From IMG/VR virus record IMGVR_UViG_3300042472_000192, positions 1 through 60,240 of that record: a DNA stretch of 60,240 nt, one strand, 5' to 3'. Origin of the DNA: a virus. The notes under the pieces are model-generated. The model made no database searches and was not told the DNA's origin. It saw nothing but the letters and a program-made list of their open reading frames with translations. The translations under genes were made by a program, and so were the position numbers. This document shows, piece by piece, positions 1-60,240 of the stretch (its first letter is position 1; each line of letters starts with the position of its first letter).

Positions 1-89
1 TCAGTTCTATCTGCCCTAATTGCTGAAGCAAGCAAGGAGTAGAACTGTTCTACACCAGCATGCGGATATGCATTAATTAGTATTTTCAT
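1..89 (-). CDS. Unknown protein, N-terminal fragment
   Basis: Only the first 29 residues are inside the window; the gene runs off the left edge on the minus strand. It starts MKILINAYPHAGVEQFYSLL. The ATG lies inside the end of the upstream gene (17-nt overlap), as in a coupled operon. The hydrophobic beta strand followed by a Gly-containing turn resembles the start of Rossmann-type or sulfotransferase-like proteins, but this is too short to assign. Function unknown. Confidence 0.5.
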   Translation of the reverse strand, partial: MKILINAYPHAGVEQFYSLLASAIRADRT

Positions 90-216
90 TTGTCTTCTTG
101 TGTTTAGGTCTATAGTCATCAAGAATTGCTTTAATAGTTCCGTCTTTTCTTAGACGAACAATCTTTCCATCTTTGATTTGTGTAGGATTAAAGGCTGTTG
201 ATTTTCTTTTTGGCAT
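73..216 (-). CDS. Small basic protein, unknown
   Basis: A 47-residue Lys/Arg-rich protein beginning MPKRKSTAFNPTQIKDGKIV and ending in KHKKTNENTN. No domain is recognised. The start is supported by an extended -10 box (TGGTACAAT) whose hexamer ends 6 nt before the ATG, predicting a leaderless message. It overlaps the partial gene at 1-89 and lies just downstream of the cupin gene at 219-785. The high positive charge could suit nucleic-acid binding, but that is inference. Confidence 0.55.
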   Translation of the reverse strand: MPKRKSTAFNPTQIKDGKIVRLRKDGTIKAILDDYRPKHKKTNENTN

Positions 217-218
217 GA

Positions 219-785
219 TTAAATTGTACCACCTATTGTATCTCTCAGTCTTCTAAATCCAAGAGAGACTCCAGCCCTTGGGCTTAAAGAAACGACATTA
301 TGCTTCCTGTATGCTGGACAATAGACTACCTGGCCAGGGGATAGTTGAAACGAGTATTCAATTTCTTTTTTATCTTTATCCCAAATTTGCCATAAAGCAT
401 TTCCCTGTATACTCCAAAAAAATACACAGTCATCATCCGTGTGTGGAGCGTTGCTTAACGATTCAAGTGTAGTTAAACTTACATAGATGTGGTGTTGACA
501 ACTTGGACCTTCAAATGAGCCAAATTTAGATCTTACAAAAATATTAGATATTTTATTTACTACCTGAGATATTTTTAAAATTCTATCTGCATACTGAATT
601 CTCATACCGTATCCGTTATAATGATCTTTTTTAAGATCAGCCTTAGCGATTATGTCCTCATCTGCCAAAGAAAATATTTCATCCCAAGATACAACTATTG
701 GTATTTTTTCTTCAAATAAAAAGGGGATTCCATTCTTGTAGTTATAGAAATATTTGGGATCAATTAAAAAATCTAATTCTTTCAT
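219..785 (-). CDS. JmjC/cupin-like Fe(II)/2OG oxygenase
   Basis: A 188-residue protein with a cupin-type metal site: PHTDDD (His-x-Asp) followed by a strand containing WSIQGNALWQIWD, then LSPGQVVYCPAYRKHNVVSL, which supplies the second His. This is the arrangement of JmjC/ROXY-type hydroxylases that act on proteins or RNA-associated factors; the substrate here is unknown. I chose the start MKELDFLIDPKYF because a TATACT hexamer ends 6 nt upstream of that ATG; a longer frame to 830 would run through the promoter. It is divergent from the Hsp20 gene. This type is distinct from the prolyl-hydroxylase-like oxygenases elsewhere in the window. Confidence 0.7.
   Translation of the reverse strand: MKELDFLIDPKYFYNYKNGIPFLFEEKIPIVVSWDEIFSLADEDIIAKADLKKDHYNGYGMRIQYADRILKISQVVNKISNIFVRSKFGSFEGPSCQHHIYVSLTTLESLSNAPHTDDDCVFFWSIQGNALWQIWDKDKKEIEYSFQLSPGQVVYCPAYRKHNVVSLSPRAGVSLGFRRLRDTIGGTI
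223..228 (-). promoter_or_regulatory. Extended -10 promoter, leaderless gene at 216
   Basis: On the minus strand the sequence reads TGGTACAAT, six bases, then ATG of the gene ending at 73. The TGn extension and the 6-nt spacing match the other promoters in this window. It overlaps the end of the gene at 219-785. Confidence 0.5.
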
Positions 786-791
786 TTTACA

Positions 792-797
792 AGTATA
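792..797 (-). promoter_or_regulatory. Extended -10 promoter, leaderless
   Basis: Minus-strand TGGTATACT with the hexamer ending 6 nt before the ATG at 785. It sits back to back with a plus-strand promoter at 809-814, forming a divergent promoter region. Confidence 0.6.
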
Positions 798-808
798 CCA
801 TATTCTGG

Positions 809-814
809 TATAAT
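809..814 (+). promoter_or_regulatory. Extended -10 promoter for hsp20-like gene
   Basis: Plus-strand CTGGTATAATTAATAG. A transcript starting about 7 nt downstream would have a leader of about 50 nt before the ATG at 870, containing a strong ribosome binding site (AAAGGGGAATAAT-ATG). Confidence 0.6.
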
Positions 815-869
815 TAATAGACCTGCCCAAATGGGGGGAATTAACTTATTCGCTTGAAAGGGGAATAAT

Positions 870-1274
870 ATGGTAAAAACAGCACTGGATCTTTTTAATG
901 ATCCTTTTTTCAACACCTTCTCAAATCTTCAGAAGGTAACAACAACAACAAACTATCCACCTTACAATCAGGTCAAACTAAATGATAAAGAGTACATTCT
1001 TTCATTTGCTTTGGCGGGATTTTCTAAGGATGATGTCTCAGTATCGCTAGATAATCGCAAACTTACAATCAAGGGCGAGAAGAAGGATGCTGAGTTGCCA
1101 GAGGGTGCGGAGTATCTACACAAGGGAATTGCTGCTCGCAAGTTCACAGATATCTTTACCCTTCCTGAGTTTGTCGAAGTTGTTGGGGCTGAATTTAAGG
1201 ATGGTATCTTAGATATCAAACTTGAAAAGCAAATCCCAGAAGATAAACTACCAAAATCAATAACTATTTTGTAG
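870..1274 (+). CDS. Small heat shock protein (Hsp20/IbpA family)
   Basis: A 134-residue alpha-crystallin-domain chaperone that would bind unfolding proteins and form oligomers in the cytoplasm. The domain covers roughly residues 30-125: the N-terminal strand with YILSFALAGFSKDDVSVSL, the LTIKGEKK strand, the AARKFTDIFTLPEFVEV segment and the late AEFKDGILDIKLEK motif are all typical. The C-terminal SITIL provides an I-x-I/L-like anchor. The ribosome binding site is AAAGGGG, 6-7 nt before the ATG. Small heat shock proteins are known in cyanophages and other phages; here it heads a plus-strand block that leads into the CDGSH gene. Confidence 0.9.
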   Translation: MVKTALDLFNDPFFNTFSNLQKVTTTTNYPPYNQVKLNDKEYILSFALAGFSKDDVSVSLDNRKLTIKGEKKDAELPEGAEYLHKGIAARKFTDIFTLPEFVEVVGAEFKDGILDIKLEKQIPEDKLPKSITIL

Positions 1275-1280
1275 TATAAT
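1275..1280 (+). promoter_or_regulatory. Promoter -10 for CDGSH gene
   Basis: TATAAT begins right after the hsp20 stop codon (TAG at 1272-1274). Unlike most promoters here it lacks a clean TGn extension. It would give a leader of about 130 nt for the gene at 1422. Confidence 0.5.
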
Positions 1281-1421
1281 TGATTTATTCCGTGATCGGT
1301 TGGTCCGCAGGGATTTTCTGCAACGGATGGTCTATAAATAGACAGTCAGCAGGCTCAAGGCCGTGGTTGATAGACCTGAGCAGTCGTCTATAAACTGCTC
1401 ACCTACTAACAATGGAGAGCA
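1281..1421 (+). promoter_or_regulatory. Structured 5' leader, candidate regulatory RNA
   Basis: This 141-nt non-coding stretch separates the promoter from the ribosome binding site of the CDGSH gene and is rich in self-complementarity. GTCTAT at 1330-1335 can pair with ATAGAC at 1338-1343, or, as GGTCTAT from 1329, with ATAGACC at 1370-1376; a second GTCTAT lies at 1386-1391. GAGCAGT (1378-1384) and ACTGCTC (1394-1400) form a 7-bp hairpin just before the GGAGAG ribosome binding site. Competing pairings suggest a riboswitch-like or protein-bound leader, or a processed small RNA. I do not recognise a known riboswitch class. Confidence 0.5.
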
Positions 1422-1640
1422 ATGATTAAAGTTAATAACTACGTACAGGTAATTGGTATTGAAGAATATGATTTACAGCCAGCAAAAGTTTTGAAGATAC
1501 TTGAAGATTCATACGAACTTGAGATGAGAGATAATACAGTTAAGGTTTTACCTGCTACAAATGTTAAAGAAAAGAAGAATTGTGTATGTGGTCAGTCAGC
1601 AAGAGGGCCTTGGTGTGATGGGTCACACTCTAGACATTAA
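1422..1640 (+). CDS. CDGSH iron-sulfur domain protein
   Basis: A 72-residue protein with a C-terminal CDGSH finger: C54-x-C56 and C65-D-G-S-H69 in the stretch CVCGQSARGPWCDGSHSRH. This is the exact C-x-C-x2-S-x3-P-x-C-D-G-S-x-H ligand pattern that binds a labile [2Fe-2S] cluster through three Cys and one His in the mitoNEET family. The N-terminal about 45 residues form a small beta-rich region (VQVIGIEEYDLQPAKVLKI) resembling a KOW/SH3-like barrel. The role may be redox sensing or cluster transfer. The ribosome binding site is GGAGAG. Its stop overlaps the stop of the convergent methyltransferase gene by 4 nt. Confidence 0.88.
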   Translation: MIKVNNYVQVIGIEEYDLQPAKVLKILEDSYELEMRDNTVKVLPATNVKEKKNCVCGQSARGPWCDGSHSRH

Positions 1641-2374
1641 TCTTCAGAATCAAAAAATCTAGATATATAAATATTTTGTAGGCTTTCTGTTCCAAATGCA
1701 AAGAATTTAACCTTCCAGTCTTTATTAACTTGCAGGAATGTTGTTACTGCTTGCATAACTTCATATGGATGAATTGGATCGTCTGGAGCAGTTGAAAAAT
1801 CATCAATCCCAATAACCCCATCAGGTTTTAATATTTGAGAAGCATATAGCAACTCATTATATACATTATGAAAAGAATGGTCAGAATCTAAATAGATAAA
1901 ATCAAATTTATCGACAGCATCTGACGGTATGTATTCTGGAAGAAGTGTTTCAGATTTTCCTTTTCTAATTTCAACTTCTGGATTATTTTTAAATCTTTCA
2001 CAAACAAAAGAGTAGTTGTTATTGGCATCATATCTGTTTTCTGAATTTGGCATCATATCTGGATTATCAAAAGTATCTATCAAAACTAACTTATTAAGTT
2101 TAAGGCCATCTACAAGGCACTGAGCATAGTCTCCAGCAGCAGTACCAACCTCCATAACACGTAATTCTTTATCCATACCAGCAAGAACATTGATTATTGA
2201 AGAGCGATTTGTAAGGATTTTTGCCCCTGACACTTGCTCTTCACTAATTTCAAGTATGTTATATGGGGATACTGCAGGCATGCCTATCTTATCGCATTGA
2301 CACAGGTATTCCTTTACTTCTTCTGGTGGTACTAGCCGCCATACATCCCCGACTTTTTTAGCATTATGCTTCAT
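1637..2374 (-). CDS. Class I SAM-dependent methyltransferase (Methyltransf_24-like)
   Basis: A 245-residue protein with a Rossmann methyltransferase core: motif I is VMEVGTAAGDYAQCLVDGL, motif II ends in LVLIDTFDNP, and FDFIYLDSDHSFHNVYNELL is the motif IV-like strand with acidic and His residues typical of Methyltransf_24/CmcI-type O-methyltransferases. LKPDGVIGIDDF follows. I start at MKHNAKKVGDVW because a TGGTATTAT box ends 7 nt upstream. It is related to the protein at 3075-3782 (matching N-terminal GAK(I/L) region and C-terminal FLQ-NK-W motif). It is transcribed divergently from the oxygenase at 2408. Substrate unknown; a sugar or a hydroxylated product of the neighbouring oxygenases is plausible. 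Confidence 0.75.
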   Translation of the reverse strand: MKHNAKKVGDVWRLVPPEEVKEYLCQCDKIGMPAVSPYNILEISEEQVSGAKILTNRSSIINVLAGMDKELRVMEVGTAAGDYAQCLVDGLKLNKLVLIDTFDNPDMMPNSENRYDANNNYSFVCERFKNNPEVEIRKGKSETLLPEYIPSDAVDKFDFIYLDSDHSFHNVYNELLYASQILKPDGVIGIDDFSTAPDDPIHPYEVMQAVTTFLQVNKDWKVKFFAFGTESLQNIYISRFFDSED

Positions 2375-2381
2375 ACCATCT

Positions 2382-2387
2382 ATAATA
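2382..2387 (-). promoter_or_regulatory. Extended -10 promoter, leaderless methyltransferase
   Basis: Minus-strand TGGTATTAT with the hexamer ending 7 nt before the ATG at 2374. It lies 8 nt from the opposing plus-strand hexamer. Confidence 0.55.
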
Positions 2388-2395
2388 CCATATGC

Positions 2396-2401
2396 TATAA
2401 T
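2396..2401 (+). promoter_or_regulatory. Extended -10 promoter, leaderless oxygenase
   Basis: Plus-strand TGCTATAAT with exactly 6 nt between the hexamer and the ATG at 2408. No ribosome binding site precedes that ATG, as expected for a leaderless message. Confidence 0.6.
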
Positions 2402-2407
2402 TATTGT

Positions 2408-3082
2408 ATGCATGAACTAACTCCAGAATGGTATAGACCTAGACCAGAACTTAAGAAGATTGACAATATTACTGCCATCATAGGTATTGACACTAACAAT
2501 ATAAAGGTTGTAGAAAATTGGATTTCTGATGAAGACTGTGAAAGGGCTATGAAAATTATATCCAAGACACCAGTTAACCATGCAGCCACACACTCATATC
2601 CTATACATAACACAGAAGGCTATGAGGGAGAGACACAAGAAGAAAGATTATTTGCAGAAGAGTTTGGCAAGAAGATGGTTGCTCTTGGAGAAGAGTTATA
2701 CGGACTTCCACTTATAAGAGATCAAAAATTCTTATATGTTGTTCACCCAACTGGAACATATATTGACCCACATACAGATATTTTAGATATTACCGCTCCA
2801 GATTATGAAGGAGATACATACGAGTCACAGCGTGAAAGGTTCCCATATCTCTGGAGTGGTCACCTATCTATCCTTGCTTATCTCAATGATGATTACGAAG
2901 GTGGAGAGTTATACTTCCCAGAGCATGATTTTGGAGTTAGACCTAAGAAGGGTATGATAATCTTTTTCCCAGGAAACTTACACTACGTTCACGGCGTTGC
3001 GCCAGTAACAAGTGGCACAAGATATACACTTTCTCAATGGTCAAAGTTTAAAGACTTTATAGCAAAGCCAGAAAATGCCTAG
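2408..3082 (+). CDS. Fe(II)/2OG oxygenase, prolyl-4-hydroxylase-like
   Basis: A 224-residue double-stranded beta-helix oxygenase. Metal ligands are H122-x-D124 (DPHTD) and H195 (YVHGV); R205 ten residues later (SGTRYTL) is the expected 2-oxoglutarate contact. Between them lies the block YLNDDYEGGELYFPEHDFGV, shared with the proteins at 4833 and 13740, typical of the P4H family that hydroxylates proline or other residues in proteins. The start MHELTPEW is set by the TATAAT 6 nt upstream. The stop overlaps the following methyltransferase start by 8 nt, so the two are probably coexpressed. Target unknown. Confidence 0.85.
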   Translation: MHELTPEWYRPRPELKKIDNITAIIGIDTNNIKVVENWISDEDCERAMKIISKTPVNHAATHSYPIHNTEGYEGETQEERLFAEEFGKKMVALGEELYGLPLIRDQKFLYVVHPTGTYIDPHTDILDITAPDYEGDTYESQRERFPYLWSGHLSILAYLNDDYEGGELYFPEHDFGVRPKKGMIIFFPGNLHYVHGVAPVTSGTRYTLSQWSKFKDFIAKPENA

Positions 3083-3782
3083 AAAACCAATACACCCTTT
3101 AGGTCAAGATGAATTTAAAGTTTTTGCTGATGACGAAATAGAAGATTCTGAAAAGATAAGTCAAGAACAGTTAAATGGTGCAAAACTTTTCTCTTCCAGG
3201 GAAGAGTATGCGAAGAGTTTTAAAAAGGGGATTAGATATCTAGAAGTTGGAGTTGCCTGGGGATATTCTGCACAAATGTTTATTGATTCAACAGAAGCCA
3301 TATCGGCAGACCTAGTGGACTGGTTTGATCAAGACCTTAGATGCTGGTCATGGAGAAAGTTTGGCTCATGTCAATGTTCTGGAATGAAGCATGAACTGCT
3401 CTATACCCCAATTACCCACGAACCATACGTTGTTGAAAAATTTAAAGATTACAAAAATGTAAAAACGTATAAGGGTGACGCAAAAAGAATTCTTCCAGAA
3501 TTAATAGGTGCAGGTAAAGAATATGATTTTGTGTATATAGATATATCAAACTATAGACATACTACAAGAGATGCACTCAGAAATGCATCAAAGATGATAC
3601 CAGTTGGTGGCGTAATAGGTCTTAATGACTATCTTATCTATGATGGGATAATTGAAGAAGAGCCCTATGGAACATTTCAAACTGTAAATGAATTTTTGCA
3701 GTATAATAAAAACTGGGTTGTTGATGCCATTGCACTACATAACCTTGGGTTTTATGACATATACATAAGGAGAGTATCTTGA
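3075..3782 (+). CDS. Class I SAM-dependent methyltransferase
   Basis: A 235-residue methyltransferase: IRYLEVGVAWGYSAQMFI is motif I with the glycine-rich turn, VDWFDQ the acidic end of beta 2, and YDFVYIDISNYRHTTRDAL the motif IV strand, followed by IPVGGVIGLNDY. A Cys-containing insert (RKFGSCQCSGMKHE) lies after beta 2. It is a paralogue of the protein at 1637-2374. Its ATG lies within the end of the oxygenase gene and its own stop overlaps the TTG start of the next gene. The operon order oxygenase, methyltransferase, SGNH-like protein suggests hydroxylation followed by methylation on one substrate, but this is inference. Confidence 0.75.
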   Translation: MPRKPIHPLGQDEFKVFADDEIEDSEKISQEQLNGAKLFSSREEYAKSFKKGIRYLEVGVAWGYSAQMFIDSTEAISADLVDWFDQDLRCWSWRKFGSCQCSGMKHELLYTPITHEPYVVEKFKDYKNVKTYKGDAKRILPELIGAGKEYDFVYIDISNYRHTTRDALRNASKMIPVGGVIGLNDYLIYDGIIEEEPYGTFQTVNEFLQYNKNWVVDAIALHNLGFYDIYIRRVS

Positions 3783-4708
3783 ACAACAACGAAAAGTATA
3801 AAGAATTTTATTTTAACCCAGACAGACTTAGGGATAGTACTTCTGTTTGGGATATATTCTGGGATGAATTTGATATCACTTGGGCGCAAAGCCAAGAGCA
3901 CTCTAAGTCAAAACATTTTACGGTAAACCCTGCAGAGTCTCAACAAGCATTTGGTACAATTGATGATGGCGAAGTAACATACGATTATAATAACGATTGG
4001 TTTAGATCTGATGAGTTTACTGTTGACCACCCAGAAAAGTATCACATAGTATTTTCTGGATGCTCCGAAACAGAGGGCGTTGGGTCACCACTAGACACTG
4101 TCTGGGCAAAGATGCTTCATTCAGAACTTAAAGAAAAATACGACATTGGTGGATATTACAACCTTGCTAAATCTGGTAATGGATGGCACAAGGTTGTATC
4201 TTCCTTATTAGTATATATAAAAAAATATGGCAAGCCAACACATTTATTTGTTCTGCTTCCAAATGTTGCAAGAAATTTTGTGTGGGAAAGTGAAAGAGAA
4301 ACCTGGACGTATCAGCAAAAACTTAATTTTTCTTCAGATAAAAAGCATTTGCCTGATACAATGCTTAATCAGGTTACAACTCTAGATGAATACAGAAATG
4401 CTTTTATACAGTTTAGCCTTGCATGGAAGTTATTTGAAGCATTTTGCAATGCAAGCAACATAAAACTTATATTCTCAACTTGGAACTATGAAGAAAAACA
4501 AAACTTAATTTTTAGTAATCATCACCCAAGTTACTTCCCATTAGATCGTCCAGATTTTGATGAGTACGCAAAAATAAAAAGACCTTCTGGAAAATTTAAA
4601 GACAAAGACTTAAGAAGAAGAGATAATCATTCTGGAATTTTATACCACGAGTGGTGGAAAGACTCTTTCATGGATCAGATAAGGGAAAGGGGCCTATTTA
4701 ATGATTAA
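3779..4708 (+). CDS. SGNH-hydrolase-like protein
   Basis: A 309-residue protein with features of the SGNH/GDSL fold: HIVFSGCSETEGVG as block I (Ser in the GCSE turn as possible nucleophile), NLAKSGNGWHKVV as block II, a strand LFVLLPNVAR as block III, and RRDNHSGILYHEWW as the C-terminal Asp/His block. Relatives act as esterases or acetyl hydrolases and acetyltransferases on sugars. The start is TTG with ribosome binding site AAGGAG 6 nt upstream; its start overlaps the methyltransferase stop (TTGA). The N-terminal about 90 residues are Asp/Trp rich and have no assignment. The hydrolase call is moderate because spacing in the last block is unusual. Confidence 0.55.
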   Translation: MNNNEKYKEFYFNPDRLRDSTSVWDIFWDEFDITWAQSQEHSKSKHFTVNPAESQQAFGTIDDGEVTYDYNNDWFRSDEFTVDHPEKYHIVFSGCSETEGVGSPLDTVWAKMLHSELKEKYDIGGYYNLAKSGNGWHKVVSSLLVYIKKYGKPTHLFVLLPNVARNFVWESERETWTYQQKLNFSSDKKHLPDTMLNQVTTLDEYRNAFIQFSLAWKLFEAFCNASNIKLIFSTWNYEEKQNLIFSNHHPSYFPLDRPDFDEYAKIKRPSGKFKDKDLRRRDNHSGILYHEWWKDSFMDQIRERGLFND

Positions 4709-4784
4709 AAAAATATTATTTTGGTATCGCTTTAGAAAGATCAATAAGAAATTAAAGAAAAATCCACAAAAATTCATATACTAG
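4701..4784 (+). CDS. Small very basic peptide (27 aa)
   Basis: A 27-residue frame, MIKKILFWYRFRKINKKLKK then NPQKFIY, whose ATG lies 8 nt inside the end of the SGNH-like gene with a purine-rich AAGGGAAAGGGG stretch upstream. Strongly cationic with aromatic residues; it could be a membrane-active or nucleic-acid-binding peptide. It may be a chance frame, but the ribosome binding site and overlap favour translation. Confidence 0.4.
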   Translation: MIKKILFWYRFRKINKKLKKNPQKFIY

Positions 4785-4792
4785 ATATATGA

Positions 4793-4798
4793 TATAAT
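4793..4798 (+). promoter_or_regulatory. Extended -10 promoter for gene at 4833
   Basis: TGATATAATTG on the plus strand, then a short leader with AAGGGGGAATAAA-ATG. Gives the last plus-strand gene its own transcript. Confidence 0.6.
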
Positions 4799-4832
4799 TG
4801 TTTTATAGTTTGGCCTTATAAGGGGGAATAAA

Positions 4833-5489
4833 ATGGATAAAGATAAGTTAGCAAATAAACTTGCTGGGAAGTCTGTAAGCAGACGTGGCAAGGAGTTAAG
4901 TTTTACAGAACTTGCCCCAGGAATTCATGTGTATAGTGATATTTGGCCTGAGTCAATGGAGTTTATGAAAAAATTAGAAGACACTCACCAGTTTGATCGT
5001 GAAGATTATTATGATGAAGAAATTGGAAAGAAAGCAAGTACTTGCTGGGTATACCACAATGAAGAGATGGCTGATGCTTTTGAAGAAGTAGTAGACTCAT
5101 ATCTATTTATGTGGGATCTTGGACCATTAACAAGAGAAGCATTTAGAATTACTAAGTTTGAAGATAACGAGTTCTTCTCAGTCCACCCTGATGATTCATA
5201 TGGGACACCAAGAACTGCATCTTTTGTTTACTATCCTAACGATGATTACGAAGGCGGGGAATTAGAGTTTGTCCACTTTGGAATTACGTACAAGCCAAAG
5301 GCTGGAGACCTACTTTGTTTCCCATCTGGATATACTTACCAGCACAAGATACACAAAAAGACTGGTGGAAATACAAGATATACTGTTGTATTCTTTGCTT
5401 GCGAAATCTCACAAAAAGAACGAGATGCAAGAATGGAAACACTTGACTTTCCTTACCAACCTAAACTAGAATACATATTAAGAAAATAA
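4833..5489 (+). CDS. Fe(II)/2OG oxygenase, prolyl-4-hydroxylase-like
   Basis: A 218-residue oxygenase with H118-x-D120 (SVHPDD), the shared block YYPNDDYEGGELEFVHFGI, then KPKAGDLLCFPSGYTYQH with the distal His (171 or 174) and R182 (GNTRYTVV) as 2-oxoglutarate contact. It has its own extended -10 promoter and a strong AAGGGGG ribosome binding site, unlike its leaderless relative at 2408, so it may be expressed at a higher level or at a different time. It ends just before the bidirectional terminator. Substrate unknown. Confidence 0.85.
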   Translation: MDKDKLANKLAGKSVSRRGKELSFTELAPGIHVYSDIWPESMEFMKKLEDTHQFDREDYYDEEIGKKASTCWVYHNEEMADAFEEVVDSYLFMWDLGPLTREAFRITKFEDNEFFSVHPDDSYGTPRTASFVYYPNDDYEGGELEFVHFGITYKPKAGDLLCFPSGYTYQHKIHKKTGGNTRYTVVFFACEISQKERDARMETLDFPYQPKLEYILRK

Positions 5490-5504
5490 AAACAAAATAA
5501 AAAA

Positions 5505-5533
5505 GGGGGCCTTGATTGGCCCCCTTTCTTTTT
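5505..5533. terminator. Bidirectional rho-independent terminator
   Basis: GGGGGCC, loop TTGATT, GGCCCCC, followed by TTTCTTTTT on the plus strand; the upstream A-rich stretch gives the T-tract on the minus strand. It lies between the convergent ends of the plus-strand block (5489) and the long minus-strand operon (5540). Confidence 0.9.
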
Positions 5534-5539
5534 GCTAAT

Positions 5540-5806
5540 TTACTTCTTTGCTACAGGCTTCTTCTTTGCAGGAGCCTTCTTTACTGTTGCCTTCTTAACT
5601 GCAGAATCAACTTCTGCTGCATCTGGAAGACGTCCAAACGCTGTGTCGTTAGGATTGATTGCACGGATTGCTACGGGCGCTAATGCAGCCAATAGAGAGT
5701 ATGCAAGTGTCTTAGGATCTGTTACACCAGACATATATAGTGCAAGTGCTGCACCAAGTACTGATCTTCCGTATGACGCTAGTAGTGCTTTGATTTGTTC
5801 ATTCAT
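5540..5806 (-). CDS. Membrane protein with Lys/Ala tail, holin candidate
   Basis: An 88-residue protein with two likely transmembrane segments (RSVLGAALALYMSGV and LAYSLLAALAPVAIRAI) and a strongly basic tail of repeated KKA/KKP (VKKATVKKAPAKKKPVAKK). Two closely spaced helices plus a charged C-terminus is the class II holin layout, and the endolysin gene is in the same direction upstream. The motif INPNDTAFGRLPD is a type of sequence I associate with actinophage membrane proteins. The ribosome binding site is AGGAGG. Last gene before the terminator. Holin function is inference. Confidence 0.55.
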   Translation of the reverse strand: MNEQIKALLASYGRSVLGAALALYMSGVTDPKTLAYSLLAALAPVAIRAINPNDTAFGRLPDAAEVDSAVKKATVKKAPAKKKPVAKK

Positions 5807-5816
5807 ATTATTCCTC

Positions 5817-5975
5817 CTAGGATATAATTTGTGTTAGTGTAGTAAAACCAATCCAGAGGCCAATAATTCCTGCGACTCCCGCAAAAACTGGTGGTGCTGG
5901 TACTGGTAATTTGAATGCAGCAAACACGATTCCGCATCCAAAACCTGTTAGTATTGATAGAAAAACTTCCTTCAT
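5817..5975 (-). CDS. XapX-domain-like small membrane protein
   Basis: A 52-residue protein with two hydrophobic segments around the motif FAAFKLPVPAPPVFAGVAGI, closely matching the XapX family (LxxPxPAPPxxAGxxGIxG). The biochemical role of XapX proteins is unknown. The start MKEVFLSIL follows AAAAGGG; the ATG overlaps the stop of the upstream small gene (ATGA). A longer frame to 6017 is less likely. Placed between holin-like and other membrane genes, it might act in lysis or membrane alteration. Confidence 0.65.
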   Translation of the reverse strand: MKEVFLSILTGFGCGIVFAAFKLPVPAPPVFAGVAGIIGLWIGFTTLTQIIS

Positions 5976-6136
5976 CGATAACCCTTTTCTGATAACTCTA
6001 GATAATGTTCTGAACACACATCGACTATTGTTGTCTCTGTGCCGTATACTTTTTCTGCTTCAAGTACACAATCTACGACCTGGCAAGAATAGAATGCATC
6101 ATATGCCATATCGTAGTGTGACTTAAATTTTATCAT
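5972..6136 (-). CDS. Small Cys/His protein, possible zinc binder
   Basis: A 54-residue protein starting MIKFKSHYDMAYDAFYSCQV. It has C18-x4-C23 and C42-x2-H45 (VCSEHYLEL), a spacing resembling the zinc site of the protein at 11016-11231 but with a weaker first knuckle. Start and stop both overlap neighbours (ATGA at each end), strong evidence that it is translated in the operon. Function unknown. Confidence 0.6.
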   Translation of the reverse strand: MIKFKSHYDMAYDAFYSCQVVDCVLEAEKVYGTETTIVDVCSEHYLELSEKGYR

Positions 6137-6567
6137 TCCTCAATTTTACCATAGTCATCTGGTATGAACTTGATTAGTTCCTTATACGCAAGGCTTATAT
6201 CCCTCATAGCGGGATGAAGAGGTGTCTCCATGACGCTACTATATTCATCAAAATACTCTATGTGGCCACCGACTCTTTGTTTGAAGTTCCATATCCCAGC
6301 CTGTACATTTTCAATATAGGCGTATGCCCAGTTTCTAGAGTCTGCAACAAACTTTAAAAATCCATCATCTTCTTTTGGTTCTGTATCTTTTTTTTCTTTT
6401 AATTCTTTAACTTCATTTTCAATTCTAATAGTATAGTCAAGAACCTCTTGTTTAATTTTAGTTTCAAGTTTCTTAAGACTATGTCTCATTCTAATATTAT
6501 CTATAACAACACCAAAAAACAATATTACAAAAATAAAGAAACCTATAAAGTTTAGTATGTTTGACAT
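6133..6567 (-). CDS. Membrane-anchored coiled-coil protein, unknown
   Basis: A 144-residue protein with one N-terminal transmembrane helix (LNFIGFFIFVILFFGVVI), then a charged helical region (about residues 28-70, rich in Glu/Lys heptads) and a folded C-terminal part. The layout, N-terminal anchor plus coiled coil, resembles phage spanin-like or scaffolding-like membrane proteins, but no family is recognised. Coupled to neighbours by short overlaps; GGTGGA precedes the start. Confidence 0.6.
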   Translation of the reverse strand: MSNILNFIGFFIFVILFFGVVIDNIRMRHSLKKLETKIKQEVLDYTIRIENEVKELKEKKDTEPKEDDGFLKFVADSRNWAYAYIENVQAGIWNFKQRVGGHIEYFDEYSSVMETPLHPAMRDISLAYKELIKFIPDDYGKIEE

Positions 6568-6798
6568 TTACTTTCCACCGTCTCTAACTAAAAGAACAAT
6601 CGCTCCATTTTCTTCAAGTGCTTGTTTAACTTTTAACATATACTGAAAAGCCTCAATCTTATCGTCATGATAAAGATTAAGAAAATCTTTTTCACTTGCC
6701 TTTACTGTAAGAAAATGTTCGTTATCAATGATTTGTAGCCTAAAGTTTTTAGGTGGGGTGATTGATCTAAAAGCCTTTTGCATATCATCTGTATACAT
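6568..6798 (-). CDS. Small protein, unknown
   Basis: A 76-residue protein beginning MYTDDMQKAFRSITPPKNFR. I chose this ATG because it follows the whiB-like stop by one base; a longer frame to 6939 would overlap whiB extensively. It has alternating hydrophobic strands (RLQIIDNEHFLTVKA, GAIVLLVRDGGK), suggesting a small alpha/beta fold. No function assigned; cotranscription with WhiB is likely. Confidence 0.6.
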   Translation of the reverse strand: MYTDDMQKAFRSITPPKNFRLQIIDNEHFLTVKASEKDFLNLYHDDKIEAFQYMLKVKQALEENGAIVLLVRDGGK

Positions 6799-6799
6799 T

Positions 6800-7081
6800 T
6801 TAGTCGTTTGTAAGATACTGCCAGGTATCTCCCCATTGCAACTTAGTTTTATGGCGATTAAATTCTTTTGATATCTTTCCGTCTTCAAGGTATATGCCAC
6901 CCCAAACTCCGTATTCTTTACCAGTAATACCAATAGCAAAGCATTCTTTCTTTACGGGACACTCTGAACAGAGTTTATCAACTGCAAGTCTTAACTCTGG
7001 TTGGTCCTCATACTTTTCAAAAAATATGTTTGTGTCATACTCCAAACATAAGGCTTCATCTTTCCACAAATGCTTATTCAA
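6800..7081 (-). CDS. WhiB-family transcriptional regulator
   Basis: A 93-residue Wbl protein. Cys12, Cys38, Cys41 and Cys47 (C-x2-C-x5-C in LCSECPVKKECF) are the [4Fe-4S] ligands and GVWGG (residues 58-62) is the invariant turn. The basic C-terminal helix (SKEFNRHKTKLQW) could contact DNA. Host Wbl proteins bind the primary sigma factor sigma-A and control division, sporulation or redox genes; phage-encoded copies such as mycobacteriophage TM4 WhiB interfere with host regulation. This is the best single marker for an actinobacterial host. It sits in a run of small operon genes. Confidence 0.93.
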   Translation of the reverse strand: MNKHLWKDEALCLEYDTNIFFEKYEDQPELRLAVDKLCSECPVKKECFAIGITGKEYGVWGGIYLEDGKISKEFNRHKTKLQWGDTWQYLTND

Positions 7082-7082
7082 T

Positions 7083-7292
7083 TTATCCTACAAACTTGGA
7101 GGGTATATCCCAGCCATTCCTTGTTGGACTAAATCTACGAGCCATGTACCAAGATCCATCCTTGAATAGCCCATACTGTGATGTACGTGCCTTATCTGTT
7201 TTGTATGAGTTGACTACTGTCCAGCCATCCCATGACAAAGAGTTGTTTGATGCCACGATTGTTTCCATGTCTTTTAGTTCTGTTACGATCAT
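7083..7292 (-). CDS. Small actinophage-type protein, unknown
   Basis: A 69-residue protein with several Trp (DGWTVVNSYK, GSWYMARRFS) and the C-terminal motif TRNGWDIPSKFVG. The sequence type seems familiar from actinophages but has no function known to me. Ribosome binding site AAGGGG 6 nt before the ATG. Probably a single small beta domain. Confidence 0.65.
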   Translation of the reverse strand: MIVTELKDMETIVASNNSLSWDGWTVVNSYKTDKARTSQYGLFKDGSWYMARRFSPTRNGWDIPSKFVG

Positions 7293-7302
7293 TTTATACC
7301 CC

Positions 7303-7659
7303 TTAGTATTGGAAAATTCCTACTTCAATTTGATTTTGTTGTGCTTGGTATACCAGTTTAGATTTTTGCTCATTAGGATTACTCAAGAAAACAAAGTAAT
7401 CAATTCCAGCAACATACATCTTTTCATCAATCTCGCTTGGCGGAACCATATGATATTTAATTTTTTTGCCTCTTGCCTTCATTCCTCTTTCAGACAAATT
7501 AACAAATTCTGACACCATGGCATTGATATTGCCTGGCCCTGCACTGTATAGATCGAATGTCTTATCGTCTTGTTTAAGGTTTGACATGGCTACAGCCATG
7601 GCTCTAAGAAAAACGTTGTAGTCTGCAAAACTACTTGTCCCCTGTACTCCCACTATCAT
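7303..7659 (-). CDS. SLOG/YspA-like nucleotide-binding protein (tentative)
   Basis: A 118-residue alpha/beta protein starting MIVGVQGTSSFADYNVFLRA. A glycine-rich turn after beta 1, an FxDY motif, and a second motif FDLYSAGPGNINAMVSEF resemble the SLOG (YspA/DUF2493-like) fold that binds nucleotides or nucleotide-derived ligands. The canonical GxGxGAD motif is not intact, so assignment is tentative. Its ATG lies 29 nt inside the upstream gene. SLOG proteins occur in ADP-ribose metabolism and in anti-phage signalling, so a counter-defence role is possible but unproven. Confidence 0.45.
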   Translation of the reverse strand: MIVGVQGTSSFADYNVFLRAMAVAMSNLKQDDKTFDLYSAGPGNINAMVSEFVNLSERGMKARGKKIKYHMVPPSEIDEKMYVAGIDYFVFLSNPNEQKSKLVYQAQQNQIEVGIFQY

Positions 7660-8053
7660 GACTTTTCCCGTCTCTTAGTTTATCCATTATAAACAGCATC
7701 TTATCTAATTGTACCTTATCCATATGTATGGTGTCAACTATACGTGCAGTCGATCCATCAACATTCTTACCCTCTAAATCAGCAACAAAGAATGAGTTGT
7801 CTTTGATCCAGTAAGCCTGGCCATCGACAATGATTACCTTGATGTTTGTCTTTGCTTCTAACTCCATTGACTGAGACTTCCTGGGTGCCTTTAAAACCTC
7901 TTGTGGGGGCAATACAGGCGATACTATAGAGTGTATGTGGCTTTGACTATACCTAACCACTAATCTATCATTGCTAAAACTATTTAATGATATTATTTTT
8001 GTAGTAAAAAATACAAGGGCAAATGTTATTACAGACCCAAGAAAATATTCCAT
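7631..8053 (-). CDS. Membrane-anchored protein, unknown
   Basis: A 140-residue protein with an N-terminal helix (YFLGSVITFALVFFTTKI) followed by a Ser/Pro-rich linker and a small beta-rich domain (KVIIVDGQAYWIKDNSFFVA) plus a C-terminal helix. The orientation could be cytoplasmic-in or surface. Preceded by AGGGGGTG and an extended -10 box; no family recognised. Confidence 0.6.
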   Translation of the reverse strand: MEYFLGSVITFALVFFTTKIISLNSFSNDRLVVRYSQSHIHSIVSPVLPPQEVLKAPRKSQSMELEAKTNIKVIIVDGQAYWIKDNSFFVADLEGKNVDGSTARIVDTIHMDKVQLDKMLFIMDKLRDGKSHDSGSTGDK

Positions 8054-8074
8054 TTAACACCCCCTATATCACTA

Positions 8075-8080
8075 ATTATA
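8075..8080 (-). promoter_or_regulatory. Extended -10 promoter
   Basis: Minus-strand TGATATAATTAG followed by a leader containing AGGGGGTGTTAA-ATG of the gene at 8053. It starts a separate transcript inside the small-gene cluster. Confidence 0.55.
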
Positions 8081-8422
8081 TCATTTTTGTTGAAGAACAA
8101 TTCTTATTATTTCTTTTAGAGTATACTGCTCAGACTTGTCTAGTTGCATTATTTCTTTTGCATTTAGAGCCTTATCTGTCAAGGTTACCATAGGGTCTTC
8201 ATCTAGGAAGTTTATCTCAATAAACCCATGCTCCCAAAGGGCCATAGTCTCTGTGGTAAAGTATGTGTATAGATCATTATGTAGTTCTTCATTAACTGAC
8301 TTCATCTTACTAGTAAAGTTGTATAGAGGTTCTCCAGTGTCTATATCCATCCCCGCAATTTCAAGTGCGCCAGATAGAATCAGATCCTCAATGATTGATT
8401 CAATCTGTTCGTCCTCATTCAA
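8081..8422 (-). CDS. Unknown protein, paralogue of the next gene upstream
   Basis: A 113-residue acidic helical protein. The segment LEIAGMDIDTGEPLYNFTSK lines up with EIDSIDNQSGEMLYKIKDK in the gene at 8419-8640, and both continue K-x-V-x-EE/PEI-x2-L, so the two are tandem paralogues. The fold looks like a winged-helix adaptor (ALWEHGFIEINFLDEDP, VTLTDKALNAKE). Overlaps its paralogue by 4 nt (ATGA). Function unknown; a pair of related small proteins could form a heterodimer. Confidence 0.6.
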   Translation of the reverse strand: MNEDEQIESIIEDLILSGALEIAGMDIDTGEPLYNFTSKMKSVNEELHNDLYTYFTTETMALWEHGFIEINFLDEDPMVTLTDKALNAKEIMQLDKSEQYTLKEIIRIVLQQK

Positions 8423-8640
8423 CGAAGTCTCCAGGTCATTCTTGTTGGACCCTGATCTATCAACTGGAACATGTGGTGTTTATATTGATCAGTTAACTGC
8501 TGAAAAATTTCAGGGCTAACCTCTTTCATTTTATCTTTAATCTTATATAGCATTTCTCCACTTTGGTTATCAATGCTGTCTATTTCAATTGCATCCTGTA
8601 GTAGCAGGTGCTCAATTAGCGCTTCCTGTCTTGGATTCAT
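8419..8640 (-). CDS. Unknown protein, paralogue of gene at 8081
   Basis: A 73-residue protein, MNPRQEALIEHLLLQDAIEI onward, sharing the central D-x-x-G-x-x-LY-x(4)-KMK motif with its longer neighbour but lacking that protein's C-terminal 40 residues. The ribosome binding site GAGGAG is inside the end of the thioredoxin gene. No function assigned. Confidence 0.6.
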   Translation of the reverse strand: MNPRQEALIEHLLLQDAIEIDSIDNQSGEMLYKIKDKMKEVSPEIFQQLTDQYKHHMFQLIDQGPTRMTWRLR

Positions 8641-8642
8641 CT

Positions 8643-8900
8643 TTACTCCTCGTTAATAAAAGATAGAAGTTCTTCTTTTGTTTTGGCCCCAGTAGTTCTG
8701 GATACCTCTTTGTTATCCCTAATAAGTACAAATGTTGGTACTGACTTTACTTCAAAATCACTTACCATTTCACTTTCAATATCTGCATCAATCATAAAAA
8801 ATTTTGCAATAATTTGTTCTCTATTTAACTCTTCAACAATTGGCTTAACCTTTTTGCACGGGTTACACCAGTCTGCTGTAAAGTATAAAACGCTTTTCAC
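8643..8900 (-). CDS. Thioredoxin-like protein
   Basis: An 85-residue thioredoxin fold protein with the redox motif W11-C12-N-P-C15-K and the cis-proline loop VKSVPTFVLI. It is shorter than the usual 105 residues (lacking the N-terminal strand/helix) as is common for phage thioredoxins and glutaredoxins. It could reduce disulfides for a host-type ribonucleotide reductase or, as T7 uses host thioredoxin, serve another complex; no RNR gene is visible here. GTG start overlapping the nuclease stop (GTGA). Confidence 0.88.
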   Translation of the reverse strand: MKSVLYFTADWCNPCKKVKPIVEELNREQIIAKFFMIDADIESEMVSDFEVKSVPTFVLIRDNKEVSRTTGAKTKEELLSFINEE

Positions 8901-9304
8901 TTACCAGACTTCTTCCTTGCCTTTGCCAAGGCTTCAAAATCTTTTATTTTTGTTTCTCCCATGTAGCCCCAAGCATGGCCATCATTGATCATCTTATCAT
9001 TAATAGAAACTGTATCTCCATCAAGATAAACCCAACCAAGAATACGACCATACTTTTCAGATGAGTCCATCTTCTCTGTCTTGATGACTACAGACTTTGC
9101 ATTGTCTATGGCATGCTTCAAATAAGCCTTTGCTTCTAGCCCTAAAGCCTTTTCAGCCTTGTCTGTTGTGCGAGACTCAGGGGTATCAATCCCAGCCAGT
9201 CTTACTCTTGAACTAAAAGAAATATCAAACCCTAAATCAATATCAACGTCAATGGTATCTCCATCAACAACTTTTGTTACTTTCTTTACATAATATTCAA
9301 ACAT
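8897..9304 (-). CDS. Staphylococcal-nuclease-type nuclease (SNase/TNase)
   Basis: A 135-residue OB-fold nuclease that would cleave DNA or RNA with calcium. VVDGDTIDVDI gives the first metal-site Asp pair (D14, D16); RVRLAGIDTPE supplies R35, D40 and E43; SSEKYGRILGWVYL contains the second catalytic Arg. No signal peptide is seen when starting at MFEYYVKKV, which follows GGGGGAGAAAATA; so it is probably cytoplasmic and may degrade host nucleic acid. A longer start (MGEKIM) would lie in the upstream gene. TAATG coupling with the DUF2061 gene. Confidence 0.9.
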   Translation of the reverse strand: MFEYYVKKVTKVVDGDTIDVDIDLGFDISFSSRVRLAGIDTPESRTTDKAEKALGLEAKAYLKHAIDNAKSVVIKTEKMDSSEKYGRILGWVYLDGDTVSINDKMINDGHAWGYMGETKIKDFEALAKARKKSGK

Positions 9305-9507
9305 TATTTTCTCCCCCATTTAACTTTATTCCAACCACGTTCATGGAAGTAATAAAGGATTGTTTTTGTAAATACCTCAAAACTTGCAATTGCTCCTGCC
9401 GTAACTGGCTCTTTAGTTATTGCCCAAGATATTACAAATGTGTCTGCCGTGCCTATAATGCGCCAAGTAATTGCTTTTAATGCTGATCTTTGCTTAGTTA
9501 CGTTCAT
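9304..9507 (-). CDS. DUF2061-family membrane protein
   Basis: A 67-residue, two-helix membrane protein. LKAITWRIIGTADTFVISWA and FTKTILYYFHERGWNKV match the DUF2061 signature (KAxSWRxxGTxDTFxxS, TKxxLYYxHERxW). The family has no known function. A second, more divergent copy is at 11532-11732. Coupled to the nuclease gene by TAATG. Confidence 0.8.
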   Translation of the reverse strand: MNVTKQRSALKAITWRIIGTADTFVISWAITKEPVTAGAIASFEVFTKTILYYFHERGWNKVKWGRK

Positions 9508-9595
9508 CTACATCGCCACCATAGTTGCTAATAAAATAAACCAGAAATCCAGAAATTATTAGAGAAGCGATAATAGCAATAATGTTTTCTACCAT
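9494..9595 (-). CDS. Single-pass membrane peptide (33 aa)
   Basis: MVENIIAIIASLIISGFLVY followed by FISNYGGDVDERN: one transmembrane helix with a short charged tail. The start ATG lies just after the oxygenase stop (TAATATGG), and its end overlaps the DUF2061 start, so it belongs to the operon. A longer frame upstream to 9697 is antisense-like and overlaps the oxygenase. Might assist lysis; unproven. Confidence 0.5.
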   Translation of the reverse strand: MVENIIAIIASLIISGFLVYFISNYGGDVDERN

Positions 9596-9596
9596 A

Positions 9597-10250
9597 TTAA
9601 TCACGGCTCCCATGCCAATAGCACCAGCCGTGAACCTGCTTAAACTCTTCTTTAAAAATATCTTGGTATGATCTTTCAATCTTTGACTTTGCTTCATGAT
9701 CTACATTTTGCTCTGGTTCTCCAGATGTATAGTGGAAAAATATCATATCAACGTATTGGTCATCTGTAAAGAGTTGTGGAACTCTCCAGTGTACCTCGTA
9801 TGATGGTCTAAATACTAACGCAGAGTTATCCGTAAGAGTAAATACCTTATCTTCAATCACAAGTGGCCACTGTACGTTAGATTCTAGTTGGTAGTCTACT
9901 GTTAGTTTTGCATCACCTGTATCATAATGAGGGGCAAGTCTTGGCTCCCCAGTTTTATTTGAGTACCTAGTAAATGCAACCCCCTCAACTACAAGGTCTT
10001 TGTTATGATTCTCATTAACATATTTAGTTACTTTAGATATTAATTCATGAGGAATCACATCTGCTGCAACGAATAAAACTCTTCCAGACCATGGCTGATT
10101 AAGTAGTTTGTCTAGAGGTCTTCCGTTCTCACGAATTTCTTCAATAGAAATATCTATTGCTTCAGAACTATTTAAAAATGTATAGATGCTATTTTTTAAA
10201 GCAGCAACGTCTTCATCATTAAATAGATCCGAAACAACTAGACTGTCCAT
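9597..10250 (-). CDS. Fe(II)/2OG oxygenase-like protein, 'HWR' type
   Basis: A 217-residue protein starting MDSLVVSDLFNDEDVAALKN. The likely metal site is APHYDTGDAKLTVDYQ (His-x-Asp) and YEVHWRVPQLF (distal His). The middle strand WPLVIEDKVFTLTDNSALVF is shared with the proteins at 30759 and, less closely, 31340 and 29971, so these form one subfamily distinct from the DDYEGGE type. The distal Arg ten residues after His is not evident; the Arg of HWR or another residue may replace it. Immediately downstream of the kinase/nucleotidyltransferase fusion (TAATATGG junction), suggesting a joint pathway. Confidence 0.7.
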   Translation of the reverse strand: MDSLVVSDLFNDEDVAALKNSIYTFLNSSEAIDISIEEIRENGRPLDKLLNQPWSGRVLFVAADVIPHELISKVTKYVNENHNKDLVVEGVAFTRYSNKTGEPRLAPHYDTGDAKLTVDYQLESNVQWPLVIEDKVFTLTDNSALVFRPSYEVHWRVPQLFTDDQYVDMIFFHYTSGEPEQNVDHEAKSKIERSYQDIFKEEFKQVHGWCYWHGSRD

Positions 10251-10251
10251 A

Positions 10252-11019
10252 TTAAATACCCATCTCTTTTCGCTTCTCTGTTGCAGAGATAGCCTGAATA
10301 GATGCATCCAATTCAATCTGCTCAATCTTATATCCAACATCACGACCATAAGAAATATTTGTAATGTTAGGCATCTTTACCACAAATGCTCCAGGAACAT
10401 CTTCTTGAATGTATTTAGTTACATCACTAAAACTTAGTGGATCTTTTGGCGTCATGCCTTGCGTATGTCTAACTCCAAGAACAACCTGATAGGCTTTCTT
10501 CTTTGCTTCTTCATACAAGGCTCTATGACCTTCATGCCACGGTTGGTAGCGACCTAACAATAAGACTGTGTCTTCTTTCCAATCTACCATTCCAAACTTG
10601 CGTACTACAGTTATTGCACGTGTAGCAAGGGCATCAGTGTGGTCATCCCCAGTAACTTCAATTCTGTGGTCGTAGTGTGTAGGGTCTTCCCAAAGTTTAT
10701 TTGTATCTTCGAATCTTCCCTCTTTAATTGTGTCAACCCAAACCACAACATCAGCATCTCCAAATGCCTTACGAGTTTCTTCTGTAGGACAAACAAAATC
10801 TACTAGGACAGGCTTATCCTGAATATTTTCAAGAAGCCTTGCTAGTTCACCCATACGACGAGCCTGCTCAATACGATCTTCTGGGCTAAACCCAAGATCT
10901 TTATTTAATCCAGCACGAATCTGGTCTGCGTTTAAATGTATTGCATTAGTTCTATCTCGAACTGCATCTGCAATAGTTGTCTTTCCTGATCCTGGAAGCC
11001 CTAAAAACTGAATTATCAC
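10252..11019 (-). CDS. Fusion: APS-kinase-like P-loop domain plus nucleotidyltransferase
   Basis: A 255-residue bifunctional protein. Residues 1-140: P-loop GLPGSGKTT (7-15) followed by AIHLNADQIRAGLNKDLGFS, the adenylylsulfate-kinase-type substrate region, and PVLVDFVCPTEETRKAFGDA. Residues 150-255: LLLGRYQPWHEGHRALYEEA with the H162-x-G-H165 motif and ISATEKR (244-250), the two signature motifs of the nicotinamide/cytidylyl-transferase superfamily. Such a protein could phosphorylate a small molecule and then activate it as a nucleotide derivative. Substrate unknown; APS itself is not certain. GTG start overlapping the upstream stop (GTGA). Followed by an oxygenase gene. Confidence 0.8.
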   Translation of the reverse strand: MIIQFLGLPGSGKTTIADAVRDRTNAIHLNADQIRAGLNKDLGFSPEDRIEQARRMGELARLLENIQDKPVLVDFVCPTEETRKAFGDADVVVWVDTIKEGRFEDTNKLWEDPTHYDHRIEVTGDDHTDALATRAITVVRKFGMVDWKEDTVLLLGRYQPWHEGHRALYEEAKKKAYQVVLGVRHTQGMTPKDPLSFSDVTKYIQEDVPGAFVVKMPNITNISYGRDVGYKIEQIELDASIQAISATEKRKEMGI

Positions 11020-11231
11020 TGTAGTTTCTCTCTCTCGTCTAGAATGCTAATAGCAAACTTCATCATCTTGTCATATCCAACTGCGTTGTCCATTACTTTA
11101 TTGTAGTGGTGCCCACAAAAATATAGGTCTCCAGCGATACCATTAACCTTAACTAAGGCTTCAGCATTGCATCTGTCACATCGATCATGTGGTGATAGTT
11201 GCCATTCTTGTTGGACTTCATCTTTAACCAT
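11016..11231 (-). CDS. Actinobacterial zinc-ribbon-like protein (DUF7455-like)
   Basis: A 71-residue protein with CDRCNAEALVKVNGIAGDLY and then FCGHHYNKVM: C-x2-C and C-x-HH make a probable zinc site found in a short-protein family typical of actinobacteria and their phages. I start at MVKDEVQQEW because TATAAT ends 7 nt before that ATG, predicting a leaderless message. Function unknown, possibly protein- or nucleic-acid binding. Confidence 0.7.
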   Translation of the reverse strand: MVKDEVQQEWQLSPHDRCDRCNAEALVKVNGIAGDLYFCGHHYNKVMDNAVGYDKMMKFAISILDEREKLQ

Positions 11232-11238
11232 TGTAAAC

Positions 11239-11244
11239 ATTATA
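11239..11244 (-). promoter_or_regulatory. -10 promoter, leaderless gene at 11231
   Basis: Minus-strand AGTATAATGTTTACA-ATGG: the hexamer ends 7 nt before the ATG. Located just downstream of the end of the FmdB-type gene at 11245. Confidence 0.5.
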
Positions 11245-11433
11245 CTACCGCTTTCTGTTATCAGTGGAATAAAATCCACTACCGTTGAATACTGCTCCTA
11301 TATTAGAGTATACACGTTCCAGAGGAACATTGCAAGTCTCACAGTTGTATCCTGGATCATCTTCTTTGATTGATCGAACTTTTACTACGATATCGTTGCA
11401 ACCTGCAGTACATTTATATTCGTACGCTGGCAT
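11245..11433 (-). CDS. FmdB-type zinc ribbon protein
   Basis: A 62-residue protein starting MPAYEYKCTAGCNDIVVKVR with CETCNVPLERVYSNIG and the C-terminal GSGFYSTDNRKR. This is the FmdB/CxxC zinc-ribbon pattern (MPxYEYxC..C, CxxC, GxGFYxTD), present in many bacteria and actinophages and considered regulatory; its first knuckle here is C-x3-C. Directly after a 32-aa gene. Confidence 0.8.
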   Translation of the reverse strand: MPAYEYKCTAGCNDIVVKVRSIKEDDPGYNCETCNVPLERVYSNIGAVFNGSGFYSTDNRKR

Positions 11434-11532
11434 CTATTTCTTCTTTAGTTGCCAGACAGGGAGATTAACTTTTGTATCTTCTAGTTTGTATCCAAGCAAG
11501 GACACAAATATCTTAATAATCTTAATTCTCAT
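11434..11532 (-). CDS. Small basic peptide (32 aa)
   Basis: MRIKIIKIFVSLLGYKLEDT followed by KVNLPVWQLKKK. Its ATG overlaps the stop of the DUF2061-like gene (TAATG) and its stop abuts the FmdB-type start (TAGATG), so it is placed like a translated operon gene. Amphipathic and cationic; function unknown. Confidence 0.5.
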   Translation of the reverse strand: MRIKIIKIFVSLLGYKLEDTKVNLPVWQLKKK

Positions 11533-11732
11533 TACTTCACCTTGTTTCCAAACTTAGCCCATACTCTTTCATGAAGAAAGTATCCTAGCGCTTCCCAACC
11601 AATATATAGTAGTGCTCCAAGGCTTGCGTATTCCCACTCACCAGTAAATAAATAAATAACTCCAGCAACTCCAACTAGGTGGAATGTTTCCCAACTTGCT
11701 GTTTTTAATAGTGTTCTTTTAGTAGATTCCAT
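11532..11732 (-). CDS. DUF2061-like membrane protein, second copy
   Basis: A 66-residue protein, LLKTASWETFHLVGVAGVIY and YIGWEALGYFLHERVWAKF, with the two-helix layout and the terminal HERxWxK motif of DUF2061; it is clearly related to, but diverged from, the copy at 9304-9507. It lies right after the endolysin gene, so a role near lysis is plausible. Confidence 0.7.
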   Translation of the reverse strand: MESTKRTLLKTASWETFHLVGVAGVIYLFTGEWEYASLGALLYIGWEALGYFLHERVWAKFGNKVK

Positions 11733-12281
11733 TTACTTTACCTTACCTAACAAAGGAGTGTTTTCTTCTCCAACATATACTGGACGACCCCAGCCAACAA
11801 CAGCATTGATTAACTTCTTATTGTTGTTTTTTACATAACCACGAGTCTTTTCTACACACATTCCGCCGTTGCGCTGGTCTCCCTTTGCAGTTCCTGAAGT
11901 GTTCCCTTCAATAACTTGGATTGTTCCATCGCCATTGTTCTTAATACAAAGACCAACATGAGAAATTCTATTGACACCATCATCTGGGAAATCAAAATAG
12001 ATCCAGTCTCCTGGTGTTGGATCATCGTTACGAGCATCTGACCAACGCTCATTCTTCTTAAACCAGTCCGATGCTGCTACTGTTGATGCAGACTTTGGAT
12101 ACTTCTTTGCATCTAGTCCAGATGTGAACGCACACCAAGAAACGAATGATTGGCACCATGGTTGGAAGTTAACCTTCATCCATGCGCCATACTTTGTTTC
12201 ATTATCTTTAGGGCCTTCAATTGTGCCCACTTCTTTCTTTGCAACCTCAATGATTGCTTTTAATGTTCCTTTATCAGCCAT
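11733..12281 (-). CDS. Endolysin, CHAP-type amidase/peptidase
   Basis: A 182-residue enzyme that would cut cell-wall peptidoglycan at lysis. Residues 10-165 form a CHAP/NlpC-P60-like domain: PWCQSFVSWCAFTSGL holds the catalytic Cys, RISHVGLCIK the His, and VIEGNTSG the acidic or Asn third residue; TPGDWIYFDFPD is also typical. No signal peptide and no separate wall-binding domain, so it should rely on a holin. Strong AGGAGGAG ribosome binding site and its own extended -10 promoter. A short tail (EENTPLLGKVK) is unassigned. Confidence 0.88.
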   Translation of the reverse strand: MADKGTLKAIIEVAKKEVGTIEGPKDNETKYGAWMKVNFQPWCQSFVSWCAFTSGLDAKKYPKSASTVAASDWFKKNERWSDARNDDPTPGDWIYFDFPDDGVNRISHVGLCIKNNGDGTIQVIEGNTSGTAKGDQRNGGMCVEKTRGYVKNNNKKLINAVVGWGRPVYVGEENTPLLGKVK

Positions 12282-12307
12282 TTTCTCCTCCTATAGGATA
12301 TGTATTA

Positions 12308-12313
12308 ATTATA
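12308..12313 (-). promoter_or_regulatory. Extended -10 promoter for endolysin gene
   Basis: Minus-strand CTGGTATAATTAATAC, leader about 20 nt with AGGAGGAG before ATG at 12281. Confidence 0.6.
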
Positions 12314-12318
12314 CCAGA

Positions 12319-13743
12319 TTAGCGTGTAATTGTAAAGTTGTATGCTTTTTCCCAGGCTAAAATATCAGCCTCATCATTAAGAAGTGGTTGACCTTTAATA
12401 TTAAGGCTGGTATTAAGAAGAACTGGCACCCCAGTCTGTAAATAAAACTTATTTAAAGTCCTCCATAAGCCACGATGTTGATCCTTGTTTACAGTCTGGA
12501 CCCTTGAGGTTCCATCTTTATGAACCACTGATGGTATTTTATCTGGCTGTAAACATTTAACCGTATACTGCATATATGGGGAATCAAAGTCCATATCAAA
12601 CCACTTGTCTGCAAACTCTTCCATAACAACTGGAGCAAATGGTCTAAAGAGTTCTCTTTGTTTAATTAAATTAACTTTGTCTTTGATTCGTGGATCTCTT
12701 GGATCAGCAAGAATACTTCTATTACCTAGCGCTCTTGGACCATACTCTGCTCTTCCTGTTGCTACTGCTACTATTCCATCTTTTAGTATGCCGTCAATTA
12801 TTTTGTCAACTGGATATTCCCCGCCTAAGTCGTGACCTAGGTATGGATCTTTCCATTCAATATGTTTTCCATATAACGCTGCTGCTGCACCTAAAGAACT
12901 TCCAGCATCTCCTGGGTTGGGCATAATCCAAACATCACCAAAAATATTCCATAACAGGGTGTTGGCAGAAGAGTTTAAGGCGCAACCACCCATAAACACA
13001 AGGTTGTCTTTGCCAGTTAGGTTGTATGCCATATGCATAAACTCATTTAGCCTTTGTTGATAAACAAATTGAACTGCAGCAGCGATATCAAACTTATCTT
13101 GCTCTGATTCAATCCATCCCCAATCATTAATTCCTTTATGAAAGTTATACTTTTGTTGATCATACTTTGGAAAATATGCATCAACTTTTCTGTAATATTT
13201 TGTCCAGTCCCCATATGCTGCCATACCCATCATAATATACTCTTCTTGATTTGGCATTAGACCTATTAGTTGTGTGAAAGCAGAATAGAATAATCCAAAA
13301 CTAACTGGATAGTTTTGCTTATACTTAAGCCTAATCTTTTCTCCCTCTCCAACCCAGATTGTTGAGGTATTGTATTCACCAATAGCGTCAAGAACAACTA
13401 TGACCGCATCAGTAAAAGGACTGGTGTAGTACCCTGCACAGGCGTGAGAGTAGTGATGCTTAAACGATTTTCTTGGAACGCTATCTATTTCAAATTTTGG
13501 AAGCCAATCTCCTGAGCCACCCCTAAGAAAGAGTCTTGATTTTTTTAATAACGGTCTCTCGTAGTATGCAACATGGTCTGGTTTTCCATACTGTAAAGCA
13601 TCTTGAATTAAATTATCATTTACGTACCAGTCATTTTTCTTTTTGCTATATCGCTCAGCATGTCCTGCAAAAAGAATCTCTCCATCTTTTATTAAGGATA
13701 CAGACGCATCGTGTGATGTTTCATTAACTCCAAGAATTATCAT
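12319..13743 (-). CDS. NodU/CmcH-family carbamoyltransferase
   Basis: A 474-residue enzyme expected to transfer a carbamoyl group from carbamoyl phosphate, via carbamoyl-AMP, to a hydroxyl of a sugar or antibiotic-like acceptor. N-terminal kinase-like (Kae1/ASKHA) domain: GVNETSHDASVSLIKDG, KHHYSHACAGYYTS (His ligands) and VIVVLDAIGEYNTS. C-terminal domain: GRAEYGPRALGNRSILADPR, ELFRPFAPVVMEE, LLNTSLNIKGQPLLNDEADI, all family hallmarks. It is shorter than the usual 540-600 residues. ATGA overlap with the upstream oxygenase. It could decorate a glycan made by the neighbouring glycosyltransferase or a hydroxylated product of the two oxygenases. Confidence 0.92.
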   Translation of the reverse strand: MIILGVNETSHDASVSLIKDGEILFAGHAERYSKKKNDWYVNDNLIQDALQYGKPDHVAYYERPLLKKSRLFLRGGSGDWLPKFEIDSVPRKSFKHHYSHACAGYYTSPFTDAVIVVLDAIGEYNTSTIWVGEGEKIRLKYKQNYPVSFGLFYSAFTQLIGLMPNQEEYIMMGMAAYGDWTKYYRKVDAYFPKYDQQKYNFHKGINDWGWIESEQDKFDIAAAVQFVYQQRLNEFMHMAYNLTGKDNLVFMGGCALNSSANTLLWNIFGDVWIMPNPGDAGSSLGAAAALYGKHIEWKDPYLGHDLGGEYPVDKIIDGILKDGIVAVATGRAEYGPRALGNRSILADPRDPRIKDKVNLIKQRELFRPFAPVVMEEFADKWFDMDFDSPYMQYTVKCLQPDKIPSVVHKDGTSRVQTVNKDQHRGLWRTLNKFYLQTGVPVLLNTSLNIKGQPLLNDEADILAWEKAYNFTITR

Positions 13744-14405
13744 TCTGCGCCAGTAGAATCTCTTTTTTGTTCCAGCGGGACATTATGATACCAGTTTGGT
13801 AGTGCGTATCTTGGACCCCTAGTAACTGGATAAACTTCATGAACATACAAAAAGTTTGATGGGAAAAATAGTACGCTACCTGCTTCAGGTTTAAACTTTA
13901 ATCCTGAATGCCTAAACTCTATCTCACCACCTTCGTAATCATCATTAAGGTATAAAAGAACAGATAAAACTCTAGTGCTTATCCCCTGATCTTGATGTGC
14001 TGGAAGGTGCCCAGTCTTATCATATCTAAGCAAGTGCATTGTCTTTTCTCTAGACTTGATATTCTTTTCTGCAAAAGGATATAACTCTGTTGAGTAGTGC
14101 TTAAGCGTTCTATCTAGTGCTCCAAATAATTCATCAGAAATAAAAGTTTGCTCATTTAGATAGATATCAGACTTTGGAATGTCCTTTACTTGCGGTATAA
14201 ACTTTTGCATATTAAATGTAAGCATATTAGCGCCTTCACCATATGTCCATGGTACCCAAGGCTTTACAGAAGTTTTGAATGGTGCTGTCTTATCTTCTTG
14301 ATATCTAGCATCAAGTTCTTCAATCTTATTAATTAAGTCTGCTGGATTGTTTACAATATTTTTATAGTAAACCATTCCAAGATCAAGTATCTCATAGTTT
14401 AACAA
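13740..14405 (-). CDS. Fe(II)/2OG oxygenase, prolyl-4-hydroxylase-like
   Basis: A 221-residue oxygenase with LPAHQDQGISTRVLSVLLYL (His-x-Asp), the shared LNDDYEGGEIEFRHSGLKFK block, FPSNFLYVHEVYPV (distal His) and RGPRYALPNW (2-oxoglutarate Arg). I take TTG at 14405 as the start because AAGGAG lies 7 nt upstream and it gives the usual compact N-terminus (LNYEILDLGMVYYKNI); the upstream oxygenase stop at 14392 is overlapped by 14 nt. Alternatives are the ATG a few codons later. Closest in the window to the proteins at 2408 and 4833. Confidence 0.85.
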   Translation of the reverse strand: MLNYEILDLGMVYYKNIVNNPADLINKIEELDARYQEDKTAPFKTSVKPWVPWTYGEGANMLTFNMQKFIPQVKDIPKSDIYLNEQTFISDELFGALDRTLKHYSTELYPFAEKNIKSREKTMHLLRYDKTGHLPAHQDQGISTRVLSVLLYLNDDYEGGEIEFRHSGLKFKPEAGSVLFFPSNFLYVHEVYPVTRGPRYALPNWYHNVPLEQKRDSTGAE

Positions 14406-14985
14406 GAGGATACTCCTTCGCTTTCCATTTATTAAATCCAGGATGGAATTCTGGATCAGCATGTCCTGGTAAAGATGTGTGCATGTATAGACCAGTGTAC
14501 CTATCTCCCCTGGTTACAGTTGTAATTCCATGGATATACTCTGTTCCTGCCCCTGGAAAAAACACAGCAGAATATTGTTTTGGTTGATACTCAAACTCTT
14601 GGTTTGGGAAATAAATCTTTCCACCATCATACTCTGACTCATTATTTAAATACATGATTGTGCTAAACTCAATCCAAGGCTCTGGACCTTGTGCATCAAT
14701 ATGTAGGTCGCCCTTTGTTCCAGTTTGCCAGTGTGATCCGAACGCTTTAAATACGTAGATGTCATTCTTAAAGCCCATGAGTTCTTTATGCATCTGATTT
14801 GATTTGTGACCATACTTGATCATGATATCCTGTACCGTTTTATTGTACGGTAACGATGTACCACCAAACCTTTTAGCGTAATACTTTGGGTACTCATTTA
14901 CTTCTGATGGATTTAGTTGCTCGTCAATTAATGTCTTAGCATCTTCTGGCGAGATGAAGTTATCTATTACTGTTATTCTATGCAT
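14392..14985 (-). CDS. Fe(II)/2OG oxygenase, prolyl-4-hydroxylase-like
   Basis: A 197-residue oxygenase: GDLHIDAQGPEPWIEFSTIM carries His-x-Asp, YLNNESEYDGGKIYF the central strand, EYIHGITTVTRGDRYTGLYM the distal His and, ten residues on, the Arg. The N-terminal helix (FISPEDAKTLIDEQL) is typical of P4H-type enzymes. First gene of a promoter-led unit (oxygenase, oxygenase, carbamoyltransferase) just downstream of the glycosyltransferase. GGGGGAAACA ribosome binding site. In eukaryotes P4H plus a GlcNAc transferase modify one proline of Skp1; the pairing here is suggestive only. Confidence 0.85.
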   Translation of the reverse strand: MHRITVIDNFISPEDAKTLIDEQLNPSEVNEYPKYYAKRFGGTSLPYNKTVQDIMIKYGHKSNQMHKELMGFKNDIYVFKAFGSHWQTGTKGDLHIDAQGPEPWIEFSTIMYLNNESEYDGGKIYFPNQEFEYQPKQYSAVFFPGAGTEYIHGITTVTRGDRYTGLYMHTSLPGHADPEFHPGFNKWKAKEYPLVKL

Positions 14986-15002
14986 TGTTTCCCCCTGTAT
15001 TC

Positions 15003-15008
15003 ATTATA
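15003..15008 (-). promoter_or_regulatory. Extended -10 promoter for oxygenase/carbamoyltransferase unit
   Basis: Minus-strand ATGGTATAATGAATAC with a short leader containing GGGGGAAACA-ATG at 14985. It separates this unit from the glycosyltransferase gene whose stop is at 15012. Confidence 0.6.
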
Positions 15009-15011
15009 CCA

Positions 15012-15881
15012 TTAGTGAATTGACTTGGTTTTTGCTACAAACCTTCTTGCATCAACCTTATTAAAATCTAGTTTCTCTGGGTCATAAGCAACATCGTTTC
15101 CATCAAATGGTAGCCTTTTTATTAGTTTTAGGTCAACCCCATGAAATGTTTCAAAATCTTCACGGCTTCTCTTCCTTGCGCCAATGAATAGGAACTTACT
15201 TTTTCCTGTGTTGAGCAGGTCTACCACTTCGTTATAGTTATGGTTTAATGAGAATGGAGTATATATTTTTCCAATTGTAGGAGACTCTGATAGGCTAAAA
15301 AATTTTGTAGGGCAAGAATATATATCAAAGTTAGCAGAGAACATATCTATAGAAATGACCTCTTCTTCTCCGTTATATTTTAGATATTCTGGGTACTTCA
15401 TATGAAACTGAAAAATTTTCTTTGTAGCAAAAATAAAATCTCTATCTATATAGTTTGTAAGAGTAAAGTCTTCACAATCTTGTTTTTCTACTTTTATATA
15501 AAATAAATTTTCATTAGATAGTTTTACTGAATGATTTCCAGATATAAGAATATTTTTGTCTTGCATAAAATTTAGTAAGTTTCTATCCCAATCCTTGGTT
15601 AGCATTACAGAATCTCCCAACTGCAAGATATAGTCTGCTCGTGAGTTTCTGATTGCTTGATTTTTAATTGAGCATGGGGATTTTTGGGAGTCCCAAAATA
15701 TATGAGTATAGTAAGTAACTCCAAGAGATTTGAATAGTTCTGTCCTATCAAGTGGATGCTGATCTGCAACATAAACGGTTATCTTGTTGTCTCCGCTAGA
15801 CATCTCTTTTAAGTTAGTTACTGTTTCCTTTAATTTTTTTCCTTTATATGAGTAAATAACAACGTCAATATTTTTACTCAT
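15012..15881 (-). CDS. GT-A glycosyltransferase, GlcNAc-transferase-like (PF11397-like)
   Basis: A 289-residue glycosyltransferase. After an N-terminal strand (NIDVVIYSYKGKKLKETVTN) it shows HIFWDSQKSPCSIKNQAIRN and then SRADYILQLGDSVMLTKDWD. The SPC...R...DYxLQxDS pattern is what I know from the GlcNAc-transferase family that includes Dictyostelium Skp1 Gnt1; here LGDS replaces IDSH. Later TKKIFQFHMKYPEYLKYNGE and FSLSESPTIGKIYTPFSLNH complete the fold. The start is ATG overlapping the upstream stop (ATGAGTAA). It would transfer a sugar onto a protein or small acceptor; donor and acceptor unknown. Confidence 0.7.
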   Translation of the reverse strand: MSKNIDVVIYSYKGKKLKETVTNLKEMSSGDNKITVYVADQHPLDRTELFKSLGVTYYTHIFWDSQKSPCSIKNQAIRNSRADYILQLGDSVMLTKDWDRNLLNFMQDKNILISGNHSVKLSNENLFYIKVEKQDCEDFTLTNYIDRDFIFATKKIFQFHMKYPEYLKYNGEEEVISIDMFSANFDIYSCPTKFFSLSESPTIGKIYTPFSLNHNYNEVVDLLNTGKSKFLFIGARKRSREDFETFHGVDLKLIKRLPFDGNDVAYDPEKLDFNKVDARRFVAKTKSIH

Positions 15882-16644
15882 TTTCGTTATCAATTTCTAT
15901 CTCTTTACTATTCTTAGTTCCAAATTTTTTTCTTATCCAAGCAGTTTCTTTATAGTAGCCATACAGTCTTGATCTTCTGTTTTCTGCTGCCAACTCATGC
16001 CTGTCTAGATCATCTTCAGTCTCAACTACTTCGCTTTCCCAGTCCTCACGCTTAAAAGGAATCATTTGAAATATAGGGGTGCCTTTCGGAATTAAACCTA
16101 TAAAATCTTTTTGAAGAAAGAATGCAGTAAATACTGGTAGTCCCCAAATATCTGATTCAACAATTCCAGACATAGTATAAAACGGAAGATCAAACCTATT
16201 CATTGGGTGTGTAATTAGAACAGAATACCCTGGTGGTGTTTCATAATACCAATTCATTCTCCATCCATAGTGGACTGGGTGGCAGTTGTTTGGTACTGGA
16301 AGTTCTATTGTTGGTCTCTTGTCTATCATCATTACTTCACCATTCCAAGATACAATGGGCTTTCCTTTTTCATCTTGATCTACATAGACATCATCTTCAA
16401 GAACATAATGGTACCCTCCCGTTAGTGCATCAAAGAATGGCATACACATTTTGGTTGCAACCATTGCGCCATCTGTTCCGATATTGTTTTTTACTCCAAG
16501 TGTGATATCATCATTTGATTTGTCAAACCTAGTTAAACTCTTATACCATTCTGGAACAGTGCTTACTGCTGGTACAGGGGCAGTAAGTCTGCCATCGTGA
16601 CCAGTAAAGCCTGGGGTAAACTTTATTGATAAAGGTTTTTTCAC
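15874..16644 (-). CDS. Unknown protein, DUF6065-like, member 3 of a triplet
   Basis: A 256-residue soluble protein. It shares with the next gene upstream: an N-terminal PAP(V)PA-x-TVPEWYK motif (proline-Trp-Tyr-Lys), a segment MCMPFFDALTGGYHYVLEDD, PGYSVLITHPMNRFDLPFYT, and the strand FFLQKDFIGLIPKGTPIFQM followed by IPFKREDWE. I associate this pattern with DUF6065 but cannot confirm it. The C-terminal tail is charged and helical. GTG start overlapping the upstream stop (GTGA). Adjacent to the glycosyltransferase; enzymatic role unknown. Confidence 0.65.
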   Translation of the reverse strand: MKKPLSIKFTPGFTGHDGRLTAPVPAVSTVPEWYKSLTRFDKSNDDITLGVKNNIGTDGAMVATKMCMPFFDALTGGYHYVLEDDVYVDQDEKGKPIVSWNGEVMMIDKRPTIELPVPNNCHPVHYGWRMNWYYETPPGYSVLITHPMNRFDLPFYTMSGIVESDIWGLPVFTAFFLQKDFIGLIPKGTPIFQMIPFKREDWESEVVETEDDLDRHELAAENRRSRLYGYYKETAWIRKKFGTKNSKEIEIDNENE

Positions 16645-17363
16645 TTAAATTCTTTCTTGCTTCTAAACTTTAACTTGTAAGCATTAACAAAGTTACTTCT
16701 GACATTAAGTCTTTGCTTTGTTATGACAGCGTTTGCTTCTTTGTTATCAACAATCTCCATTTCCCAATCTTCACGTTTAACTGGGATTACCTGAACAAGT
16801 GGTGTCCCTTGTTTAATTACACCCTTAAAGTTTTTTCTAACAAGGAAAGAAAGATGCCCATCAGTAATAAACTTATCAGTGTCCACGAATGCGCCCATTG
16901 CATAAAAGGGGGAAGCATCCTTATGAACTGGATTCATAAAGATACAACTATAGCCTTCCTCTGTTCCAACAGAGTAGAATGGCATAATCCTAAACAAGTC
17001 TTTGTGATAAAGTTCTTTGTCTATTGGGTAGTGAGAGTACTGCAATATATCGTGCTTTGATATCATATCGTTAGCAAATTGTTTTAGTGTTATTGGAACT
17101 GACCACTCAATTTTTTCTGGGTTTGTTGCATCAATATAAATATCACAAGGACACAAGATTAGATATCCAGCAGTCATGTAATCAAATACGGGCATACATC
17201 TTTTTACTGTAGAGGATACGTTGCCCATTGGCAAAAACTTTGCATCATCAATAGATCCAGGTTGATCTCTGTACCATTTTGGTACAAGCCTAGATGCTGG
17301 AATTGGTTCAGGAGCAAAAGACTGAGTCTTCTCGCTAAACGGGTAAAATTTAATATTGTTCAT
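16641..17363 (-). CDS. Unknown protein, DUF6065-like, member 2 of a triplet
   Basis: A 240-residue paralogue of the gene at 15874: IPASRLVPKWYRDQPGSIDD, RCMPVFDYMTAGYLILCPCD, SCIFMNPVHKDASPFYAMGA and FKGVIKQGTPLVQVIPVKRE align with it. The conserved core ends in KREDWE(M/S)E. Mostly beta strand by appearance, with no catalytic motif I can name. ATG inside the end of member 1. Probably made with it as one complex. Confidence 0.65.
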   Translation of the reverse strand: MNNIKFYPFSEKTQSFAPEPIPASRLVPKWYRDQPGSIDDAKFLPMGNVSSTVKRCMPVFDYMTAGYLILCPCDIYIDATNPEKIEWSVPITLKQFANDMISKHDILQYSHYPIDKELYHKDLFRIMPFYSVGTEEGYSCIFMNPVHKDASPFYAMGAFVDTDKFITDGHLSFLVRKNFKGVIKQGTPLVQVIPVKREDWEMEIVDNKEANAVITKQRLNVRSNFVNAYKLKFRSKKEFK

Positions 17364-18024
17364 AAAAGTTCCTAACTCTCTGTATAATTATATCATCTGC
17401 TTCAAAAACAATATCAAACATTGGCTGATTTCTTTTAATCTTGCCAAAAACCTTACTAACCATATGGCTACCTGAGTTCTTAAAACTAAAATCCACAAAG
17501 TGTGGCTCTACATAGATTTCCGTTTTGTTTGTTTTTTTATAATGATTAGACGATTCCTGGATTAAAAATGGAGAATCTGTGTTTGGCCTAACGTATCTTA
17601 CTTCAACATCCTCATCAATAAACCAAGGAACATAAAACTTAAAAAAGCCAAGAAAGCAACCACTGTCTCTGTCGTATACATTCTTGGTCCTGTAGTATTG
17701 TCTCATCCAGGGTCGATCTAAATTAAAGAATTCCCCACTTTTTTTTTGCAATAAAAAGAATTCTGCATGATTTTCCTGTCTAAGTGTTACAGTATTTCCA
17801 ATTATAGATATTAGTCTTGGCTTTGGATATAAAGCCTCAACATATTTATTTATTGGTTTTATTACTGAATCCGAGTATTTACCTTTTAAAACATACTCAT
17901 ACCTAATCCATTTTTCAGGCAGTCTAGATTTTTTACTGATCTCAGAAAATACTGGATCATATGTGTTGTACCACACGTTGAAGTCATGCTTGTCTTCTTC
18001 GTGAAGCATAAGTGGTTGTTCCAT
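17350..18024 (-). CDS. Unknown protein, distant member 1 of a triplet
   Basis: A 224-residue protein. It is more diverged but keeps RLPEKWIRYEYVLKGKYSDS (PExW motif), FYVPWFIDEDVEVRYVRPNT and the late SKVFGKIKRNQPMFDIVFEA strand that matches KGTPIFQMIPF in the other two. The first 30 residues are acidic and aromatic. AAGGAAG ribosome binding site lies only in the 13 nt between the tRNA 3' end and this ATG, so tRNA processing must cut very near the ribosome binding site. Function unknown. Confidence 0.6.
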   Translation of the reverse strand: MEQPLMLHEEDKHDFNVWYNTYDPVFSEISKKSRLPEKWIRYEYVLKGKYSDSVIKPINKYVEALYPKPRLISIIGNTVTLRQENHAEFFLLQKKSGEFFNLDRPWMRQYYRTKNVYDRDSGCFLGFFKFYVPWFIDEDVEVRYVRPNTDSPFLIQESSNHYKKTNKTEIYVEPHFVDFSFKNSGSHMVSKVFGKIKRNQPMFDIVFEADDIIIQRVRNFYEQY

Positions 18025-18037
18025 TTTTACTTCCTTG

Positions 18038-18110
18038 CTGGTCTGGCAGGTTTCGATCCTGCGACATCCGAATTAACAGTTCGGCACTCTACCAACTGAG
18101 TTACAGACCA
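18038..18110 (-). tRNA. tRNA-Asn(GTT)
   Basis: A 73-nt cloverleaf on the minus strand: acceptor TGGTCTG/CAGACCA, D-arm ACTCAGTTGGTAGAGT, anticodon stem CCGAA/TTCGG with loop CTGTTAA (anticodon GTT, Asn), T stem GCAGG/CCTGC with loop ATCGAAA. Discriminator G; CCA is not encoded. A54 in place of T54 in the T loop is unusual. It lies between the subtilase gene and the unknown triplet and seems to be part of one transcript. Phage tRNAs usually offset codon bias or host tRNA cleavage. Confidence 0.93.
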
Positions 18111-18120
18111 TTATACACTA

Positions 18121-18894
18121 TTACGAAATTGGGTTAACAATTCCCTTTGGTGTATTAGCCGTTACCCACATTGATGCTACTGCTGCTGTTGCTGATGATG
18201 ATGTCTGTGATACAGGACCAAATGCGGTATTGTATACCCACTTGCTACCATCTAGTGATAGTCGAGCAAAGTAGTCTGTGTTGGCATCAAAACGTGCCAA
18301 AGCATTTCCCTTTTCATCAGCATGTGCAACCGCTAAAGTGTTAGCAATGCATCCTGGATAACTGACAGACTTATTTGTGTCATTTCCTGCTGCTGCAAAT
18401 ACTGGAATACCAGAAGACTCTAGATCGTTAATTAGTGATCGGATTACAGCGTCATCTGCAAGGCGAGCCTTTGGTGTATTGATTGCTCCGTATGGAACAC
18501 AGTCTAACTTTGTCTTATTAAATGTTAAAGAAATTGAAACAGCACTTACCTTAGACTTATTAGCCTTTACCCAGTTAAGTGATGAGATCAATTGGCTTGG
18601 AAAAACATCAGACTGTGCACTAGAAGCACAAATTGGAATGATGCTAATTGAAGGATTCTGTAACTTTGCTACAGAATACATGGCTGTTCCATGATTGTAT
18701 GGATCAGAAGCCTTTGCATTTTTAACTGGCTTTGACTGTGCACATACTGCACCTGTAGATGTGATTGCACCTTGTGCAATATTTGACTGAAAATAAGAGT
18801 CAATAATTACGAGAGACTTAGCGTCTGCTGCTTGTGATTGTACTGGTACTACAACTGAAAACAATACTGCTATTAGTGCTACGATCTTTTTCAT
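18121..18894 (-). CDS. Secreted subtilisin-like serine protease (S8)
   Basis: A 257-residue protein with a Sec signal peptide (MKKIVALIAVLFSVVVPVQS then QAADA) and a compact subtilase domain: D32 (LVIIDSYF), H68 (YNHGTAMYSV), the oxyanion Asn171 (FAAAGNDTN) and a Ser near 233 in SQTSSSATAAVASM, where GTSxA is changed to SSSxA. Start at M of MKKIV follows AAAAGGAATAAA. A phage-coded exported protease is unusual; it could process surface proteins of the infected cell, the two secreted proteins encoded nearby, or help release. Located between a leaderless small gene and tRNA-Asn. Confidence 0.85.
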   Translation of the reverse strand: MKKIVALIAVLFSVVVPVQSQAADAKSLVIIDSYFQSNIAQGAITSTGAVCAQSKPVKNAKASDPYNHGTAMYSVAKLQNPSISIIPICASSAQSDVFPSQLISSLNWVKANKSKVSAVSISLTFNKTKLDCVPYGAINTPKARLADDAVIRSLINDLESSGIPVFAAAGNDTNKSVSYPGCIANTLAVAHADEKGNALARFDANTDYFARLSLDGSKWVYNTAFGPVSQTSSSATAAVASMWVTANTPKGIVNPIS

Positions 18895-18910
18895 TTTATT
18901 CCTTTTCATT

Positions 18911-19117
18911 TTAAGATATCATCAATCTGATGACATGTTGACAAGGGTCTCCCCCTGCCTCCCATTCTTCTACTTCTTCTTCACCCATATAAGCATAACC
19001 GCCATCATGTGTATTGCAATAAGGTGGTGTTATCCATCCCCGATCAATACCATTTGAAAGCCATATGCCAAACTCTTGCTCTTCTGGAGATAAATCTTCT
19101 TCGTCACTGTAGTTCAT
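18911..19117 (-). CDS. Small acidic Cys protein, unknown
   Basis: A 68-residue acidic protein with PPYCNTHDGGYAYMGEEEVE and WEAGGDPCQHVIRLM. The sequence type C-x-THDG...EWEAGGDPC-x-HV is one I associate with small hypothetical proteins of actinobacteria and their phages; two Cys and two His might bind metal. Leaderless: TATACT ends 6 nt before the ATG. Confidence 0.7.
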   Translation of the reverse strand: MNYSDEEDLSPEEQEFGIWLSNGIDRGWITPPYCNTHDGGYAYMGEEEVEEWEAGGDPCQHVIRLMIS

Positions 19118-19123
19118 ATTATA

Positions 19124-19129
19124 AGTATA
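19124..19129 (-). promoter_or_regulatory. -10 promoter, leaderless gene at 19117
   Basis: Minus-strand GGGGTATACT, six nt, ATG. It lies in the 15-nt gap after the end of the gene at 19133. The TG extension is absent here. Confidence 0.5.
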
Positions 19130-19132
19130 CCC

Positions 19133-19657
19133 CTACACACTGACAATGTCAACTGGCCCCATGCATGATGGGTTAAATTTTATTGCAGCATTTACTGCTT
19201 GAAGAACTCTGCTCCTTGCATTTTTTTGTTTATCTGTTGCATATAAAACACCGTAAGCATACTCTGCTCCTGAACCCATAGCAAGATATGGCAATGTGTA
19301 TTTAGATAAAGACATGTCTACAGAACTATGCTCATATATTTGTCCACGAATTGCAATTATTAATCCAAGGTCTCCTTCTTTTGAAGTGTCAACCCAAAAC
19401 TCATTATAAAATTCTCTAAGTTCTTTAATAAACTTAGTCTGCATAAACTTATCAGTATCTCTTATGTTTGGGGTAGAGGGTTTAAAGTTATATCTAATTC
19501 TTTCCCCATCCATTGATCCAGCATAACCAATTAGGTATGGGCCAATCTTCCAAACTTTTGGAGCATCAAGTGCTAAGATAGTTCCATCGTCAGAGGCGCC
19601 ACGGTCTCCAGCCATATAGATCTTGTCTTCATGTCTTACTACAGCAATACAAGTCAT
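19133..19657 (-). CDS. Proteasome-beta/HslV-like Ntn hydrolase
   Basis: A 174-residue Ntn-fold protein starting MTCIAVVRHEDKIYMAGDRG. Thr2 after Met removal would be the N-terminal nucleophile; AGDRGASDD corresponds to the conserved D17 region, VWKIGPYLIGYAGSMDGERI holds the Lys33-like and Gly47 positions, and LPYLAMGSGAEYAYGVLYA is the late GSG motif. It could assemble as a peptidase ring alone, or mix with the actinobacterial host proteasome. Overlaps the methylase gene stop (ATGA). Substrate unknown; no ATPase or alpha subunit gene is visible in the window. Confidence 0.82.
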   Translation of the reverse strand: MTCIAVVRHEDKIYMAGDRGASDDGTILALDAPKVWKIGPYLIGYAGSMDGERIRYNFKPSTPNIRDTDKFMQTKFIKELREFYNEFWVDTSKEGDLGLIIAIRGQIYEHSSVDMSLSKYTLPYLAMGSGAEYAYGVLYATDKQKNARSRVLQAVNAAIKFNPSCMGPVDIVSV

Positions 19658-20445
19658 TCTGCGTGGTAACCTTTCGGATATAGTGTTATTATTACTTTTT
19701 GTATTTCGTCTTCTTCTGACCAGAGCCTACTATTAGTATACACGAATTCTAGGATCTTGTCAAAGACCCCATCAACGTGTACTTCAGTATCCATACTAAG
19801 ATTCATCTGAAAGTCTGCTTCCCAATCATTACTAAAATTATCTGATAGTTCTTTTATTACCTCTTCCAAACCTTTAGATTTTAATATGATGACTGTTGGT
19901 TTATTTAATAATCTAATCTCTTCAAATGTTTTTTTCTTATCTGCTAGGTGCTGAAAGTTGCCAGCAAAATAAAATGAATGAACATTTCTTTTTCCATTAA
20001 CAACAGCGCTTATAACTGAGTTAGGTCCAGATAAAACTTGATAAGGAATGCTCATCTCCGAAAGTATTGATTTGAATTGTGACATAGGCTCAAGAAAAAC
20101 CGAAGAACCTTCATCTGAAACAACAAATATTTTTTTTCTATTTTTTACATGCTCAAGCAAAACATTTTTCATATCATCAACATGAGCAGGATCAGACTCA
20201 AGGTTGTATTGAAGTATGACACCCCTTGGATTTATATTTGGTCTCTCTTCAATATTGAGATAGTTGATGGCATTGATTAATCTAGAGAACTGTCTATGAT
20301 TTTCTACTAAAATAACATCTGCAGTTTTAATATGTTCTATTGCAGATAGACTAATGTCTGCTGGGTCTCCAATTGGCAGAGATCCAAACACTATGTTTTT
20401 TCTAAATATATTATTTTGTAGCGTGTCTTGAATTTGATAGCGCAA
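19654..20445 (-). CDS. RsmI-like SAM methylase (tetrapyrrole methylase fold)
   Basis: A 263-residue protein resembling RsmI, which 2'-O-methylates C1402 of 16S rRNA. IVFGSLPIGDPADISLSAIE matches TPIGNLxDITLRAxE; TADVILVENHRQFSRLI matches the AEDTRxTxxLL motif; IFVVSDEGSSVFLEP and YQVLSGPNSVISAVVNG match SDAGxPxISDPG and xPGPSAxxxA; FYFAGNF matches FxFxGFLP. Several canonical residues differ, so the target may not be rRNA. TTG start with GAGGGG upstream. Translationally coupled to the proteasome-like gene. Confidence 0.75.
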   Translation of the reverse strand: MRYQIQDTLQNNIFRKNIVFGSLPIGDPADISLSAIEHIKTADVILVENHRQFSRLINAINYLNIEERPNINPRGVILQYNLESDPAHVDDMKNVLLEHVKNRKKIFVVSDEGSSVFLEPMSQFKSILSEMSIPYQVLSGPNSVISAVVNGKRNVHSFYFAGNFQHLADKKKTFEEIRLLNKPTVIILKSKGLEEVIKELSDNFSNDWEADFQMNLSMDTEVHVDGVFDKILEFVYTNSRLWSEEDEIQKVIITLYPKGYHAE

Positions 20446-20475
20446 GAGAAAGCCCCTCTAGATAGATACCTTATA

Positions 20476-20481
20476 AGTATA
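20476..20481 (-). promoter_or_regulatory. Extended -10 promoter for RsmI-like gene
   Basis: Minus-strand GTGGTATACTTATAAG, then a leader of about 25 nt with AGAGGGG 7 nt before the TTG at 20445. Confidence 0.55.
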
Positions 20482-20510
20482 CCACCCAGAGGGGGTCTTT
20501 CAATTAATGA

Positions 20511-20798
20511 CTAATTAGCCTTTTTGTCTACAGACTTAAAGGCGTCATTTATTTCTGCAAGTGATAGTTTTCCATCGTCTAAAAAAGCCCTTGCAAGCCT
20601 CTCAATAACGCTGGCTACACCAAGTAGTCCTGCTAAGAATACTGCCTGAACTGTATCTATCCCTACTACGGCTCCTGCTCCTAGGACTGACAGTCCTGAT
20701 GCTGCGAATACCGCAAGAATTCTCATGAGTATATTCGTCAACGCCTTCTGTGAGTTTTCTTTCTTGGGTGCTTCTACTGCTATTTTTTTAGTTGCCAT
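20511..20798 (-). CDS. Holin-like membrane protein
   Basis: A 95-residue protein with a basic N-terminus (MATKKIAVEAPKKE), two hydrophobic helices (ILAVFAASGLSVLGAGAVVG and VFLAGLLGVASVIERLARAF) and a C-terminal DDGKLSLAEINDAFKSVDKK that resembles an EF-hand loop. Two helices with charged ends is a holin-like layout. The EF-like tail echoes the DGK/DGE repeats of the secreted 922-residue protein two genes upstream. TAATGG coupling to the gene before it. Holin role is inference. Confidence 0.6.
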   Translation of the reverse strand: MATKKIAVEAPKKENSQKALTNILMRILAVFAASGLSVLGAGAVVGIDTVQAVFLAGLLGVASVIERLARAFLDDGKLSLAEINDAFKSVDKKAN

Positions 20799-20977
20799 TA
20801 TTCATCATCCCATTCCTTATTTCTAACTGGATAGGTAATTGCCCATGCAATCAATGTACCAACAATTGCATAGCCTACTACCGTTTTTGCAGAACCATCA
20901 AGGACTACCCAGGCAATAAACATACCTAGAAGTGTCCAAAGTTGATCTATCATATCTTTGATTATTTTCTTTATCAT
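20798..20977 (-). CDS. Small membrane protein (59 aa)
   Basis: Starts MIKKIIKDMIDQLWTLLGMF; two hydrophobic segments (LWTLLGMFIAWVVL and VVGYAIVGTLIAWAITYPV) and an acidic end (RNKEWDDE). Its start overlaps the stop of the 922-aa gene (ATGA) and its stop overlaps the next start (TAATG), so it is a real operon gene. It may pair with the holin-like protein as an antiholin; unproven. Confidence 0.7.
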   Translation of the reverse strand: MIKKIIKDMIDQLWTLLGMFIAWVVLDGSAKTVVGYAIVGTLIAWAITYPVRNKEWDDE

Positions 20978-23742
20978 GGTCTTCTTCTCCTTATTCCCTT
21001 GGAATCGCCAGAGGCTCCTCCGCCACCTGATCCTCCAGAACTACTGCCTGTGGACCCTCCAGTGGAACCTGTCGCAGCACCTACAGCATTTAACGCTGCT
21101 CCTGCTGCTACAACTGTTGCTACAACCATTTCGGTTGCTTCTTCTCTTTCGCTTTCTGTCATATCTGCGCCTATGCTACCCAATGCTTCTAATGCTGCTC
21201 CAGGGTCATTAAATAATTCTGCTGCAAATGCTGCTGGGTCGGAAACTAGTTCTACTTGAACGGCAACCTCTGCTGTAATAACAACAGCCTCACCATTTTC
21301 GGATGTACGAACATCAACTGGTGTGCTTGCTGGTAAATCTGATAATTTAATTCCAGCCTCTGCAACCTGTTGTGCAGTAAGATTTTCACCTTCTGGCACT
21401 GATTGAATTAACGCATCAGCAACAATATCTTTTTCTGCTTCAGATAATTTACCATCTGAACTTGCTAGTGCAACAATTGCTGCAACATCTTCTTGTGAAA
21501 CTTCACCGTCTGATGCAAGTGCTTCTAGTACTGCTTCTTGATCTGCTACAGAAACTTTTCCATCTTCTGCCAATGCTTCAATTAATTGATCAGTTTCTTC
21601 TGCATCAATTTCTCCATCTGCTGCCATTGACTCTGCAATTGCATCGACCTCTTCACTATCTAATTTACCGTCTGACAGTGCATCATCAACTGTATTGGTT
21701 ACATCTTCTTCGGATCCCGTCACTGGTTCTATATCAACTGGTTCAACGTCTACTGGTTCTGTATCCACAGGTTCTGTTTCAACAGGCTCTGTGTCTATAG
21801 GCTCTGTCTCTACAGGAGTAGTGTCTATAGGCTCTGTCTCTACAGGAGTAGTGTCTATAGGCTCTGTCTCTATAGGAGTAGTGTCTATAGGTTCTGTTTC
21901 CACTGGTGTGGTATCCACGGGTTCTGTATCTACTGGCTCTGTATCTATAGGTTCTGTTTCAACAGGTGTTGTATCTACAGGAGTAGTGGTTACTGGTGTG
22001 GTGTCTACTGGTGGAACAACTACTGGTGGATCTACAACTGGAGGTTGAGTAACTGGAGGTTCTATAACTGGAGGTTGAGTAACTGGAGGTTCTATAACTG
22101 GTGGTTGAGTAACTAAAGAAGGTGGAGCAGGTGTTACAACGGGTTCTGGGGCTGGTGCAGGAACTGCATTAATTACTGCTTGTGCGGTAGCAATAACAGT
22201 TGGTGCTGCTAATACTGCTTCTACTGCTGTTGAAACAACTGCAATATCTGCTACTTTTGTAGTTAATGTTGTAGTTGCTGTTGTTAATGCAGTCACAGTG
22301 TTTGCAGAAACAGTAGCGATTACAGGAATTGCTACTGCGGCTGTTGTATTTGCTGTATTTGTTGCAACAATCGCCGTAACTGCTGAGTTTAATGTAGCAA
22401 TTTGTGCATTTGCTGTATCAATTGCCGCTAGTACTGTTGCATTGTCTGGATCAGGAGTAGGTGTAAATGCAGCGCCTTGATTAATTGTTCCAGTAAACCC
22501 TGTAGTAGTGCTTGTATTAGCAATAGGTGTTACGGCACCCCCAGTTGTCTCTCTTACATTAAACCTAGCGCCATTTGGTATTGGTCCAGTCACGCTTACA
22601 TCTGCTTGCCATGCGCCATCTGCTGGGTTAACATCGGCATTAAACCTAACTTGAGTCATCTGTGTCTCGGCAGTAGTAAGAGGATATACTCTAAGGTCCC
22701 ACGCAATAGACAGAGTATTGGTTGTTGTTGAATAAGTAATACCAGATCCATTACTCCATGTAGTCCAGTCATAACCCGCTACAGAAATTGAAGGGGCATT
22801 GGGTGTAGAGGAGTAGTTTTGTCCTTCATTTACTCCAAAGGTTATTGTTGCATTAGAACTAACATAAACATTGTTATATGTGACTCCACCCATTTGTAAA
22901 TTAAATGGAAGGTTCATGCGGATACCCGCATCATCTGTATTTGCTAAAACATTTGATGTTGTTCCAACTGTGGCTACCAAAGCATTTACTGCATCTTGAG
23001 CATTATTAATTGCAACATTTGCCTGAGTTAATTGTGTCTGCGCCTCTGTAGTTGCAGTGGTTACTGCTGCTACCGCCGTGGTTGCCGTTGCCACTGTGGC
23101 AGTTGCGGTATCTATTGTCGCCTGTGCTGCCTGTATTGCAGTAGAGGCTGTTGCAGCCTGTGCTACTTCTGTTGTAATTGCGGTGGCTACTTGAGTAACG
23201 GTAGTTGGAGATTCTGTCATTAAGGGGGTTGCTGTTGCTATAACTGTTGCAGTTGCAGACTCAACGACGGGGGTCGCTGCCGTGACAGCAGTTTGTGCTA
23301 CAGCAACTTCTGGAGTCTGTGTTGTTGCGGTTACAGGTATTGCTGCAATTGCTGTGGTTACGGCAGTTACTGCGGTAGTAACGTCTTGCGTTACTGTTGC
23401 TGCTGTTGCTACAACTGTGGAAACATTTGATACTTCTGCTACGGCAGTGGTGGCTGCTGTGACTGCAGTAGTTGCTGCTGCTACGGCCGTGTTAGATGTT
23501 GTTACTGCCTGTACTGCAGTCGCAATAGTTGCTGTTGCTGTATCTGAGGCTTGTGCTGCTTGGGCTACCTCTGTGGTGGCTGTTGCTAAGGCTGTATTTA
23601 CTGCCTGCTGGGCTGGACTTACGACTACTTGCTCTGATGGGGCTGGTGCGCCATCAGCATGTGCTTGATCAACTGGAGATATCAACATCCATAAAGTCAA
23701 GAGCAAACCTACTAATCCAGATTTGATGAGAAGTGATTTTAT
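20974..23742 (-). CDS. Large secreted repeat protein, surface adhesin-like
   Basis: About 922 residues. Signal peptide KSLLIKSGLVGLLLTLWMLI with AHA-DG cleavage; its positively charged start only appears if translation begins at ATA (23740-23742), 8 nt after GGGGG; otherwise a TTG at 23706 would be the first standard codon. Then: Ala/Thr/Val-rich helical repeats (about 30-250); a beta-sandwich domain with LPFNLQMGGVTYNNVYVSSN (nidogen-like start); more Ala/Thr repeats; proline-rich VIEPPVTQPPV repeats; acidic PVDT/PVETEPIDT repeats; five DGxxxxEE EF-hand-like repeats (SDGKLDSEEVDAIAE); a Gly/Ser linker and terminal RRRRP. Could be a calcium-responsive surface protein altering the infected cell. 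No sorting motif seen. Confidence 0.75.
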   Translation of the reverse strand: MKSLLIKSGLVGLLLTLWMLISPVDQAHADGAPAPSEQVVVSPAQQAVNTALATATTEVAQAAQASDTATATIATAVQAVTTSNTAVAAATTAVTAATTAVAEVSNVSTVVATAATVTQDVTTAVTAVTTAIAAIPVTATTQTPEVAVAQTAVTAATPVVESATATVIATATPLMTESPTTVTQVATAITTEVAQAATASTAIQAAQATIDTATATVATATTAVAAVTTATTEAQTQLTQANVAINNAQDAVNALVATVGTTSNVLANTDDAGIRMNLPFNLQMGGVTYNNVYVSSNATITFGVNEGQNYSSTPNAPSISVAGYDWTTWSNGSGITYSTTTNTLSIAWDLRVYPLTTAETQMTQVRFNADVNPADGAWQADVSVTGPIPNGARFNVRETTGGAVTPIANTSTTTGFTGTINQGAAFTPTPDPDNATVLAAIDTANAQIATLNSAVTAIVATNTANTTAAVAIPVIATVSANTVTALTTATTTLTTKVADIAVVSTAVEAVLAAPTVIATAQAVINAVPAPAPEPVVTPAPPSLVTQPPVIEPPVTQPPVIEPPVTQPPVVDPPVVVPPVDTTPVTTTPVDTTPVETEPIDTEPVDTEPVDTTPVETEPIDTTPIETEPIDTTPVETEPIDTTPVETEPIDTEPVETEPVDTEPVDVEPVDIEPVTGSEEDVTNTVDDALSDGKLDSEEVDAIAESMAADGEIDAEETDQLIEALAEDGKVSVADQEAVLEALASDGEVSQEDVAAIVALASSDGKLSEAEKDIVADALIQSVPEGENLTAQQVAEAGIKLSDLPASTPVDVRTSENGEAVVITAEVAVQVELVSDPAAFAAELFNDPGAALEALGSIGADMTESEREEATEMVVATVVAAGAALNAVGAATGSTGGSTGSSSGGSGGGGASGDSKGIRRRRP
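21791..21910 (-). repeat. 30-bp tandem coding repeats
   Basis: Four near-identical 30-bp units (starting 21791, 21821, 21851, 21881; unit includes GTGTCTATAGGCTCTGTCTC on the plus strand), encoding the ten-residue TPxETEPIDT repeat. Diverged half-units continue to about 22010. In-frame unit length favours repeat number variation without loss of frame. Confidence 0.85.
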
Positions 23743-23781
23743 TTACCTTTCCCCCTTATGCAAACAATGTCTGCTAGGATG

Positions 23782-23787
23782 ATTATA
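23782..23787 (-). promoter_or_regulatory. Extended -10 promoter for large secreted protein gene
   Basis: Minus-strand ATGGTATAATCATCC, leader about 35 nt with AAGGGGGAAAGG. It lies just downstream of the terminator of the preceding gene. Confidence 0.6.
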
Positions 23788-23800
23788 CCATTTTATTAAA

Positions 23801-23830
23801 CAAAAAAGAGGGCTAGCACTTGGCTAACCC
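23801..23830 (-). terminator. Rho-independent terminator
   Basis: On the minus strand GGGTTAGC, loop, GCTAGCCC (one G-T wobble) then TCTTTTTTG. Follows the stop of the 353-aa surface protein gene at 23850 and precedes the next promoter at 23782-23787. Confidence 0.8.
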
Positions 23831-23849
23831 CCTTAGTTGTTGGTTTAAA

Positions 23850-24911
23850 TTACTTCTTTAGTGCAACCTTAGCCTTTGGGAACTTAGCGTTCCACTTCTT
23901 TGCCAATGCGTTGTACTGTGCAACATATGTAGCCTTAGCAAGATCTGATGCTGCCTTTGCAGTTACTGTTGCTGAATCAGATGCTGCCTTTGCGTCTGCA
24001 AGTGCCTTATCTGCTGCAACCTTATCTGCTGCACGTCCTGCCTTCTCTGCTGCAAGTGCTGCATTAGCAACTGCTAGTGCTGAGTTAGCAACTGCAAGTT
24101 CTGCGTTCTTTGCTGCAAGTTCCCCTGCAAGATCACGAACTGCTACTACTGCAACTACAGAACCTACTGGCGCTGCAAGGCCTGTAACGGCTGCTGCTAC
24201 TGTTGCGTATGCTGTAACAGTAACTGAACCTGAAGCAGGAAGTGTAATTGTCTGCTCCTTAGTTCCAATTGTTGCTGTTACTGTATCTGTTGTAAGCGCT
24301 GTTGCTGTTGCAACACCATTTGAAGATACCAATGTGTTAACAGTTACACCACTCTTAGGATTACCAAATACGTCAAAAGCAGATACCTTAAGTACCTGTG
24401 ATGTACCTGCTGCTCCTGATGTTGGTGCAGAAAGTGTAATAGAGTTTGCTGTTGCTGCAGAGTTTGAACCCTGAACATAGTAAACTGTTGTAGTTCCAGC
24501 ACGGGTAATCGATACTGTTCCTACTGCTGTACTTTTAGTATATACGTAAAAGTCTGCTGCTGTTCCAGTTCCTGTTGCAACTGAAAGTGTTGAAGAACCG
24601 TTTGATGCGGTTACTGGTGCTGTTGATGTTGCTAGAGCAGGAACAATTGTTGCATTTGTTGCAACTGCTGTTACTACTGTTCCAGTGTCTACTGACGTTA
24701 CAGCAATCTTCAATGCATCTGCTGCATCGATACTGTTGTCTGCTGGCACTGGTAGTGATACAGGAGTTGTTACTACTGTTCCACCTGTTGCTGCAGAACC
24801 CGCTACCGTTAGGGTAACAGTTCCAGCGTTTGCTTGCGCTGCTGGCGATACGAGCATTGTGCTAGTCAGGGCTGCAGCGATGATTAGCGATACTTTCTTG
24901 AATGAATTCAT
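23850..24911 (-). CDS. Secreted surface protein with Ig-like domain and coiled coil
   Basis: A 353-residue exported protein: signal peptide MNSFKKVSLIIAAALTSTML through SPAAQANA, Ala/Thr/Val-rich beta region, an Ig-like (Big-1/invasin-type) domain with LKVSAFDVFGNPKSGVTVNT, an Ala-rich coiled coil (AAKNAELAVANSALAVANAA) and a basic tail YNALAKKWNAKFPKAKVALKK-like in composition. This architecture is like cell-envelope proteins of low-GC planktonic actinobacteria rather than phage virions, so it may be acquired from a host. Lies directly after the terminase gene with AAAAGAG upstream and is followed by a strong terminator. Confidence 0.7.
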   Translation of the reverse strand: MNSFKKVSLIIAAALTSTMLVSPAAQANAGTVTLTVAGSAATGGTVVTTPVSLPVPADNSIDAADALKIAVTSVDTGTVVTAVATNATIVPALATSTAPVTASNGSSTLSVATGTGTAADFYVYTKSTAVGTVSITRAGTTTVYYVQGSNSAATANSITLSAPTSGAAGTSQVLKVSAFDVFGNPKSGVTVNTLVSSNGVATATALTTDTVTATIGTKEQTITLPASGSVTVTAYATVAAAVTGLAAPVGSVVAVVAVRDLAGELAAKNAELAVANSALAVANAALAAEKAGRAADKVAADKALADAKAASDSATVTAKAASDLAKATYVAQYNALAKKWNAKFPKAKVALKK

Positions 24912-24927
24912 TTTATCTCTTTTCTTG

Positions 24928-26715
24928 TTATAGTGTTTTTAGTCCAGCCAAATAATCTTCAATGTCTTTTAATTGACTAGGTTTATATTGTATCACATTG
25001 CGAGAGTCCATGTCAAATTGCTCCTCTGGAGTCTTTGGCCTATCCTTGTAGGTATGGACTTCTATCTCAGTATTTATATCTTTTGGGGTATGTGATATTG
25101 CCCCAAATATTGCTCCACACACAGCATCAGCCAAGTCCTTTGACTTCTTGCGTGGGTGATCAACTCTGTCATTTTTCATAATCTTTAACTGGGTTAGTTC
25201 TTCAAACAAAAGTTCGATTGCTGGCATTACTAGCCTCTCTTCATAAACAAGCATTGCCATATCTTCATAATGTTTTTTAGCAACAGAAACAGTATCAGTT
25301 CTCATTCCAACCTGATTCAATTCATTCTGAATATCAAATGACTGCCAACGGTCAAAAGAAACTAATCCAACATCAAACCCAAGTCTTCTAAGGTTTTGAA
25401 TCCACTGCTTCACCTCTGAAAGATTAACGGGGCCTTCAATCTTTGGCTCCCACCATGCTACTGCATCTACTACTACAATTGGTGCTACCTGTTCGTAGTT
25501 ATTAATTACTTGGATATTTACCCATTTTTCTACATGGGCGATTGCTACCGCACACTTGTCATGCTTTTGTGCAAGGTCAGCGTGTACATAATATTTTTTA
25601 GTTGGATCTGGTTTAAATGACTCATCAAATCTTTTAAAAGCGTCTATTGGATTTCTTGTTGTCATACAAGATCTTACCTTCTCGTGCTGCTTAAAGAATG
25701 CATCTGATGCAAATGTTGGTACACAAGCAAAGCGCATCATTGCATCTCCAAGGTCTGTCATGAATGCAATCTTAAAATCATCAATCTTTCTTGTTGGGTT
25801 TACTTCCCATGTTGGTCTCTTGAGTGCAAAGACCCCAGGATATTTATATGAAACTATATGATCTTCATCCCAAGCGATATCAAATGTATTGTCTGCACTA
25901 TCTTCTGGAAGCAATGGATTAATTACAAACTTATGTGTACGATCTATAACTTCTTTTTCAGAGATTACTGCATCATACTTTTCTGAAATAAAGTCTCCTG
26001 GATAGCGTGGGAATGAAAGCAAAACGACTTTGCCAAGGTCAGGGAAACGGGAGTCAACGGATCCACGGAAAGCCTTATATATATTATCTGCGGTCTTTCC
26101 TTGATCATTTCCTGTACCAACCTCAGATGCAAAACCTGAAATCTCATCAAGAACTGCAAGCAAAAGATTTAAACCCTCGTGTGACTCACGTTCTGAGTGT
26201 CCAGAGTAGACGGTAATAGATTTATTAAACTCAATTGAATCTGCTTTAGCATAGTATTTTCCAGCAAACCATGGTGACTTTTCAATTTTTGTTTTAAAAC
26301 CTTTAAAGAAAACGTTCTTTGCCTGTTGTGCGTTAATAGCAACGTTGATTAAGTCAATAGCATCTCCAGAAGGCTTGCCAAAGTATTTTGCTGGGTCTTT
26401 TAAGCATAGTAACTTATATACAATGTATGAACATGCTACTGTTGATGTGAAGTCTTTTCCAGATCCCTTGCCAAGTTGCAGAATGATTTCGTTCTTTGTA
26501 TACTTGTCGTAGTATTGGGATCCTTCTTCTTCCCCCATTAATTCTATCAAGTCTTCTTTTCTATATATCTGACTCATTGCCTCAACAATGTCATACTGGA
26601 TATCAGACAAGCCAGGCTGGCCAAGGAAGGCATCACCCTCAACAAATGTTTTGGCGTCTACTGGAATCTCTTCAAAGTTATTATCTTTGAGGGCTTCTAA
26701 AAATTCATCATACAT
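24928..26715 (-). CDS. terL: Terminase large subunit
   Basis: A 595-residue packaging motor. Adaptor/ATPase: Walker A GKGSGKD (82-88) after IILQL, Walker B LLLAVLDE (184-191). Nuclease domain: YYVHADLAQKHDKCAVAIAH (first acidic site), LVSFDRWQSFDIQNEL, and KDLADAVCGAIFGA (C-terminal Asp), the RNase H-like motifs. It acts with the small subunit and the portal to cut and pump DNA into proheads. ATG overlaps the small-subunit stop. No portal or capsid gene follows, which is unusual; surface-protein genes do. Confidence 0.93.
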   Translation of the reverse strand: MYDEFLEALKDNNFEEIPVDAKTFVEGDAFLGQPGLSDIQYDIVEAMSQIYRKEDLIELMGEEEGSQYYDKYTKNEIILQLGKGSGKDFTSTVACSYIVYKLLCLKDPAKYFGKPSGDAIDLINVAINAQQAKNVFFKGFKTKIEKSPWFAGKYYAKADSIEFNKSITVYSGHSERESHEGLNLLLAVLDEISGFASEVGTGNDQGKTADNIYKAFRGSVDSRFPDLGKVVLLSFPRYPGDFISEKYDAVISEKEVIDRTHKFVINPLLPEDSADNTFDIAWDEDHIVSYKYPGVFALKRPTWEVNPTRKIDDFKIAFMTDLGDAMMRFACVPTFASDAFFKQHEKVRSCMTTRNPIDAFKRFDESFKPDPTKKYYVHADLAQKHDKCAVAIAHVEKWVNIQVINNYEQVAPIVVVDAVAWWEPKIEGPVNLSEVKQWIQNLRRLGFDVGLVSFDRWQSFDIQNELNQVGMRTDTVSVAKKHYEDMAMLVYEERLVMPAIELLFEELTQLKIMKNDRVDHPRKKSKDLADAVCGAIFGAISHTPKDINTEIEVHTYKDRPKTPEEQFDMDSRNVIQYKPSQLKDIEDYLAGLKTL

Positions 26716-27241
26716 CTTGAACCACAGTTATAACTTCATCTTTTTTAGCAATAGATGAAAGTCTTTTCATAATCTCATCACGAACTTGTGGATACTCTGA
26801 AGCAATATCTTTTAGGATTGACATTAATACCATCTGTCTATTTTCAATCTCAATCATTTCATCAGCAAGTTCTTTGTTCTCAAGAAGTCCTGCTTTCTGA
26901 AGCATATCAATTCTTTTTGATTCAATATCCATGACTAGTTTAATTGCCTGAGTCTTTGCTCCAAGGTTATTTGTCATTGATGCCTCGTCAATTACTTCGT
27001 AAGACTTTGATATAAGTTTGCTGTAGTGTGTATCGGCAGCAGCAAGTGCTTCTTTAGCACGTGCTCTAATTGCATCGTTTGCAGATGCCATAACTTTCCA
27101 CTCATTAATTAATGTCACAACACGTGTGCGTGGAATATCCAGTTGTTTAGAAATTACTGTTGGATCATTCCCCTTTAGGTACTCTTCAACAACAAGGTTA
27201 ACTTGATCAAGATGTTTAACTAGATCTTCTTCAGTCGACAT
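26708..27241 (-). CDS. Probable terminase small subunit
   Basis: A 177-residue helical protein. Residues 15-50 form a helix-turn-helix (EEYLKGNDPTVISKQLDIPR then TRVVTLINEWK) as expected for recognising packaging sites; residues 60-150 are long helices suited to oligomerisation. Position immediately upstream of the large subunit, with overlapping stop/start, supports the call. Sequence alone is not diagnostic. Confidence 0.75.
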   Translation of the reverse strand: MSTEEDLVKHLDQVNLVVEEYLKGNDPTVISKQLDIPRTRVVTLINEWKVMASANDAIRARAKEALAAADTHYSKLISKSYEVIDEASMTNNLGAKTQAIKLVMDIESKRIDMLQKAGLLENKELADEMIEIENRQMVLMSILKDIASEYPQVRDEIMKRLSSIAKKDEVITVVQDV

Positions 27242-27503
27242 GATTTAACTCCCTTGCTATCTTTAATAGTATAAGGTAACCAATCAAATCATCAATATCG
27301 TTATCGCCAATGAATGCTCCGCCTCTGGTAATCCTAGAAAGTTTGTCATCAATTCGAACATGTAACTGTTCAATATTATCAGAGATAGAAAAAATCCGAA
27401 CTGGATTTAGCGCTGAGTCTCCGTAAGATTTATTTTTTGTAATAAGCATATCCTTGATCTCATCACAAACCTGACCAATAGTAAACTGTGTTTCAGAACT
27501 CAT
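27231..27503 (-). CDS. DUF1599-like (nucleotide modification associated domain) protein
   Basis: A 90-residue all-helical protein with LITKNKSYGDSALNP, SDNIEQLHVRIDDKLSRITR and DIDDLIGYLILLKIA. The KNxxYGxSAL...RIDDKLxR...DLxGYLxLL pattern is that of DUF1599, related to MazG-like nucleotide-binding helical proteins and found near nucleotide-modification genes. Function unproven. Given the many oxygenases here, a link to modified nucleotides deserves testing. AGGAGATAGACG precedes the ATG. Confidence 0.7.
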   Translation of the reverse strand: MSSETQFTIGQVCDEIKDMLITKNKSYGDSALNPVRIFSISDNIEQLHVRIDDKLSRITRGGAFIGDNDIDDLIGYLILLKIARELNHVD

Positions 27504-27630
27504 CGTCTATCTCCTCTTCTAGATCCCAATCAAAAATTTCTGGTAGGTTCTTAAGTGTTAAAAGTGTATAGGCCAGTCCAGCAGACATGACTAATGATAA
27601 AATAACTAATGCCTTACTTGTATTTTTCAT
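27493..27630 (-). CDS. Small single-pass membrane protein
   Basis: 45 residues, MKNTSKALVILSLVMSAGLA then YTLLTLKNLPEIF and an acidic tail (DWDLEEEIDDEF). One transmembrane helix. Start overlaps the stop of the HTH gene (ATGA) and its end overlaps the DUF1599-like gene. A longer frame to 27696 would overlap the HTH gene. Function unknown. Confidence 0.6.
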   Translation of the reverse strand: MKNTSKALVILSLVMSAGLAYTLLTLKNLPEIFDWDLEEEIDDEF

Positions 27631-27782
27631 CGTTTTGATTTCCTCAATCCAAATTTTGCAAGGTAGACGTAGATAGTTTCTATGCTCACTCCACACTCCT
27701 TTGCAATCTCTTCTGGTGTCTTCTTATCCATAACATATCTCTTACGCATAAAAGACTCACTTGTATATAGTTTAGCAGCCAT
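27627..27782 (-). CDS. Small helix-turn-helix DNA-binding protein
   Basis: 51 residues: MAAKLYTSESFMRKRYVMDK then KTPEEIAKECGVSIETIYVY LAKFGLRKSKR, a single sigma-70 region-4-like or Hin-like HTH (TPEEIAKECGVSIETIYVYL) with basic ends. Such one-domain HTH proteins are common in actinophages near terminase. It might regulate the operon or act as a packaging accessory. Start ATG has no obvious ribosome binding site. Confidence 0.75.
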   Translation of the reverse strand: MAAKLYTSESFMRKRYVMDKKTPEEIAKECGVSIETIYVYLAKFGLRKSKR

Positions 27783-27786
27783 AGCG

Positions 27787-27960
27787 TTATTTGTCAACCC
27801 TGCCAATTGGCTTCATCTTGTCCCAGTATCCCCCAGGATTTCCAACATACACCTGTCCAGTTTCACGATCTACGAGTATCCATTTTTCTGGACACAGGGT
27901 TCTAACGGTAAGGATTACATCCTCTTCTTCTTGTTTAAAGTTAAATGGTTCCCGACTCAT
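27787..27960 (-). CDS. Small conserved actinophage-type protein
   Basis: 57 residues starting MSREPFNFKQEEEDVILTVR, followed by TLCPEKWILVDRETGQVYVG. I recognise the sequence type (REPFNF...LTVRTLCPEKW...DRxTGQVY) from actinophage genomes but no function is known. A longer frame to 27981 would overlap the resolvase more. ATGA overlap with the resolvase stop. Confidence 0.75.
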   Translation of the reverse strand: MSREPFNFKQEEEDVILTVRTLCPEKWILVDRETGQVYVGNPGGYWDKMKPIGRVDK

Positions 27961-28544
27961 AACTGTACTGCTTTCTCCCAATTATTAATTGCCCAATGAC
28001 CTATCCCGCAGGCATCTGCAACATCGTTATCTGTAATAGTTCTATCATACATTGTATTAATATATCGAATAGTCCTCTGTTTTCTTAAATCTCTTTCATA
28101 AGTCTTAAGCCATGACTCCGACTTGCCAGGATTTTGAGACTTAATGTATAACTTTTCATCAGTGGATATTTTTTTATTACCTATAAAGTTTTGCCATGTA
28201 ATTGGGGCAACCCTGCCTATTACTTTTGTACCAGTCAAACCTGCAGCGCCAAGGATTGACCCTTGGACAAGTGCTAGGTCTGCTGCTGTTTTTGGACTAT
28301 TCATAAACACAGTATGCTCAATCACTATTGCTTCAAAACCTCCATAGTAATCAAAGAATGCCTTTACCTTTTTCCCAGCATCCATAACTTTTTCATAGGT
28401 ATTATTGCCTTGAAATTTAATCTTTCCAACAGCGCCAAGAGTTTCCTGTTGCGTATCAAAAAGTGCAAACGCCAAACTATTGGTACTTGCGTCTATAGCA
28501 CAAATACTTTTTGGAAGGTTCTGATCTATTAAGGACAATTTCAT
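27957..28544 (-). CDS. RuvC-like Holliday junction resolvase
   Basis: A 195-residue RNase H-fold nuclease. Acidic residues: D18 (SICAIDASTNSLAFAL), E76 (AIVIEHTVFM), and D172/D174/D177 (TDNDVADACGIGHWA), the RuvC pattern, with the helix AADLALVQGSILGAAG between. It would cut branched DNA before packaging and in recombination. It belongs with the Cas4-like exonuclease and RecA. ATGA overlap with the zinc protein upstream. Confidence 0.85.
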   Translation of the reverse strand: MKLSLIDQNLPKSICAIDASTNSLAFALFDTQQETLGAVGKIKFQGNNTYEKVMDAGKKVKAFFDYYGGFEAIVIEHTVFMNSPKTAADLALVQGSILGAAGLTGTKVIGRVAPITWQNFIGNKKISTDEKLYIKSQNPGKSESWLKTYERDLRKQRTIRYINTMYDRTITDNDVADACGIGHWAINNWEKAVQL

Positions 28545-28819
28545 TCTTTTGCCATCCGCTTAATTTCTTTTAAAACCTTTTTTACATCTGATGGATTAAT
28601 GTTACACTCAAAACAAATTTGCTCATCGTTGTATATCGATAATTCAAGTTGACAATTTTTACATAAACGTTTTTTGCCTATGCGTTTTTGTCTTCTTGCA
28701 TGAAGATATCTTGATGCAATCTTTTGCTTTGTTGCAGCCTCTCGACATATTGTAGAACAATATACCTGATAGGATACGGTAGCCTTAAATTGGTTGTCGC
28801 ACCAATTACAATTCTTCAT
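28541..28819 (-). CDS. Zinc-finger protein (three CxxC-type knuckles)
   Basis: 92 residues from MKNCNWCDNQFKATVSYQVY. C4-x2-C7 with C21 and C25 (YCSTICREAATKQKI) looks like a first zinc site, and C53-x2-C56 with C69-x2-C72 (ICFEC) a second; the linker is very basic (RYLHARRQKRIGKKR). Suited to nucleic-acid binding, perhaps with the resolvase next to it. GGAG is 7 nt before the chosen ATG; the start overlaps the exonuclease stop by 14 nt. Confidence 0.75.
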   Translation of the reverse strand: MKNCNWCDNQFKATVSYQVYCSTICREAATKQKIASRYLHARRQKRIGKKRLCKNCQLELSIYNDEQICFECNINPSDVKKVLKEIKRMAKE

Positions 28820-29621
28820 CCAATGACTCCAAGGATTTGACTTTAAGATCCCCTTCGCCTGCTGACGCACACGCCTTTTGTACTGGGCATGACTTGCATA
28901 TCTTGGAATTTGCTCTATAGTTTTTCTTAGGAAGAGTTCTATCTACCCAAGCCCTACGAACTTCTCTCATCCAATCAAATGCCTGGTCTACCCACCGACG
29001 GTAATGATCGTTCACTGTTACGGGAAGAACTAGCAACTCGTGATTATTTTTATTTTCATAAATAAGAACACCCTTTGATTTCTTAAGGATCTTCATATAA
29101 ATAAGTAATTGAATTAAGTGTCCAGTCTTTGGCTTTCGCTTTGCTTTGCGATATTCAAATCCCTCACTCATCATTGTTTTAATTTCTCCAACAATTTGCT
29201 CATCGCCCCAGTTAAGCATGGCATCTCCATATCCAAAGATAGGAGGATCCTGATTAACAATCTTAAACTCTGTTGTTGGATTATCATTTGCATCACGGAA
29301 TATTTCCGCAATACCAGAAGCCATCATTGCATCTTGAATTCTATCATGAGACTTTGTACCAGCAGTCATGTTGGCAACACCATAAGCATCATTGTTATCT
29401 TCAAATGTTTGACCATCAAAGGCGAGATACCAGTATCTAGGACACTCTCCGTGCCCATAGGCAATCGTTGATGGAGCAAAGGTCTTCTTTTGTGTATGCT
29501 TAGGTCCACGTCCTTCAAGGTATCCAGACTGGATCTTTTGAACCATTTCCGTTGTATCAAAACTGTCCGCTGGAAGTGGTTCTGGTTTAACCATTATTGA
29601 TTTTAGTAAATTTTTTGTCAT
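28806..29621 (-). CDS. Cas4/RecB-like PD-(D/E)XK exonuclease
   Basis: A 271-residue nuclease: ECPRYWYLAFDG (first Cys), FGYGDAMLNWGDEQIVGEIK (Asp and E-x-K catalytic residues), HLIQLLIYMKILKKSKGVLI, and ICKSCPVQKAC (Cys cluster). Four Cys could hold an iron-sulfur cluster as in Cas4 and AddB. In phages such genes act as recombination exonucleases with RecA-like or annealing proteins; no CRISPR array is present. The precise start is uncertain because no strong ribosome binding site precedes the ATG at 29621. Confidence 0.85.
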   Translation of the reverse strand: MTKNLLKSIMVKPEPLPADSFDTTEMVQKIQSGYLEGRGPKHTQKKTFAPSTIAYGHGECPRYWYLAFDGQTFEDNNDAYGVANMTAGTKSHDRIQDAMMASGIAEIFRDANDNPTTEFKIVNQDPPIFGYGDAMLNWGDEQIVGEIKTMMSEGFEYRKAKRKPKTGHLIQLLIYMKILKKSKGVLIYENKNNHELLVLPVTVNDHYRRWVDQAFDWMREVRRAWVDRTLPKKNYRANSKICKSCPVQKACASAGEGDLKVKSLESLDEEL

Positions 29622-29649
29622 TGTTTTTATTCTCGTTTCCGTTCATATA

Positions 29650-29655
29650 AGTATA
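29650..29655 (-). promoter_or_regulatory. -10 promoter upstream of exonuclease gene
   Basis: Minus-strand CTGCTATACTTATATG, a TGC-extended hexamer in the gap after the gene ending at 29663; leader about 25 nt to the ATG at 29621. Confidence 0.45.
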
Positions 29656-29662
29656 GCAGAAA

Positions 29663-29968
29663 TTATCTAGTTGTGTACTTTAATGCAGAAACAAGATTGT
29701 TAATTGCTTCGGCTGCGGTGTAGTATAAGTTTTTCTTTCCACGATCTGACTTATCTACATTGGCCATCCATGTAGCCTTTAGTGCCATTTTTGCTGCGAT
29801 TGCTTGAAGTCTAACTATCTCAACAGTCGCAACATTTAGTGGGATATCTGGTTTAAGGATAACCTTGGCAATAAAAGTTAAAGCAGTTGTAAGTTCTTCG
29901 TCATTCATGTAGTCTGCAATTTCTGACAGACCGTTTATCATATCTATTGTTGTATTGTTTTGTTCCAT
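29663..29968 (-). CDS. Conserved small helical protein, unknown
   Basis: 101 residues from MEQNNTTIDMINGLSEIADY. Features DEELTTALTFIAKVILKPDI, VATVEIVRLQAIAAKMALKA and WMANVDKSDRGKKNLYYTAA, an all-helical conserved pattern I have seen in actinophages beside the exonuclease gene. Possibly a recombination accessory. No motif for catalysis. A longer frame upstream overlaps the oxygenase. Confidence 0.7.
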   Translation of the reverse strand: MEQNNTTIDMINGLSEIADYMNDEELTTALTFIAKVILKPDIPLNVATVEIVRLQAIAAKMALKATWMANVDKSDRGKKNLYYTAAEAINNLVSALKYTTR

Positions 29969-29970
29969 TT

Positions 29971-30759
29971 TTATCCCATCGATTTCTTTGATATTCCGTC
30001 TCTTAATCCTTCTTCTTCCCAAAGTTTAAACGCTGCCTGCATATCTGGTCTTGACTGAAGTTCATCAAGATATCTTTTTCTTACGTCTGGGCTATGCTCT
30101 GGGTCTATTGGATTTTGATCTCCAGTAAATCTATAACTATTTGTTGGACAATAGTCCATACTGATAATCTCACAGAACTCTCCCTCTTTAAATTTACGCT
30201 TTGGTCTCCAGTGTATCTGATTCACTGCGCTAAAGACAATAGTCTGACCACCACTGAGTGAATACTTAGTGAAATTACTTGTATCATTCCAGTTGCTTAC
30301 ATATAGGTCCCACTCAATGTTTGTGTCTGGGCAATAGTTTATTGTTACAAGATTTTCATCTGCATCAAGATGTGGTGGTAGCGCTGGAGAATTATCTCCG
30401 TATCCATACTTTAAGTTATAGTCAATATAATTCCAATGGCATAAGGCTATGTCTCCATTATAAAGTGGCTTAGCAATTTCGTCCAAACGCTTTTCACAGT
30501 CTTCTGGCATATCAAACTCAATTAAAGTTCTTGACATATTTTTTGCTATCTTTGGCTGAAACCTACTTCTAAATTCAGAAGTTCTAATATACCCATCTTC
30601 GATCCTGTCCCCAATAATAAATGGTTCAATTTCACGATTAGTTTCAATTAGATCTCTAATTTTTTTATCTTGATCTGATGTAAAAAGGTTGTCTATATAA
30701 AAAGGAAGTGGCTGATTATATTTCTCAAACCCCGTAAGGTATTTGTGTAACTCAGCCAT
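29971..30759 (-). CDS. Fe(II)/2OG oxygenase-like protein, 'HWR' type, tandem copy 3
   Basis: A 262-residue protein. Possible metal site: ALPPHLDADENLVTINYC (His-x-Asp) and NQIHWRPKRKF (distal His). The strand between includes SLSGGQTIVFSAV. It has a longer C-terminal helical extension (residues 215-262, DPEHSPDVRKRYLDELQSRP) than its two neighbours. Followed 3 nt later by the gene at 29968 and coupled by TAATGG to copy 2. Target unknown. Confidence 0.7.
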   Translation of the reverse strand: MAELHKYLTGFEKYNQPLPFYIDNLFTSDQDKKIRDLIETNREIEPFIIGDRIEDGYIRTSEFRSRFQPKIAKNMSRTLIEFDMPEDCEKRLDEIAKPLYNGDIALCHWNYIDYNLKYGYGDNSPALPPHLDADENLVTINYCPDTNIEWDLYVSNWNDTSNFTKYSLSGGQTIVFSAVNQIHWRPKRKFKEGEFCEIISMDYCPTNSYRFTGDQNPIDPEHSPDVRKRYLDELQSRPDMQAAFKLWEEEGLRDGISKKSMG

Positions 30760-31343
30760 TACTGTCCCTCATATATTTTAATAAAGTGCTTTGCCTTTTC
30801 GTTCATCTCGGCATTAACTTCTGCACCCTTTGGCTTTGCATCAGTTTTTCTTAAGTGAAAAAAGATCATATCAACAAAGTCTTCGCTAGAGAATATTTTT
30901 TTAGTTCTCCAATGAATCTGGTGCGTTCCAGAAAATGTCAAAGCCTGATTATCCTCCAAGGCATACTCACGCTCTTCAACTACTAATGGCCAAGAAGTAT
31001 TGGATTTCATCTGGTAGTCAAATGTAAACCTAGGCTCTTTGAATGTTTCATCGTAGTGTGGGGAAAGAAATGGTGCGCCAATTGATCCATCTTCATTTAC
31101 AATATTTGTATATCTTGCAAATTGATACTCAGATATCATCAAGCCAGTTTCTCCAGAAATGTTTTCACAATACTTTATTACTTTTCTTTCAACTCCTTCT
31201 GGCAATTTAAAATCAGAAATTTTTTGATTAAATCTTTTCATTACATACTGTTGAGAGGGAGTCTCAAGCATTTTATATATTTCTTGAATTTCTTGCTCAG
31301 TTAAAACATTGTCAACTATCTCATTTGCTTCATCGTATTTCAT
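30759..31343 (-). CDS. Fe(II)/2OG oxygenase-like protein, 'HWR' type, tandem copy 2
   Basis: A 194-residue protein with SPHYDETFKEPRFTFDYQMK (His-x-Asp) and GTHQIHWRTKKIF (distal His), and between them WPLVVEEREYALEDNQALTF. It aligns along this whole core with the protein at 9597-10250 (LDYQ-SN-WPLV-E), including the following VDMIFFH strand. TAGGAGAAAAAAT ribosome binding site; ATGA overlap with copy 1. Confidence 0.72.
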   Translation of the reverse strand: MKYDEANEIVDNVLTEQEIQEIYKMLETPSQQYVMKRFNQKISDFKLPEGVERKVIKYCENISGETGLMISEYQFARYTNIVNEDGSIGAPFLSPHYDETFKEPRFTFDYQMKSNTSWPLVVEEREYALEDNQALTFSGTHQIHWRTKKIFSSEDFVDMIFFHLRKTDAKPKGAEVNAEMNEKAKHFIKIYEGQ

Positions 31344-31990
31344 ATTTTTTCTCCTATGTCTCGTCTAAAATCTCTAATTTCTTGTTCAAGTTTTTTATCA
31401 TCAATAACTTTTGGAGAATTTGGAGTAAACATTTCAAAGAATAAAACCTTTACAAAATCTCCTTCGTTCCATTTTCTAATTGTTCTCCAGTGATAATCCT
31501 GTCTTGGATAAAGCATTAAGATTCCATTATCTGGTATTGTGTAAAGGTCTTTATTGCTTCCGACCTGCCAAGAAATGTTTGAGTCGAGTTGATATGTTAA
31601 AACAACACCTGCTCCTCCTGTATGGGTTATCTCTCCGTTCCTGATTGGGTCCCGATCCTTATGTACCTCAAGGATTGGCTGACCATACTTTAAATTATAT
31701 TCTGCATATGTAACACTTATAAGTCTTTCAATTTTTAAATCTAATTGACAATTTTCTTTTGCTAAACTTACAACCTTATTAACAATATGCGATGGCAGTT
31801 GAAGTTCATTTATGTCAAGTCTGCCAAGGTTATTTCTCTTTATTCTTATAATTTTTTTCTCATGCCAATTACTATCTACGGCGTCATCCCACTCAACAAT
31901 CTCACGGGTAGCAAGTTCTTTATCTATTGCCTCTTGAATTTCTTTAATTTCATCTGAGGTAAATACATTATCGATCTGATTATTTCTCAT
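31340..31990 (-). CDS. Fe(II)/2OG oxygenase-like protein, 'HWR' type, tandem copy 1
   Basis: A 216-residue protein starting MRNNQIDNVFTSDEIKEIQE. Possible ligands: LEVHKDRDPIRNG (His-x-Asp) and RQDYHWRTIRKW (distal His), with VVLTYQLDSNISWQVGSNKD between. Leaderless start: TATAAT ends 6 nt before the ATG and overlaps the stop of the previous gene. It leads the three-gene oxygenase tandem. The Arg immediately after HW is shared by all four members of this subfamily. Confidence 0.7.
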   Translation of the reverse strand: MRNNQIDNVFTSDEIKEIQEAIDKELATREIVEWDDAVDSNWHEKKIIRIKRNNLGRLDINELQLPSHIVNKVVSLAKENCQLDLKIERLISVTYAEYNLKYGQPILEVHKDRDPIRNGEITHTGGAGVVLTYQLDSNISWQVGSNKDLYTIPDNGILMLYPRQDYHWRTIRKWNEGDFVKVLFFEMFTPNSPKVIDDKKLEQEIRDFRRDIGEKI

Positions 31991-31996
31991 AATTAT

Positions 31997-32002
31997 ATTA
32001 TA
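31997..32002 (-). promoter_or_regulatory. -10 promoter, leaderless oxygenase tandem
   Basis: Minus-strand GGTGTATAAT, six nt (ATAATT), ATG at 31990. The hexamer includes the TAA stop of the nuclease-like gene. Confidence 0.6.
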
Positions 32003-32306
32003 CACCATCCACAATCTGCTCTAATATACTCATCTCAATTACTGCAAGTCTTACTTTGGCATTGCCCTCTCCAATAATAACAATAATTGCTGGATCATTG
32101 CCATTCTTAATGGCATCTGTTGTTGCCTTTGCCCATACCGCTTTATTTAATGTAAAAGATTTTCCAACCTCTTTAAAATCTACAGTAAAGTTTTCCCAGG
32201 AGGCATCACCTTTATGGGTTCCTCGACCAGAATTCTTGTGCTGCTTGGCACCTATTCTTTTACTTTCACTCTTCTCCGTCAAAGTCACTCTTCTTTCTTC
32301 TTCCAA
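31998..32306 (-). CDS. PD-(D/E)XK nuclease-like protein (resolvase-type)
   Basis: About 102 residues. KRIGAKQHKNSGRGTHKGDA, then SWENFTVDFKEVGKSFTLNK: the GRG-x2-KGD ... D-F-K pattern fits a small PD-(D/E)XK endonuclease such as Hjc/RecU-type or VRR-NUC resolvases. IIVIIGEGNAKVRLAVIEM is the last strand. Start uncertain: TTG at 32306, or GTG/TTG a few codons later, each inside the end of the zinc protein gene. It would add a second junction nuclease beside the RuvC-like protein. Confidence 0.55.
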   Translation of the reverse strand: MEEERRVTLTEKSESKRIGAKQHKNSGRGTHKGDASWENFTVDFKEVGKSFTLNKAVWAKATTDAIKNGNDPAIIVIIGEGNAKVRLAVIEMSILEQIVDGV

Positions 32307-32442
32307 GATACACTGTTGTTAAGTGCTTATCTTTACACATCCAAGTTAATGTCTTTGTTTCAGCATAACATCTTAGCGTTGGAACAATTACTTTGCAGGT
32401 ATGGCAAACCCACTGTCCAGAATAAACTGTATACGAAGCCAT
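32266..32442 (-). CDS. Small zinc-ribbon-like protein
   Basis: 58 residues: MASYTVYSGQWVCHTCKVIV, then PTLRCYAETKTLTWMCKDKH and a basic tail (GRRKKSDFDGEE). C13-x2-C16 and C36-x3-H40 would bind zinc. Placed between RecA and the nuclease-like gene, whose start it overlaps by about 40 nt, so the two are translated from overlapping frames. Function unknown. Confidence 0.65.
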   Translation of the reverse strand: MASYTVYSGQWVCHTCKVIVPTLRCYAETKTLTWMCKDKHLTTVYLGRRKKSDFDGEE

Positions 32443-32459
32443 TTATAACAATCTGCTCA

Positions 32460-33467
32460 TCAAGACAACTTTTTCTTTAGATCATCCTGCAAGTCAAGAT
32501 CTTCTCTAACACGATTGATAAAGCCATCTCTACCCTGAACCTTAGTTCCATCTGGAAGTAAATACCACGCACCAGTTCTTTCAACTAAGCCTACTAGTTC
32601 TGCTGTATCAACAAGATCTCCAACTGCATCTAGGCCGATTGAGTCTCCTCTGAAATAGAAATCATATTCTCCTGATTGAAAGCCTGGAGAAGTTTTTGAG
32701 AACTGAAGTTCCCACTTAATCTTTCTTCCAACTTTTTCCTCAATCAACTTATCTCCTACCTTAATCTTTCCTTTAATCGCCTGATTGTCGGACTCGGAAC
32801 TAAATAACTTAATAATGCAAGAGGAATAAAACTTAGTAGCCTGACCACCAGAAGGCTGCTGACTAGTATACATAGCATTAATATTATTGCGAGACTGACT
32901 AATAAGCACAAGCAGAGTAGGCTTAACTTTATTATTAGCATAGTTAAGCATCTTCCATGCATTGCTAAAGTCACGGGATTCTGCTCCAATCTGTTTTGTA
33001 TTTTCCAAGGCCTTCATCTCATCAGTATCTTTTTCAAAATAGATTGCTGGAAGCATTGATGTAATAGAGTCTACCACAATTAAGTCTACTCCAGCATTCA
33101 TTAATCCAACGCCTACGTCTACCATATCACTGATAGTTCTTGCCTGTGAGTAGATTAATTTTTCTGGATCTACCCCGAGTTGTCTAGCCCAATCTTCTGA
33201 GTATGACATTTCTGAATCAATCCAAGCACATAACTTTCCTTCTGCCTGGGCCAGAGCAATCATCTGAAGACACATAGAAGACTTTGCAGAGGACTTTGAT
33301 CCCCAAATAAGAACTTGTCTTCCGTATGGCAAGCCACCGCCAAGAGCCTTATTTAATCCAAAACTTGGCGTTGGCTGAAATTCATACGAAACTCCAACAC
33401 CAGTGCCTAATTTCTTTCTCAACTTTGGATCTAGTTGTGCAAACGCTTCTTCTAAACTAACCGACAT
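32460..33467 (-). CDS. RecA/UvsX-like recombinase
   Basis: 335 residues from MSVSLEEAFAQLDPKLRKKL. Walker A is GSKSSAKSS (56-64), with Ser-Ser-Ala-Lys replacing the usual GSGKT; Walker B DLIVVDSITSMLP; LLVLISQSRNN matches the L1-preceding sensor, and MYTSQQPSGGQATKFYSSCI the L2 region. It would form filaments for strand exchange and recombination-dependent replication. GGAGG ATATAC before ATG; the ATG overlaps the polymerase stop region by 11 nt. Confidence 0.92.
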   Translation of the reverse strand: MSVSLEEAFAQLDPKLRKKLGTGVGVSYEFQPTPSFGLNKALGGGLPYGRQVLIWGSKSSAKSSMCLQMIALAQAEGKLCAWIDSEMSYSEDWARQLGVDPEKLIYSQARTISDMVDVGVGLMNAGVDLIVVDSITSMLPAIYFEKDTDEMKALENTKQIGAESRDFSNAWKMLNYANNKVKPTLLVLISQSRNNINAMYTSQQPSGGQATKFYSSCIIKLFSSESDNQAIKGKIKVGDKLIEEKVGRKIKWELQFSKTSPGFQSGEYDFYFRGDSIGLDAVGDLVDTAELVGLVERTGAWYLLPDGTKVQGRDGFINRVREDLDLQDDLKKKLS

Positions 33468-36400
33468 GTATATCCTCCAATGTAACTGTCCCGTCTTTTG
33501 TCTTTCCAAAACTAAATTTATAAGACTTTCCTTCTTCTAGATTCATGTATGCCCTAGCAAAAGATGTAGGGAATACCGTGATAGAGTGAAGATCTCTAGA
33601 TGTGTCAGCAAGTGTTAATGATGCCATCTTCTTTCCAGTTTTTGTAATCCTTGGTTTAAAGGATACCACAAACATTTCCTCCTCTGTAAAAGGTAACTGC
33701 TTGTAACTAAGAAACTTTACCAGCGCATTGCTTGATGTTTTTATTTCATCAGCAGGAACTGCAGATACAATCCTATTATCGTTTGCAAGAATAAGATAAG
33801 TACGACCAGTCTCAATAGTGGTTGCTTCTTCATCAAATATACCAACACTCCCAGTCTTGTCCAAAACTTCAACTCGTGACCATCCTGTTCCTCGCTTAAT
33901 TGATTTTACCATACCTAGAAGGATATAAGATCCCTTCTCTTCAAAATCACACACGTCCTGAATAAATGCGTAATAGTGTGAGGGAATAGTAATATTAAAT
34001 TCTGGAAGGTTTAAATACTCGTAAAGGTTTTCTTTAATCTGAGTATCATTTCTTTCATTGTCTGGAAATGTTAGTGCGCCAATCATATTCATAGCCTGTA
34101 GTGCACGGCTATTAACTCCATTACCTTTTGTAAAAGTAAACTCTTCTACTTCCTTATAAGATTTAAAAGGTCTAGCAGCAATATATTTTTCAGCAATGTT
34201 ATTAGAAATATACTTAATTGCAGTAAGTCCAAACCTAATACCCTTGCCTTCAATTTTAAAGTCAAAGTCGGAGTCGTTGATGTGTGGAAGTTTTACTGAA
34301 ATACCCATACGCTTTGCCTCAATAAGATATCCAGTTCTATTGTCTTTGTCTTTCTCATTCTTTAGAAGAGCAAACATAAACTCAAGTGGATAATAATACT
34401 TTAGCCACGCCGTCCAATACGAGAGCGTAGAGTAAGCAACCGCATGAGACTTGTTGAACGAGTACCCAGCATGCGCTTCGAAGTCGTGCCATAGATCACG
34501 AGCCTGATTGGGACTAATAAAGGCAGAAGCACCCTCGACAAACCTTTCTTTGAACTCGTCAAAGTCTTTAGCATCTTTTTTCTTTCCAATGATTTTTCTA
34601 ACTTTATCTGCTTCCGACATGGACATTTGTCCAAGGTGTACGCATGCTTGCATAACTTGCTCTTGGTATAGGATGCAGCCATAAGTGTCCTCCGTGAATG
34701 GTTTCATAATTTGGTGACTATAAGAAACGTTTTGCTTTCCATGCTTACGTGCAATATAGTCTTTGCCAATTGTATTCATTGCTCCTGGTCTAACTAGTGC
34801 GTTAGATGCAGCAAGTTCGTTAAAATTCTTTACCCCCATTTTTATAAGAAGGTTTGTATATGGAGTTGCTTCACACTGGAATACACCTTTAGTGTATCCA
34901 TCAGAAAGCATTTCATAAACTTTTGGATCTGCAAGATCAAGAGAGTCTAAATTAATATCCTTATAGTGGTTTTCTTTAATCATTGCAACTGCATCCTGAA
35001 TAACGCTTAGCGTCTTTAGTCCAAGTGCGTCAATCTTAATTAGTCCAATTCTTTCCGCTTCTTCCATGTCGACTCCAACCACTGGAATCCTATCGTCAGA
35101 TCCAGGAGAAGAACGAGTTTCCATCGGCGCATACCTAAAGATTGGATCTTTACTAGTAACAACTCCTGCAGCGTGAATACCAGTACCCCTAATTCGACCA
35201 CGTAATTGCTCTCCATACATCTCCACCTCTGGATATTTTTCTCTAAACTCTCTAGTTGATTTTGAAGTACAGTATTCGTCCCAAGTGTCAACCATCTTTA
35301 AAACCTTGTTAACATCTGTTAGTGGAATATTTAATACTCTTGCAACATCTCGTACGACTCCTTTATCTTTAAACTGTAAGAACGTAGCAATGGATGCAAC
35401 GTGCCTATATTGTCTAACTAGATAGTCTTTAACCTCATCACGGCGAGAGTCTTGAATGTCCGTATCAATATCTGGAAAGTCATTACGATCTGGATTAATA
35501 AAACGAAAGAACAGCAGTCCATACTTTAATGGATCAACATCTGTTATTCCGAGTGTGTAGCATACTAAAGAACCTGCTGCAGATCCACGACCTGGACCAA
35601 CCATAATGCCTTCCTTCTTTGCCCAAGCAATCATGCTCTGAACAACAAGGAAGTATGGAGCAAACTTTTTATTTTTAATAATCTCTAATTCTTCTTCAAC
35701 TCTAGCAACATATTCTTCATTATCCGACAAACCCTTTAACTCTAAACCCTCAAATGCAATCTTTCGTAATTGTTTGTCTGGACTCTTATACTGTACTGGA
35801 AGTAAATTTAAGCCTTCTTCTATACCATAGTCTTCTACTGTATCTGCCAATAGTATTGTGTTTGAGTATATGTCTGCCCTATCTATCCCCTGCAATTCCA
35901 TGGCAGCCTTAATCTCATCATAAGATAAAAGGTGGATATCAAATTTATTAAATGTTATTTGTCGATCTTCTCCGTATAGGTAGTCAAGGCGCTCCATCAT
36001 AGATTCGATCTTTGCTGACTTTGCATATGTTGTATCTTTACTTATTTTGCCGTGGGTGTTCATTAATAATTTAAATTCTTGAATTTCTTTTTGTGATGGG
36101 TCAACGTGGTGACAGTCTGGAGTCACAACAACTTTAATATTAAATTCATCTGCTAAAGCAATAAGATGCTTATTTATACTTGCTTCGTTGTGGGGCATTA
36201 CCTCAATGTAGTAGTCATCTCCAAAACGATCTTTAAACCAGGAGATATACTTCTTGGCAAGTGCAAACTCTTCTTCTTCTAATGCCTTGACCAAAACGCT
36301 ACTTGGGCAGGCAGAGGTTACAATAATTCCCTCTTTGTATTTTTCTAATATTGTAAAGTCAAACCTTGGCTTTTTAAAGAATCCATCAGTCCAAGATAAT

Positions 36401-36732
36401 TCGCTAATCTTATTTAAGTTTTCTAAACCAATTTTATTCTTGGCTAGAAGGATAATGTGATTATAGACAAGATCTTGTTGACCTTCTCTTTCAGATTTAT
36501 CTCGTGTATCAGATATATCTGCACACATGTATCCTTCTAGACCTAGAATCGGTTTAACGCCCTTTGCTTTTGCAACACGGTGCAGTTCCCTGTGCCCAGA
36601 TAAAGTACCGTGGTCGGTGATAGCAATTGCTGGCATCCCCAACTCAACTGCACGGTCAACGTATTCTTCTGGAGTAGCAACACCATCAAATAATGAATAG
36701 TGTGTATGGACGTGTAAACCTACGTAGTTCAT
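33457..36732 (-). CDS. DNA polymerase III alpha subunit (DnaE-type)
   Basis: 1091 residues. N-terminal PHP domain: GLHVHTHYSLFDGVATPEEY, ITDHGTLSG, VVVTPDCHHVDPS, with His/Asp metal ligands that look intact, so it may proofread. Polymerase core: VGPGRGSAAGSLVCYTLGIT, FPDIDTDIQDSRRDEVKDYL (catalytic Asp pair), QEQVMQACVHLGQMS and FNKSHAVAYSTLSYWTAWLK. C-terminal OB fold (GSYILLGMVKSIKRG). Slightly shorter than bacterial DnaE1 (about 1160). No separate epsilon gene is visible. It replaces the PolA- or PolB-type enzymes common in phages. Confidence 0.95.
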   Translation of the reverse strand: MNYVGLHVHTHYSLFDGVATPEEYVDRAVELGMPAIAITDHGTLSGHRELHRVAKAKGVKPILGLEGYMCADISDTRDKSEREGQQDLVYNHIILLAKNKIGLENLNKISELSWTDGFFKKPRFDFTILEKYKEGIIVTSACPSSVLVKALEEEEFALAKKYISWFKDRFGDDYYIEVMPHNEASINKHLIALADEFNIKVVVTPDCHHVDPSQKEIQEFKLLMNTHGKISKDTTYAKSAKIESMMERLDYLYGEDRQITFNKFDIHLLSYDEIKAAMELQGIDRADIYSNTILLADTVEDYGIEEGLNLLPVQYKSPDKQLRKIAFEGLELKGLSDNEEYVARVEEELEIIKNKKFAPYFLVVQSMIAWAKKEGIMVGPGRGSAAGSLVCYTLGITDVDPLKYGLLFFRFINPDRNDFPDIDTDIQDSRRDEVKDYLVRQYRHVASIATFLQFKDKGVVRDVARVLNIPLTDVNKVLKMVDTWDEYCTSKSTREFREKYPEVEMYGEQLRGRIRGTGIHAAGVVTSKDPIFRYAPMETRSSPGSDDRIPVVGVDMEEAERIGLIKIDALGLKTLSVIQDAVAMIKENHYKDINLDSLDLADPKVYEMLSDGYTKGVFQCEATPYTNLLIKMGVKNFNELAASNALVRPGAMNTIGKDYIARKHGKQNVSYSHQIMKPFTEDTYGCILYQEQVMQACVHLGQMSMSEADKVRKIIGKKKDAKDFDEFKERFVEGASAFISPNQARDLWHDFEAHAGYSFNKSHAVAYSTLSYWTAWLKYYYPLEFMFALLKNEKDKDNRTGYLIEAKRMGISVKLPHINDSDFDFKIEGKGIRFGLTAIKYISNNIAEKYIAARPFKSYKEVEEFTFTKGNGVNSRALQAMNMIGALTFPDNERNDTQIKENLYEYLNLPEFNITIPSHYYAFIQDVCDFEEKGSYILLGMVKSIKRGTGWSRVEVLDKTGSVGIFDEEATTIETGRTYLILANDNRIVSAVPADEIKTSSNALVKFLSYKQLPFTEEEMFVVSFKPRITKTGKKMASLTLADTSRDLHSITVFPTSFARAYMNLEEGKSYKFSFGKTKDGTVTLEDIHVG

Positions 36733-36734
36733 TC

Positions 36735-37391
36735 TTACCAGTCTGCGTTTGTTGCAGATGTGGTTGTTGGGCCATCAAAGCCCAAGTAGAATGCTTCTTG
36801 TTCTGCGTAAGGAATGTTACGAAGTGCAAGTTCAAGAGGGTATGGCTCTGTACCTTCCCAGTTGAACGGTTCCTTATCTGGTGCAGATGGAATCAAAGTG
36901 TAACTTGTTTCAGTTCCCTGACCATTACGCTTTACCTTCCAAACAAGATTTGAGATGCTTCCTGTTTCTAGGGCATACTCACGAATTGTATTGAATGCTG
37001 ATTGCTTACTAACACCCATTGACCAAATTGCAACATATGGCTTTTCAATTCCATCGTCAACGAGAACGTTGCAATAGAAACGAAGACGTGCTCGCCATCC
37101 AGCCTTTGGATCTTTGCGGTGCATTTCTTCAGCCCAGTCACGGCCTTCTGATTCCATTGTGTCTACAGCCTTGCGCTTATAGTCCTTTGGATTTGTGTGT
37201 TCTTTAACTACAAGTGCAAGTCCACGACCTTCGTTGTAGTTTGCAGATTCATCGTCTAATTCTTCAATAAAACGAATCTTTACTGCTTGACCGTCAGCAA
37301 GTTTTAGCCACTTGACCTTCGGTGAGTTTTCATCATACTTTGGCTTATCGAGCAGGGCATTGATTGCTTTTAGTCCCTTTACTACGCTCAT
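36735..37391 (-). CDS. ssDNA-binding protein (phage type)
   Basis: 218 residues with WLKLADGQAVKIRFIEELDD, a basic aromatic middle (DPKAGWRARLRFYCNVLVDD) and an acidic C-terminus ending in SATNADW. Position next to polymerase, and the strand pattern, fit a gp32-like OB-fold single-stranded DNA-binding protein. Cys/His zinc ligands of gp32 are not evident. AAAGGAG ribosome binding site. Assigned by context plus sequence type. Confidence 0.72.
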   Translation of the reverse strand: MSVVKGLKAINALLDKPKYDENSPKVKWLKLADGQAVKIRFIEELDDESANYNEGRGLALVVKEHTNPKDYKRKAVDTMESEGRDWAEEMHRKDPKAGWRARLRFYCNVLVDDGIEKPYVAIWSMGVSKQSAFNTIREYALETGSISNLVWKVKRNGQGTETSYTLIPSAPDKEPFNWEGTEPYPLELALRNIPYAEQEAFYLGFDGPTTTSATNADW

Positions 37392-37415
37392 ATTATTCTC
37401 CTTTGTGTTGTTATC

Positions 37416-38360
37416 TTAGTTTAGCATAGACATGATAGATTTGTCAAACTGGAACTGTAACCCAGCAATTGAATCGTCATCCATGTCGCCTATGTCTTTA
37501 TATTGTTTATCTAACTTTATAACGGAAACACGAGATCCAAGTTTTTCAATTATCCTGTCTTTCATATTTCCTCCCGCTTCATCATTATCTGCAACAACTA
37601 TAATGTTGTTGAAATATTTCTGAAGCAATTCTACTTGCGCCTTAGATACATTTGCCCCAAGGGTTGCTACTGATGGGATGCCAACTTGATCTAGCCTAAT
37701 AGCGTCAAATGATGACTCAACTATATAGACATTATCAGATGTCTTTACTCTATGCAAATTAAATAAAGTCTTTGCTTTTGGTAGACCTGGAGTATTTTTA
37801 AACTCCTTGCCCTCAACAGATCTTCCAACAAAACCTATAGGAATTCCTTCTGGACTATGAACTGGGACGGTAACCATGTCCTGCTTAATAGAGTATCCCA
37901 AAGAAAACTTTGACCAGGAATCTGTATTTATTTTCCTATACTTAAAATAGTTTTTTGCTCTATCGGAAACCAGTAAGCCGTTGTATAAGCGCTTTAAGAC
38001 TACCTCGTCAAACGGAATGAATTCTGGCTTTGCGTATAGTTGTTTCTGTACTTCTGCTTCAAGGTTAGTTTCACCTTCTTTTGATTTTATAAATCTGGCT
38101 GCCTCAAAATATGATCTGCCAGACGAATGCATGACAACTTCAATAAGAGGTGCGGTCTTCTGACAAGAGAAACAGAAAAACAATCCATTCTCTTTGTGGA
38201 CCTCTCCTGCTGGGGTGCGACTGTTATTATGGAAAGGGCAAAATATAATGTAGTTTAAATCTAAGTCAGATTCGACTTCAATGCCTGCGCCCGTGAGGAC
38301 TCTTTTAATTTGTTCGGCGGTGTATAAATCACCTTGTGACCGTCTATTCCATCTATCCAT
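37416..38360 (-). CDS. DNA primase, DnaG-type (CHC2 zinc and TOPRIM)
   Basis: 314 residues. Zinc motif C41-x2-H44 (IIFCPFHNNSRTPAG) and C63-x2-C66 (FFCFSCQKTA). Core: SKFSLGYSIKQDMVTVPVHS and IGFVGRSVEGKEF; TOPRIM: NVYIVESSFDAIRLDQVGIP (Glu) and IIVVADNDEAGGNMKDRII (DxD). The helicase-binding C-terminal domain is absent, so it is compact. The start at 38360 lies 100 nt inside the upstream gene; no later start could keep the zinc domain, so this overlap codes in two frames. Confidence 0.9.
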   Translation of the reverse strand: MDRWNRRSQGDLYTAEQIKRVLTGAGIEVESDLDLNYIIFCPFHNNSRTPAGEVHKENGLFFCFSCQKTAPLIEVVMHSSGRSYFEAARFIKSKEGETNLEAEVQKQLYAKPEFIPFDEVVLKRLYNGLLVSDRAKNYFKYRKINTDSWSKFSLGYSIKQDMVTVPVHSPEGIPIGFVGRSVEGKEFKNTPGLPKAKTLFNLHRVKTSDNVYIVESSFDAIRLDQVGIPSVATLGANVSKAQVELLQKYFNNIIVVADNDEAGGNMKDRIIEKLGSRVSVIKLDKQYKDIGDMDDDSIAGLQFQFDKSIMSMLN

Positions 38361-38605
38361 TCGCTCTGCTTTCTTCCTACGTATACTCCATGTACCGTGA
38401 TTTCAAACTCAAAATACTTCTTCTTACTATTATAGTCTACCGTAAAATCTACTTCTATGTCAAGCCTTGGAACGTACCCTGTTAGTTTCATTTCTGATAC
38501 CAGCAGTCTAACATACTCCTGTTTAAGTCTGGCTAGGGCTGACTCATCGTGAATAACCCCTGATAGGTTAAATCGCTTGATGGGTTTATGATGTACGTTT
38601 GCCAT
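38261..38605 (-). CDS. Conserved protein, unknown, overlaps primase
   Basis: 114 residues: MANVHHKPIKRFNLSGVIHD, ARLKQEYVRLLVSEMKLTGY, VPRLDIEVDFTVDYNSKKKY, GIDGHKVIYTPPNKLKE. The sequence type seems familiar from actinophage replication regions; function unknown. Leaderless: TATAAT ends 6 nt before the ATG. Its last third is also the start of primase in another frame, so it is under double constraint and could be involved in primase regulation. Confidence 0.72.
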   Translation of the reverse strand: MANVHHKPIKRFNLSGVIHDESALARLKQEYVRLLVSEMKLTGYVPRLDIEVDFTVDYNSKKKYFEFEITVHGVYVGRKQSEWIDGIDGHKVIYTPPNKLKESSRAQALKSNLT

Positions 38606-38611
38606 ACATTA

Positions 38612-38617
38612 ATTATA
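38612..38617 (-). promoter_or_regulatory. -10 promoter, leaderless gene at 38605
   Basis: Minus-strand ATATGGGTATAATTAATGT-ATGG; hexamer plus exactly 6 nt to ATG. In the 21-nt gap after the DnaB stop at 38627. Confidence 0.62.
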
Positions 38618-38626
38618 CCCATATGT

Positions 38627-39847
38627 TTACTTATCCTCAAAGTCTTTGTATCTGTAGTATCCCTTGTCAAAATCACACTGAACTAGGAAGTCCCCCATAT
38701 ATCCATTACGATTTTTACGAAAAGCACATTCAATAATGTCGCTGTTTGTAGCACGGCCAAGGGCAAGAACCCAGTCAGCATCGTAGGCAATTTGTCTAGA
38801 CCAAGATGTTTGACCAAGTGTTGGAACGCTGTTTAGGTCGTTGGCATCATCAGGGGTAGCGGATGAAATTGCAATAATAGGAACTTCTTCTCCAATTGCC
38901 ATTAGTTTAAGTTCTCGTGATAAGTTCTTCATTCTTACCGTTTCATTATCTGATTTCTGATTGGGAGCCATCAACTGAAGATAGTCAACAATTACAAAGT
39001 CTGGCTTGTATTGATCAATCTTTCCACGAAGAACTGATGGGTTAATTTCTCCACCACTATCATTTGATATAATATGAAACTCTGGCTTTCCCTGAAGATT
39101 CTTTGCATGCCACTCTTTAAGCATTTCAATCTCAATTTCGCCATTACTAATTTTTCTGTGTGACCAACGGCCCTCACCCATGATAGTAAACACACGGTTA
39201 CGAACCTCTGTTTCACTCATTTCAAGACTGATGACCATTGGGCTACGACCCTGTTTCCAGGCCTGTACGGCGAAGTAGAGAGCCAACCAGGACTTTCCAA
39301 TACCTGGGTATGCAAGGAAGACTCCCAACTGCCCTGGCATGATTCCAGAAGGCAGGTAATTATCAAAACCTGGAAGACCAGTCTTAATGCCTACATGTCC
39401 TAAAGCCTGCATCTTCTTTACACTTTCAAAGTATGCGACTGCAGACTCTAGGTCAGTAACATCGATATCACGGATTGCGGATGTATTCTTTTTTAATGCT
39501 GATGTAGATGTGATCAAAGAGTCTAGAGCCTCTGGACCATTACCAGACTGAACATCCGATGCTGCTGATCTTATTATATCTTTAAGGCTATCTGTTAAAT
39601 ATTCTGCACGTAACTCTTCTAGGTGGTGCTTTGTTGCACCAATCTCTTCTGTGGGGGAGAAGTCTCTAAATTTCTCAACAACCAAACTAACTGGAGGGGT
39701 AGAACCATTAGCCTCAAAGTACTTTCGGATAAATGTCCAAATGTCTCCGTGGGTTCTGAGAATTGAATCAATGTTGGCTTGAAGTAGAACATGGGCTTGT
39801 TTGTCTTTCAATACTGCAGAAATCAATTTTGACTCTGTATTACTCAC
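38627..39847 (-). CDS. Replicative DNA helicase, DnaB-like
   Basis: 406 residues. N-terminal helical domain (ESKLISAVLKDKQAHVLLQA), linker, then RecA-like motor with Walker A AYPGIGKSWLA (about 181-187), SPMVISLEMSETEVRNRVFT, Walker B DFVIVDYLQLMAP, and ELKLMAIGEEVPIIAISSAT. The C-terminal DADWVLALGRATNSDIIECA and FRKNRNGYMG fits hexameric DnaB. GTG start with AAAGGAG 7 nt upstream, overlapping the upstream stop by 8 nt. Works with primase downstream. Confidence 0.93.
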   Translation of the reverse strand: MSNTESKLISAVLKDKQAHVLLQANIDSILRTHGDIWTFIRKYFEANGSTPPVSLVVEKFRDFSPTEEIGATKHHLEELRAEYLTDSLKDIIRSAASDVQSGNGPEALDSLITSTSALKKNTSAIRDIDVTDLESAVAYFESVKKMQALGHVGIKTGLPGFDNYLPSGIMPGQLGVFLAYPGIGKSWLALYFAVQAWKQGRSPMVISLEMSETEVRNRVFTIMGEGRWSHRKISNGEIEIEMLKEWHAKNLQGKPEFHIISNDSGGEINPSVLRGKIDQYKPDFVIVDYLQLMAPNQKSDNETVRMKNLSRELKLMAIGEEVPIIAISSATPDDANDLNSVPTLGQTSWSRQIAYDADWVLALGRATNSDIIECAFRKNRNGYMGDFLVQCDFDKGYYRYKDFEDK

Positions 39848-40148
39848 TTAGCCACTCCTTTGCTTTTGCCCTGCGCTCTAGTCGTTCCTTGTCGTCTTTT
39901 TTCTTATCTAGTCTTGCTTGTAATATTTTCTCTGCATTGTATGCAAAGTAATTCCAAGAAGGAGAGGAAGCAACACTAAAATAGTACTCAAGTAAATCAT
40001 AGCATTCCCCTATTCCGTAGGACTCTACGAGTGCGTCGGAAGCCCATTGTTCAACGTTTAAATTCAGTGATGGCTTTGACTCGTACCTTGCTGTGTGATA
40101 CTTACTGTATCTTGAAAGCAAAGCCATTCGGTCTTTGCGTTCGGCCAT
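39840..40148 (-). CDS. Conserved protein, possible helicase loader
   Basis: 102 residues: MAERKDRMALLSRYSKYHTA, LNVEQWASDALVESYGIGEC, YDLLEYYFSVASSPSWNYFA and a highly charged helix at the end. The helical W-x2-DAL-ESYG...YYF...P-W pattern resembles small loader-like proteins (DnaC N-domain or phage helicase loader type) encoded before DnaB in actinophages. The immediate overlap with DnaB supports this, but no ATPase motif is present. Confidence 0.6.
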   Translation of the reverse strand: MAERKDRMALLSRYSKYHTARYESKPSLNLNVEQWASDALVESYGIGECYDLLEYYFSVASSPSWNYFAYNAEKILQARLDKKKDDKERLERRAKAKEWLSE

Positions 40149-40354
40149 TACTCGTTTATTTCAGACTTTGCTTCGTTAATTTTAGTAGTCAGTTTGTCTT
40201 CAACAAACTTATAAACACGCTCAAAGGCTTGGTCAACTGTTTCTCCATTTTTGCGATTGTCAACAACCCCAAGATCCAGTCTAAGCGACTGAAAATTTCC
40301 CAGGTTAAGCGTGTATCCTAATGTTACAGATACCTTAGTTTCTTCGTTATTCAT
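40148..40354 (-). CDS. Small conserved protein, unknown
   Basis: 68 residues from MNNEETKVSVTLGYTLNLGN, then FQSLRLDLGVVDNRKNGETV and a charged helix. Two or three beta strands and a helix. The start follows AAGGGGTATAGG; a longer frame to 40435 is not needed. TAATGG coupling to the next gene. Known to me only as a hypothetical actinophage type. Confidence 0.7.
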   Translation of the reverse strand: MNNEETKVSVTLGYTLNLGNFQSLRLDLGVVDNRKNGETVDQAFERVYKFVEDKLTTKINEAKSEINE

Positions 40355-40364
40355 CCTATACCCC

Positions 40365-40910
40365 TTAATTAATTGATTCGTTCCAAATTGGAATAAATCG
40401 TCCATCTTCAGTTTTCGTATATTTAAGTATACCATCCCCCATTCGCCTTGTCAATTCAGCCTTTGTGGGTGTTATATCGTTTGTTATTAAATTATCTTTT
40501 CTTGGTCTACCAATGTGGTGTGTAGCAAGTATATCACGAATCTCTCTTACTTGGGATTCTGAGTAATAGGATCTTACTTGCCATCCCCTGTCCCCGCCTT
40601 TCTGTGACCCCGTAGGGAATGGAATGACTCCTCGTTTCATTAATGATGGCATATATTTTTTATGACGATTAACTAAATCAGCAGTCTGGCCTACAGTATA
40701 TGCTCGTTCTCTTTTATTTTTAAAATCACTAATTAAACAACTTTCGATTTGATCTTTTGTAATATTATAAACAGACATAATGCCATTGGATTGGTTGTAA
40801 TGATATATGCGAACAAGGTCTTTATTTAAAAACCAAACTTTTTTATTGCCAGGAATCACAGGGAGGAGATTGTAGCCTTCGACCTCTGTAGTTCCTTTTT
40901 TAGTAGCCAT
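40365..40910 (-). CDS. HTH (MerR-like) protein of replication region
   Basis: 181 residues. The middle has a winged-HTH-like section: ERAYTVGQTADLVNRHKKYM, PSLMKRGVIPFPTGSQKGGD and RGWQVRSYYSESQVREIRDI, as in MerR/excisionase-like DNA binders in which the W-R-Y wing follows. N-terminus GNKKVWFLNKDLVRIYHYNQ is beta-rich, and the C-terminus has DGILKYTKTEDGRFIPIW. It may recognise the origin or regulate this operon. GAGGGAAG ribosome binding site. Confidence 0.65.
   Translation of the reverse strand: MATKKGTTEVEGYNLLPVIPGNKKVWFLNKDLVRIYHYNQSNGIMSVYNITKDQIESCLISDFKNKRERAYTVGQTADLVNRHKKYMPSLMKRGVIPFPTGSQKGGDRGWQVRSYYSESQVREIRDILATHHIGRPRKDNLITNDITPTKAELTRRMGDGILKYTKTEDGRFIPIWNESIN
40426..40431 (-). 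promoter_or_regulatory. Extended -10 promoter inside HTH gene
   Basis: Minus-strand GATGGTATACTTAAAT within the end of the gene at 40365-40910; would produce a leader of about 65 nt for the gene at 40354. Confidence 0.4.
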
Positions 40911-41047
40911 CTTCCCTCTTCCGAACTATTAGGTGGATTAAAAAACCTTCTAGATCCACAGAGCATGCAATATGATTCGAGATGCATTGGAGATGAATAT
41001 ATCCTGTCTAAGAACATTCTTCCTTTGCATTTTAAGCATCTCAGCAT
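40856..41047 (-). CDS. Small zinc ribbon protein
   Basis: 63 residues: MLRCLKCKGRMFLDRIYSSP, then SYCMLCGSRRFFNPPNSS. CxxC...CxxC zinc ribbon with short basic end. TAATG overlap with the tail protein gene upstream and 55-nt overlap with the HTH gene. It marks the shift from tail genes to replication genes. Nucleic-acid binding likely. Confidence 0.75.
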   Translation of the reverse strand: MLRCLKCKGRMFLDRIYSSPMHLESYCMLCGSRRFFNPPNSSEEGRWLLKKELQRSKATISSL

Positions 41048-41490
41048 TAATTTGGTATGCCGATGATAATAAGATTAACTCCAGCAGTTACAATACCGCC
41101 TTTGTTAAATCGGACAGATCCCTCAACCTTGTTTGTAGATGGTGGTTTAATAACTACCGACATATCACGACCAGCATCGGTTCCTCCTGCATTCACAACA
41201 GTTGCAACAACTATTGGAGCATATTTAAAATCTGTTGAAAAGTCATATGAAAAATCTTTTTCTTCTGAAGCGGTTACAGATGTATTATTATTAATTGATA
41301 CATATCCACCAATCATTCTTGCCTCTGAAGTTCTTACACTCTGTTTGCCAGCAGAGCCAGCATCAACAGTTACATACTTGTATGTTGAAGGAGAAATTGC
41401 AGATGCAAGATCATTAATAGCATTAGCCATCTGGTATACATATGTAACATCTAGCGGTTGACCACGCTCAGGTAGGGGTATTTTTGCCAT
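41047..41490 (-). CDS. Tail fibre/minor tail-like protein
   Basis: 147 residues: N-terminal helix (DVTYVYQMANAINDLASAIS) followed by a beta-rich domain: VTVDAGSAGKQSVRTSEARM, FKYAPIVVATVVNAGGTDAG and NLIIIGIPN. It looks like the C-terminal tip domain of phage tail fibres (H-type lectin-like beta sandwich). Last structural gene of the tail module. Leaderless: TATAAT ends 5 nt before the ATG, so it is made separately from the operon. Confidence 0.6.
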   Translation of the reverse strand: MAKIPLPERGQPLDVTYVYQMANAINDLASAISPSTYKYVTVDAGSAGKQSVRTSEARMIGGYVSINNNTSVTASEEKDFSYDFSTDFKYAPIVVATVVNAGGTDAGRDMSVVIKPPSTNKVEGSVRFNKGGIVTAGVNLIIIGIPN

Positions 41491-41495
41491 ACTTA

Positions 41496-41501
41496 ATTAT
41501 A
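41496..41501 (-). promoter_or_regulatory. Extended -10 promoter, leaderless tail gene
   Basis: Minus-strand AGTGGTATAATTAAGT-ATGG; 5 nt between hexamer and start. In the gap between the genes at 41490 and 41505. Confidence 0.62.
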
Positions 41502-41504
41502 CCA

Positions 41505-41951
41505 CTAGGCCAGTGATATAACTCCGCTTTCCCATAAAGTTGAATTTTCGAATCTTTGTTTTTGATAAGTCTCTTGCTGTACTGCAACCTGTACGGTAGT
41601 TTTTGCCTGTTTCTTTAAAGTTGCAAAATAAGATGATGACACAGTTGTAACAAAAGACCAGTCTGTATCTCCAGACCACTTGACATAAACATCAAACTTA
41701 TCAGAAATTTTTCCACTTGAGTGGTCCCAAACCGCTATAACATTTGGACCAGAAACGGCAACATTAAAGTTCATGTTTGCTGGTTTTGCAACTATCATAC
41801 TTCTTTGTGGAGACCAGTGCGATGATCTATTTCCATCAGAAGAAACTACTTTATATCTTATTGTATAAGAACTATTCTTTCCATCATATGCTGGTAGATC
41901 TTTTTTTTGGATTATAATATTCTTAATGCCTGAATCTGGATTTGCCATCAT
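41505..41951 (-). CDS. Minor tail protein with fibronectin-III-like domain
   Basis: 148 residues with a beta sandwich: YTIRYKVVSSDGNRSSHWSP, NVAVSGPNVIAVWDHSSGKI, FDVYVKWSGDTDWSFVTTVS and a final strand-rich section TVQVAVQQETYQKQR, the usual look of FN3-like domains on phage tails, which may aid weak surface binding. Two in-frame ATG codons at the start (ATGATG), overlapping the upstream stop. The ribosome binding site is AGAGGTG. Confidence 0.6.
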   Translation of the reverse strand: MMANPDSGIKNIIIQKKDLPAYDGKNSSYTIRYKVVSSDGNRSSHWSPQRSMIVAKPANMNFNVAVSGPNVIAVWDHSSGKISDKFDVYVKWSGDTDWSFVTTVSSSYFATLKKQAKTTVQVAVQQETYQKQRFENSTLWESGVISLA

Positions 41952-43150
41952 TGCACCTCTATAGCAAATCTAAATTCTATATACCCAGAGTAAGATGTCT
42001 GCTTTACGATTGGCTTTGAATCTACATTTTTAACAACAGAGTATCCAGTCAGTCCGTATAATGGATTAGATGTTGATTTATTATCTAAACGAAGACCGTC
42101 AAAAGATACGTAGTAGTCTGATGAAACAACGTAAACATTCTCTGAATTTTTTCTAAATACTGAGGCATAAGCCTTTACTAAGTTTACAGAGTTCCAAGAG
42201 AATGGGGTTAGACCAGAGTTATAGAATAGTTCTTGTAGTTGTTTTGTTACAACAAAATATCTATTTGAAGAAAGATCTATAGACATATCATCCGAGTCTA
42301 TCTCCATTCTTGCTGTTTGTGTTCCATCTGTTGATGCAAACTCTAGAATAATTTTAAACTTTTCTGGATCTAATCCAGTTTCATTTTTATTGACAATTGA
42401 AAAGGCAAGTTTTAATTCATCAACTGGCGAGTTTCTTGTAAGATCAATAGAGACTCCAGTGTATATCAAACACTTTGATGTTGCTGAGGCTGATAGCCTT
42501 GTACCAGTCTTTGTTATTGTTGCTGAATCTCCCCGCACCAAAACCGTTTCATTTAAAAATCTAGATCTTTCATTTCTTGCAATTCTAACGCTTGAGTTGA
42601 AAATAGTATTCTCTGCACTTGTTTTTATGACTGGACACTCAACAAGTGCTCCATTTGTGCCAACATTATAAGAACCTAAAATATTATTTGTTACAGCAGT
42701 TGTGGCTGTGTTTGTACTAAGTGGATCTAGAATTTGTGGAATTTCCGTAATCAGCCCAGAGCCAGTTCCTGGGGTATACAGTTTCCAATTTTCATTATTA
42801 GAAAATGAAAATAAAGACTTGCTGTCATAGGCTCCGTTTGCAGTGTTTGATCCAACAGAGAAAACTCCAACTTCTGATATCTCGTATCGTGGAGTAGAGT
42901 CTAGTTCTGCAGTAAATACAATCTTAGAGACACCATTCTCTTTTACATATCCTCTTGATGTAATTGGAACTCTTTGCATTTCAAAGTCAAGGCTAGTTTT
43001 ATTGCTCATATTAGAGACCTCTTGATTTGTAAATGCGTGACCCGAATCAACTGGTCTTGGTCCACAGCCTATAGCAATATATGAGGCATAGGCTGGTGCC
43101 TGCCCTATAAGGTATTTTGCTAGTATGCTTTTGCCTGTGTTAGTTATCAT
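41948..43150 (-). CDS. Tail fibre/baseplate-like protein
   Basis: 400 residues. MITNTGKSILAKYLIGQAPA followed by YASYIAIGCGPRPVD is the N-terminal motif of many phage tail-fibre/appendage proteins in this position; YEISEVGVFSVGSNTANGAY follows. The central section is a carbohydrate-binding-like beta sandwich (LKLAFSIVNKNETGLDPEKF), and the C-terminus ends YSGYIEFRFAIEVQ. Probably part of the receptor-binding apparatus. Confidence 0.65.
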   Translation of the reverse strand: MITNTGKSILAKYLIGQAPAYASYIAIGCGPRPVDSGHAFTNQEVSNMSNKTSLDFEMQRVPITSRGYVKENGVSKIVFTAELDSTPRYEISEVGVFSVGSNTANGAYDSKSLFSFSNNENWKLYTPGTGSGLITEIPQILDPLSTNTATTAVTNNILGSYNVGTNGALVECPVIKTSAENTIFNSSVRIARNERSRFLNETVLVRGDSATITKTGTRLSASATSKCLIYTGVSIDLTRNSPVDELKLAFSIVNKNETGLDPEKFKIILEFASTDGTQTARMEIDSDDMSIDLSSNRYFVVTKQLQELFYNSGLTPFSWNSVNLVKAYASVFRKNSENVYVVSSDYYVSFDGLRLDNKSTSNPLYGLTGYSVVKNVDSKPIVKQTSYSGYIEFRFAIEVQ

Positions 43151-43152
43151 AT

Positions 43153-43644
43153 TTATCCCGCCCCATATATTGTAGCATTATACTTGGTCCCATTTACCTG
43201 AATTTCAACACGTACATTTTCGTCACTACCCAAATTGACAACATTGATGACTAGGTCTCCCGTAGCGCTATCAATATAGACAATGGCCCCATCTGGACCA
43301 TTTCCGTTTTCTGGAACGTATTTTTCAAACTTTAAGGGGAAAGCATCAAATGTTGATTGAATTGTTCCTTGCATCGCAATCAGGTTTAGTGGGTTGTACT
43401 GAAAGAATATGCTACTTAAGTTCCTGATTGGAGAGTACAGGATATCTTGTCCATTTACCATGTCTGATCTTGATAGGCTTAGTAACTCTATCCCACCGAT
43501 ATCTTCAAATATTAGATCACTCATTACCTCAATTGGCATTGGGGCAGTGCCAAAAAGAACTAGGTCTGGCGTTGGTATCTTGACAGCACTTTGAGATGCT
43601 GCGCTGCTGGATGCAGGTGTAGTTGGTGTTGCTTCTACTGCCAT
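43153..43644 (-). CDS. Minor tail protein, unknown
   Basis: 163 residues. Low-complexity Thr/Ser/Ala N-terminus (ATPTTPASSSAASQ), then LVLFGTAPMPIEVMSDLIFE and LSSIFFQYNPLNLIAMQGTI, YVPENGNGPDGAIVYIDSAT. Located between fibre and large minor tail protein genes; the type occurs in actinophage tail clusters. No function beyond structure. Confidence 0.6.
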   Translation of the reverse strand: MAVEATPTTPASSSAASQSAVKIPTPDLVLFGTAPMPIEVMSDLIFEDIGGIELLSLSRSDMVNGQDILYSPIRNLSSIFFQYNPLNLIAMQGTIQSTFDAFPLKFEKYVPENGNGPDGAIVYIDSATGDLVINVVNLGSDENVRVEIQVNGTKYNATIYGAG

Positions 43645-43645
43645 T

Positions 43646-46600
43646 TTATATTTCCCCCAAGTATACTGTCATGTCTGGACCTGATACAGATCTAGTGTAG
43701 TCTATGCTATATACAACGTATCTTTTATTTTTTGAGTCTAAGACATCAATATCGTTATCTAAGTAATCGATCTTTACAATATCTCCTAGTTGCATTGTTG
43801 GTAATGAAAAGATCTTAAGTCCAATAGAGTTTCTGGGCTTCATAATTCTTTGCGTTAGCCAAGACATAAGAGAGTTTGCTTCGTCTGAAGATTGAACATA
43901 TGGAACATCTAAAGAAAAATCTTTATTACCATGAAGCATTCTGCTTAACTTGATTCCTTCATATTGCTTCTTTACTTTAAACGGAGATGACACAAGACTT
44001 GAGCCAGTAAACTGTGGATCAGAAAAATCACTGCCCTTATTAAAAAATTCATCGACTGTCAACTTGTTAGCACTTTGCTGCGTAAAGGTTACGCCCTGTA
44101 TTCTTAAATAATTTCCACTTGATGAGTCCAAACTGATTGCGGTATCTGTTGCATTAAATACCATAAACTCTGCCCCATATGACCCAGCCCTAAATCCAGA
44201 TACTGAATATGTTTTTAGTGAGTTAAAAGTTGGAGATAGTTTTGCGTATAGCGCTGGATAGGCCTTGTCATACTTAACATTAAATGTTGCACACTCTCTC
44301 ATAATTGTTCCAAACTCTTCAAAATATATATTATACTTTGGTGGCTGTGATGGATCAATGCCTGAAAGGTATGTGTTTTGAATCATACCGCTTAGAGCAT
44401 ATTTTTTAAATGATTCATGAACATCTACAGAGTCGTCTCCATATACAGACTGAACTGGTGTTTCAAGAATGTTGGAAGTGTTTTGACTATAGTTTGTTGT
44501 TAACGCATATATATTTTCAAACATTATCTTTGATGAACCACGGGTAAATAAAGCCATGTTGTTGTATGTTGGTAGTGGAGATGCATCATCAACAGTCTTT
44601 ATTAGTACTCCGTTTATGTATAGGTAGAATCTTCTAATATTGCCAATATCAATATATTCGACTGCAAGATCATAGACTGTTGGGTTTTGTTCAGATGCCA
44701 TTCTGTATTGGCCAGTAAACAATCCATTGTCTACAATTATGCTGCCCAAGCCTTCCCAAAGTTTGATCGGAACCGCTTTGTTGCTAGAAGAATCTTTTTT
44801 TATCTTATAAAACATAATGTTGTTTACATTTGCTTTTGAATTAGAACTGATATTGTTTGATCCTAGTGCTATGATTTCAAAATAATATCCTACATTAGTT
44901 TCTGGGTTTAGCAAAACTGCAAGCCCTCCAGATCCTCCTGACACATTGATATTTTTATCTGGTGTAGTTCCTGGAACAACGTAGTATGTTGTATTTCCAA
45001 CTGCTGACTGTGAGTTAGATAGACCGCTTTCAACCTTTCCAATAATTCTCATTCTTGTTCCAAAGTGTTTGAACTTATCTGTTAGTGGTTTTTTAACATA
45101 AGATAAAAAGTTAATTGGTGATTCTTGTGCAGAAAAACTTGGGCCAGATAGGACAAAAGCAGAAGACTGAACAGTTCCAGTCTGAGTTGCTCGTATTGAG
45201 TTGATTGTTTTTTCATCTACAAATGTTGTTGATAAGAAGTTTTTAATTATATTAGTTCTTCCACTTTTCTGAGCAGTGGCAGAGTTAACTCCTGCTGCTG
45301 CAATTACTCCCGTTGCTGTTCCATAATTAGTTTTAAATAGATAGTCTGAATTCATGTCGCAACCTCTTACGTTGCTACTATTTAGCCAATGATCTGATAT
45401 GGCTGCTTTATGCGAAACGACCTCAGTTCCAAACTGTCCACGTCCATGTTCTTCAACTTCGCCATTCTGTAATCTAAGAACACCCTGAAAAGTTTCATAT
45501 TTTGGAATAGAGTAAATCCTTACTCTTCCTGTTGGATAAAGTTTTCCATTAAATGATATTTTAGAAAAGTAATTAGCGTATTCTTGTGTGCTAGATATCC
45601 AAACATTTCCTTGTCCCGATATGCTGTACTCTACAGCATCATACTTAATGATTTCTCCATTAGAGTAAAAATATCCATTGTACCTAGATATCCAGTAAAC
45701 CCCTTCTCCAAAGTCAATAACATTATCAACAACTATATTATTTTTTACATACGGAACGGTGGCGGACAGGTTTGAATTTAAAGGTATTGCGCTAAGTGTA
45801 TAGTCTGACTGGTTTGTTATTTGACCAGTAGATGTTTTTGTATTTTCTGTTCCAGTTACTTCCCACAAAAGAACGGGCTTGTATATCCACGTTTTATCAG
45901 AATCAATTAGGCTTGCCTGCTTAATTGAGCCGTAGGTTTTTTGTATTGATCTTGTCTCGTAATTAAGAGATCCGTTATTATAAACTAAATTATTCTTTGA
46001 AGATACATCAATGATGTTTAGGTCTTTTGATAAAGTAAAATCAGAAACTCTTTCTGTTTCTGTTGGCATCATATAAGATTTACTCATACAGATAAAATTA
46101 TTGTATTCATCAAAAAACATTGCTGTCTGTGTAGATCTTGCAAGATCTTGTAAAATTTCTGCAATATTTTTATCTGGTGGAATAAAGAAGAATGGGATTA
46201 TGAGATCTACCTCTCCAGGAACTCTCTTGAATGCATAGTTTGAAAATCCAATGGCGTCTAGTAAAAATGATACTGCAGAACTAAGGCTGGCATCCCTAAA
46301 TAGTGTTTGTGGCGCAGTGAGTGATTCAAAGTAAAAGAATAGGTCTCTAAGTTCTACAGTAAGTTTCTTGTTAGCAATTTCATATTTTGGGAAACCTTCA
46401 CAATACATTGTCTTAATTGGCACCATGTAATCATAGCCATTCAAATTTACAGTTACATCATAAATCTTAAATTGTATATGGTTGGTAATATATTTAGAAA
46501 TAATGCTGCTTGTATTGTTAGCACTAAAAGCATCATCAAAATCAAATAAGGCCAGTGTGCCTGTTGAGGCTAACAGTTGACCAACTGGCAATCCACTTGA

Positions 46601-47866
46601 CCCTAAATCTGAGGCACTCTTCTTTAAGTTTAGAGTAGTAACCTTGTCTGAAACATTTACAGATAGTCTTGGAGATAATTCAATAAGATCTAGTGTTGCT
46701 CCAACTTTATTCATTGTTTGTGCAACAATCCTTAGTCCACCAATGTAGTCAAACTCACGGTACTTATATCCGCTATTTGTTGTGGTTGTAAATTTGATTG
46801 GAGAAGTAGTATCTGTAACAAAGTTTGTAAGCCTATCAACAGAGTCTTCCTCTAGGTACCAACCATACTCTGGAACAAATGTCTCTCTGTTTCCATTAAT
46901 AAATATAACGTAATAGCCAATATCAGTATCTGACTGCTTTATAAAATAAGAATATCCATTTACTGACTCGTCTGGCAAGAAGTCTTCAGAGGTATACGTT
47001 TCTGCATAAATAAAGATATCTCTATATTTCTTAGGTATCTTTAATCCATAGGCTAACTCAACGTAACCGTCTGTCTTTATTACTGGGGTTCCGTCTTGTC
47101 TTAAAGATGTTTCTGTAAATGATACTAGGTCTATCCAGGTATTATTTTTTAGCCCCTGAATTTTCCACCTCAGTGGAACGCTTTTATTAGCATCACCGTA
47201 TAATGGATCAGAATATGTTCCTGTTGAATTTGAAAATGGCCCAAGGTCAACGTTGCCAGAGTGCGTTTGTAATTTAACGACTACACGGTTTGCTGGAACC
47301 TCTTCTTCATAAACAATATATGGTGCTGAATCATTAATTGCATACTGTCCACCAGATGACAGAAAAGAAATTCCGTGCTCAGCATTTCCTTCGGTCCTTA
47401 AAGAAGTCCAGTATTTGAATTTATCATTTTTATCAGGCATATAATATCTTGGTCTACGTGCCATGTTTATATTTTGGCTATGAAGATATCTCCCAGGTAG
47501 GTATGACGCTTTGTTAATCCCAGATCGTGGCCTAAACTGTTGGAAGCAAGACTCTAAAGAGTAGATCATTTTTAATTTATCTTTTGCTCTTGTTAGTGTA
47601 GTTGGAAGATTGTTATCCGTGTACCCACCATCAACAGTTATGTCTGAATCTGTTGCGCCTGTATAATGATTGCCAGCGTCGTTAATGTCAAAAGAAGATA
47701 CAATGTTGTTATATGTAGATGTTTGATCAGTTGGTCTGTATCTGTAGTTTCCTATTTGCTTAATGTTTGTTGGAATGTTAAGGTTCCACTCTGCAATAAC
47801 TAAAGAGTTTGTTTGAACTACAGAAGAAGACAGTAGATGCTGGTTTAGTTCTGCATTGTTAAACAT
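43646..47866 (-). CDS. Large minor tail protein (tail tip)
   Basis: 1406 residues from MFNNAELNQHLLSSSVVQTN. The ATG overlaps the upstream stop (TAATG) after GGAAGAGG. N-terminal galactose-binding-like region (VVVKLQTHSGNVDLGPF; DIFIYAETYTSEDFLPDESV), middle with FFYFESLTAPQTLFRDASL and FDEYNNFICMSKSYMMPT, a LamG-like jelly-roll region around 950-1120 (TNVGYYFEIIALGSNN; LWEGLGSIIVDNG) and C-terminal MQLGDIVKIDYLDNDIDVLD typical of tail-associated proteins. Likely the central tip/baseplate hub protein with carbohydrate-binding modules. Confidence 0.7.
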   Translation of the reverse strand: MFNNAELNQHLLSSSVVQTNSLVIAEWNLNIPTNIKQIGNYRYRPTDQTSTYNNIVSSFDINDAGNHYTGATDSDITVDGGYTDNNLPTTLTRAKDKLKMIYSLESCFQQFRPRSGINKASYLPGRYLHSQNINMARRPRYYMPDKNDKFKYWTSLRTEGNAEHGISFLSSGGQYAINDSAPYIVYEEEVPANRVVVKLQTHSGNVDLGPFSNSTGTYSDPLYGDANKSVPLRWKIQGLKNNTWIDLVSFTETSLRQDGTPVIKTDGYVELAYGLKIPKKYRDIFIYAETYTSEDFLPDESVNGYSYFIKQSDTDIGYYVIFINGNRETFVPEYGWYLEEDSVDRLTNFVTDTTSPIKFTTTTNSGYKYREFDYIGGLRIVAQTMNKVGATLDLIELSPRLSVNVSDKVTTLNLKKSASDLGSSGLPVGQLLASTGTLALFDFDDAFSANNTSSIISKYITNHIQFKIYDVTVNLNGYDYMVPIKTMYCEGFPKYEIANKKLTVELRDLFFYFESLTAPQTLFRDASLSSAVSFLLDAIGFSNYAFKRVPGEVDLIIPFFFIPPDKNIAEILQDLARSTQTAMFFDEYNNFICMSKSYMMPTETERVSDFTLSKDLNIIDVSSKNNLVYNNGSLNYETRSIQKTYGSIKQASLIDSDKTWIYKPVLLWEVTGTENTKTSTGQITNQSDYTLSAIPLNSNLSATVPYVKNNIVVDNVIDFGEGVYWISRYNGYFYSNGEIIKYDAVEYSISGQGNVWISSTQEYANYFSKISFNGKLYPTGRVRIYSIPKYETFQGVLRLQNGEVEEHGRGQFGTEVVSHKAAISDHWLNSSNVRGCDMNSDYLFKTNYGTATGVIAAAGVNSATAQKSGRTNIIKNFLSTTFVDEKTINSIRATQTGTVQSSAFVLSGPSFSAQESPINFLSYVKKPLTDKFKHFGTRMRIIGKVESGLSNSQSAVGNTTYYVVPGTTPDKNINVSGGSGGLAVLLNPETNVGYYFEIIALGSNNISSNSKANVNNIMFYKIKKDSSSNKAVPIKLWEGLGSIIVDNGLFTGQYRMASEQNPTVYDLAVEYIDIGNIRRFYLYINGVLIKTVDDASPLPTYNNMALFTRGSSKIMFENIYALTTNYSQNTSNILETPVQSVYGDDSVDVHESFKKYALSGMIQNTYLSGIDPSQPPKYNIYFEEFGTIMRECATFNVKYDKAYPALYAKLSPTFNSLKTYSVSGFRAGSYGAEFMVFNATDTAISLDSSSGNYLRIQGVTFTQQSANKLTVDEFFNKGSDFSDPQFTGSSLVSSPFKVKKQYEGIKLSRMLHGNKDFSLDVPYVQSSDEANSLMSWLTQRIMKPRNSIGLKIFSLPTMQLGDIVKIDYLDNDIDVLDSKNKRYVVYSIDYTRSVSGPDMTVYLGEI

Positions 47867-48486
47867 TACGCCTCTTCCAGGGTTACCGTAATATCCCAAA
47901 AATCATGTAGTGTTTGTCCACGTTTTCCAACCTTATAATTAAAGTTTGAGATATACACTTCAACGATATCGTTGTATTGCTGCAAGTGCATTTTAGCCTC
48001 TGAGTCAGATCCAAACGTATTGTATTTGTCGTAAGACAAAAACATCCAAAAAGAACCTTTATGGTTTTCATACCAGTCTAACAGTTCTACTCCACCTGCT
48101 CCACCATCTACAGTAAACCCAATGCCAGCGCTAGTCTTTTTTCCCATTACGGAAAACTCTGGGGCATCTGAAAATGCTCTTGATGGAAGTCCTGTCCACG
48201 AGACAGTAAACTTATTCTTGTCTGCAATATGATAAGATCTTGATTTACCATTTACAGTTCTTTCACGCTTCTCAATTCTTTCTGTTGATATATCAATAGG
48301 GGCTCTTCCGTGATCTGATAGCACAATGAATTGATTGACTAAGGTATCTGTTGTTGCTGTTGCACCCTTTTCTAATCCGTTTGGCACGTACAGTCCATTG
48401 TCTAACTTCCCCGAATTTTCAGACCAAAGCAACGCTTGGGGCCTTCCCCACTTTTTGCGTCCTGACATATACGATGCGGTTGCCAT
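47866..48486 (-). CDS. Distal tail/minor tail protein
   Basis: 206 residues: KWGRPQALLWSENSGKLDNG, FTVSWTGLPSRAFSDAPEFS, VELLDWYENHKGSFWMFLSY and NFNYKVGKRGQTLHDFWDIT. The position directly after the tape measure gene and the beta-rich fold fit the Dit-like or tail-tip protein that caps the tube. TAATGG coupling to the tape measure stop. Confidence 0.65.
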   Translation of the reverse strand: MATASYMSGRKKWGRPQALLWSENSGKLDNGLYVPNGLEKGATATTDTLVNQFIVLSDHGRAPIDISTERIEKRERTVNGKSRSYHIADKNKFTVSWTGLPSRAFSDAPEFSVMGKKTSAGIGFTVDGGAGGVELLDWYENHKGSFWMFLSYDKYNTFGSDSEAKMHLQQYNDIVEVYISNFNYKVGKRGQTLHDFWDITVTLEEA

Positions 48487-51400
48487 TATAGTCTGTTGCT
48501 CCTAATTCGTTGATTGTCTACTTGCCTAATTTGTTCAATGATTGTCTGGGCTATATCGTTTGGATTTGCATCAGACTTAACATTAACGCTTAGGTTATAA
48601 TTATACACTGAGCCAAGGTCTGTATTGCCAGTATTTATAGACCTAAGTTTATCTACTCCAAAGTTATCTACCGCAAACTTACTTACAACAAACTCTCCAG
48701 GACTTAACATTGCAGGAATTGTATCAGTTCCAATTGGAATCATATTAAATCCACCCTGTGCAAAGTATCTTGGAACCATTCCGCCCGAAGCCATAGCATA
48801 TGGAGCCCACTTTCCTCCTGCTGTCTTGCTTGTATTTGCACTTCCTGTATTTGAGTCTGCAGTTCCTCCATCTGACTTACCACCAGTCTTTGCAGCAACT
48901 GCAACAGTTGTTACATAGTTGGTGATATAGTTTGTAATATTGTGAATTTCGTCATACACATGCTTTGTGTATAGACTCTTAGGAATCTTATTCATAGTGT
49001 CAAGAACTGAAGCCCAACTATTTTTATTGCTTAGCGCTGAATCTGCTGCTGCCTCCATAGCAACTGCATAGGCTTCGGATAGTGGCTCGCCTTCTTCCAT
49101 CTTTGCAACTATCTCTTCCCACATTTCAAGTGTGTGCCCAGAACTATCATCTAAAGCCATGATCTGATCTACAACTGCTTGAGCAGATATTTCCTCTAAA
49201 GCAAGTTGTGCATCCTGTTGCATTAATGTATCAAGAATAGTTTTTTGATCAGCAAGTTGAGTTTGTATTGTTGCGTTTATTGTATCAAAGTCAGATTGTA
49301 GTTTTTCGGCTGCTGCGACTTGGGCTTCTTGATATACGACTATCTGAGCCTGCGCTTCTTCTATTGCCTTCTCTGCAGCAAGCCTTGCTGGATCTGTTTC
49401 TAACTTGAAGAGTTCTTGAGAAATTTGGTACTGTCTTTCTTGTAACTGCTCTTGACTTTGTCCAGAATCATTTTTTAGATTTTTTATCTCATTGTTGCGT
49501 GACTGATCCATTGCAGATGAAACTCCGCCTGCGTAATTGGACGCATCTGCTGCTCTCATATCCTGAGCAGCCTTTGCTGCTGCTGCTATATCTCCAGATG
49601 ACAATGCGTCTGCTAAGCCCAACTGTTGCTGTTGTTGGCGAATAATATTTTCATTAATACGCTGTACGTTTGCAAGGGCTTCGGCTTGAGCGTCATACTT
49701 CTTATTAATCTCATCAGCAGAGTGAGCCATAATCGATAAGTCGTTTGAAATTTTATTAGACTCGACACCAAGAGCCTTTGCTGGATCTTCAAAATTCTTC
49801 TTAATGAAATCTTGCTTTGTTTTAATGATTGACTCTTGTGACTTAATTAGACTTTCATACTTTTTAGCGTTTGTCTCTAAGTCTTTAGAAAGTTTATTTT
49901 GGGCAGTTGTAAGTTGTGATTCAAGGGCTGTAGTCTTTGCTGTTGCAACGCCAATTGCTTGTGCTAGTGATGCACGTTGCTTTTGAATACTTGCCAATGA
50001 CTTGCCCATCATTCCTGCAGATGGGTCTACACCATTCTTTACCGCTGCCTGGTATCCTGCTTCTCCAACATTCCAAGAAGCCTTTCCACCAAGAGCAGTG
50101 TTGTCTGATGTCTGAGCCTTGCGTAATTCGTTTATTGACATGTTAGAGTATGCAGTTTTTCTAACATTCATAATCTTTTGTGCAGCCTCAAGACCCTTTG
50201 TAGCCTTGCCCTTTAAATCAGAATTTGCATATTCAAGTGCAATCTTAATTGTTGAATTTGCTTGAACTGCCTCTAAGCCCTTCGCAATGGCCTCAACTTG
50301 CTCCTTGGCTTTTTCTGCATCTGTTCCATAAGTTTCCATTGCTGCGATGGCGCCTGCAAGAGATTTTGGATCTGAGATTAATGAGTTTAATGCCTTTGGA
50401 GACATGGCTGGGCCATTCTTAGCAAAGAATTCTAGTACTGCTGGAATCTTTGTATTATTACTTTGTTCTTCAATAGCAGTCTTTCCAACATTAATTAATT
50501 CATTAATCTTTTCTCGTGCAACTCTTTGCTTTTCTAGTGCAATGTTTGTTGCTAACTCTTTGTCTGTAATCTTGCCTGTGGCAATAACTGTTGTCATTGC
50601 TTCATCTGAAAGTACCTGCTGAATTTCAGAGTTAGACATTCCAAGCGCAGCCAACTTCTTTGTTACAATTTCTTGTTCATTTAAATTCTTAAGAACTGCT
50701 TTTTGTGCAACAATAAAATCTCCAGTAATTGCTTTATTAAGTCCAGCCTCTACCTGTTGTGCATTCTTGCTAAATACAACATCTCCAACTTTTCCATCCT
50801 TAATGACCTTACCAGTAAATGGATCAATAGCCTTGCCTTTATTTTTCCCAGTTCCAGCCTTGGCGGTACGCATAAACTTTGCTTGCTCTTTTGGATCAAG
50901 ACCCATAATGAAGTCCATGTACTGAGAGTTCTTGCCCTTATCCTGCATTTGTTCTTTAATGCCCTTGTATGCATCTCCAATCCCGCCCTTCTTTGCTGCT
51001 AGAAGTGCTTTATTTAAAGCCTTAATTCCACCCTCTGCATTTATAGATGCAAGGCGAACCTCTTTAAGTCTCTTTAGTAAATCTGCATATGGGTCTGCTG
51101 GCTTTGTGCCTGATCCAGTGTCTGTAGTCTTGCCTGCTGCCTTTGATGCAACAACTGGATCTACTCCATATTTTGCTACGACCATTGCGTTTGCAGTCTT
51201 TGCTGCTGCTGCTGGATCATTAAGTGTTCCCGATGTAAGGGTATTAAATTTTGTAGTATAGGCTGTTGTATATTCTTTTGAACCTTTTGCTCCAAAGCCA
51301 AGTGCTTCTTGTTCTGCAAGTTTTGCAGCCCATGCTCTGCGAGCATCTTCGTTTTCAAAACTAATTAGAGTATTGTGTAATGCTGTATAGGTCTGTATTG

Positions 51401-54400
51401 CTTCTTTTTGAACTGGATCTTTAAGATTACTAAAGTATGTCCAGTTATCAATAATTCCCTGCATATTTGTACCAGTGTCTTTGCCAAAATCAATAATGGC
51501 TTGCTTTTCAATTGGACTCTTCATTGCTTCAATTAGATCAAGTTTTGCAGCAAGTTTTTCTAATCCTGGAAGACCTACTGTATCAATGTAGGCACTCATG
51601 TCTATTTCTAATCCATCTGATGCGCTAAGAAGTGCCAAAGCCTTACCAACTCTATCAAACTCTGCTGGACTCTTTCTGACCATATTAACAACAATGTTTT
51701 GTGCTGTTGTCTTGTTTTTCATTCCAGAAAGAAGTGATGTTAGTTCTGCTACCTTTGTAGCACCTTGTTTTTTAATTCCCACATTTAAAGCAACATCCAT
51801 ACTTGCAAGGTTGCCATTAAATATCTTCATCATTGTTTCCACTTGTTGAGGATTCATTTGACCAGAAGCCATAAGCATTTGAATCTTTCCTTCAAACACC
51901 CTTCCTGCTGCAACGCTTCCAAATGATTTGTCTTCATCGGCACGTGCGCCAAGATTAAGAACTCTTTGTGCAGATGCCTCATATGCTGTTCCTTTGTACT
52001 TAGCCTTTACATCAGCCTTGCTAGCATCAAAGAATGCATCTTCTTTTGCAGTGCCTGTATAATCTCCAATTATTTCATCTCTTAAATATCCTTCTTGTCT
52101 TAATACCTGGGCAGCAACAAGCCTGTTCATCTTTTCCATTCCAGCAATCTGCTGATCTTGAACTGCCTTAATCTGATTATCTAATTCTAATTGTCTTTCT
52201 TTGTTGGTTGTTGCAGCACGTTGTGCTGTCAAAGACTTTACCTGGTCTTCATAGTATCTTGCCATTCCGTCGGCTTGCATCTGTGCCATTTCAATCGCAT
52301 TAGCACCAGAGGCAGCAAGTTGTGCTGCTTCAGTTCTACCGCTATTGCCTTTTGCTAAAGCCTCATTTAGTCCTTGGACTACCTGGTCTGATCTTCCTCC
52401 AGCAACTACTGCAAGTCTTGTTCTTACTGTTAATGGATCTCTTGTTAAGTCTTCTCCATTTGCACCGATAAGATTTCTTAGTTGTCCATCAACCTTCATA
52501 GATATGCTAGAGTCTTTTAGGTTAACTCCAAGTTGGTAGGCTGTTTGACTTGCAAGGTCTGCGCTCATAGTTCCATCAGCAACTGCTGCTGCTAATTGCA
52601 TTGCAAACTGCTGGGCTGCTACTTCAGAACCATTCTCATTTGCGTTCTTTGTGTATGTTGCTGTCAACTCTTTACCAGTTGCGGACCCCATAAACTTCTC
52701 GCCTTCCATGGTTCCCTTACGTGCTGCCTCATTATATCCAGAAAGAAGTCCATCGCCTCTTCTCTTGTTCATAATTTCAGATGCACCAACAAGACCAGTT
52801 TCTTGGCCAATCTTTTTCATTAGATCAGATGTAGCAGATGTTGCTGTTACAAATTTTGCAGTTGCTATTGCTGCGCCTTCAAAATGTTTATTAAGTAAGT
52901 ATGCTCCGCCACCAACGGCTGCAAGACCTGCAACAGCCCAACCTACTGGACCCATTCCTGCTAGTGCTGGGGCAATAGATGCAACTGTAGATGCTGCTCC
53001 AAGTGCTCCTGTTACTGCTGGTGGTGCCCCCATGGTGCCTGCGACCATAGTAGCCATTCCTAGGCCTCCAGCAGCCTTGCCAGAGAACTTTCCAACCTTT
53101 TCTCTACGCATGCCACGCTTCATCTTATTGTATGTCTTCTTGTCCATTGGGTCGCCTGTACCTGGATCAATAAATACTTTTCCATCTTCACGAGCATATC
53201 CAGAGGCTTCTTTGAGCGCTTGTTCTTTTGTAAGTCTGTTATCAAGATTTTGTGACTGTGAAGCAGAAGAACTAATCTTTGCACGAAGTGCAGCAAGTTC
53301 TCTTTCTTTCTCTGCAAGAATTTCACGATCTTTCTTTGAAATTTGATCTGCAAGCATAGAAGATGTTTGCTGTGCATTTGCTGTTTGATCTGCTGCATTT
53401 GCAATTTGTTGTGAACTATTTGCTGTTGCTTCAGCAAGATCTGACGCTGTTACTATGTTATCTTGATGTCTTCTCTGTGCCTCTAGTGAATCCCCAGTTG
53501 CCTTAGATAGTTTATCTACCTCTAGTGTTAGCGTTGCAGATGATTTATCAATTCTGTCAGAACTGGATCCAGAGGATATTGAACCCTTACCTGATCTTCT
53601 TCTCCTATCAAGAGATTTAAGAACCTGTCTTTGGTCTCTCATATCTGGGGTATCTATATCATCATAAAATTCTTTATTATCAGTGTCAATCTTGGCAGCA
53701 TTCTTTAGTTTATCTGACTGTGCTGATACATCCTTAGTTTTTGATGCTAGCCCTTGACTTAGTCCATCTCCAATATCTTGTCCAAGTTTTTTAGTTCTCT
53801 TTGATGGCGATGCTGTCTTTGCAATCTCTTTTTCTGCTCTTGTCAAATCTTTATCTAATGCATCGCTAATTTCTGTTGAAGCCTTTACAAATTCTGGATT
53901 TCTTTTCCTGTATGGCTTTACACTTGATGAAGCACCAAGTTCTGATCTTAGGGCTGTTTCTTTGGCTGCTAAAGATATTCTTTGACCTTCTGAGCCACGA
54001 TTCTCTGCACCGCCAAAAGTACCAACAACTGAAGTTGATTTGGCATCAGCAATTGCCTGCTTCATCATTCCACTGACGGAATCCCCAAGTTGAGATTGTG
54101 CTTGCTCTACTGCTGCGTAAAATTCTGGATCATTAACAAACTCTGTTGGAATCTTTGAAACTTCGCTTGAAATTCTGCCTGCAAACACCTGCATATCTGC
54201 ATGCATTTGAGATGCAATTGCAGGATCATTAAGTGCTTCTTGCAATGACATCCCCATAGACCTTGCATACTGATCATACATCGGGGCCATTGTAATTGAC
54301 ATATCTTCGCCACTAAACCTAGAGGCAAGATCTGTAGGAGACATCTGTCCCTTATTTGCTTTTTCTGGAAGCATGAATCCAAAATTGCTAAACTGTCTAA

Positions 54401-57065
54401 CATATCCATTTGGATCTCCTGCTCTAGCAGCATCTGCTGAAGACTGTAGGTGCTTTCCAACTCCAGATGTTTTTGATGTTGCTAAGTCTGCAAGCCTTTG
54501 CAGTTCTTGTGGATCTCTTATTGGGGCGCCTGGCGCCTGACCATGAGCAAATACAAGATTCTCTCCGTTGAACGTTGTTGCAGAGGTTCCCTTTGGTCTA
54601 TTTCTTGCTACGCCTTCTTGTTCAAGAATGTTTTTTAATGTTTCCCCAGATAACTTTTTAAATCCATCTCCTGCTGCTCTTGCTTCATCTTCAAGTCTTT
54701 GCAATACACGAGATACTCCTTCAATGTCTTTGCTGAACTTAGATAGTTCTGAAATTAATGCAAGATTTGCGCTTTGTGGTGTTGCTCTATTTGGTATTGC
54801 ATAACTTCTGCCACCAAAAGAAATATTTGATCCATCTGCACCAATACCATCTCTACCAGTTGCATATCCTGGAACAGAATCATTTCCAATTGCTCTTAGT
54901 AGTGGTCCATACTTATCAGTGTTTTCTTTTGATACAACAGTCTCTCCTGGTTCAAGCATGGCTGGGACTTTATCGCCAGTACCAGTACCTGGAACGCTGA
55001 ATACACCCTCTGCATACTTTCTTGGAGCAAGACCTGATGTTGCGCCCATCGCACCAGGGGCTGCATTAAATAATCCTGGGGATGACATTGCAAGTGCTCT
55101 TGCCTGTGATGCTGCATTTCCATATGCTGCTGCCAAGGCATTTGCTGCTCCTGCTTCAACATTAAATGTTTCAATTAATTTTTGATGTGATGTATGAAGT
55201 GCGTTAGACTGTGCAAGGCTTTCAATCTGTTGCTGAGTCATATAGTCAAAGCCTGCACCAAGGACGTTGCTTTGTCCATTAAGTTTTGCCATTCCTCCAC
55301 GGAGCATTGCAAAGAACTTGATTACGTTTGCAGTTCCGTTAGCAAGCAAACCAAAAGCCATGAGTGCAACTGGTGCCAAACCTCCAACCACTCCAACAAT
55401 AGTTGTTATGATTTTCTTTGTTCCATCACTTAGGTTATTAAACTTTGCTAATATATCTCCAACAAATTTTACAATAGGTGTTGCAGCCTCAAGGAATGCC
55501 TTACCCAAAGGCATCAATTGAACCTTCATATCTTCAATTGCCTTTTGGAATTTCTTTCCAGTTGCATTTTCAATCTTTGATGTTTCTCGCTCTGCCAGGA
55601 TTGCTAACTCTTCCATAGAGGCGCCTGCCAAACCTAGTGCTCTAGAAGCCTGACTACCATCTTTTGTTATGTTCTGGAATAATGTTGATAGACGGGCAAA
55701 CTGGAACTTACCAAACATCTGCTCAATTGCTCTAGCACGGTTGAGTGGATCTAGTGTATCTAATGCTCTTGCAAATCCTACTACGGTTCCCTTTATGTCC
55801 CCCGCATTATTATTTACAATTCCCTTGATATTAATACCAAGCCCAGCGAGCATCTCTGCTGCTTTCTTGGAAGGGTTAATCATAGATGCAAGACCAGATT
55901 TAAGTGCGTTAGCACCTTCTGATGCGTTGATGCCACCTTCCTTCATTGCTGTTAGGAAGAACGCAAGATCTTCAACAGATCCTCCAAGTTGCTTGATTAC
56001 TGGGGCTGCTTTTGGAATTGCAATTGTTAAATCTTCAATAGATAGAACAGTTTGGTTTTCTACAGCGTTGAGAAAGTTAATCTTGGTTGCTAATTGTTCA
56101 GAAGATATTCCAAAAGCATTTTGCAAAGATATAGTAGTCTCTAGGGCTTGTTGCTGATCAACCTGACCAAGAACAGCAAGCCTAGTTGCCTGTGTTACTT
56201 GAGCGGTAAGTGCTGCGCCAGCATAGCCTGCTGCTGCTGCATCTGCAGCCATGTTCATTGTATCTTTTACTGCAACACCATACTTGGTAAACTCACCAGC
56301 GAGTCTTTTAATTCCATCAACAGCCTTATCTGTTTCTGCAACGCTAGTTGCCATATCCCCGTATACACGCTGGAATTTTACAGTTGCTTCTTCCATTTCT
56401 CTAAATGTTTTAGCAGCAAAGGATCCAAGCATTGTAAGAGGAATTGTTAAACCAACCATTAACTGACGGCCTGCCCACTGAGTATTCTTACCAAAATTTA
56501 ATAGTTGTGTTGAACCCTGCTTGAGTAGTTGGTTGAGGAACTGCTGTCTTTGTGCAGCCATCTGAACACGTGTTGCATAATCCGTATAAGCGCCATTGGT
56601 CATTTGCAGATGCTTTGGCATGACCTGAAGTGTCTTTACTAATTGACCATTAGCATTTGTTAATTGGACATATTGACTTTGAAGTGTCTTTACTCTATCC
56701 TTGCTTGCACGTTGAAGGATTTCCTTCTCTTGAGCAAAGAAGTTTTTTAAGACATTGCTGTTTAATGATGTGGCTGCTGCGGTGTATCTAAAATATTGTT
56801 TAAGGCTTAACTGGTTTTTTTCTAGCGCACTGGTGAAGGCTGCAGTGGAAGTGTGGACATCCTTTTGGCTAGCAATGAACTTTCCAGTTTGATTAATCGA
56901 CTGGATGAGTTGGCTGTTTAAACCCTTTTGTGCATTTTCAGCAGCAATGTTTCCTTGTGTTAAGGATTGGTTAAACTTGCTTAGACCAGCCTGAAGCCTT
57001 CTTAATTCTGAAAGAGCCGTGGCCGTATCAAAATGTATGCCTATATTAGCATTTACATCAGACAC
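48486..57065 (-). CDS. Tape measure protein
   Basis: 2859 residues, one of the longer known sizes. Long helices (AQKGLNSQLIQSINQTGKFI), typical N-terminal phage TMP core (AGRQLMVGLTIPLTMLGSFA, TKAVDGIKRLAGEFTKYGVA-like segment, FLNAVENQTVLSIEDLTIAI, FFLTAMKEGGINASEGANAL), a hydrophobic segment (LGMATMVAGTMGAPPAVTGA and GWAVAGLAAVGGGAYLL), and two copies of a PAMLxPGExVVSK motif near residues 705 and 2780. At about 0.15 nm per residue it predicts a tail of roughly 430 nm. GTG start with GAGGTGG upstream; an out-of-frame ATG four codons long lies between. Confidence 0.95.
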   Translation of the reverse strand: MSDVNANIGIHFDTATALSELRRLQAGLSKFNQSLTQGNIAAENAQKGLNSQLIQSINQTGKFIASQKDVHTSTAAFTSALEKNQLSLKQYFRYTAAATSLNSNVLKNFFAQEKEILQRASKDRVKTLQSQYVQLTNANGQLVKTLQVMPKHLQMTNGAYTDYATRVQMAAQRQQFLNQLLKQGSTQLLNFGKNTQWAGRQLMVGLTIPLTMLGSFAAKTFREMEEATVKFQRVYGDMATSVAETDKAVDGIKRLAGEFTKYGVAVKDTMNMAADAAAAGYAGAALTAQVTQATRLAVLGQVDQQQALETTISLQNAFGISSEQLATKINFLNAVENQTVLSIEDLTIAIPKAAPVIKQLGGSVEDLAFFLTAMKEGGINASEGANALKSGLASMINPSKKAAEMLAGLGINIKGIVNNNAGDIKGTVVGFARALDTLDPLNRARAIEQMFGKFQFARLSTLFQNITKDGSQASRALGLAGASMEELAILAERETSKIENATGKKFQKAIEDMKVQLMPLGKAFLEAATPIVKFVGDILAKFNNLSDGTKKIITTIVGVVGGLAPVALMAFGLLANGTANVIKFFAMLRGGMAKLNGQSNVLGAGFDYMTQQQIESLAQSNALHTSHQKLIETFNVEAGAANALAAAYGNAASQARALAMSSPGLFNAAPGAMGATSGLAPRKYAEGVFSVPGTGTGDKVPAMLEPGETVVSKENTDKYGPLLRAIGNDSVPGYATGRDGIGADGSNISFGGRSYAIPNRATPQSANLALISELSKFSKDIEGVSRVLQRLEDEARAAGDGFKKLSGETLKNILEQEGVARNRPKGTSATTFNGENLVFAHGQAPGAPIRDPQELQRLADLATSKTSGVGKHLQSSADAARAGDPNGYVRQFSNFGFMLPEKANKGQMSPTDLASRFSGEDMSITMAPMYDQYARSMGMSLQEALNDPAIASQMHADMQVFAGRISSEVSKIPTEFVNDPEFYAAVEQAQSQLGDSVSGMMKQAIADAKSTSVVGTFGGAENRGSEGQRISLAAKETALRSELGASSSVKPYRKRNPEFVKASTEISDALDKDLTRAEKEIAKTASPSKRTKKLGQDIGDGLSQGLASKTKDVSAQSDKLKNAAKIDTDNKEFYDDIDTPDMRDQRQVLKSLDRRRRSGKGSISSGSSSDRIDKSSATLTLEVDKLSKATGDSLEAQRRHQDNIVTASDLAEATANSSQQIANAADQTANAQQTSSMLADQISKKDREILAEKERELAALRAKISSSASQSQNLDNRLTKEQALKEASGYAREDGKVFIDPGTGDPMDKKTYNKMKRGMRREKVGKFSGKAAGGLGMATMVAGTMGAPPAVTGALGAASTVASIAPALAGMGPVGWAVAGLAAVGGGAYLLNKHFEGAAIATAKFVTATSATSDLMKKIGQETGLVGASEIMNKRRGDGLLSGYNEAARKGTMEGEKFMGSATGKELTATYTKNANENGSEVAAQQFAMQLAAAVADGTMSADLASQTAYQLGVNLKDSSISMKVDGQLRNLIGANGEDLTRDPLTVRTRLAVVAGGRSDQVVQGLNEALAKGNSGRTEAAQLAASGANAIEMAQMQADGMARYYEDQVKSLTAQRAATTNKERQLELDNQIKAVQDQQIAGMEKMNRLVAAQVLRQEGYLRDEIIGDYTGTAKEDAFFDASKADVKAKYKGTAYEASAQRVLNLGARADEDKSFGSVAAGRVFEGKIQMLMASGQMNPQQVETMMKIFNGNLASMDVALNVGIKKQGATKVAELTSLLSGMKNKTTAQNIVVNMVRKSPAEFDRVGKALALLSASDGLEIDMSAYIDTVGLPGLEKLAAKLDLIEAMKSPIEKQAIIDFGKDTGTNMQGIIDNWTYFSNLKDPVQKEAIQTYTALHNTLISFENEDARRAWAAKLAEQEALGFGAKGSKEYTTAYTTKFNTLTSGTLNDPAAAAKTANAMVVAKYGVDPVVASKAAGKTTDTGSGTKPADPYADLLKRLKEVRLASINAEGGIKALNKALLAAKKGGIGDAYKGIKEQMQDKGKNSQYMDFIMGLDPKEQAKFMRTAKAGTGKNKGKAIDPFTGKVIKDGKVGDVVFSKNAQQVEAGLNKAITGDFIVAQKAVLKNLNEQEIVTKKLAALGMSNSEIQQVLSDEAMTTVIATGKITDKELATNIALEKQRVAREKINELINVGKTAIEEQSNNTKIPAVLEFFAKNGPAMSPKALNSLISDPKSLAGAIAAMETYGTDAEKAKEQVEAIAKGLEAVQANSTIKIALEYANSDLKGKATKGLEAAQKIMNVRKTAYSNMSINELRKAQTSDNTALGGKASWNVGEAGYQAAVKNGVDPSAGMMGKSLASIQKQRASLAQAIGVATAKTTALESQLTTAQNKLSKDLETNAKKYESLIKSQESIIKTKQDFIKKNFEDPAKALGVESNKISNDLSIMAHSADEINKKYDAQAEALANVQRINENIIRQQQQQLGLADALSSGDIAAAAKAAQDMRAADASNYAGGVSSAMDQSRNNEIKNLKNDSGQSQEQLQERQYQISQELFKLETDPARLAAEKAIEEAQAQIVVYQEAQVAAAEKLQSDFDTINATIQTQLADQKTILDTLMQQDAQLALEEISAQAVVDQIMALDDSSGHTLEMWEEIVAKMEEGEPLSEAYAVAMEAAADSALSNKNSWASVLDTMNKIPKSLYTKHVYDEIHNITNYITNYVTTVAVAAKTGGKSDGGTADSNTGSANTSKTAGGKWAPYAMASGGMVPRYFAQGGFNMIPIGTDTIPAMLSPGEFVVSKFAVDNFGVDKLRSINTGNTDLGSVYNYNLSVNVKSDANPNDIAQTIIEQIRQVDNQRIRSNRL

Positions 57066-57092
57066 GTTTCATTCCACCTCTTTACATTATTT

Positions 57093-57422
57093 TTACTTAG
57101 TTAAAGAATTAACTAATGCAGTTGGATCAGCAAGTTGGATTCCAGAGGCTGCATCTACTACTTCATATACTGTAGGTAGGTCGATGTTTTCTTCTAGTGC
57201 TGCTCTATCTTCTGCGAGTTCTGGACTGTACTGCTTGAATGCGATCTGTACGCAATCAAGAAGAATGTCCATAGACTTTTCATTATTGTCTGCCACTGTG
57301 CTTAGTTCTTGGAACTTTTGCATGAATGGCTTAAGTAGTGAAATCTTTAGTGGTTGTACTGTTACCTTTGTACCGTCGATTAAAACTACGTGCTTTTTAT
57401 CTGTTGTGGCTTTGTCTGCCAT
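57093..57422 (-). CDS. Tail assembly chaperone, short paralogue
   Basis: 109 residues: VVLIDGTKVTVQPLKISLLK, MDILLDCVQIAFKQYSPELA, DLPTVYEVVDAASGIQLADP. It is directly upstream of the tape measure gene and aligns with the N-terminal half of the protein at 57477-58157, so it corresponds to one of the two chaperones (gpG/gpGT) that coat the tape measure protein. Own promoter and AGGAGG ribosome binding site. Confidence 0.78.
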   Translation of the reverse strand: MADKATTDKKHVVLIDGTKVTVQPLKISLLKPFMQKFQELSTVADNNEKSMDILLDCVQIAFKQYSPELAEDRAALEENIDLPTVYEVVDAASGIQLADPTALVNSLTK

Positions 57423-57451
57423 AGTATTTCCTCCTGTGGATTGTTAAATTA

Positions 57452-57457
57452 ATTATA
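57452..57457 (-). promoter_or_regulatory. Extended -10 promoter for short chaperone and tape measure
   Basis: Minus-strand TGTGGTATAATTAATTT with a leader of about 23 nt including AGGAGG. Lies in the gap between the two chaperone genes. Confidence 0.6.
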
Positions 57458-57476
57458 CCACAGCAAGCGTGTTTTT

Positions 57477-58157
57477 TTAACCCTCTACAATTTCGTAGTC
57501 TATACCCATACCTACACCAAACCCTGCCTTTGATGCTGTTGCACCTTGATAGGCAAGAATGTCATTTCCATCAACTGCTTGACCTTTACTGAATACCCTG
57601 GCCTTCATGTCTTCCCATTCTTGCTGACCGCCACCAGAACCAGCATCTAAATCTACTCCTTGCATTGCTGCTATAAATTTCTTTTCGTTATGATCCAATT
57701 CTCTTTTAACACTGAGGGTTGCAAGTATCTCTGGCATAGACATTGACTTTTCTAGTTCTAGATAATCTTTCCAGATCCCAAGCAAAAATACTTCTGATTC
57801 TATCTTTGCTAAATCTAATTCTTCCCAGGAAGATCCACTGTCTACTGCCTGCTTTTTTACAGACTCTTCTGAATCTTTATTTACTTTAATACCTGCAGCA
57901 TAGTTGAGGAGTTTGTATACAATTGGCATGTTACATATGTCTTCTGCTTCTGGATAAAACTCTGGGCAGTATTGCTTTAATGCTATAGAGGCACACAAAG
58001 CAAGGTTAGTCATTGCTTCATCATCACCATCAGAGTTTTTAACAAGTTCAAAGGCATCCATTAATTCTCTTAAATATTTTATCTTTAATGGTACTGCTTC
58101 AACTATAACTCCATTTAGTAATTCTACTTGTCCTGATTCATATATTTTTGTTGCCAT
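57477..58157 (-). CDS. Tail assembly chaperone, long paralogue
   Basis: 226 residues. N-terminal part VELLNGVIVEAVPLKIKYLR, ASIALKQYCPEFYPEAEDIC and MPIVYKLLNYAAGIKV matches the short paralogue at 57093-57422; the C-terminal half (EELDLAKIESEVFLLGIWKD, GSGGGQQEWEDMKARVFSKG) is unique. In many siphophages the short and long chaperones come from one gene by -1 frameshift; here they are two genes. Leaderless from TATACT, 6 nt upstream, directly after the terminator. Confidence 0.75.
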   Translation of the reverse strand: MATKIYESGQVELLNGVIVEAVPLKIKYLRELMDAFELVKNSDGDDEAMTNLALCASIALKQYCPEFYPEAEDICNMPIVYKLLNYAAGIKVNKDSEESVKKQAVDSGSSWEELDLAKIESEVFLLGIWKDYLELEKSMSMPEILATLSVKRELDHNEKKFIAAMQGVDLDAGSGGGQQEWEDMKARVFSKGQAVDGNDILAYQGATASKAGFGVGMGIDYEIVEG

Positions 58158-58163
58158 TATATA

Positions 58164-58169
58164 AGTATA
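58164..58169 (-). promoter_or_regulatory. Extended -10 promoter, leaderless long chaperone
   Basis: Minus-strand TTTTGGTATACTTATATA-ATGG: TGG extension and exactly 6 nt to the ATG at 58157. It begins within the T-tract end of the terminator. Confidence 0.65.
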
Positions 58170-58171
58170 CC

Positions 58172-58204
58172 AAAAGAAAAAGCCCCATCCGTTAGGATGA
58201 GGCC
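58172..58204 (-). terminator. Rho-independent terminator after major tail gene
   Basis: On the minus strand GGCCTCATCC, loop TAAC, GGATGGGGC, then TTTTTCTTTT. Stops or attenuates transcription from the very highly expressed major tail protein gene before the chaperones. Confidence 0.88.
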
Positions 58205-58233
58205 AATTCTATTATTAAGTTGTGGTTTAAAGA

Positions 58234-58878
58234 TTAAGCGCCTCCGCCAGCAGTGCCAACGGTACGGTCAACGATCTTTCCGTATGAACCAGATGAGTCA
58301 TCTGGAAGTAGACGGAATGAAACTTCAAACATAGAAGCAGCATCACGCTTTGCAGATACTGTTACGCTTTCGATTGAAAGTGCACGGTATGCAGTGTAGA
58401 TACGCTCCTTTGCAACTGCTGCGTCGCCAGATCCTGGACCTACAGCAATTAGACCTGCTTCAACTGGGACATCGCCCAAGTCTCCTGCAGATAGGTTAAG
58501 TGTTGGGTTTCCCGCAACTGTAGACAAGTTAGAATCCTTTGCTGCTAATGCAACTAGAAGGTTTTCCATTGTTGCTTCAGCGAATGATGTCTTTAGATTG
58601 ACCTTCATACCTTGCTTGAACAACTTTGCTACGTCAAGAACCTGATCAACAGCAACTTCACCGAAATCTGGCTGGAACTGTAGTTCTAGACCATTGCTGG
58701 TATAGCCTACGTTACGCCACTTTGCAGTGTTGGCTGATGCTGAAAGGGTCTCTGTGTACTTTGTACCAGACACGAATGCTGGAACTGAAGTAGATGGTGT
58801 AAGGGCACCGTCTTCGTATGTGAAGAGCGCTGCTGCGCCAACGATTATGTTAGCGTTACTTCCTCTTGAATATGCCAT
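58234..58878 (-). CDS. Major tail tube protein
   Basis: 214 residues: NANIIVGAAALFTYEDGALT, KYTETLSASANTAKWRNVGY, LELQFQPDFGEVAVDQVLDV, SIESVTVSAKRDAASMFEVS. Beta-rich with a tail-tube type pattern and codon use that looks optimised (many GCT, GGT, AAG). Flanked by an AAAGGTGA ribosome binding site, its own promoter, and a strong terminator, consistent with very high expression. Polymerises into the tail tube around the tape measure. Confidence 0.85.
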   Translation of the reverse strand: MAYSRGSNANIIVGAAALFTYEDGALTPSTSVPAFVSGTKYTETLSASANTAKWRNVGYTSNGLELQFQPDFGEVAVDQVLDVAKLFKQGMKVNLKTSFAEATMENLLVALAAKDSNLSTVAGNPTLNLSAGDLGDVPVEAGLIAVGPGSGDAAVAKERIYTAYRALSIESVTVSAKRDAASMFEVSFRLLPDDSSGSYGKIVDRTVGTAGGGA

Positions 58879-58930
58879 ATTTTTTCACCTTTTCCTTTAT
58901 ATGAAATAAAGGGCTTGTTTCCTCGTATTA

Positions 58931-58936
58931 ATTATA
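58931..58936 (-). promoter_or_regulatory. Extended -10 promoter for major tail gene
   Basis: Minus-strand GCTGTTATAATTAATACG, leader about 45 nt with AAAGGTGAAAA before ATG. Confidence 0.6.
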
Positions 58937-58952
58937 ACAGCGTTTTTACTGA

Positions 58953-59465
58953 TTATACCAGTGGGGTTGAGGGGTCTTTGTAGTGATAATCGTACTCAAT
59001 AATTATTTTATTACCCGCCCAGGTTCTGGCTGTTCCAAAGTCGATGATATCTCGGCTTTCATTAAGTTGATAAATCTTAAAAGTATGGAAGAATATATCT
59101 GTGCGGTACTCTTCTGGAACTAAAGTTTTATTTGAAGCATACCAATTATTAATATCTTGTCCTGATTCATCAGAACGATCAAAGTGCTCAAGGAATCTCT
59201 CTTGGATTCCGTATAAATCTACAATATCTCTTGCATAAAAATAATACAACAATTGCTCACACCTTATGTGTGGAAATGGTCCACGCCTCATTCTAAACAT
59301 TCTGTCATAAACTCCAAGAAGATTTACTGGTCCTCCTGGAAATTGCTCAGTAAATGCGTCAATGTCTGTTGGCATAGTTGGAACAATAGCGCCAGCCAAA
59401 CTATCGGCAAAGACCTTGTCTTTAATGTAAGCATTAATGATTGCTGGTGGCATGTTTGTTTTCAT
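58953..59465 (-). CDS. Tail terminator/completion protein, probable
   Basis: 170 residues: MPPAIINAYIKDKVFADSLA, RMFRMRRGPFPHIRCEQLLY, YFYARDIVDLYGIQERFLEH, FHTFKIYQLNESRDIIDFGT. Between the neck protein and the major tail tube protein, a position taken by tail terminator proteins in siphophages. Start overlaps upstream stop (TAATG). Confidence 0.65.
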   Translation of the reverse strand: MKTNMPPAIINAYIKDKVFADSLAGAIVPTMPTDIDAFTEQFPGGPVNLLGVYDRMFRMRRGPFPHIRCEQLLYYFYARDIVDLYGIQERFLEHFDRSDESGQDINNWYASNKTLVPEEYRTDIFFHTFKIYQLNESRDIIDFGTARTWAGNKIIIEYDYHYKDPSTPLV

Positions 59466-60145
59466 TATGATACCCTCCCAAGTGATGCAGTTGCTACCCA
59501 GCGAGATCCAGTTGATACTCCAACAGACCTTCCGCCTCTTGCTCCTGCACGAATGTTTTCCTTAAATACTTTAGCATTCTTAAAATGATCTGATAAACCA
59601 CTTGCCTTTAAAAATGATTGCCTAAAATAAACACTAAAAAATGAATCTAAAACTTTTGCAAATTGACCTTGTGACTGACCTCCAGGGTTATCAATAGTAA
59701 CTGAATTTGGAGTAAATATTGTCTGTCCATCAATATCGAATGCTAAGACCTTTGCTTTCCTAGGTGCTATGGTAACGGGTGTTCCGCTTTCCATAATCTG
59801 CGCCTTGCTGTAGAAGGGTACTTTAGATCCATCTTTTATAGTAGTTGATTGTTTAAAACTGCTAGAGAATTTTAAACCTGTTGATGTTATTGAGTAATTT
59901 ATATCGTACAGTCGTGACTCTGGGCTTCCTATCTGATACCACTCATATATATGATGAAGTGTTTGTGGGCTTACCCTCGCATTTGAGTCTATATATCTAT
60001 ATACAATTTCTGTAATCTCTGGTCCTAAATTTCTGTACATCTCTGCTTTACCGTATTCAAGTCCTTCAAGAAATCCAAATGAGTAGTCCATTATGTTTTT
60101 CATTTCTTTATTAAATGCTGCTGTATTAAATCTAAGACTTATCAT
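59465..60145 (-). CDS. Neck/HK97-gp10-like protein, probable
   Basis: 226 residues: MISLRFNTAAFNKEMKNIMD, FLEGLEYGKAEMYRNLGPEI, EWYQIGSPESRLYDINYSIT, VPFYSKAQIMESGTPVTIAP. The pattern (N-terminal helix, then beta domain with FxSKAxIMExGTPVTI) matches HK97 gp10-type neck or head-tail joining proteins. ATGA overlap with the gene upstream. The C-terminal Arg/Ser/Gly tail is disordered. Confidence 0.65.
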   Translation of the reverse strand: MISLRFNTAAFNKEMKNIMDYSFGFLEGLEYGKAEMYRNLGPEITEIVYRYIDSNARVSPQTLHHIYEWYQIGSPESRLYDINYSITSTGLKFSSSFKQSTTIKDGSKVPFYSKAQIMESGTPVTIAPRKAKVLAFDIDGQTIFTPNSVTIDNPGGQSQGQFAKVLDSFFSVYFRQSFLKASGLSDHFKNAKVFKENIRAGARGGRSVGVSTGSRWVATASLGRVS

Positions 60146-60240
60146 ATTGTTGACACCTGGTTTTCAGATCTTCTAACAACTAGTTTGTAGTATTCAATTC
60201 CTCCGAATGGCCCTACGTATGGCTCGTTAGTTGCAATTTC
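60142..60240 (-). CDS. Head-tail connector-like protein, C-terminal fragment
   Basis: The last 32 residues of a gene that runs off the right edge: EIATNEPYVGPFGGIEYYKL then VVRRSENQVSTI. It overlaps the neck protein start (ATGA). By position likely a head-closure or adaptor protein. Too short to classify. Confidence 0.5.
   Translation of the reverse strand, partial: EIATNEPYVGPFGGIEYYKLVVRRSENQVSTI

Follow-up and report, generated by a model that had tools for sequence, protein, structure and literature searches.

A recurrent seven-gene cassette in a virus of freshwater Actinobacteria: a candidate pathway for a glycan on a viral surface protein

The IMG/VR record IMGVR_UViG_3300042472_000192 (positions 1 to 60,240, analysed at its full length of 60,240 nucleotides and hereafter called the window) carries a compact, widely conserved, functional seven-gene cassette in a virus of freshwater Actinobacteria. 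The genes follow the order U3-U2-U1-GT-OX2-OX1-CT on the minus strand, from position 18024 down to 12319, and overlap or nearly do so. The best reading of the cassette is a single pathway that builds a protein glycan on a virus surface protein; this reading is unproven, and we hold it tentatively, at a little short of an even balance. The coordinates and order of the seven ORFs in an initial annotation of this DNA agree with the ORF list of the window, and the phage origin assumed there is borne out by the virus record itself, a WhiB gene at 6890-7066, and genes for terminase, polymerase and tail proteins. The cassette, its borders and a candidate substrate are as follows.

11733-12281, minus strand: flanking endolysin, the downstream border of the cassette (phrog_21357 endolysin, 2e-24)
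12319-13743, minus strand: CT, NodU/CmcH/TobZ-family O-carbamoyltransferase, 474 aa (PF02543 and PF16861, NovN, HHxSHA motif)
13740-14462, minus strand: OX1, P4H/PKHD-type 2OG-Fe(II) oxygenase, up to 240 aa, start uncertain, overlapping OX2 (PF13640)
14392-14985, minus strand: OX2, 2OG-Fe(II) oxygenase, 197 aa (phrog_2297/61/274; P3H1 in PDB; HID...H...R motif)
15012-15893, minus strand: GT, PF11397 (GT60)-like GT-A glycosyltransferase, 293 aa, TTG start (PF11397 matches, predicted structure)
15874-16644, minus strand: U1, phrog_7084/DUF6065-like, predicted dUTPase-like fold, 256 aa, GTG start (AF2 model)
16641-17363, minus strand: U2, phrog_7084/DUF6065-like, putative dUTPase-like superfamily, 240 aa (phrog_7084, 6e-41)
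17350-18024, minus strand: U3, cassette protein 1, 224 aa (ORF; in 59/59 loci; weak profile similarity to U1/U2)
18121-18909, minus strand: flanking subtilase-like protein with a signal-like N-terminus, the upstream border (PF00082, 1.9e-5)
20974-23706, minus strand: candidate substrate, a proline-rich Extensin-like protein of 910 aa, not cassette-specific (37% Pro in 60 aa; Extensin_1 match)

Gene content, conserved order, an empty site, and the folds and families of the products are observed. Across 59 distinct viral loci, U3 and an oxygenase are always present, two or more U1/U2 genes occur in 58, and CT is found in 45; its absence from the other 14 indicates that carbamoylation is optional. 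Relatives may also carry a gene with an SGNH motif (n = 29) or a second GT60-like gene (n = 19), neither of which the initial annotation mentions. The SGNH assignment of these extra genes between OX and CT is based on a GCSxTxG-like motif only, and the one gene tested matched nothing in Pfam, PHROG or NCBIfam. The order U3-U2-U1-GT-OX(-OX)-(x)-CT is kept down to approximately 30% GT identity, and in relatives lacking the cassette an S8-like gene runs straight into the endolysin gene. The initial annotation had named failure of the genes to co-occur elsewhere as grounds for rejecting its proposal; instead, the cassette recurs in dozens of diverged contigs, which rules out a chance neighbourhood of seven genes. 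A megablast search with positions 9500-20500 returned no near-identical phage records, and none of the cassette's enzymes appears in a survey of freshwater phages from 2019 (PMC6802176). GT is the fastest-diverging member (mean identity of 40% vs. 69-75% for U1, OX2, and CT), as we would expect of a variable surface glycan.

The glycosyltransferase had been described as GlcNAc-transferase-like, which stands at the level of the family, but the window protein scores 21.0 bits against PF11397, exactly at the Pfam cut-off. Among its homologues, 36 of 49 match this family (E up to 0.1, best 4e-10), and the second GT of the relatives does so at 4e-13. The predicted model (pLDDT 92) has a GT-A fold, and its top 29 PDB entries are all polypeptide GalNAc-transferases (Z 18-21.5; next group, Z 17); the GT profile gave no sequence-level match among glycosyltransferases of known structure. 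H217, E177, and D67 are invariant in the 49 homologues. The metal motif (DxD/DxH) of GT60 and GT27 is not clearly conserved, as D93 is found in 34 of them without a conserved His two residues on. A tblastn search against phage records yielded no match. GT thus belongs with PF11397 (GT60, including Skp1 Gnt1), the window protein marginally so, with a predicted fold nearest to polypeptide GalNAc-transferases. Nothing places it clearly with the lipid or wall enzymes of another family, the case in which the initial annotation would have given up its proposal.

Both oxygenases can be assigned to the P4H/PKHD-type 2OG-Fe(II) enzymes, in line with their original P4H-like label. OX1 exceeds the cut-off of PF13640 (65 bits, 1e-17), has an HQD...H...R motif read from the sequence, and has PiuC, P4H, P3H1, and LH3 among its nearest solved relatives in the PDB. 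OX2 had no match in the Pfam search, PF13640 included; it is placed in the wider 2OG-Fe(II) superfamily by PHROG (1e-12 to 4e-14), NCBIfam, and PDB matches, with prolyl 3-hydroxylase 1 (P3H1, 9.6e-5) as the nearest solved relative, and by its HID...H...R motif. A P4H-type sequence alone does not prove that either enzyme acts on proline. Besides OX1 and OX2, the window encodes six further 2OG-oxygenase-like genes that the initial annotation did not mention.

U1, U2, and U3 had been taken for three related unknown proteins. U1 and U2 are indeed paralogues (29% identity, E 4e-29; both phrog_7084), but U3 is related to them by weak profile similarity (hhalign E 5e-4, probability 32%) and not by BLAST. 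The AF2 model of U1 (pLDDT 80) has dUTPases as its best PDB matches (Z about 10), so that U1 and U2 have a predicted dUTPase-like fold that was previously unannotated and is new relative to the initial annotation. DUF6065, matched by 17 of 39 U1 family members, returned nothing in a literature search. U1 shares with the dUTPase/dCTP deaminase superfamily the predicted fold and a motif III/IV-like segment (GIVxxD...GTPIxQ) but differs in its C-terminal helix. An ordinary dUTPase was rejected, as a Pfam dUTPase match is absent and the match to the dUTPase profile, aligned at motifs III/IV, is not significant (hhalign E 0.084). Homologues of U2 occur in haloarchaeal tailed viruses, and in several unrelated viruses (L165, L168, HJTV-2, and L171, the last with two oxygenases) the U homologues have tail-fibre-like genes as neighbours. 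This location, and the nearly constant joint inheritance of three adjacent proteins, would suit U1-U3 being trimeric dUTPase-fold fibre or spike parts of the virion and themselves the acceptors. We consider this very improbable: homologues also occur in bacterial contigs without the cassette's enzymes, conservation of U1 is among the highest in the cassette, in contrast to the variable GT, and no virion proteomics was found.

The dUTPase-like fold, together with class II RNR genes next to U homologues in L014, L168, HF2, and HJTV-2, hints at nucleotides and counts against a protein glycan. The cassette might accordingly hypermodify viral DNA, a base being hydroxylated and then glycosylated and/or carbamoylated while the dUTPase-like proteins act on nucleotides, and carbamoylation of 5-hydroxymethylcytosine by a phage enzyme is established (MetaGPA, PMC8670742). 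CT belongs to the same superfamily but shares 23% identity with that enzyme, from which it differs in its gene partners and at two of the three signature positions. At TobZ positions 408/421/423, a numbering we placed by spacing in the alignment, the window CT has V/G/R vs. I/C/T in the characterised enzyme, and G421 and R423 are kept in 54 of 54 distinct cassette CTs. Furthermore, a thymidylate synthase/hydroxymethylase homologue was found in 0 of 19 records (some possibly fragments), the TET/JBP family PF12851 reached 22.1 bits against a cut-off of 34.9, and carbamoyltransferases adjoining glycosyltransferase genes sat on unmodified contigs in the same study (PMC8670742). Judged from sequence, a DNA target is therefore less likely, and we regard it as improbable.

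As first annotated, CT is clearly an O-carbamoyltransferase of the NodU/TobZ/NovN type, with both domains matched (PF16861, 1e-51; PF02543, 3e-35). The N-terminal metal motif HHxxHA reads HHYSHA in the window and H[HY]xSHA in 52 of 54 distinct relatives. CT resembles TobZ, NovN, GdmN, and NodU (phrog_1601) in both domains and the HHxSHA motif, but it is shorter (474 aa) and has GT and oxygenases as neighbours within a phage cassette. The closest solved enzymes, NovN (6e-49), GdmN, and TobZ, act on antibiotics or sugars, which favours a cassette working in superinfection exclusion or against competitors, either by decoration of polysaccharide on the host surface or through a small molecule that is hydroxylated and carbamoylated. 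Such a role has been proposed for cyanophage clusters of carbamoyltransferase and 2OG oxygenase genes, e.g. in S-SSM6a, whose enzyme mix is similar (Iyer et al. 2021, PMC7824862), and the SGNH-motif genes and occasional epimerase/SDR genes of the relatives point the same way. Yet no lipid-carrier, flippase, or polymerase genes were seen in the conserved core, GT is structurally nearest to polypeptide transferases, and the oxygenases are nearest to protein hydroxylases, leaving this alternative possible but doubtful.

The surroundings are compatible with a virion or adhesin target, given the U homologues beside tail-fibre genes and a proline-rich repeat protein, often PA14-bearing, upstream of the cassette in most contigs. 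In deep cassette branches, the upstream protein contains (S/T)PFGF repeats. However, terminase relatives that lack the cassette, used as a control, carry the proline-rich protein just as often, and a cassette-specific proline-rich substrate is not supported. Of the original interpretation, a modified hydroxylated residue on a tail, fibre, or host surface protein, the enzyme assignments and their linkage thus hold, but the acceptor does not follow from them.

For the protein glycan, we infer a single pathway with the following reaction order, acceptor, sugar transfer, and role of U1-U3. The seven genes would form one transferable cassette for a post-translational modification made in the cytoplasm of an infected actinobacterium. 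OX1 and OX2 would hydroxylate residues, most likely proline, of a virus-encoded surface protein, possibly a tail fibre or a proline-rich PA14-type adhesin; the GT60-like enzyme would attach a sugar to the hydroxyl, and CT would finish the glycan, aided in relatives by the SGNH-like enzyme and the second GT60-like one, both of them optional. U1-U2-U3 may assist as partners with a dUTPase fold, perhaps joined in a heterotrimer whose task is to bind a nucleotide(-sugar) or to present the acceptor. The borderline PF11397 score of the window GT, its lack of a sequence match to glycosyltransferases of known structure, the poorly kept metal motif, and the optional CT weigh against this pathway. A more specific version seems to us rather unlikely: that a bacterial virus puts hydroxyproline-linked, carbamoyl-capped glycans on its tail fibre or on an extensin-like, proline-rich adhesin, with a heterotrimeric partner of dUTPase fold, and so has its own counterpart of plant hydroxyproline-rich glycoproteins and Skp1 glycosylation.

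The closest known system is Skp1 of Dictyostelium and Toxoplasma, where the GT60 enzyme Gnt1 glycosylates a hydroxyproline made by a P4H (PMC6939170). It shares with the cassette a cytosolic P4H-type oxygenase and a PF11397 (GT60) glycosyltransferase with predicted sequential action; the cassette differs in its bacterial virus setting, two oxygenases, an O-carbamoyltransferase, dUTPase-fold partners, and a GT only marginally in PF11397. In the cyanophages S-SSM6a, S-MS29, and S-MbCM7, CT and/or several 2OG oxygenase genes likewise cluster. The clusters of S-MS29 and S-MbCM7 lie near tail-fibre genes, but the GT60-like/U3-U2-U1 core was not found in the regions read of these two genomes. As for mycobacteriophage virion glycosylation, we know of no hydroxylation or carbamoylation step. 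Its likeness to the proposed pathway is that actinophage virion proteins are glycan-modified by phage-encoded enzymes (Freeman 2023, cited in PMC12619734).

Even without the acceptor, these results define a recurrent seven-gene unit and give a first predicted fold to U1/U2 (phrog_7084, DUF6065-like), which are present in many tailed viruses. If the protein-glycan pathway is true, hydroxyproline O-glycosylation would also be a trait of bacterial viruses, the abundance of P4H-like and NodU-like 'auxiliary metabolic' genes in aquatic phages would have an explanation, and the surface proteins of actinophages would carry a variable coat built by enzymes.

The seven cassette genes, U3-U2-U1-GT-OX2-OX1-CT, were all recovered in the ORF listing of the window, exactly where the initial annotation had placed them:

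17350-18024, minus strand, U3, first listed as an unknown protein
16641-17363, minus strand, U2, likewise
15874-16644, minus strand, U1, likewise
15012-15893, minus strand, GT, glycosyltransferase
14392-14985, minus strand, OX2, 2OG-Fe(II) oxygenase
13740-14462, minus strand, OX1, 2OG-Fe(II) oxygenase
12319-13743, minus strand, CT, O-carbamoyltransferase

Neighbouring genes share a few bases or lie <30 bases apart, except for OX1 and OX2, whose overlap is 71 bases with the first ATG of OX1 as start; homologues suggest that the true OX1 start lies later. Scans of viral contigs with the GT protein, a GT alignment, and a U alignment yielded a large locus set, of which 59 distinct loci had enough flank to be counted, the counts being conditional on GT or U, through which the loci were found. 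U3 and at least one oxygenase are present in all 59, and two or more U1/U2 genes in 58. CT is found in 45 of the loci, while 29 have an SGNH-motif gene and 19 a second GT. This recurrence bears out the co-occurrence in related phage DNA that had been set beforehand as a check, and the cassette is a real, conserved gene unit. Its order is maintained at about 30-50% GT identity, GT being the most divergent member (mean identity to the window 40% vs. 69% for U1, 69% for OX2, and 75% for CT). In relatives found through the terminase (L199, L242), the site lacks the cassette and the S8-like gene is joined directly to the endolysin gene, showing that the cassette is acquired or lost as a whole. A U homologue lies elsewhere in two of the 14 cassette-less contigs checked (L242, L271), and contigs L219 and L234 have their second U gene far off and another 2OG-like gene between U1 and GT. 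By eye, a different 2OG-oxygenase-like family (HDHGxPxxPxFHGYYCV) occupies this position in several branches (L014 6665-7345 and 7327-7989, L219 19775-20416; no Pfam match). Downstream of the endolysin, a protein that by eye fuses kinase-like and nucleotidyltransferase-like parts (10252-11019, minus strand) is kept in many relatives. The window, a virus contig of 60,240 bases, also encodes WhiB (6890-7066; above cut-off in 16 of 19 records searched), an actinophage indicator (PMC10202952), and the host is thus probably a freshwater actinobacterium.

CT contains both NodU/CmcH-family domains, in agreement with its earlier assignment, and its nearest solved proteins are NovN, GdmN, and TobZ. The call of two P4H-like oxygenases likewise holds: OX1 matches PF13640 as well as PiuC, bacterial P4H, P3H1, and LH3, the more divergent OX2 matches P3H1 best, and both have HxD...H...R. 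In total, eight 2OG-oxygenase-like genes are found in the 60 kb, six of them in addition to OX1 and OX2:

2366-3082, plus strand, 2OG-oxygenase-like gene
4833-5489, plus strand, 2OG-oxygenase-like gene
9597-10349, minus strand, 2OG-oxygenase-like gene, similarity within one family
29971-30759, minus strand, 2OG-oxygenase-like gene, similarity within one family
30759-31343, minus strand, 2OG-oxygenase-like gene, similarity within one family
31340-32014, minus strand, 2OG-oxygenase-like gene, similarity within one family

A phage carbamoyltransferase has been proven to act on 5hmC in DNA (PMC8670742), but modification of DNA by the cassette is improbable, as the partners of that enzyme are thymidylate synthase homologues (PMC8670742), which were found in none of the 19 records searched, and the TET/JBP match is below cut-off. 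Moreover, at the positions of C and T in the DNA enzyme, G and R are retained by all 54 distinct cassette CTs, and the same study reports glycosyltransferases adjoining carbamoyltransferases on unmodified contigs (PMC8670742).

The GlcNAc-transferase-like call for GT stands as far as PF11397 is concerned, which is matched by 36 of 49 GT homologues (best 4e-10) and by the relatives' second GT following CT (4e-13 and 1e-12), the window protein alone scoring exactly at the cut-off. The metal motif is atypical, and we can therefore only infer that GT takes its sugar from a nucleotide sugar. The 29 best PDB entries for the AlphaFold model (pLDDT 92) are polypeptide GalNAc-transferases (Z 18-21.5), followed by cellulose synthase and other GT-A enzymes (Z ~17 and below), with LH3 at Z 15.6. 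In Skp1, hydroxyproline is modified by the GT60 enzyme Gnt1 (PMC6939170).

Of the "three related unknowns", U1 and U2 are indeed paralogues (both phrog_7084), whereas U3 aligns to them weakly (E 5e-4). DUF6065 is weakly matched by 17 of 39 U1/U2 family members. The U1 model (pLDDT 80) matches dUTPases and dCTP deaminases (Z about 10), and the segment GIVxxD...GTPIxQ aligns to dUTPase motifs III and IV; the profile comparison with dUTPase was not significant (E 0.084). Five gammaproteobacterial MAGs (G001-G005, contigs L158-L162), which may be incomplete, combine a U1/U2 homologue and a dCTP deaminase with no PF00692 dUTPase match, which is present in seven other U-bearing genomes. About 50 virus records, almost all of them haloarchaeal, encode U homologues, which lie there between a class II RNR and a tail-fibre/adhesin block. 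U homologues also lie beside tail-fibre-like genes in the phage-like contigs L171, L168, and L165, followed by two 2OG-oxygenases in L171 and located between an FN3 plus (T/V)PFGF-repeat protein and RNR in L168.

Of the 45 loci whose upstream sequence is long enough, 29 encode, upstream of U3, a protein whose proline content reaches at least 22% over 60 residues, an attractive candidate hydroxyproline carrier; where the score is lower, PVDTEP or (S/T)PFGF repeats are often present, the latter in the L014, L068, and L168 groups. The window protein (20974-23706) matches Extensin_1 at 3.6e-17, a compositional match below the curated cut-off, and is an extremely proline-rich repeat protein. Most related contigs encode a homologue; proline reaches up to 50% per 60 residues in relatives, and some of the homologues carry a PA14 domain. 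The same kind of protein occurs in nearly all cassette-less relatives, so its presence does not track the cassette. Two cyanophages have CT and/or 2OG-oxygenase genes clustered close to tail-fibre genes. Just upstream of U3 in contig L014 (3192-4550), an FN3/proline-repeat protein has a Hint/intein-like C-terminal segment (by eye).

Iyer et al. interpreted clusters of CT and 2OG genes in cyanophages as serving capsule decoration or the synthesis of a secondary metabolite (PMC7824862). Decoration of a surface glycan or production of a small molecule by the cassette is a serious alternative, albeit a rather unlikely one. The enzyme types support, as the best though still tentative reading, a pathway of the kind proposed in the initial annotation: the cassette may hydroxylate and glycosylate a protein, with carbamoylation as an optional step.
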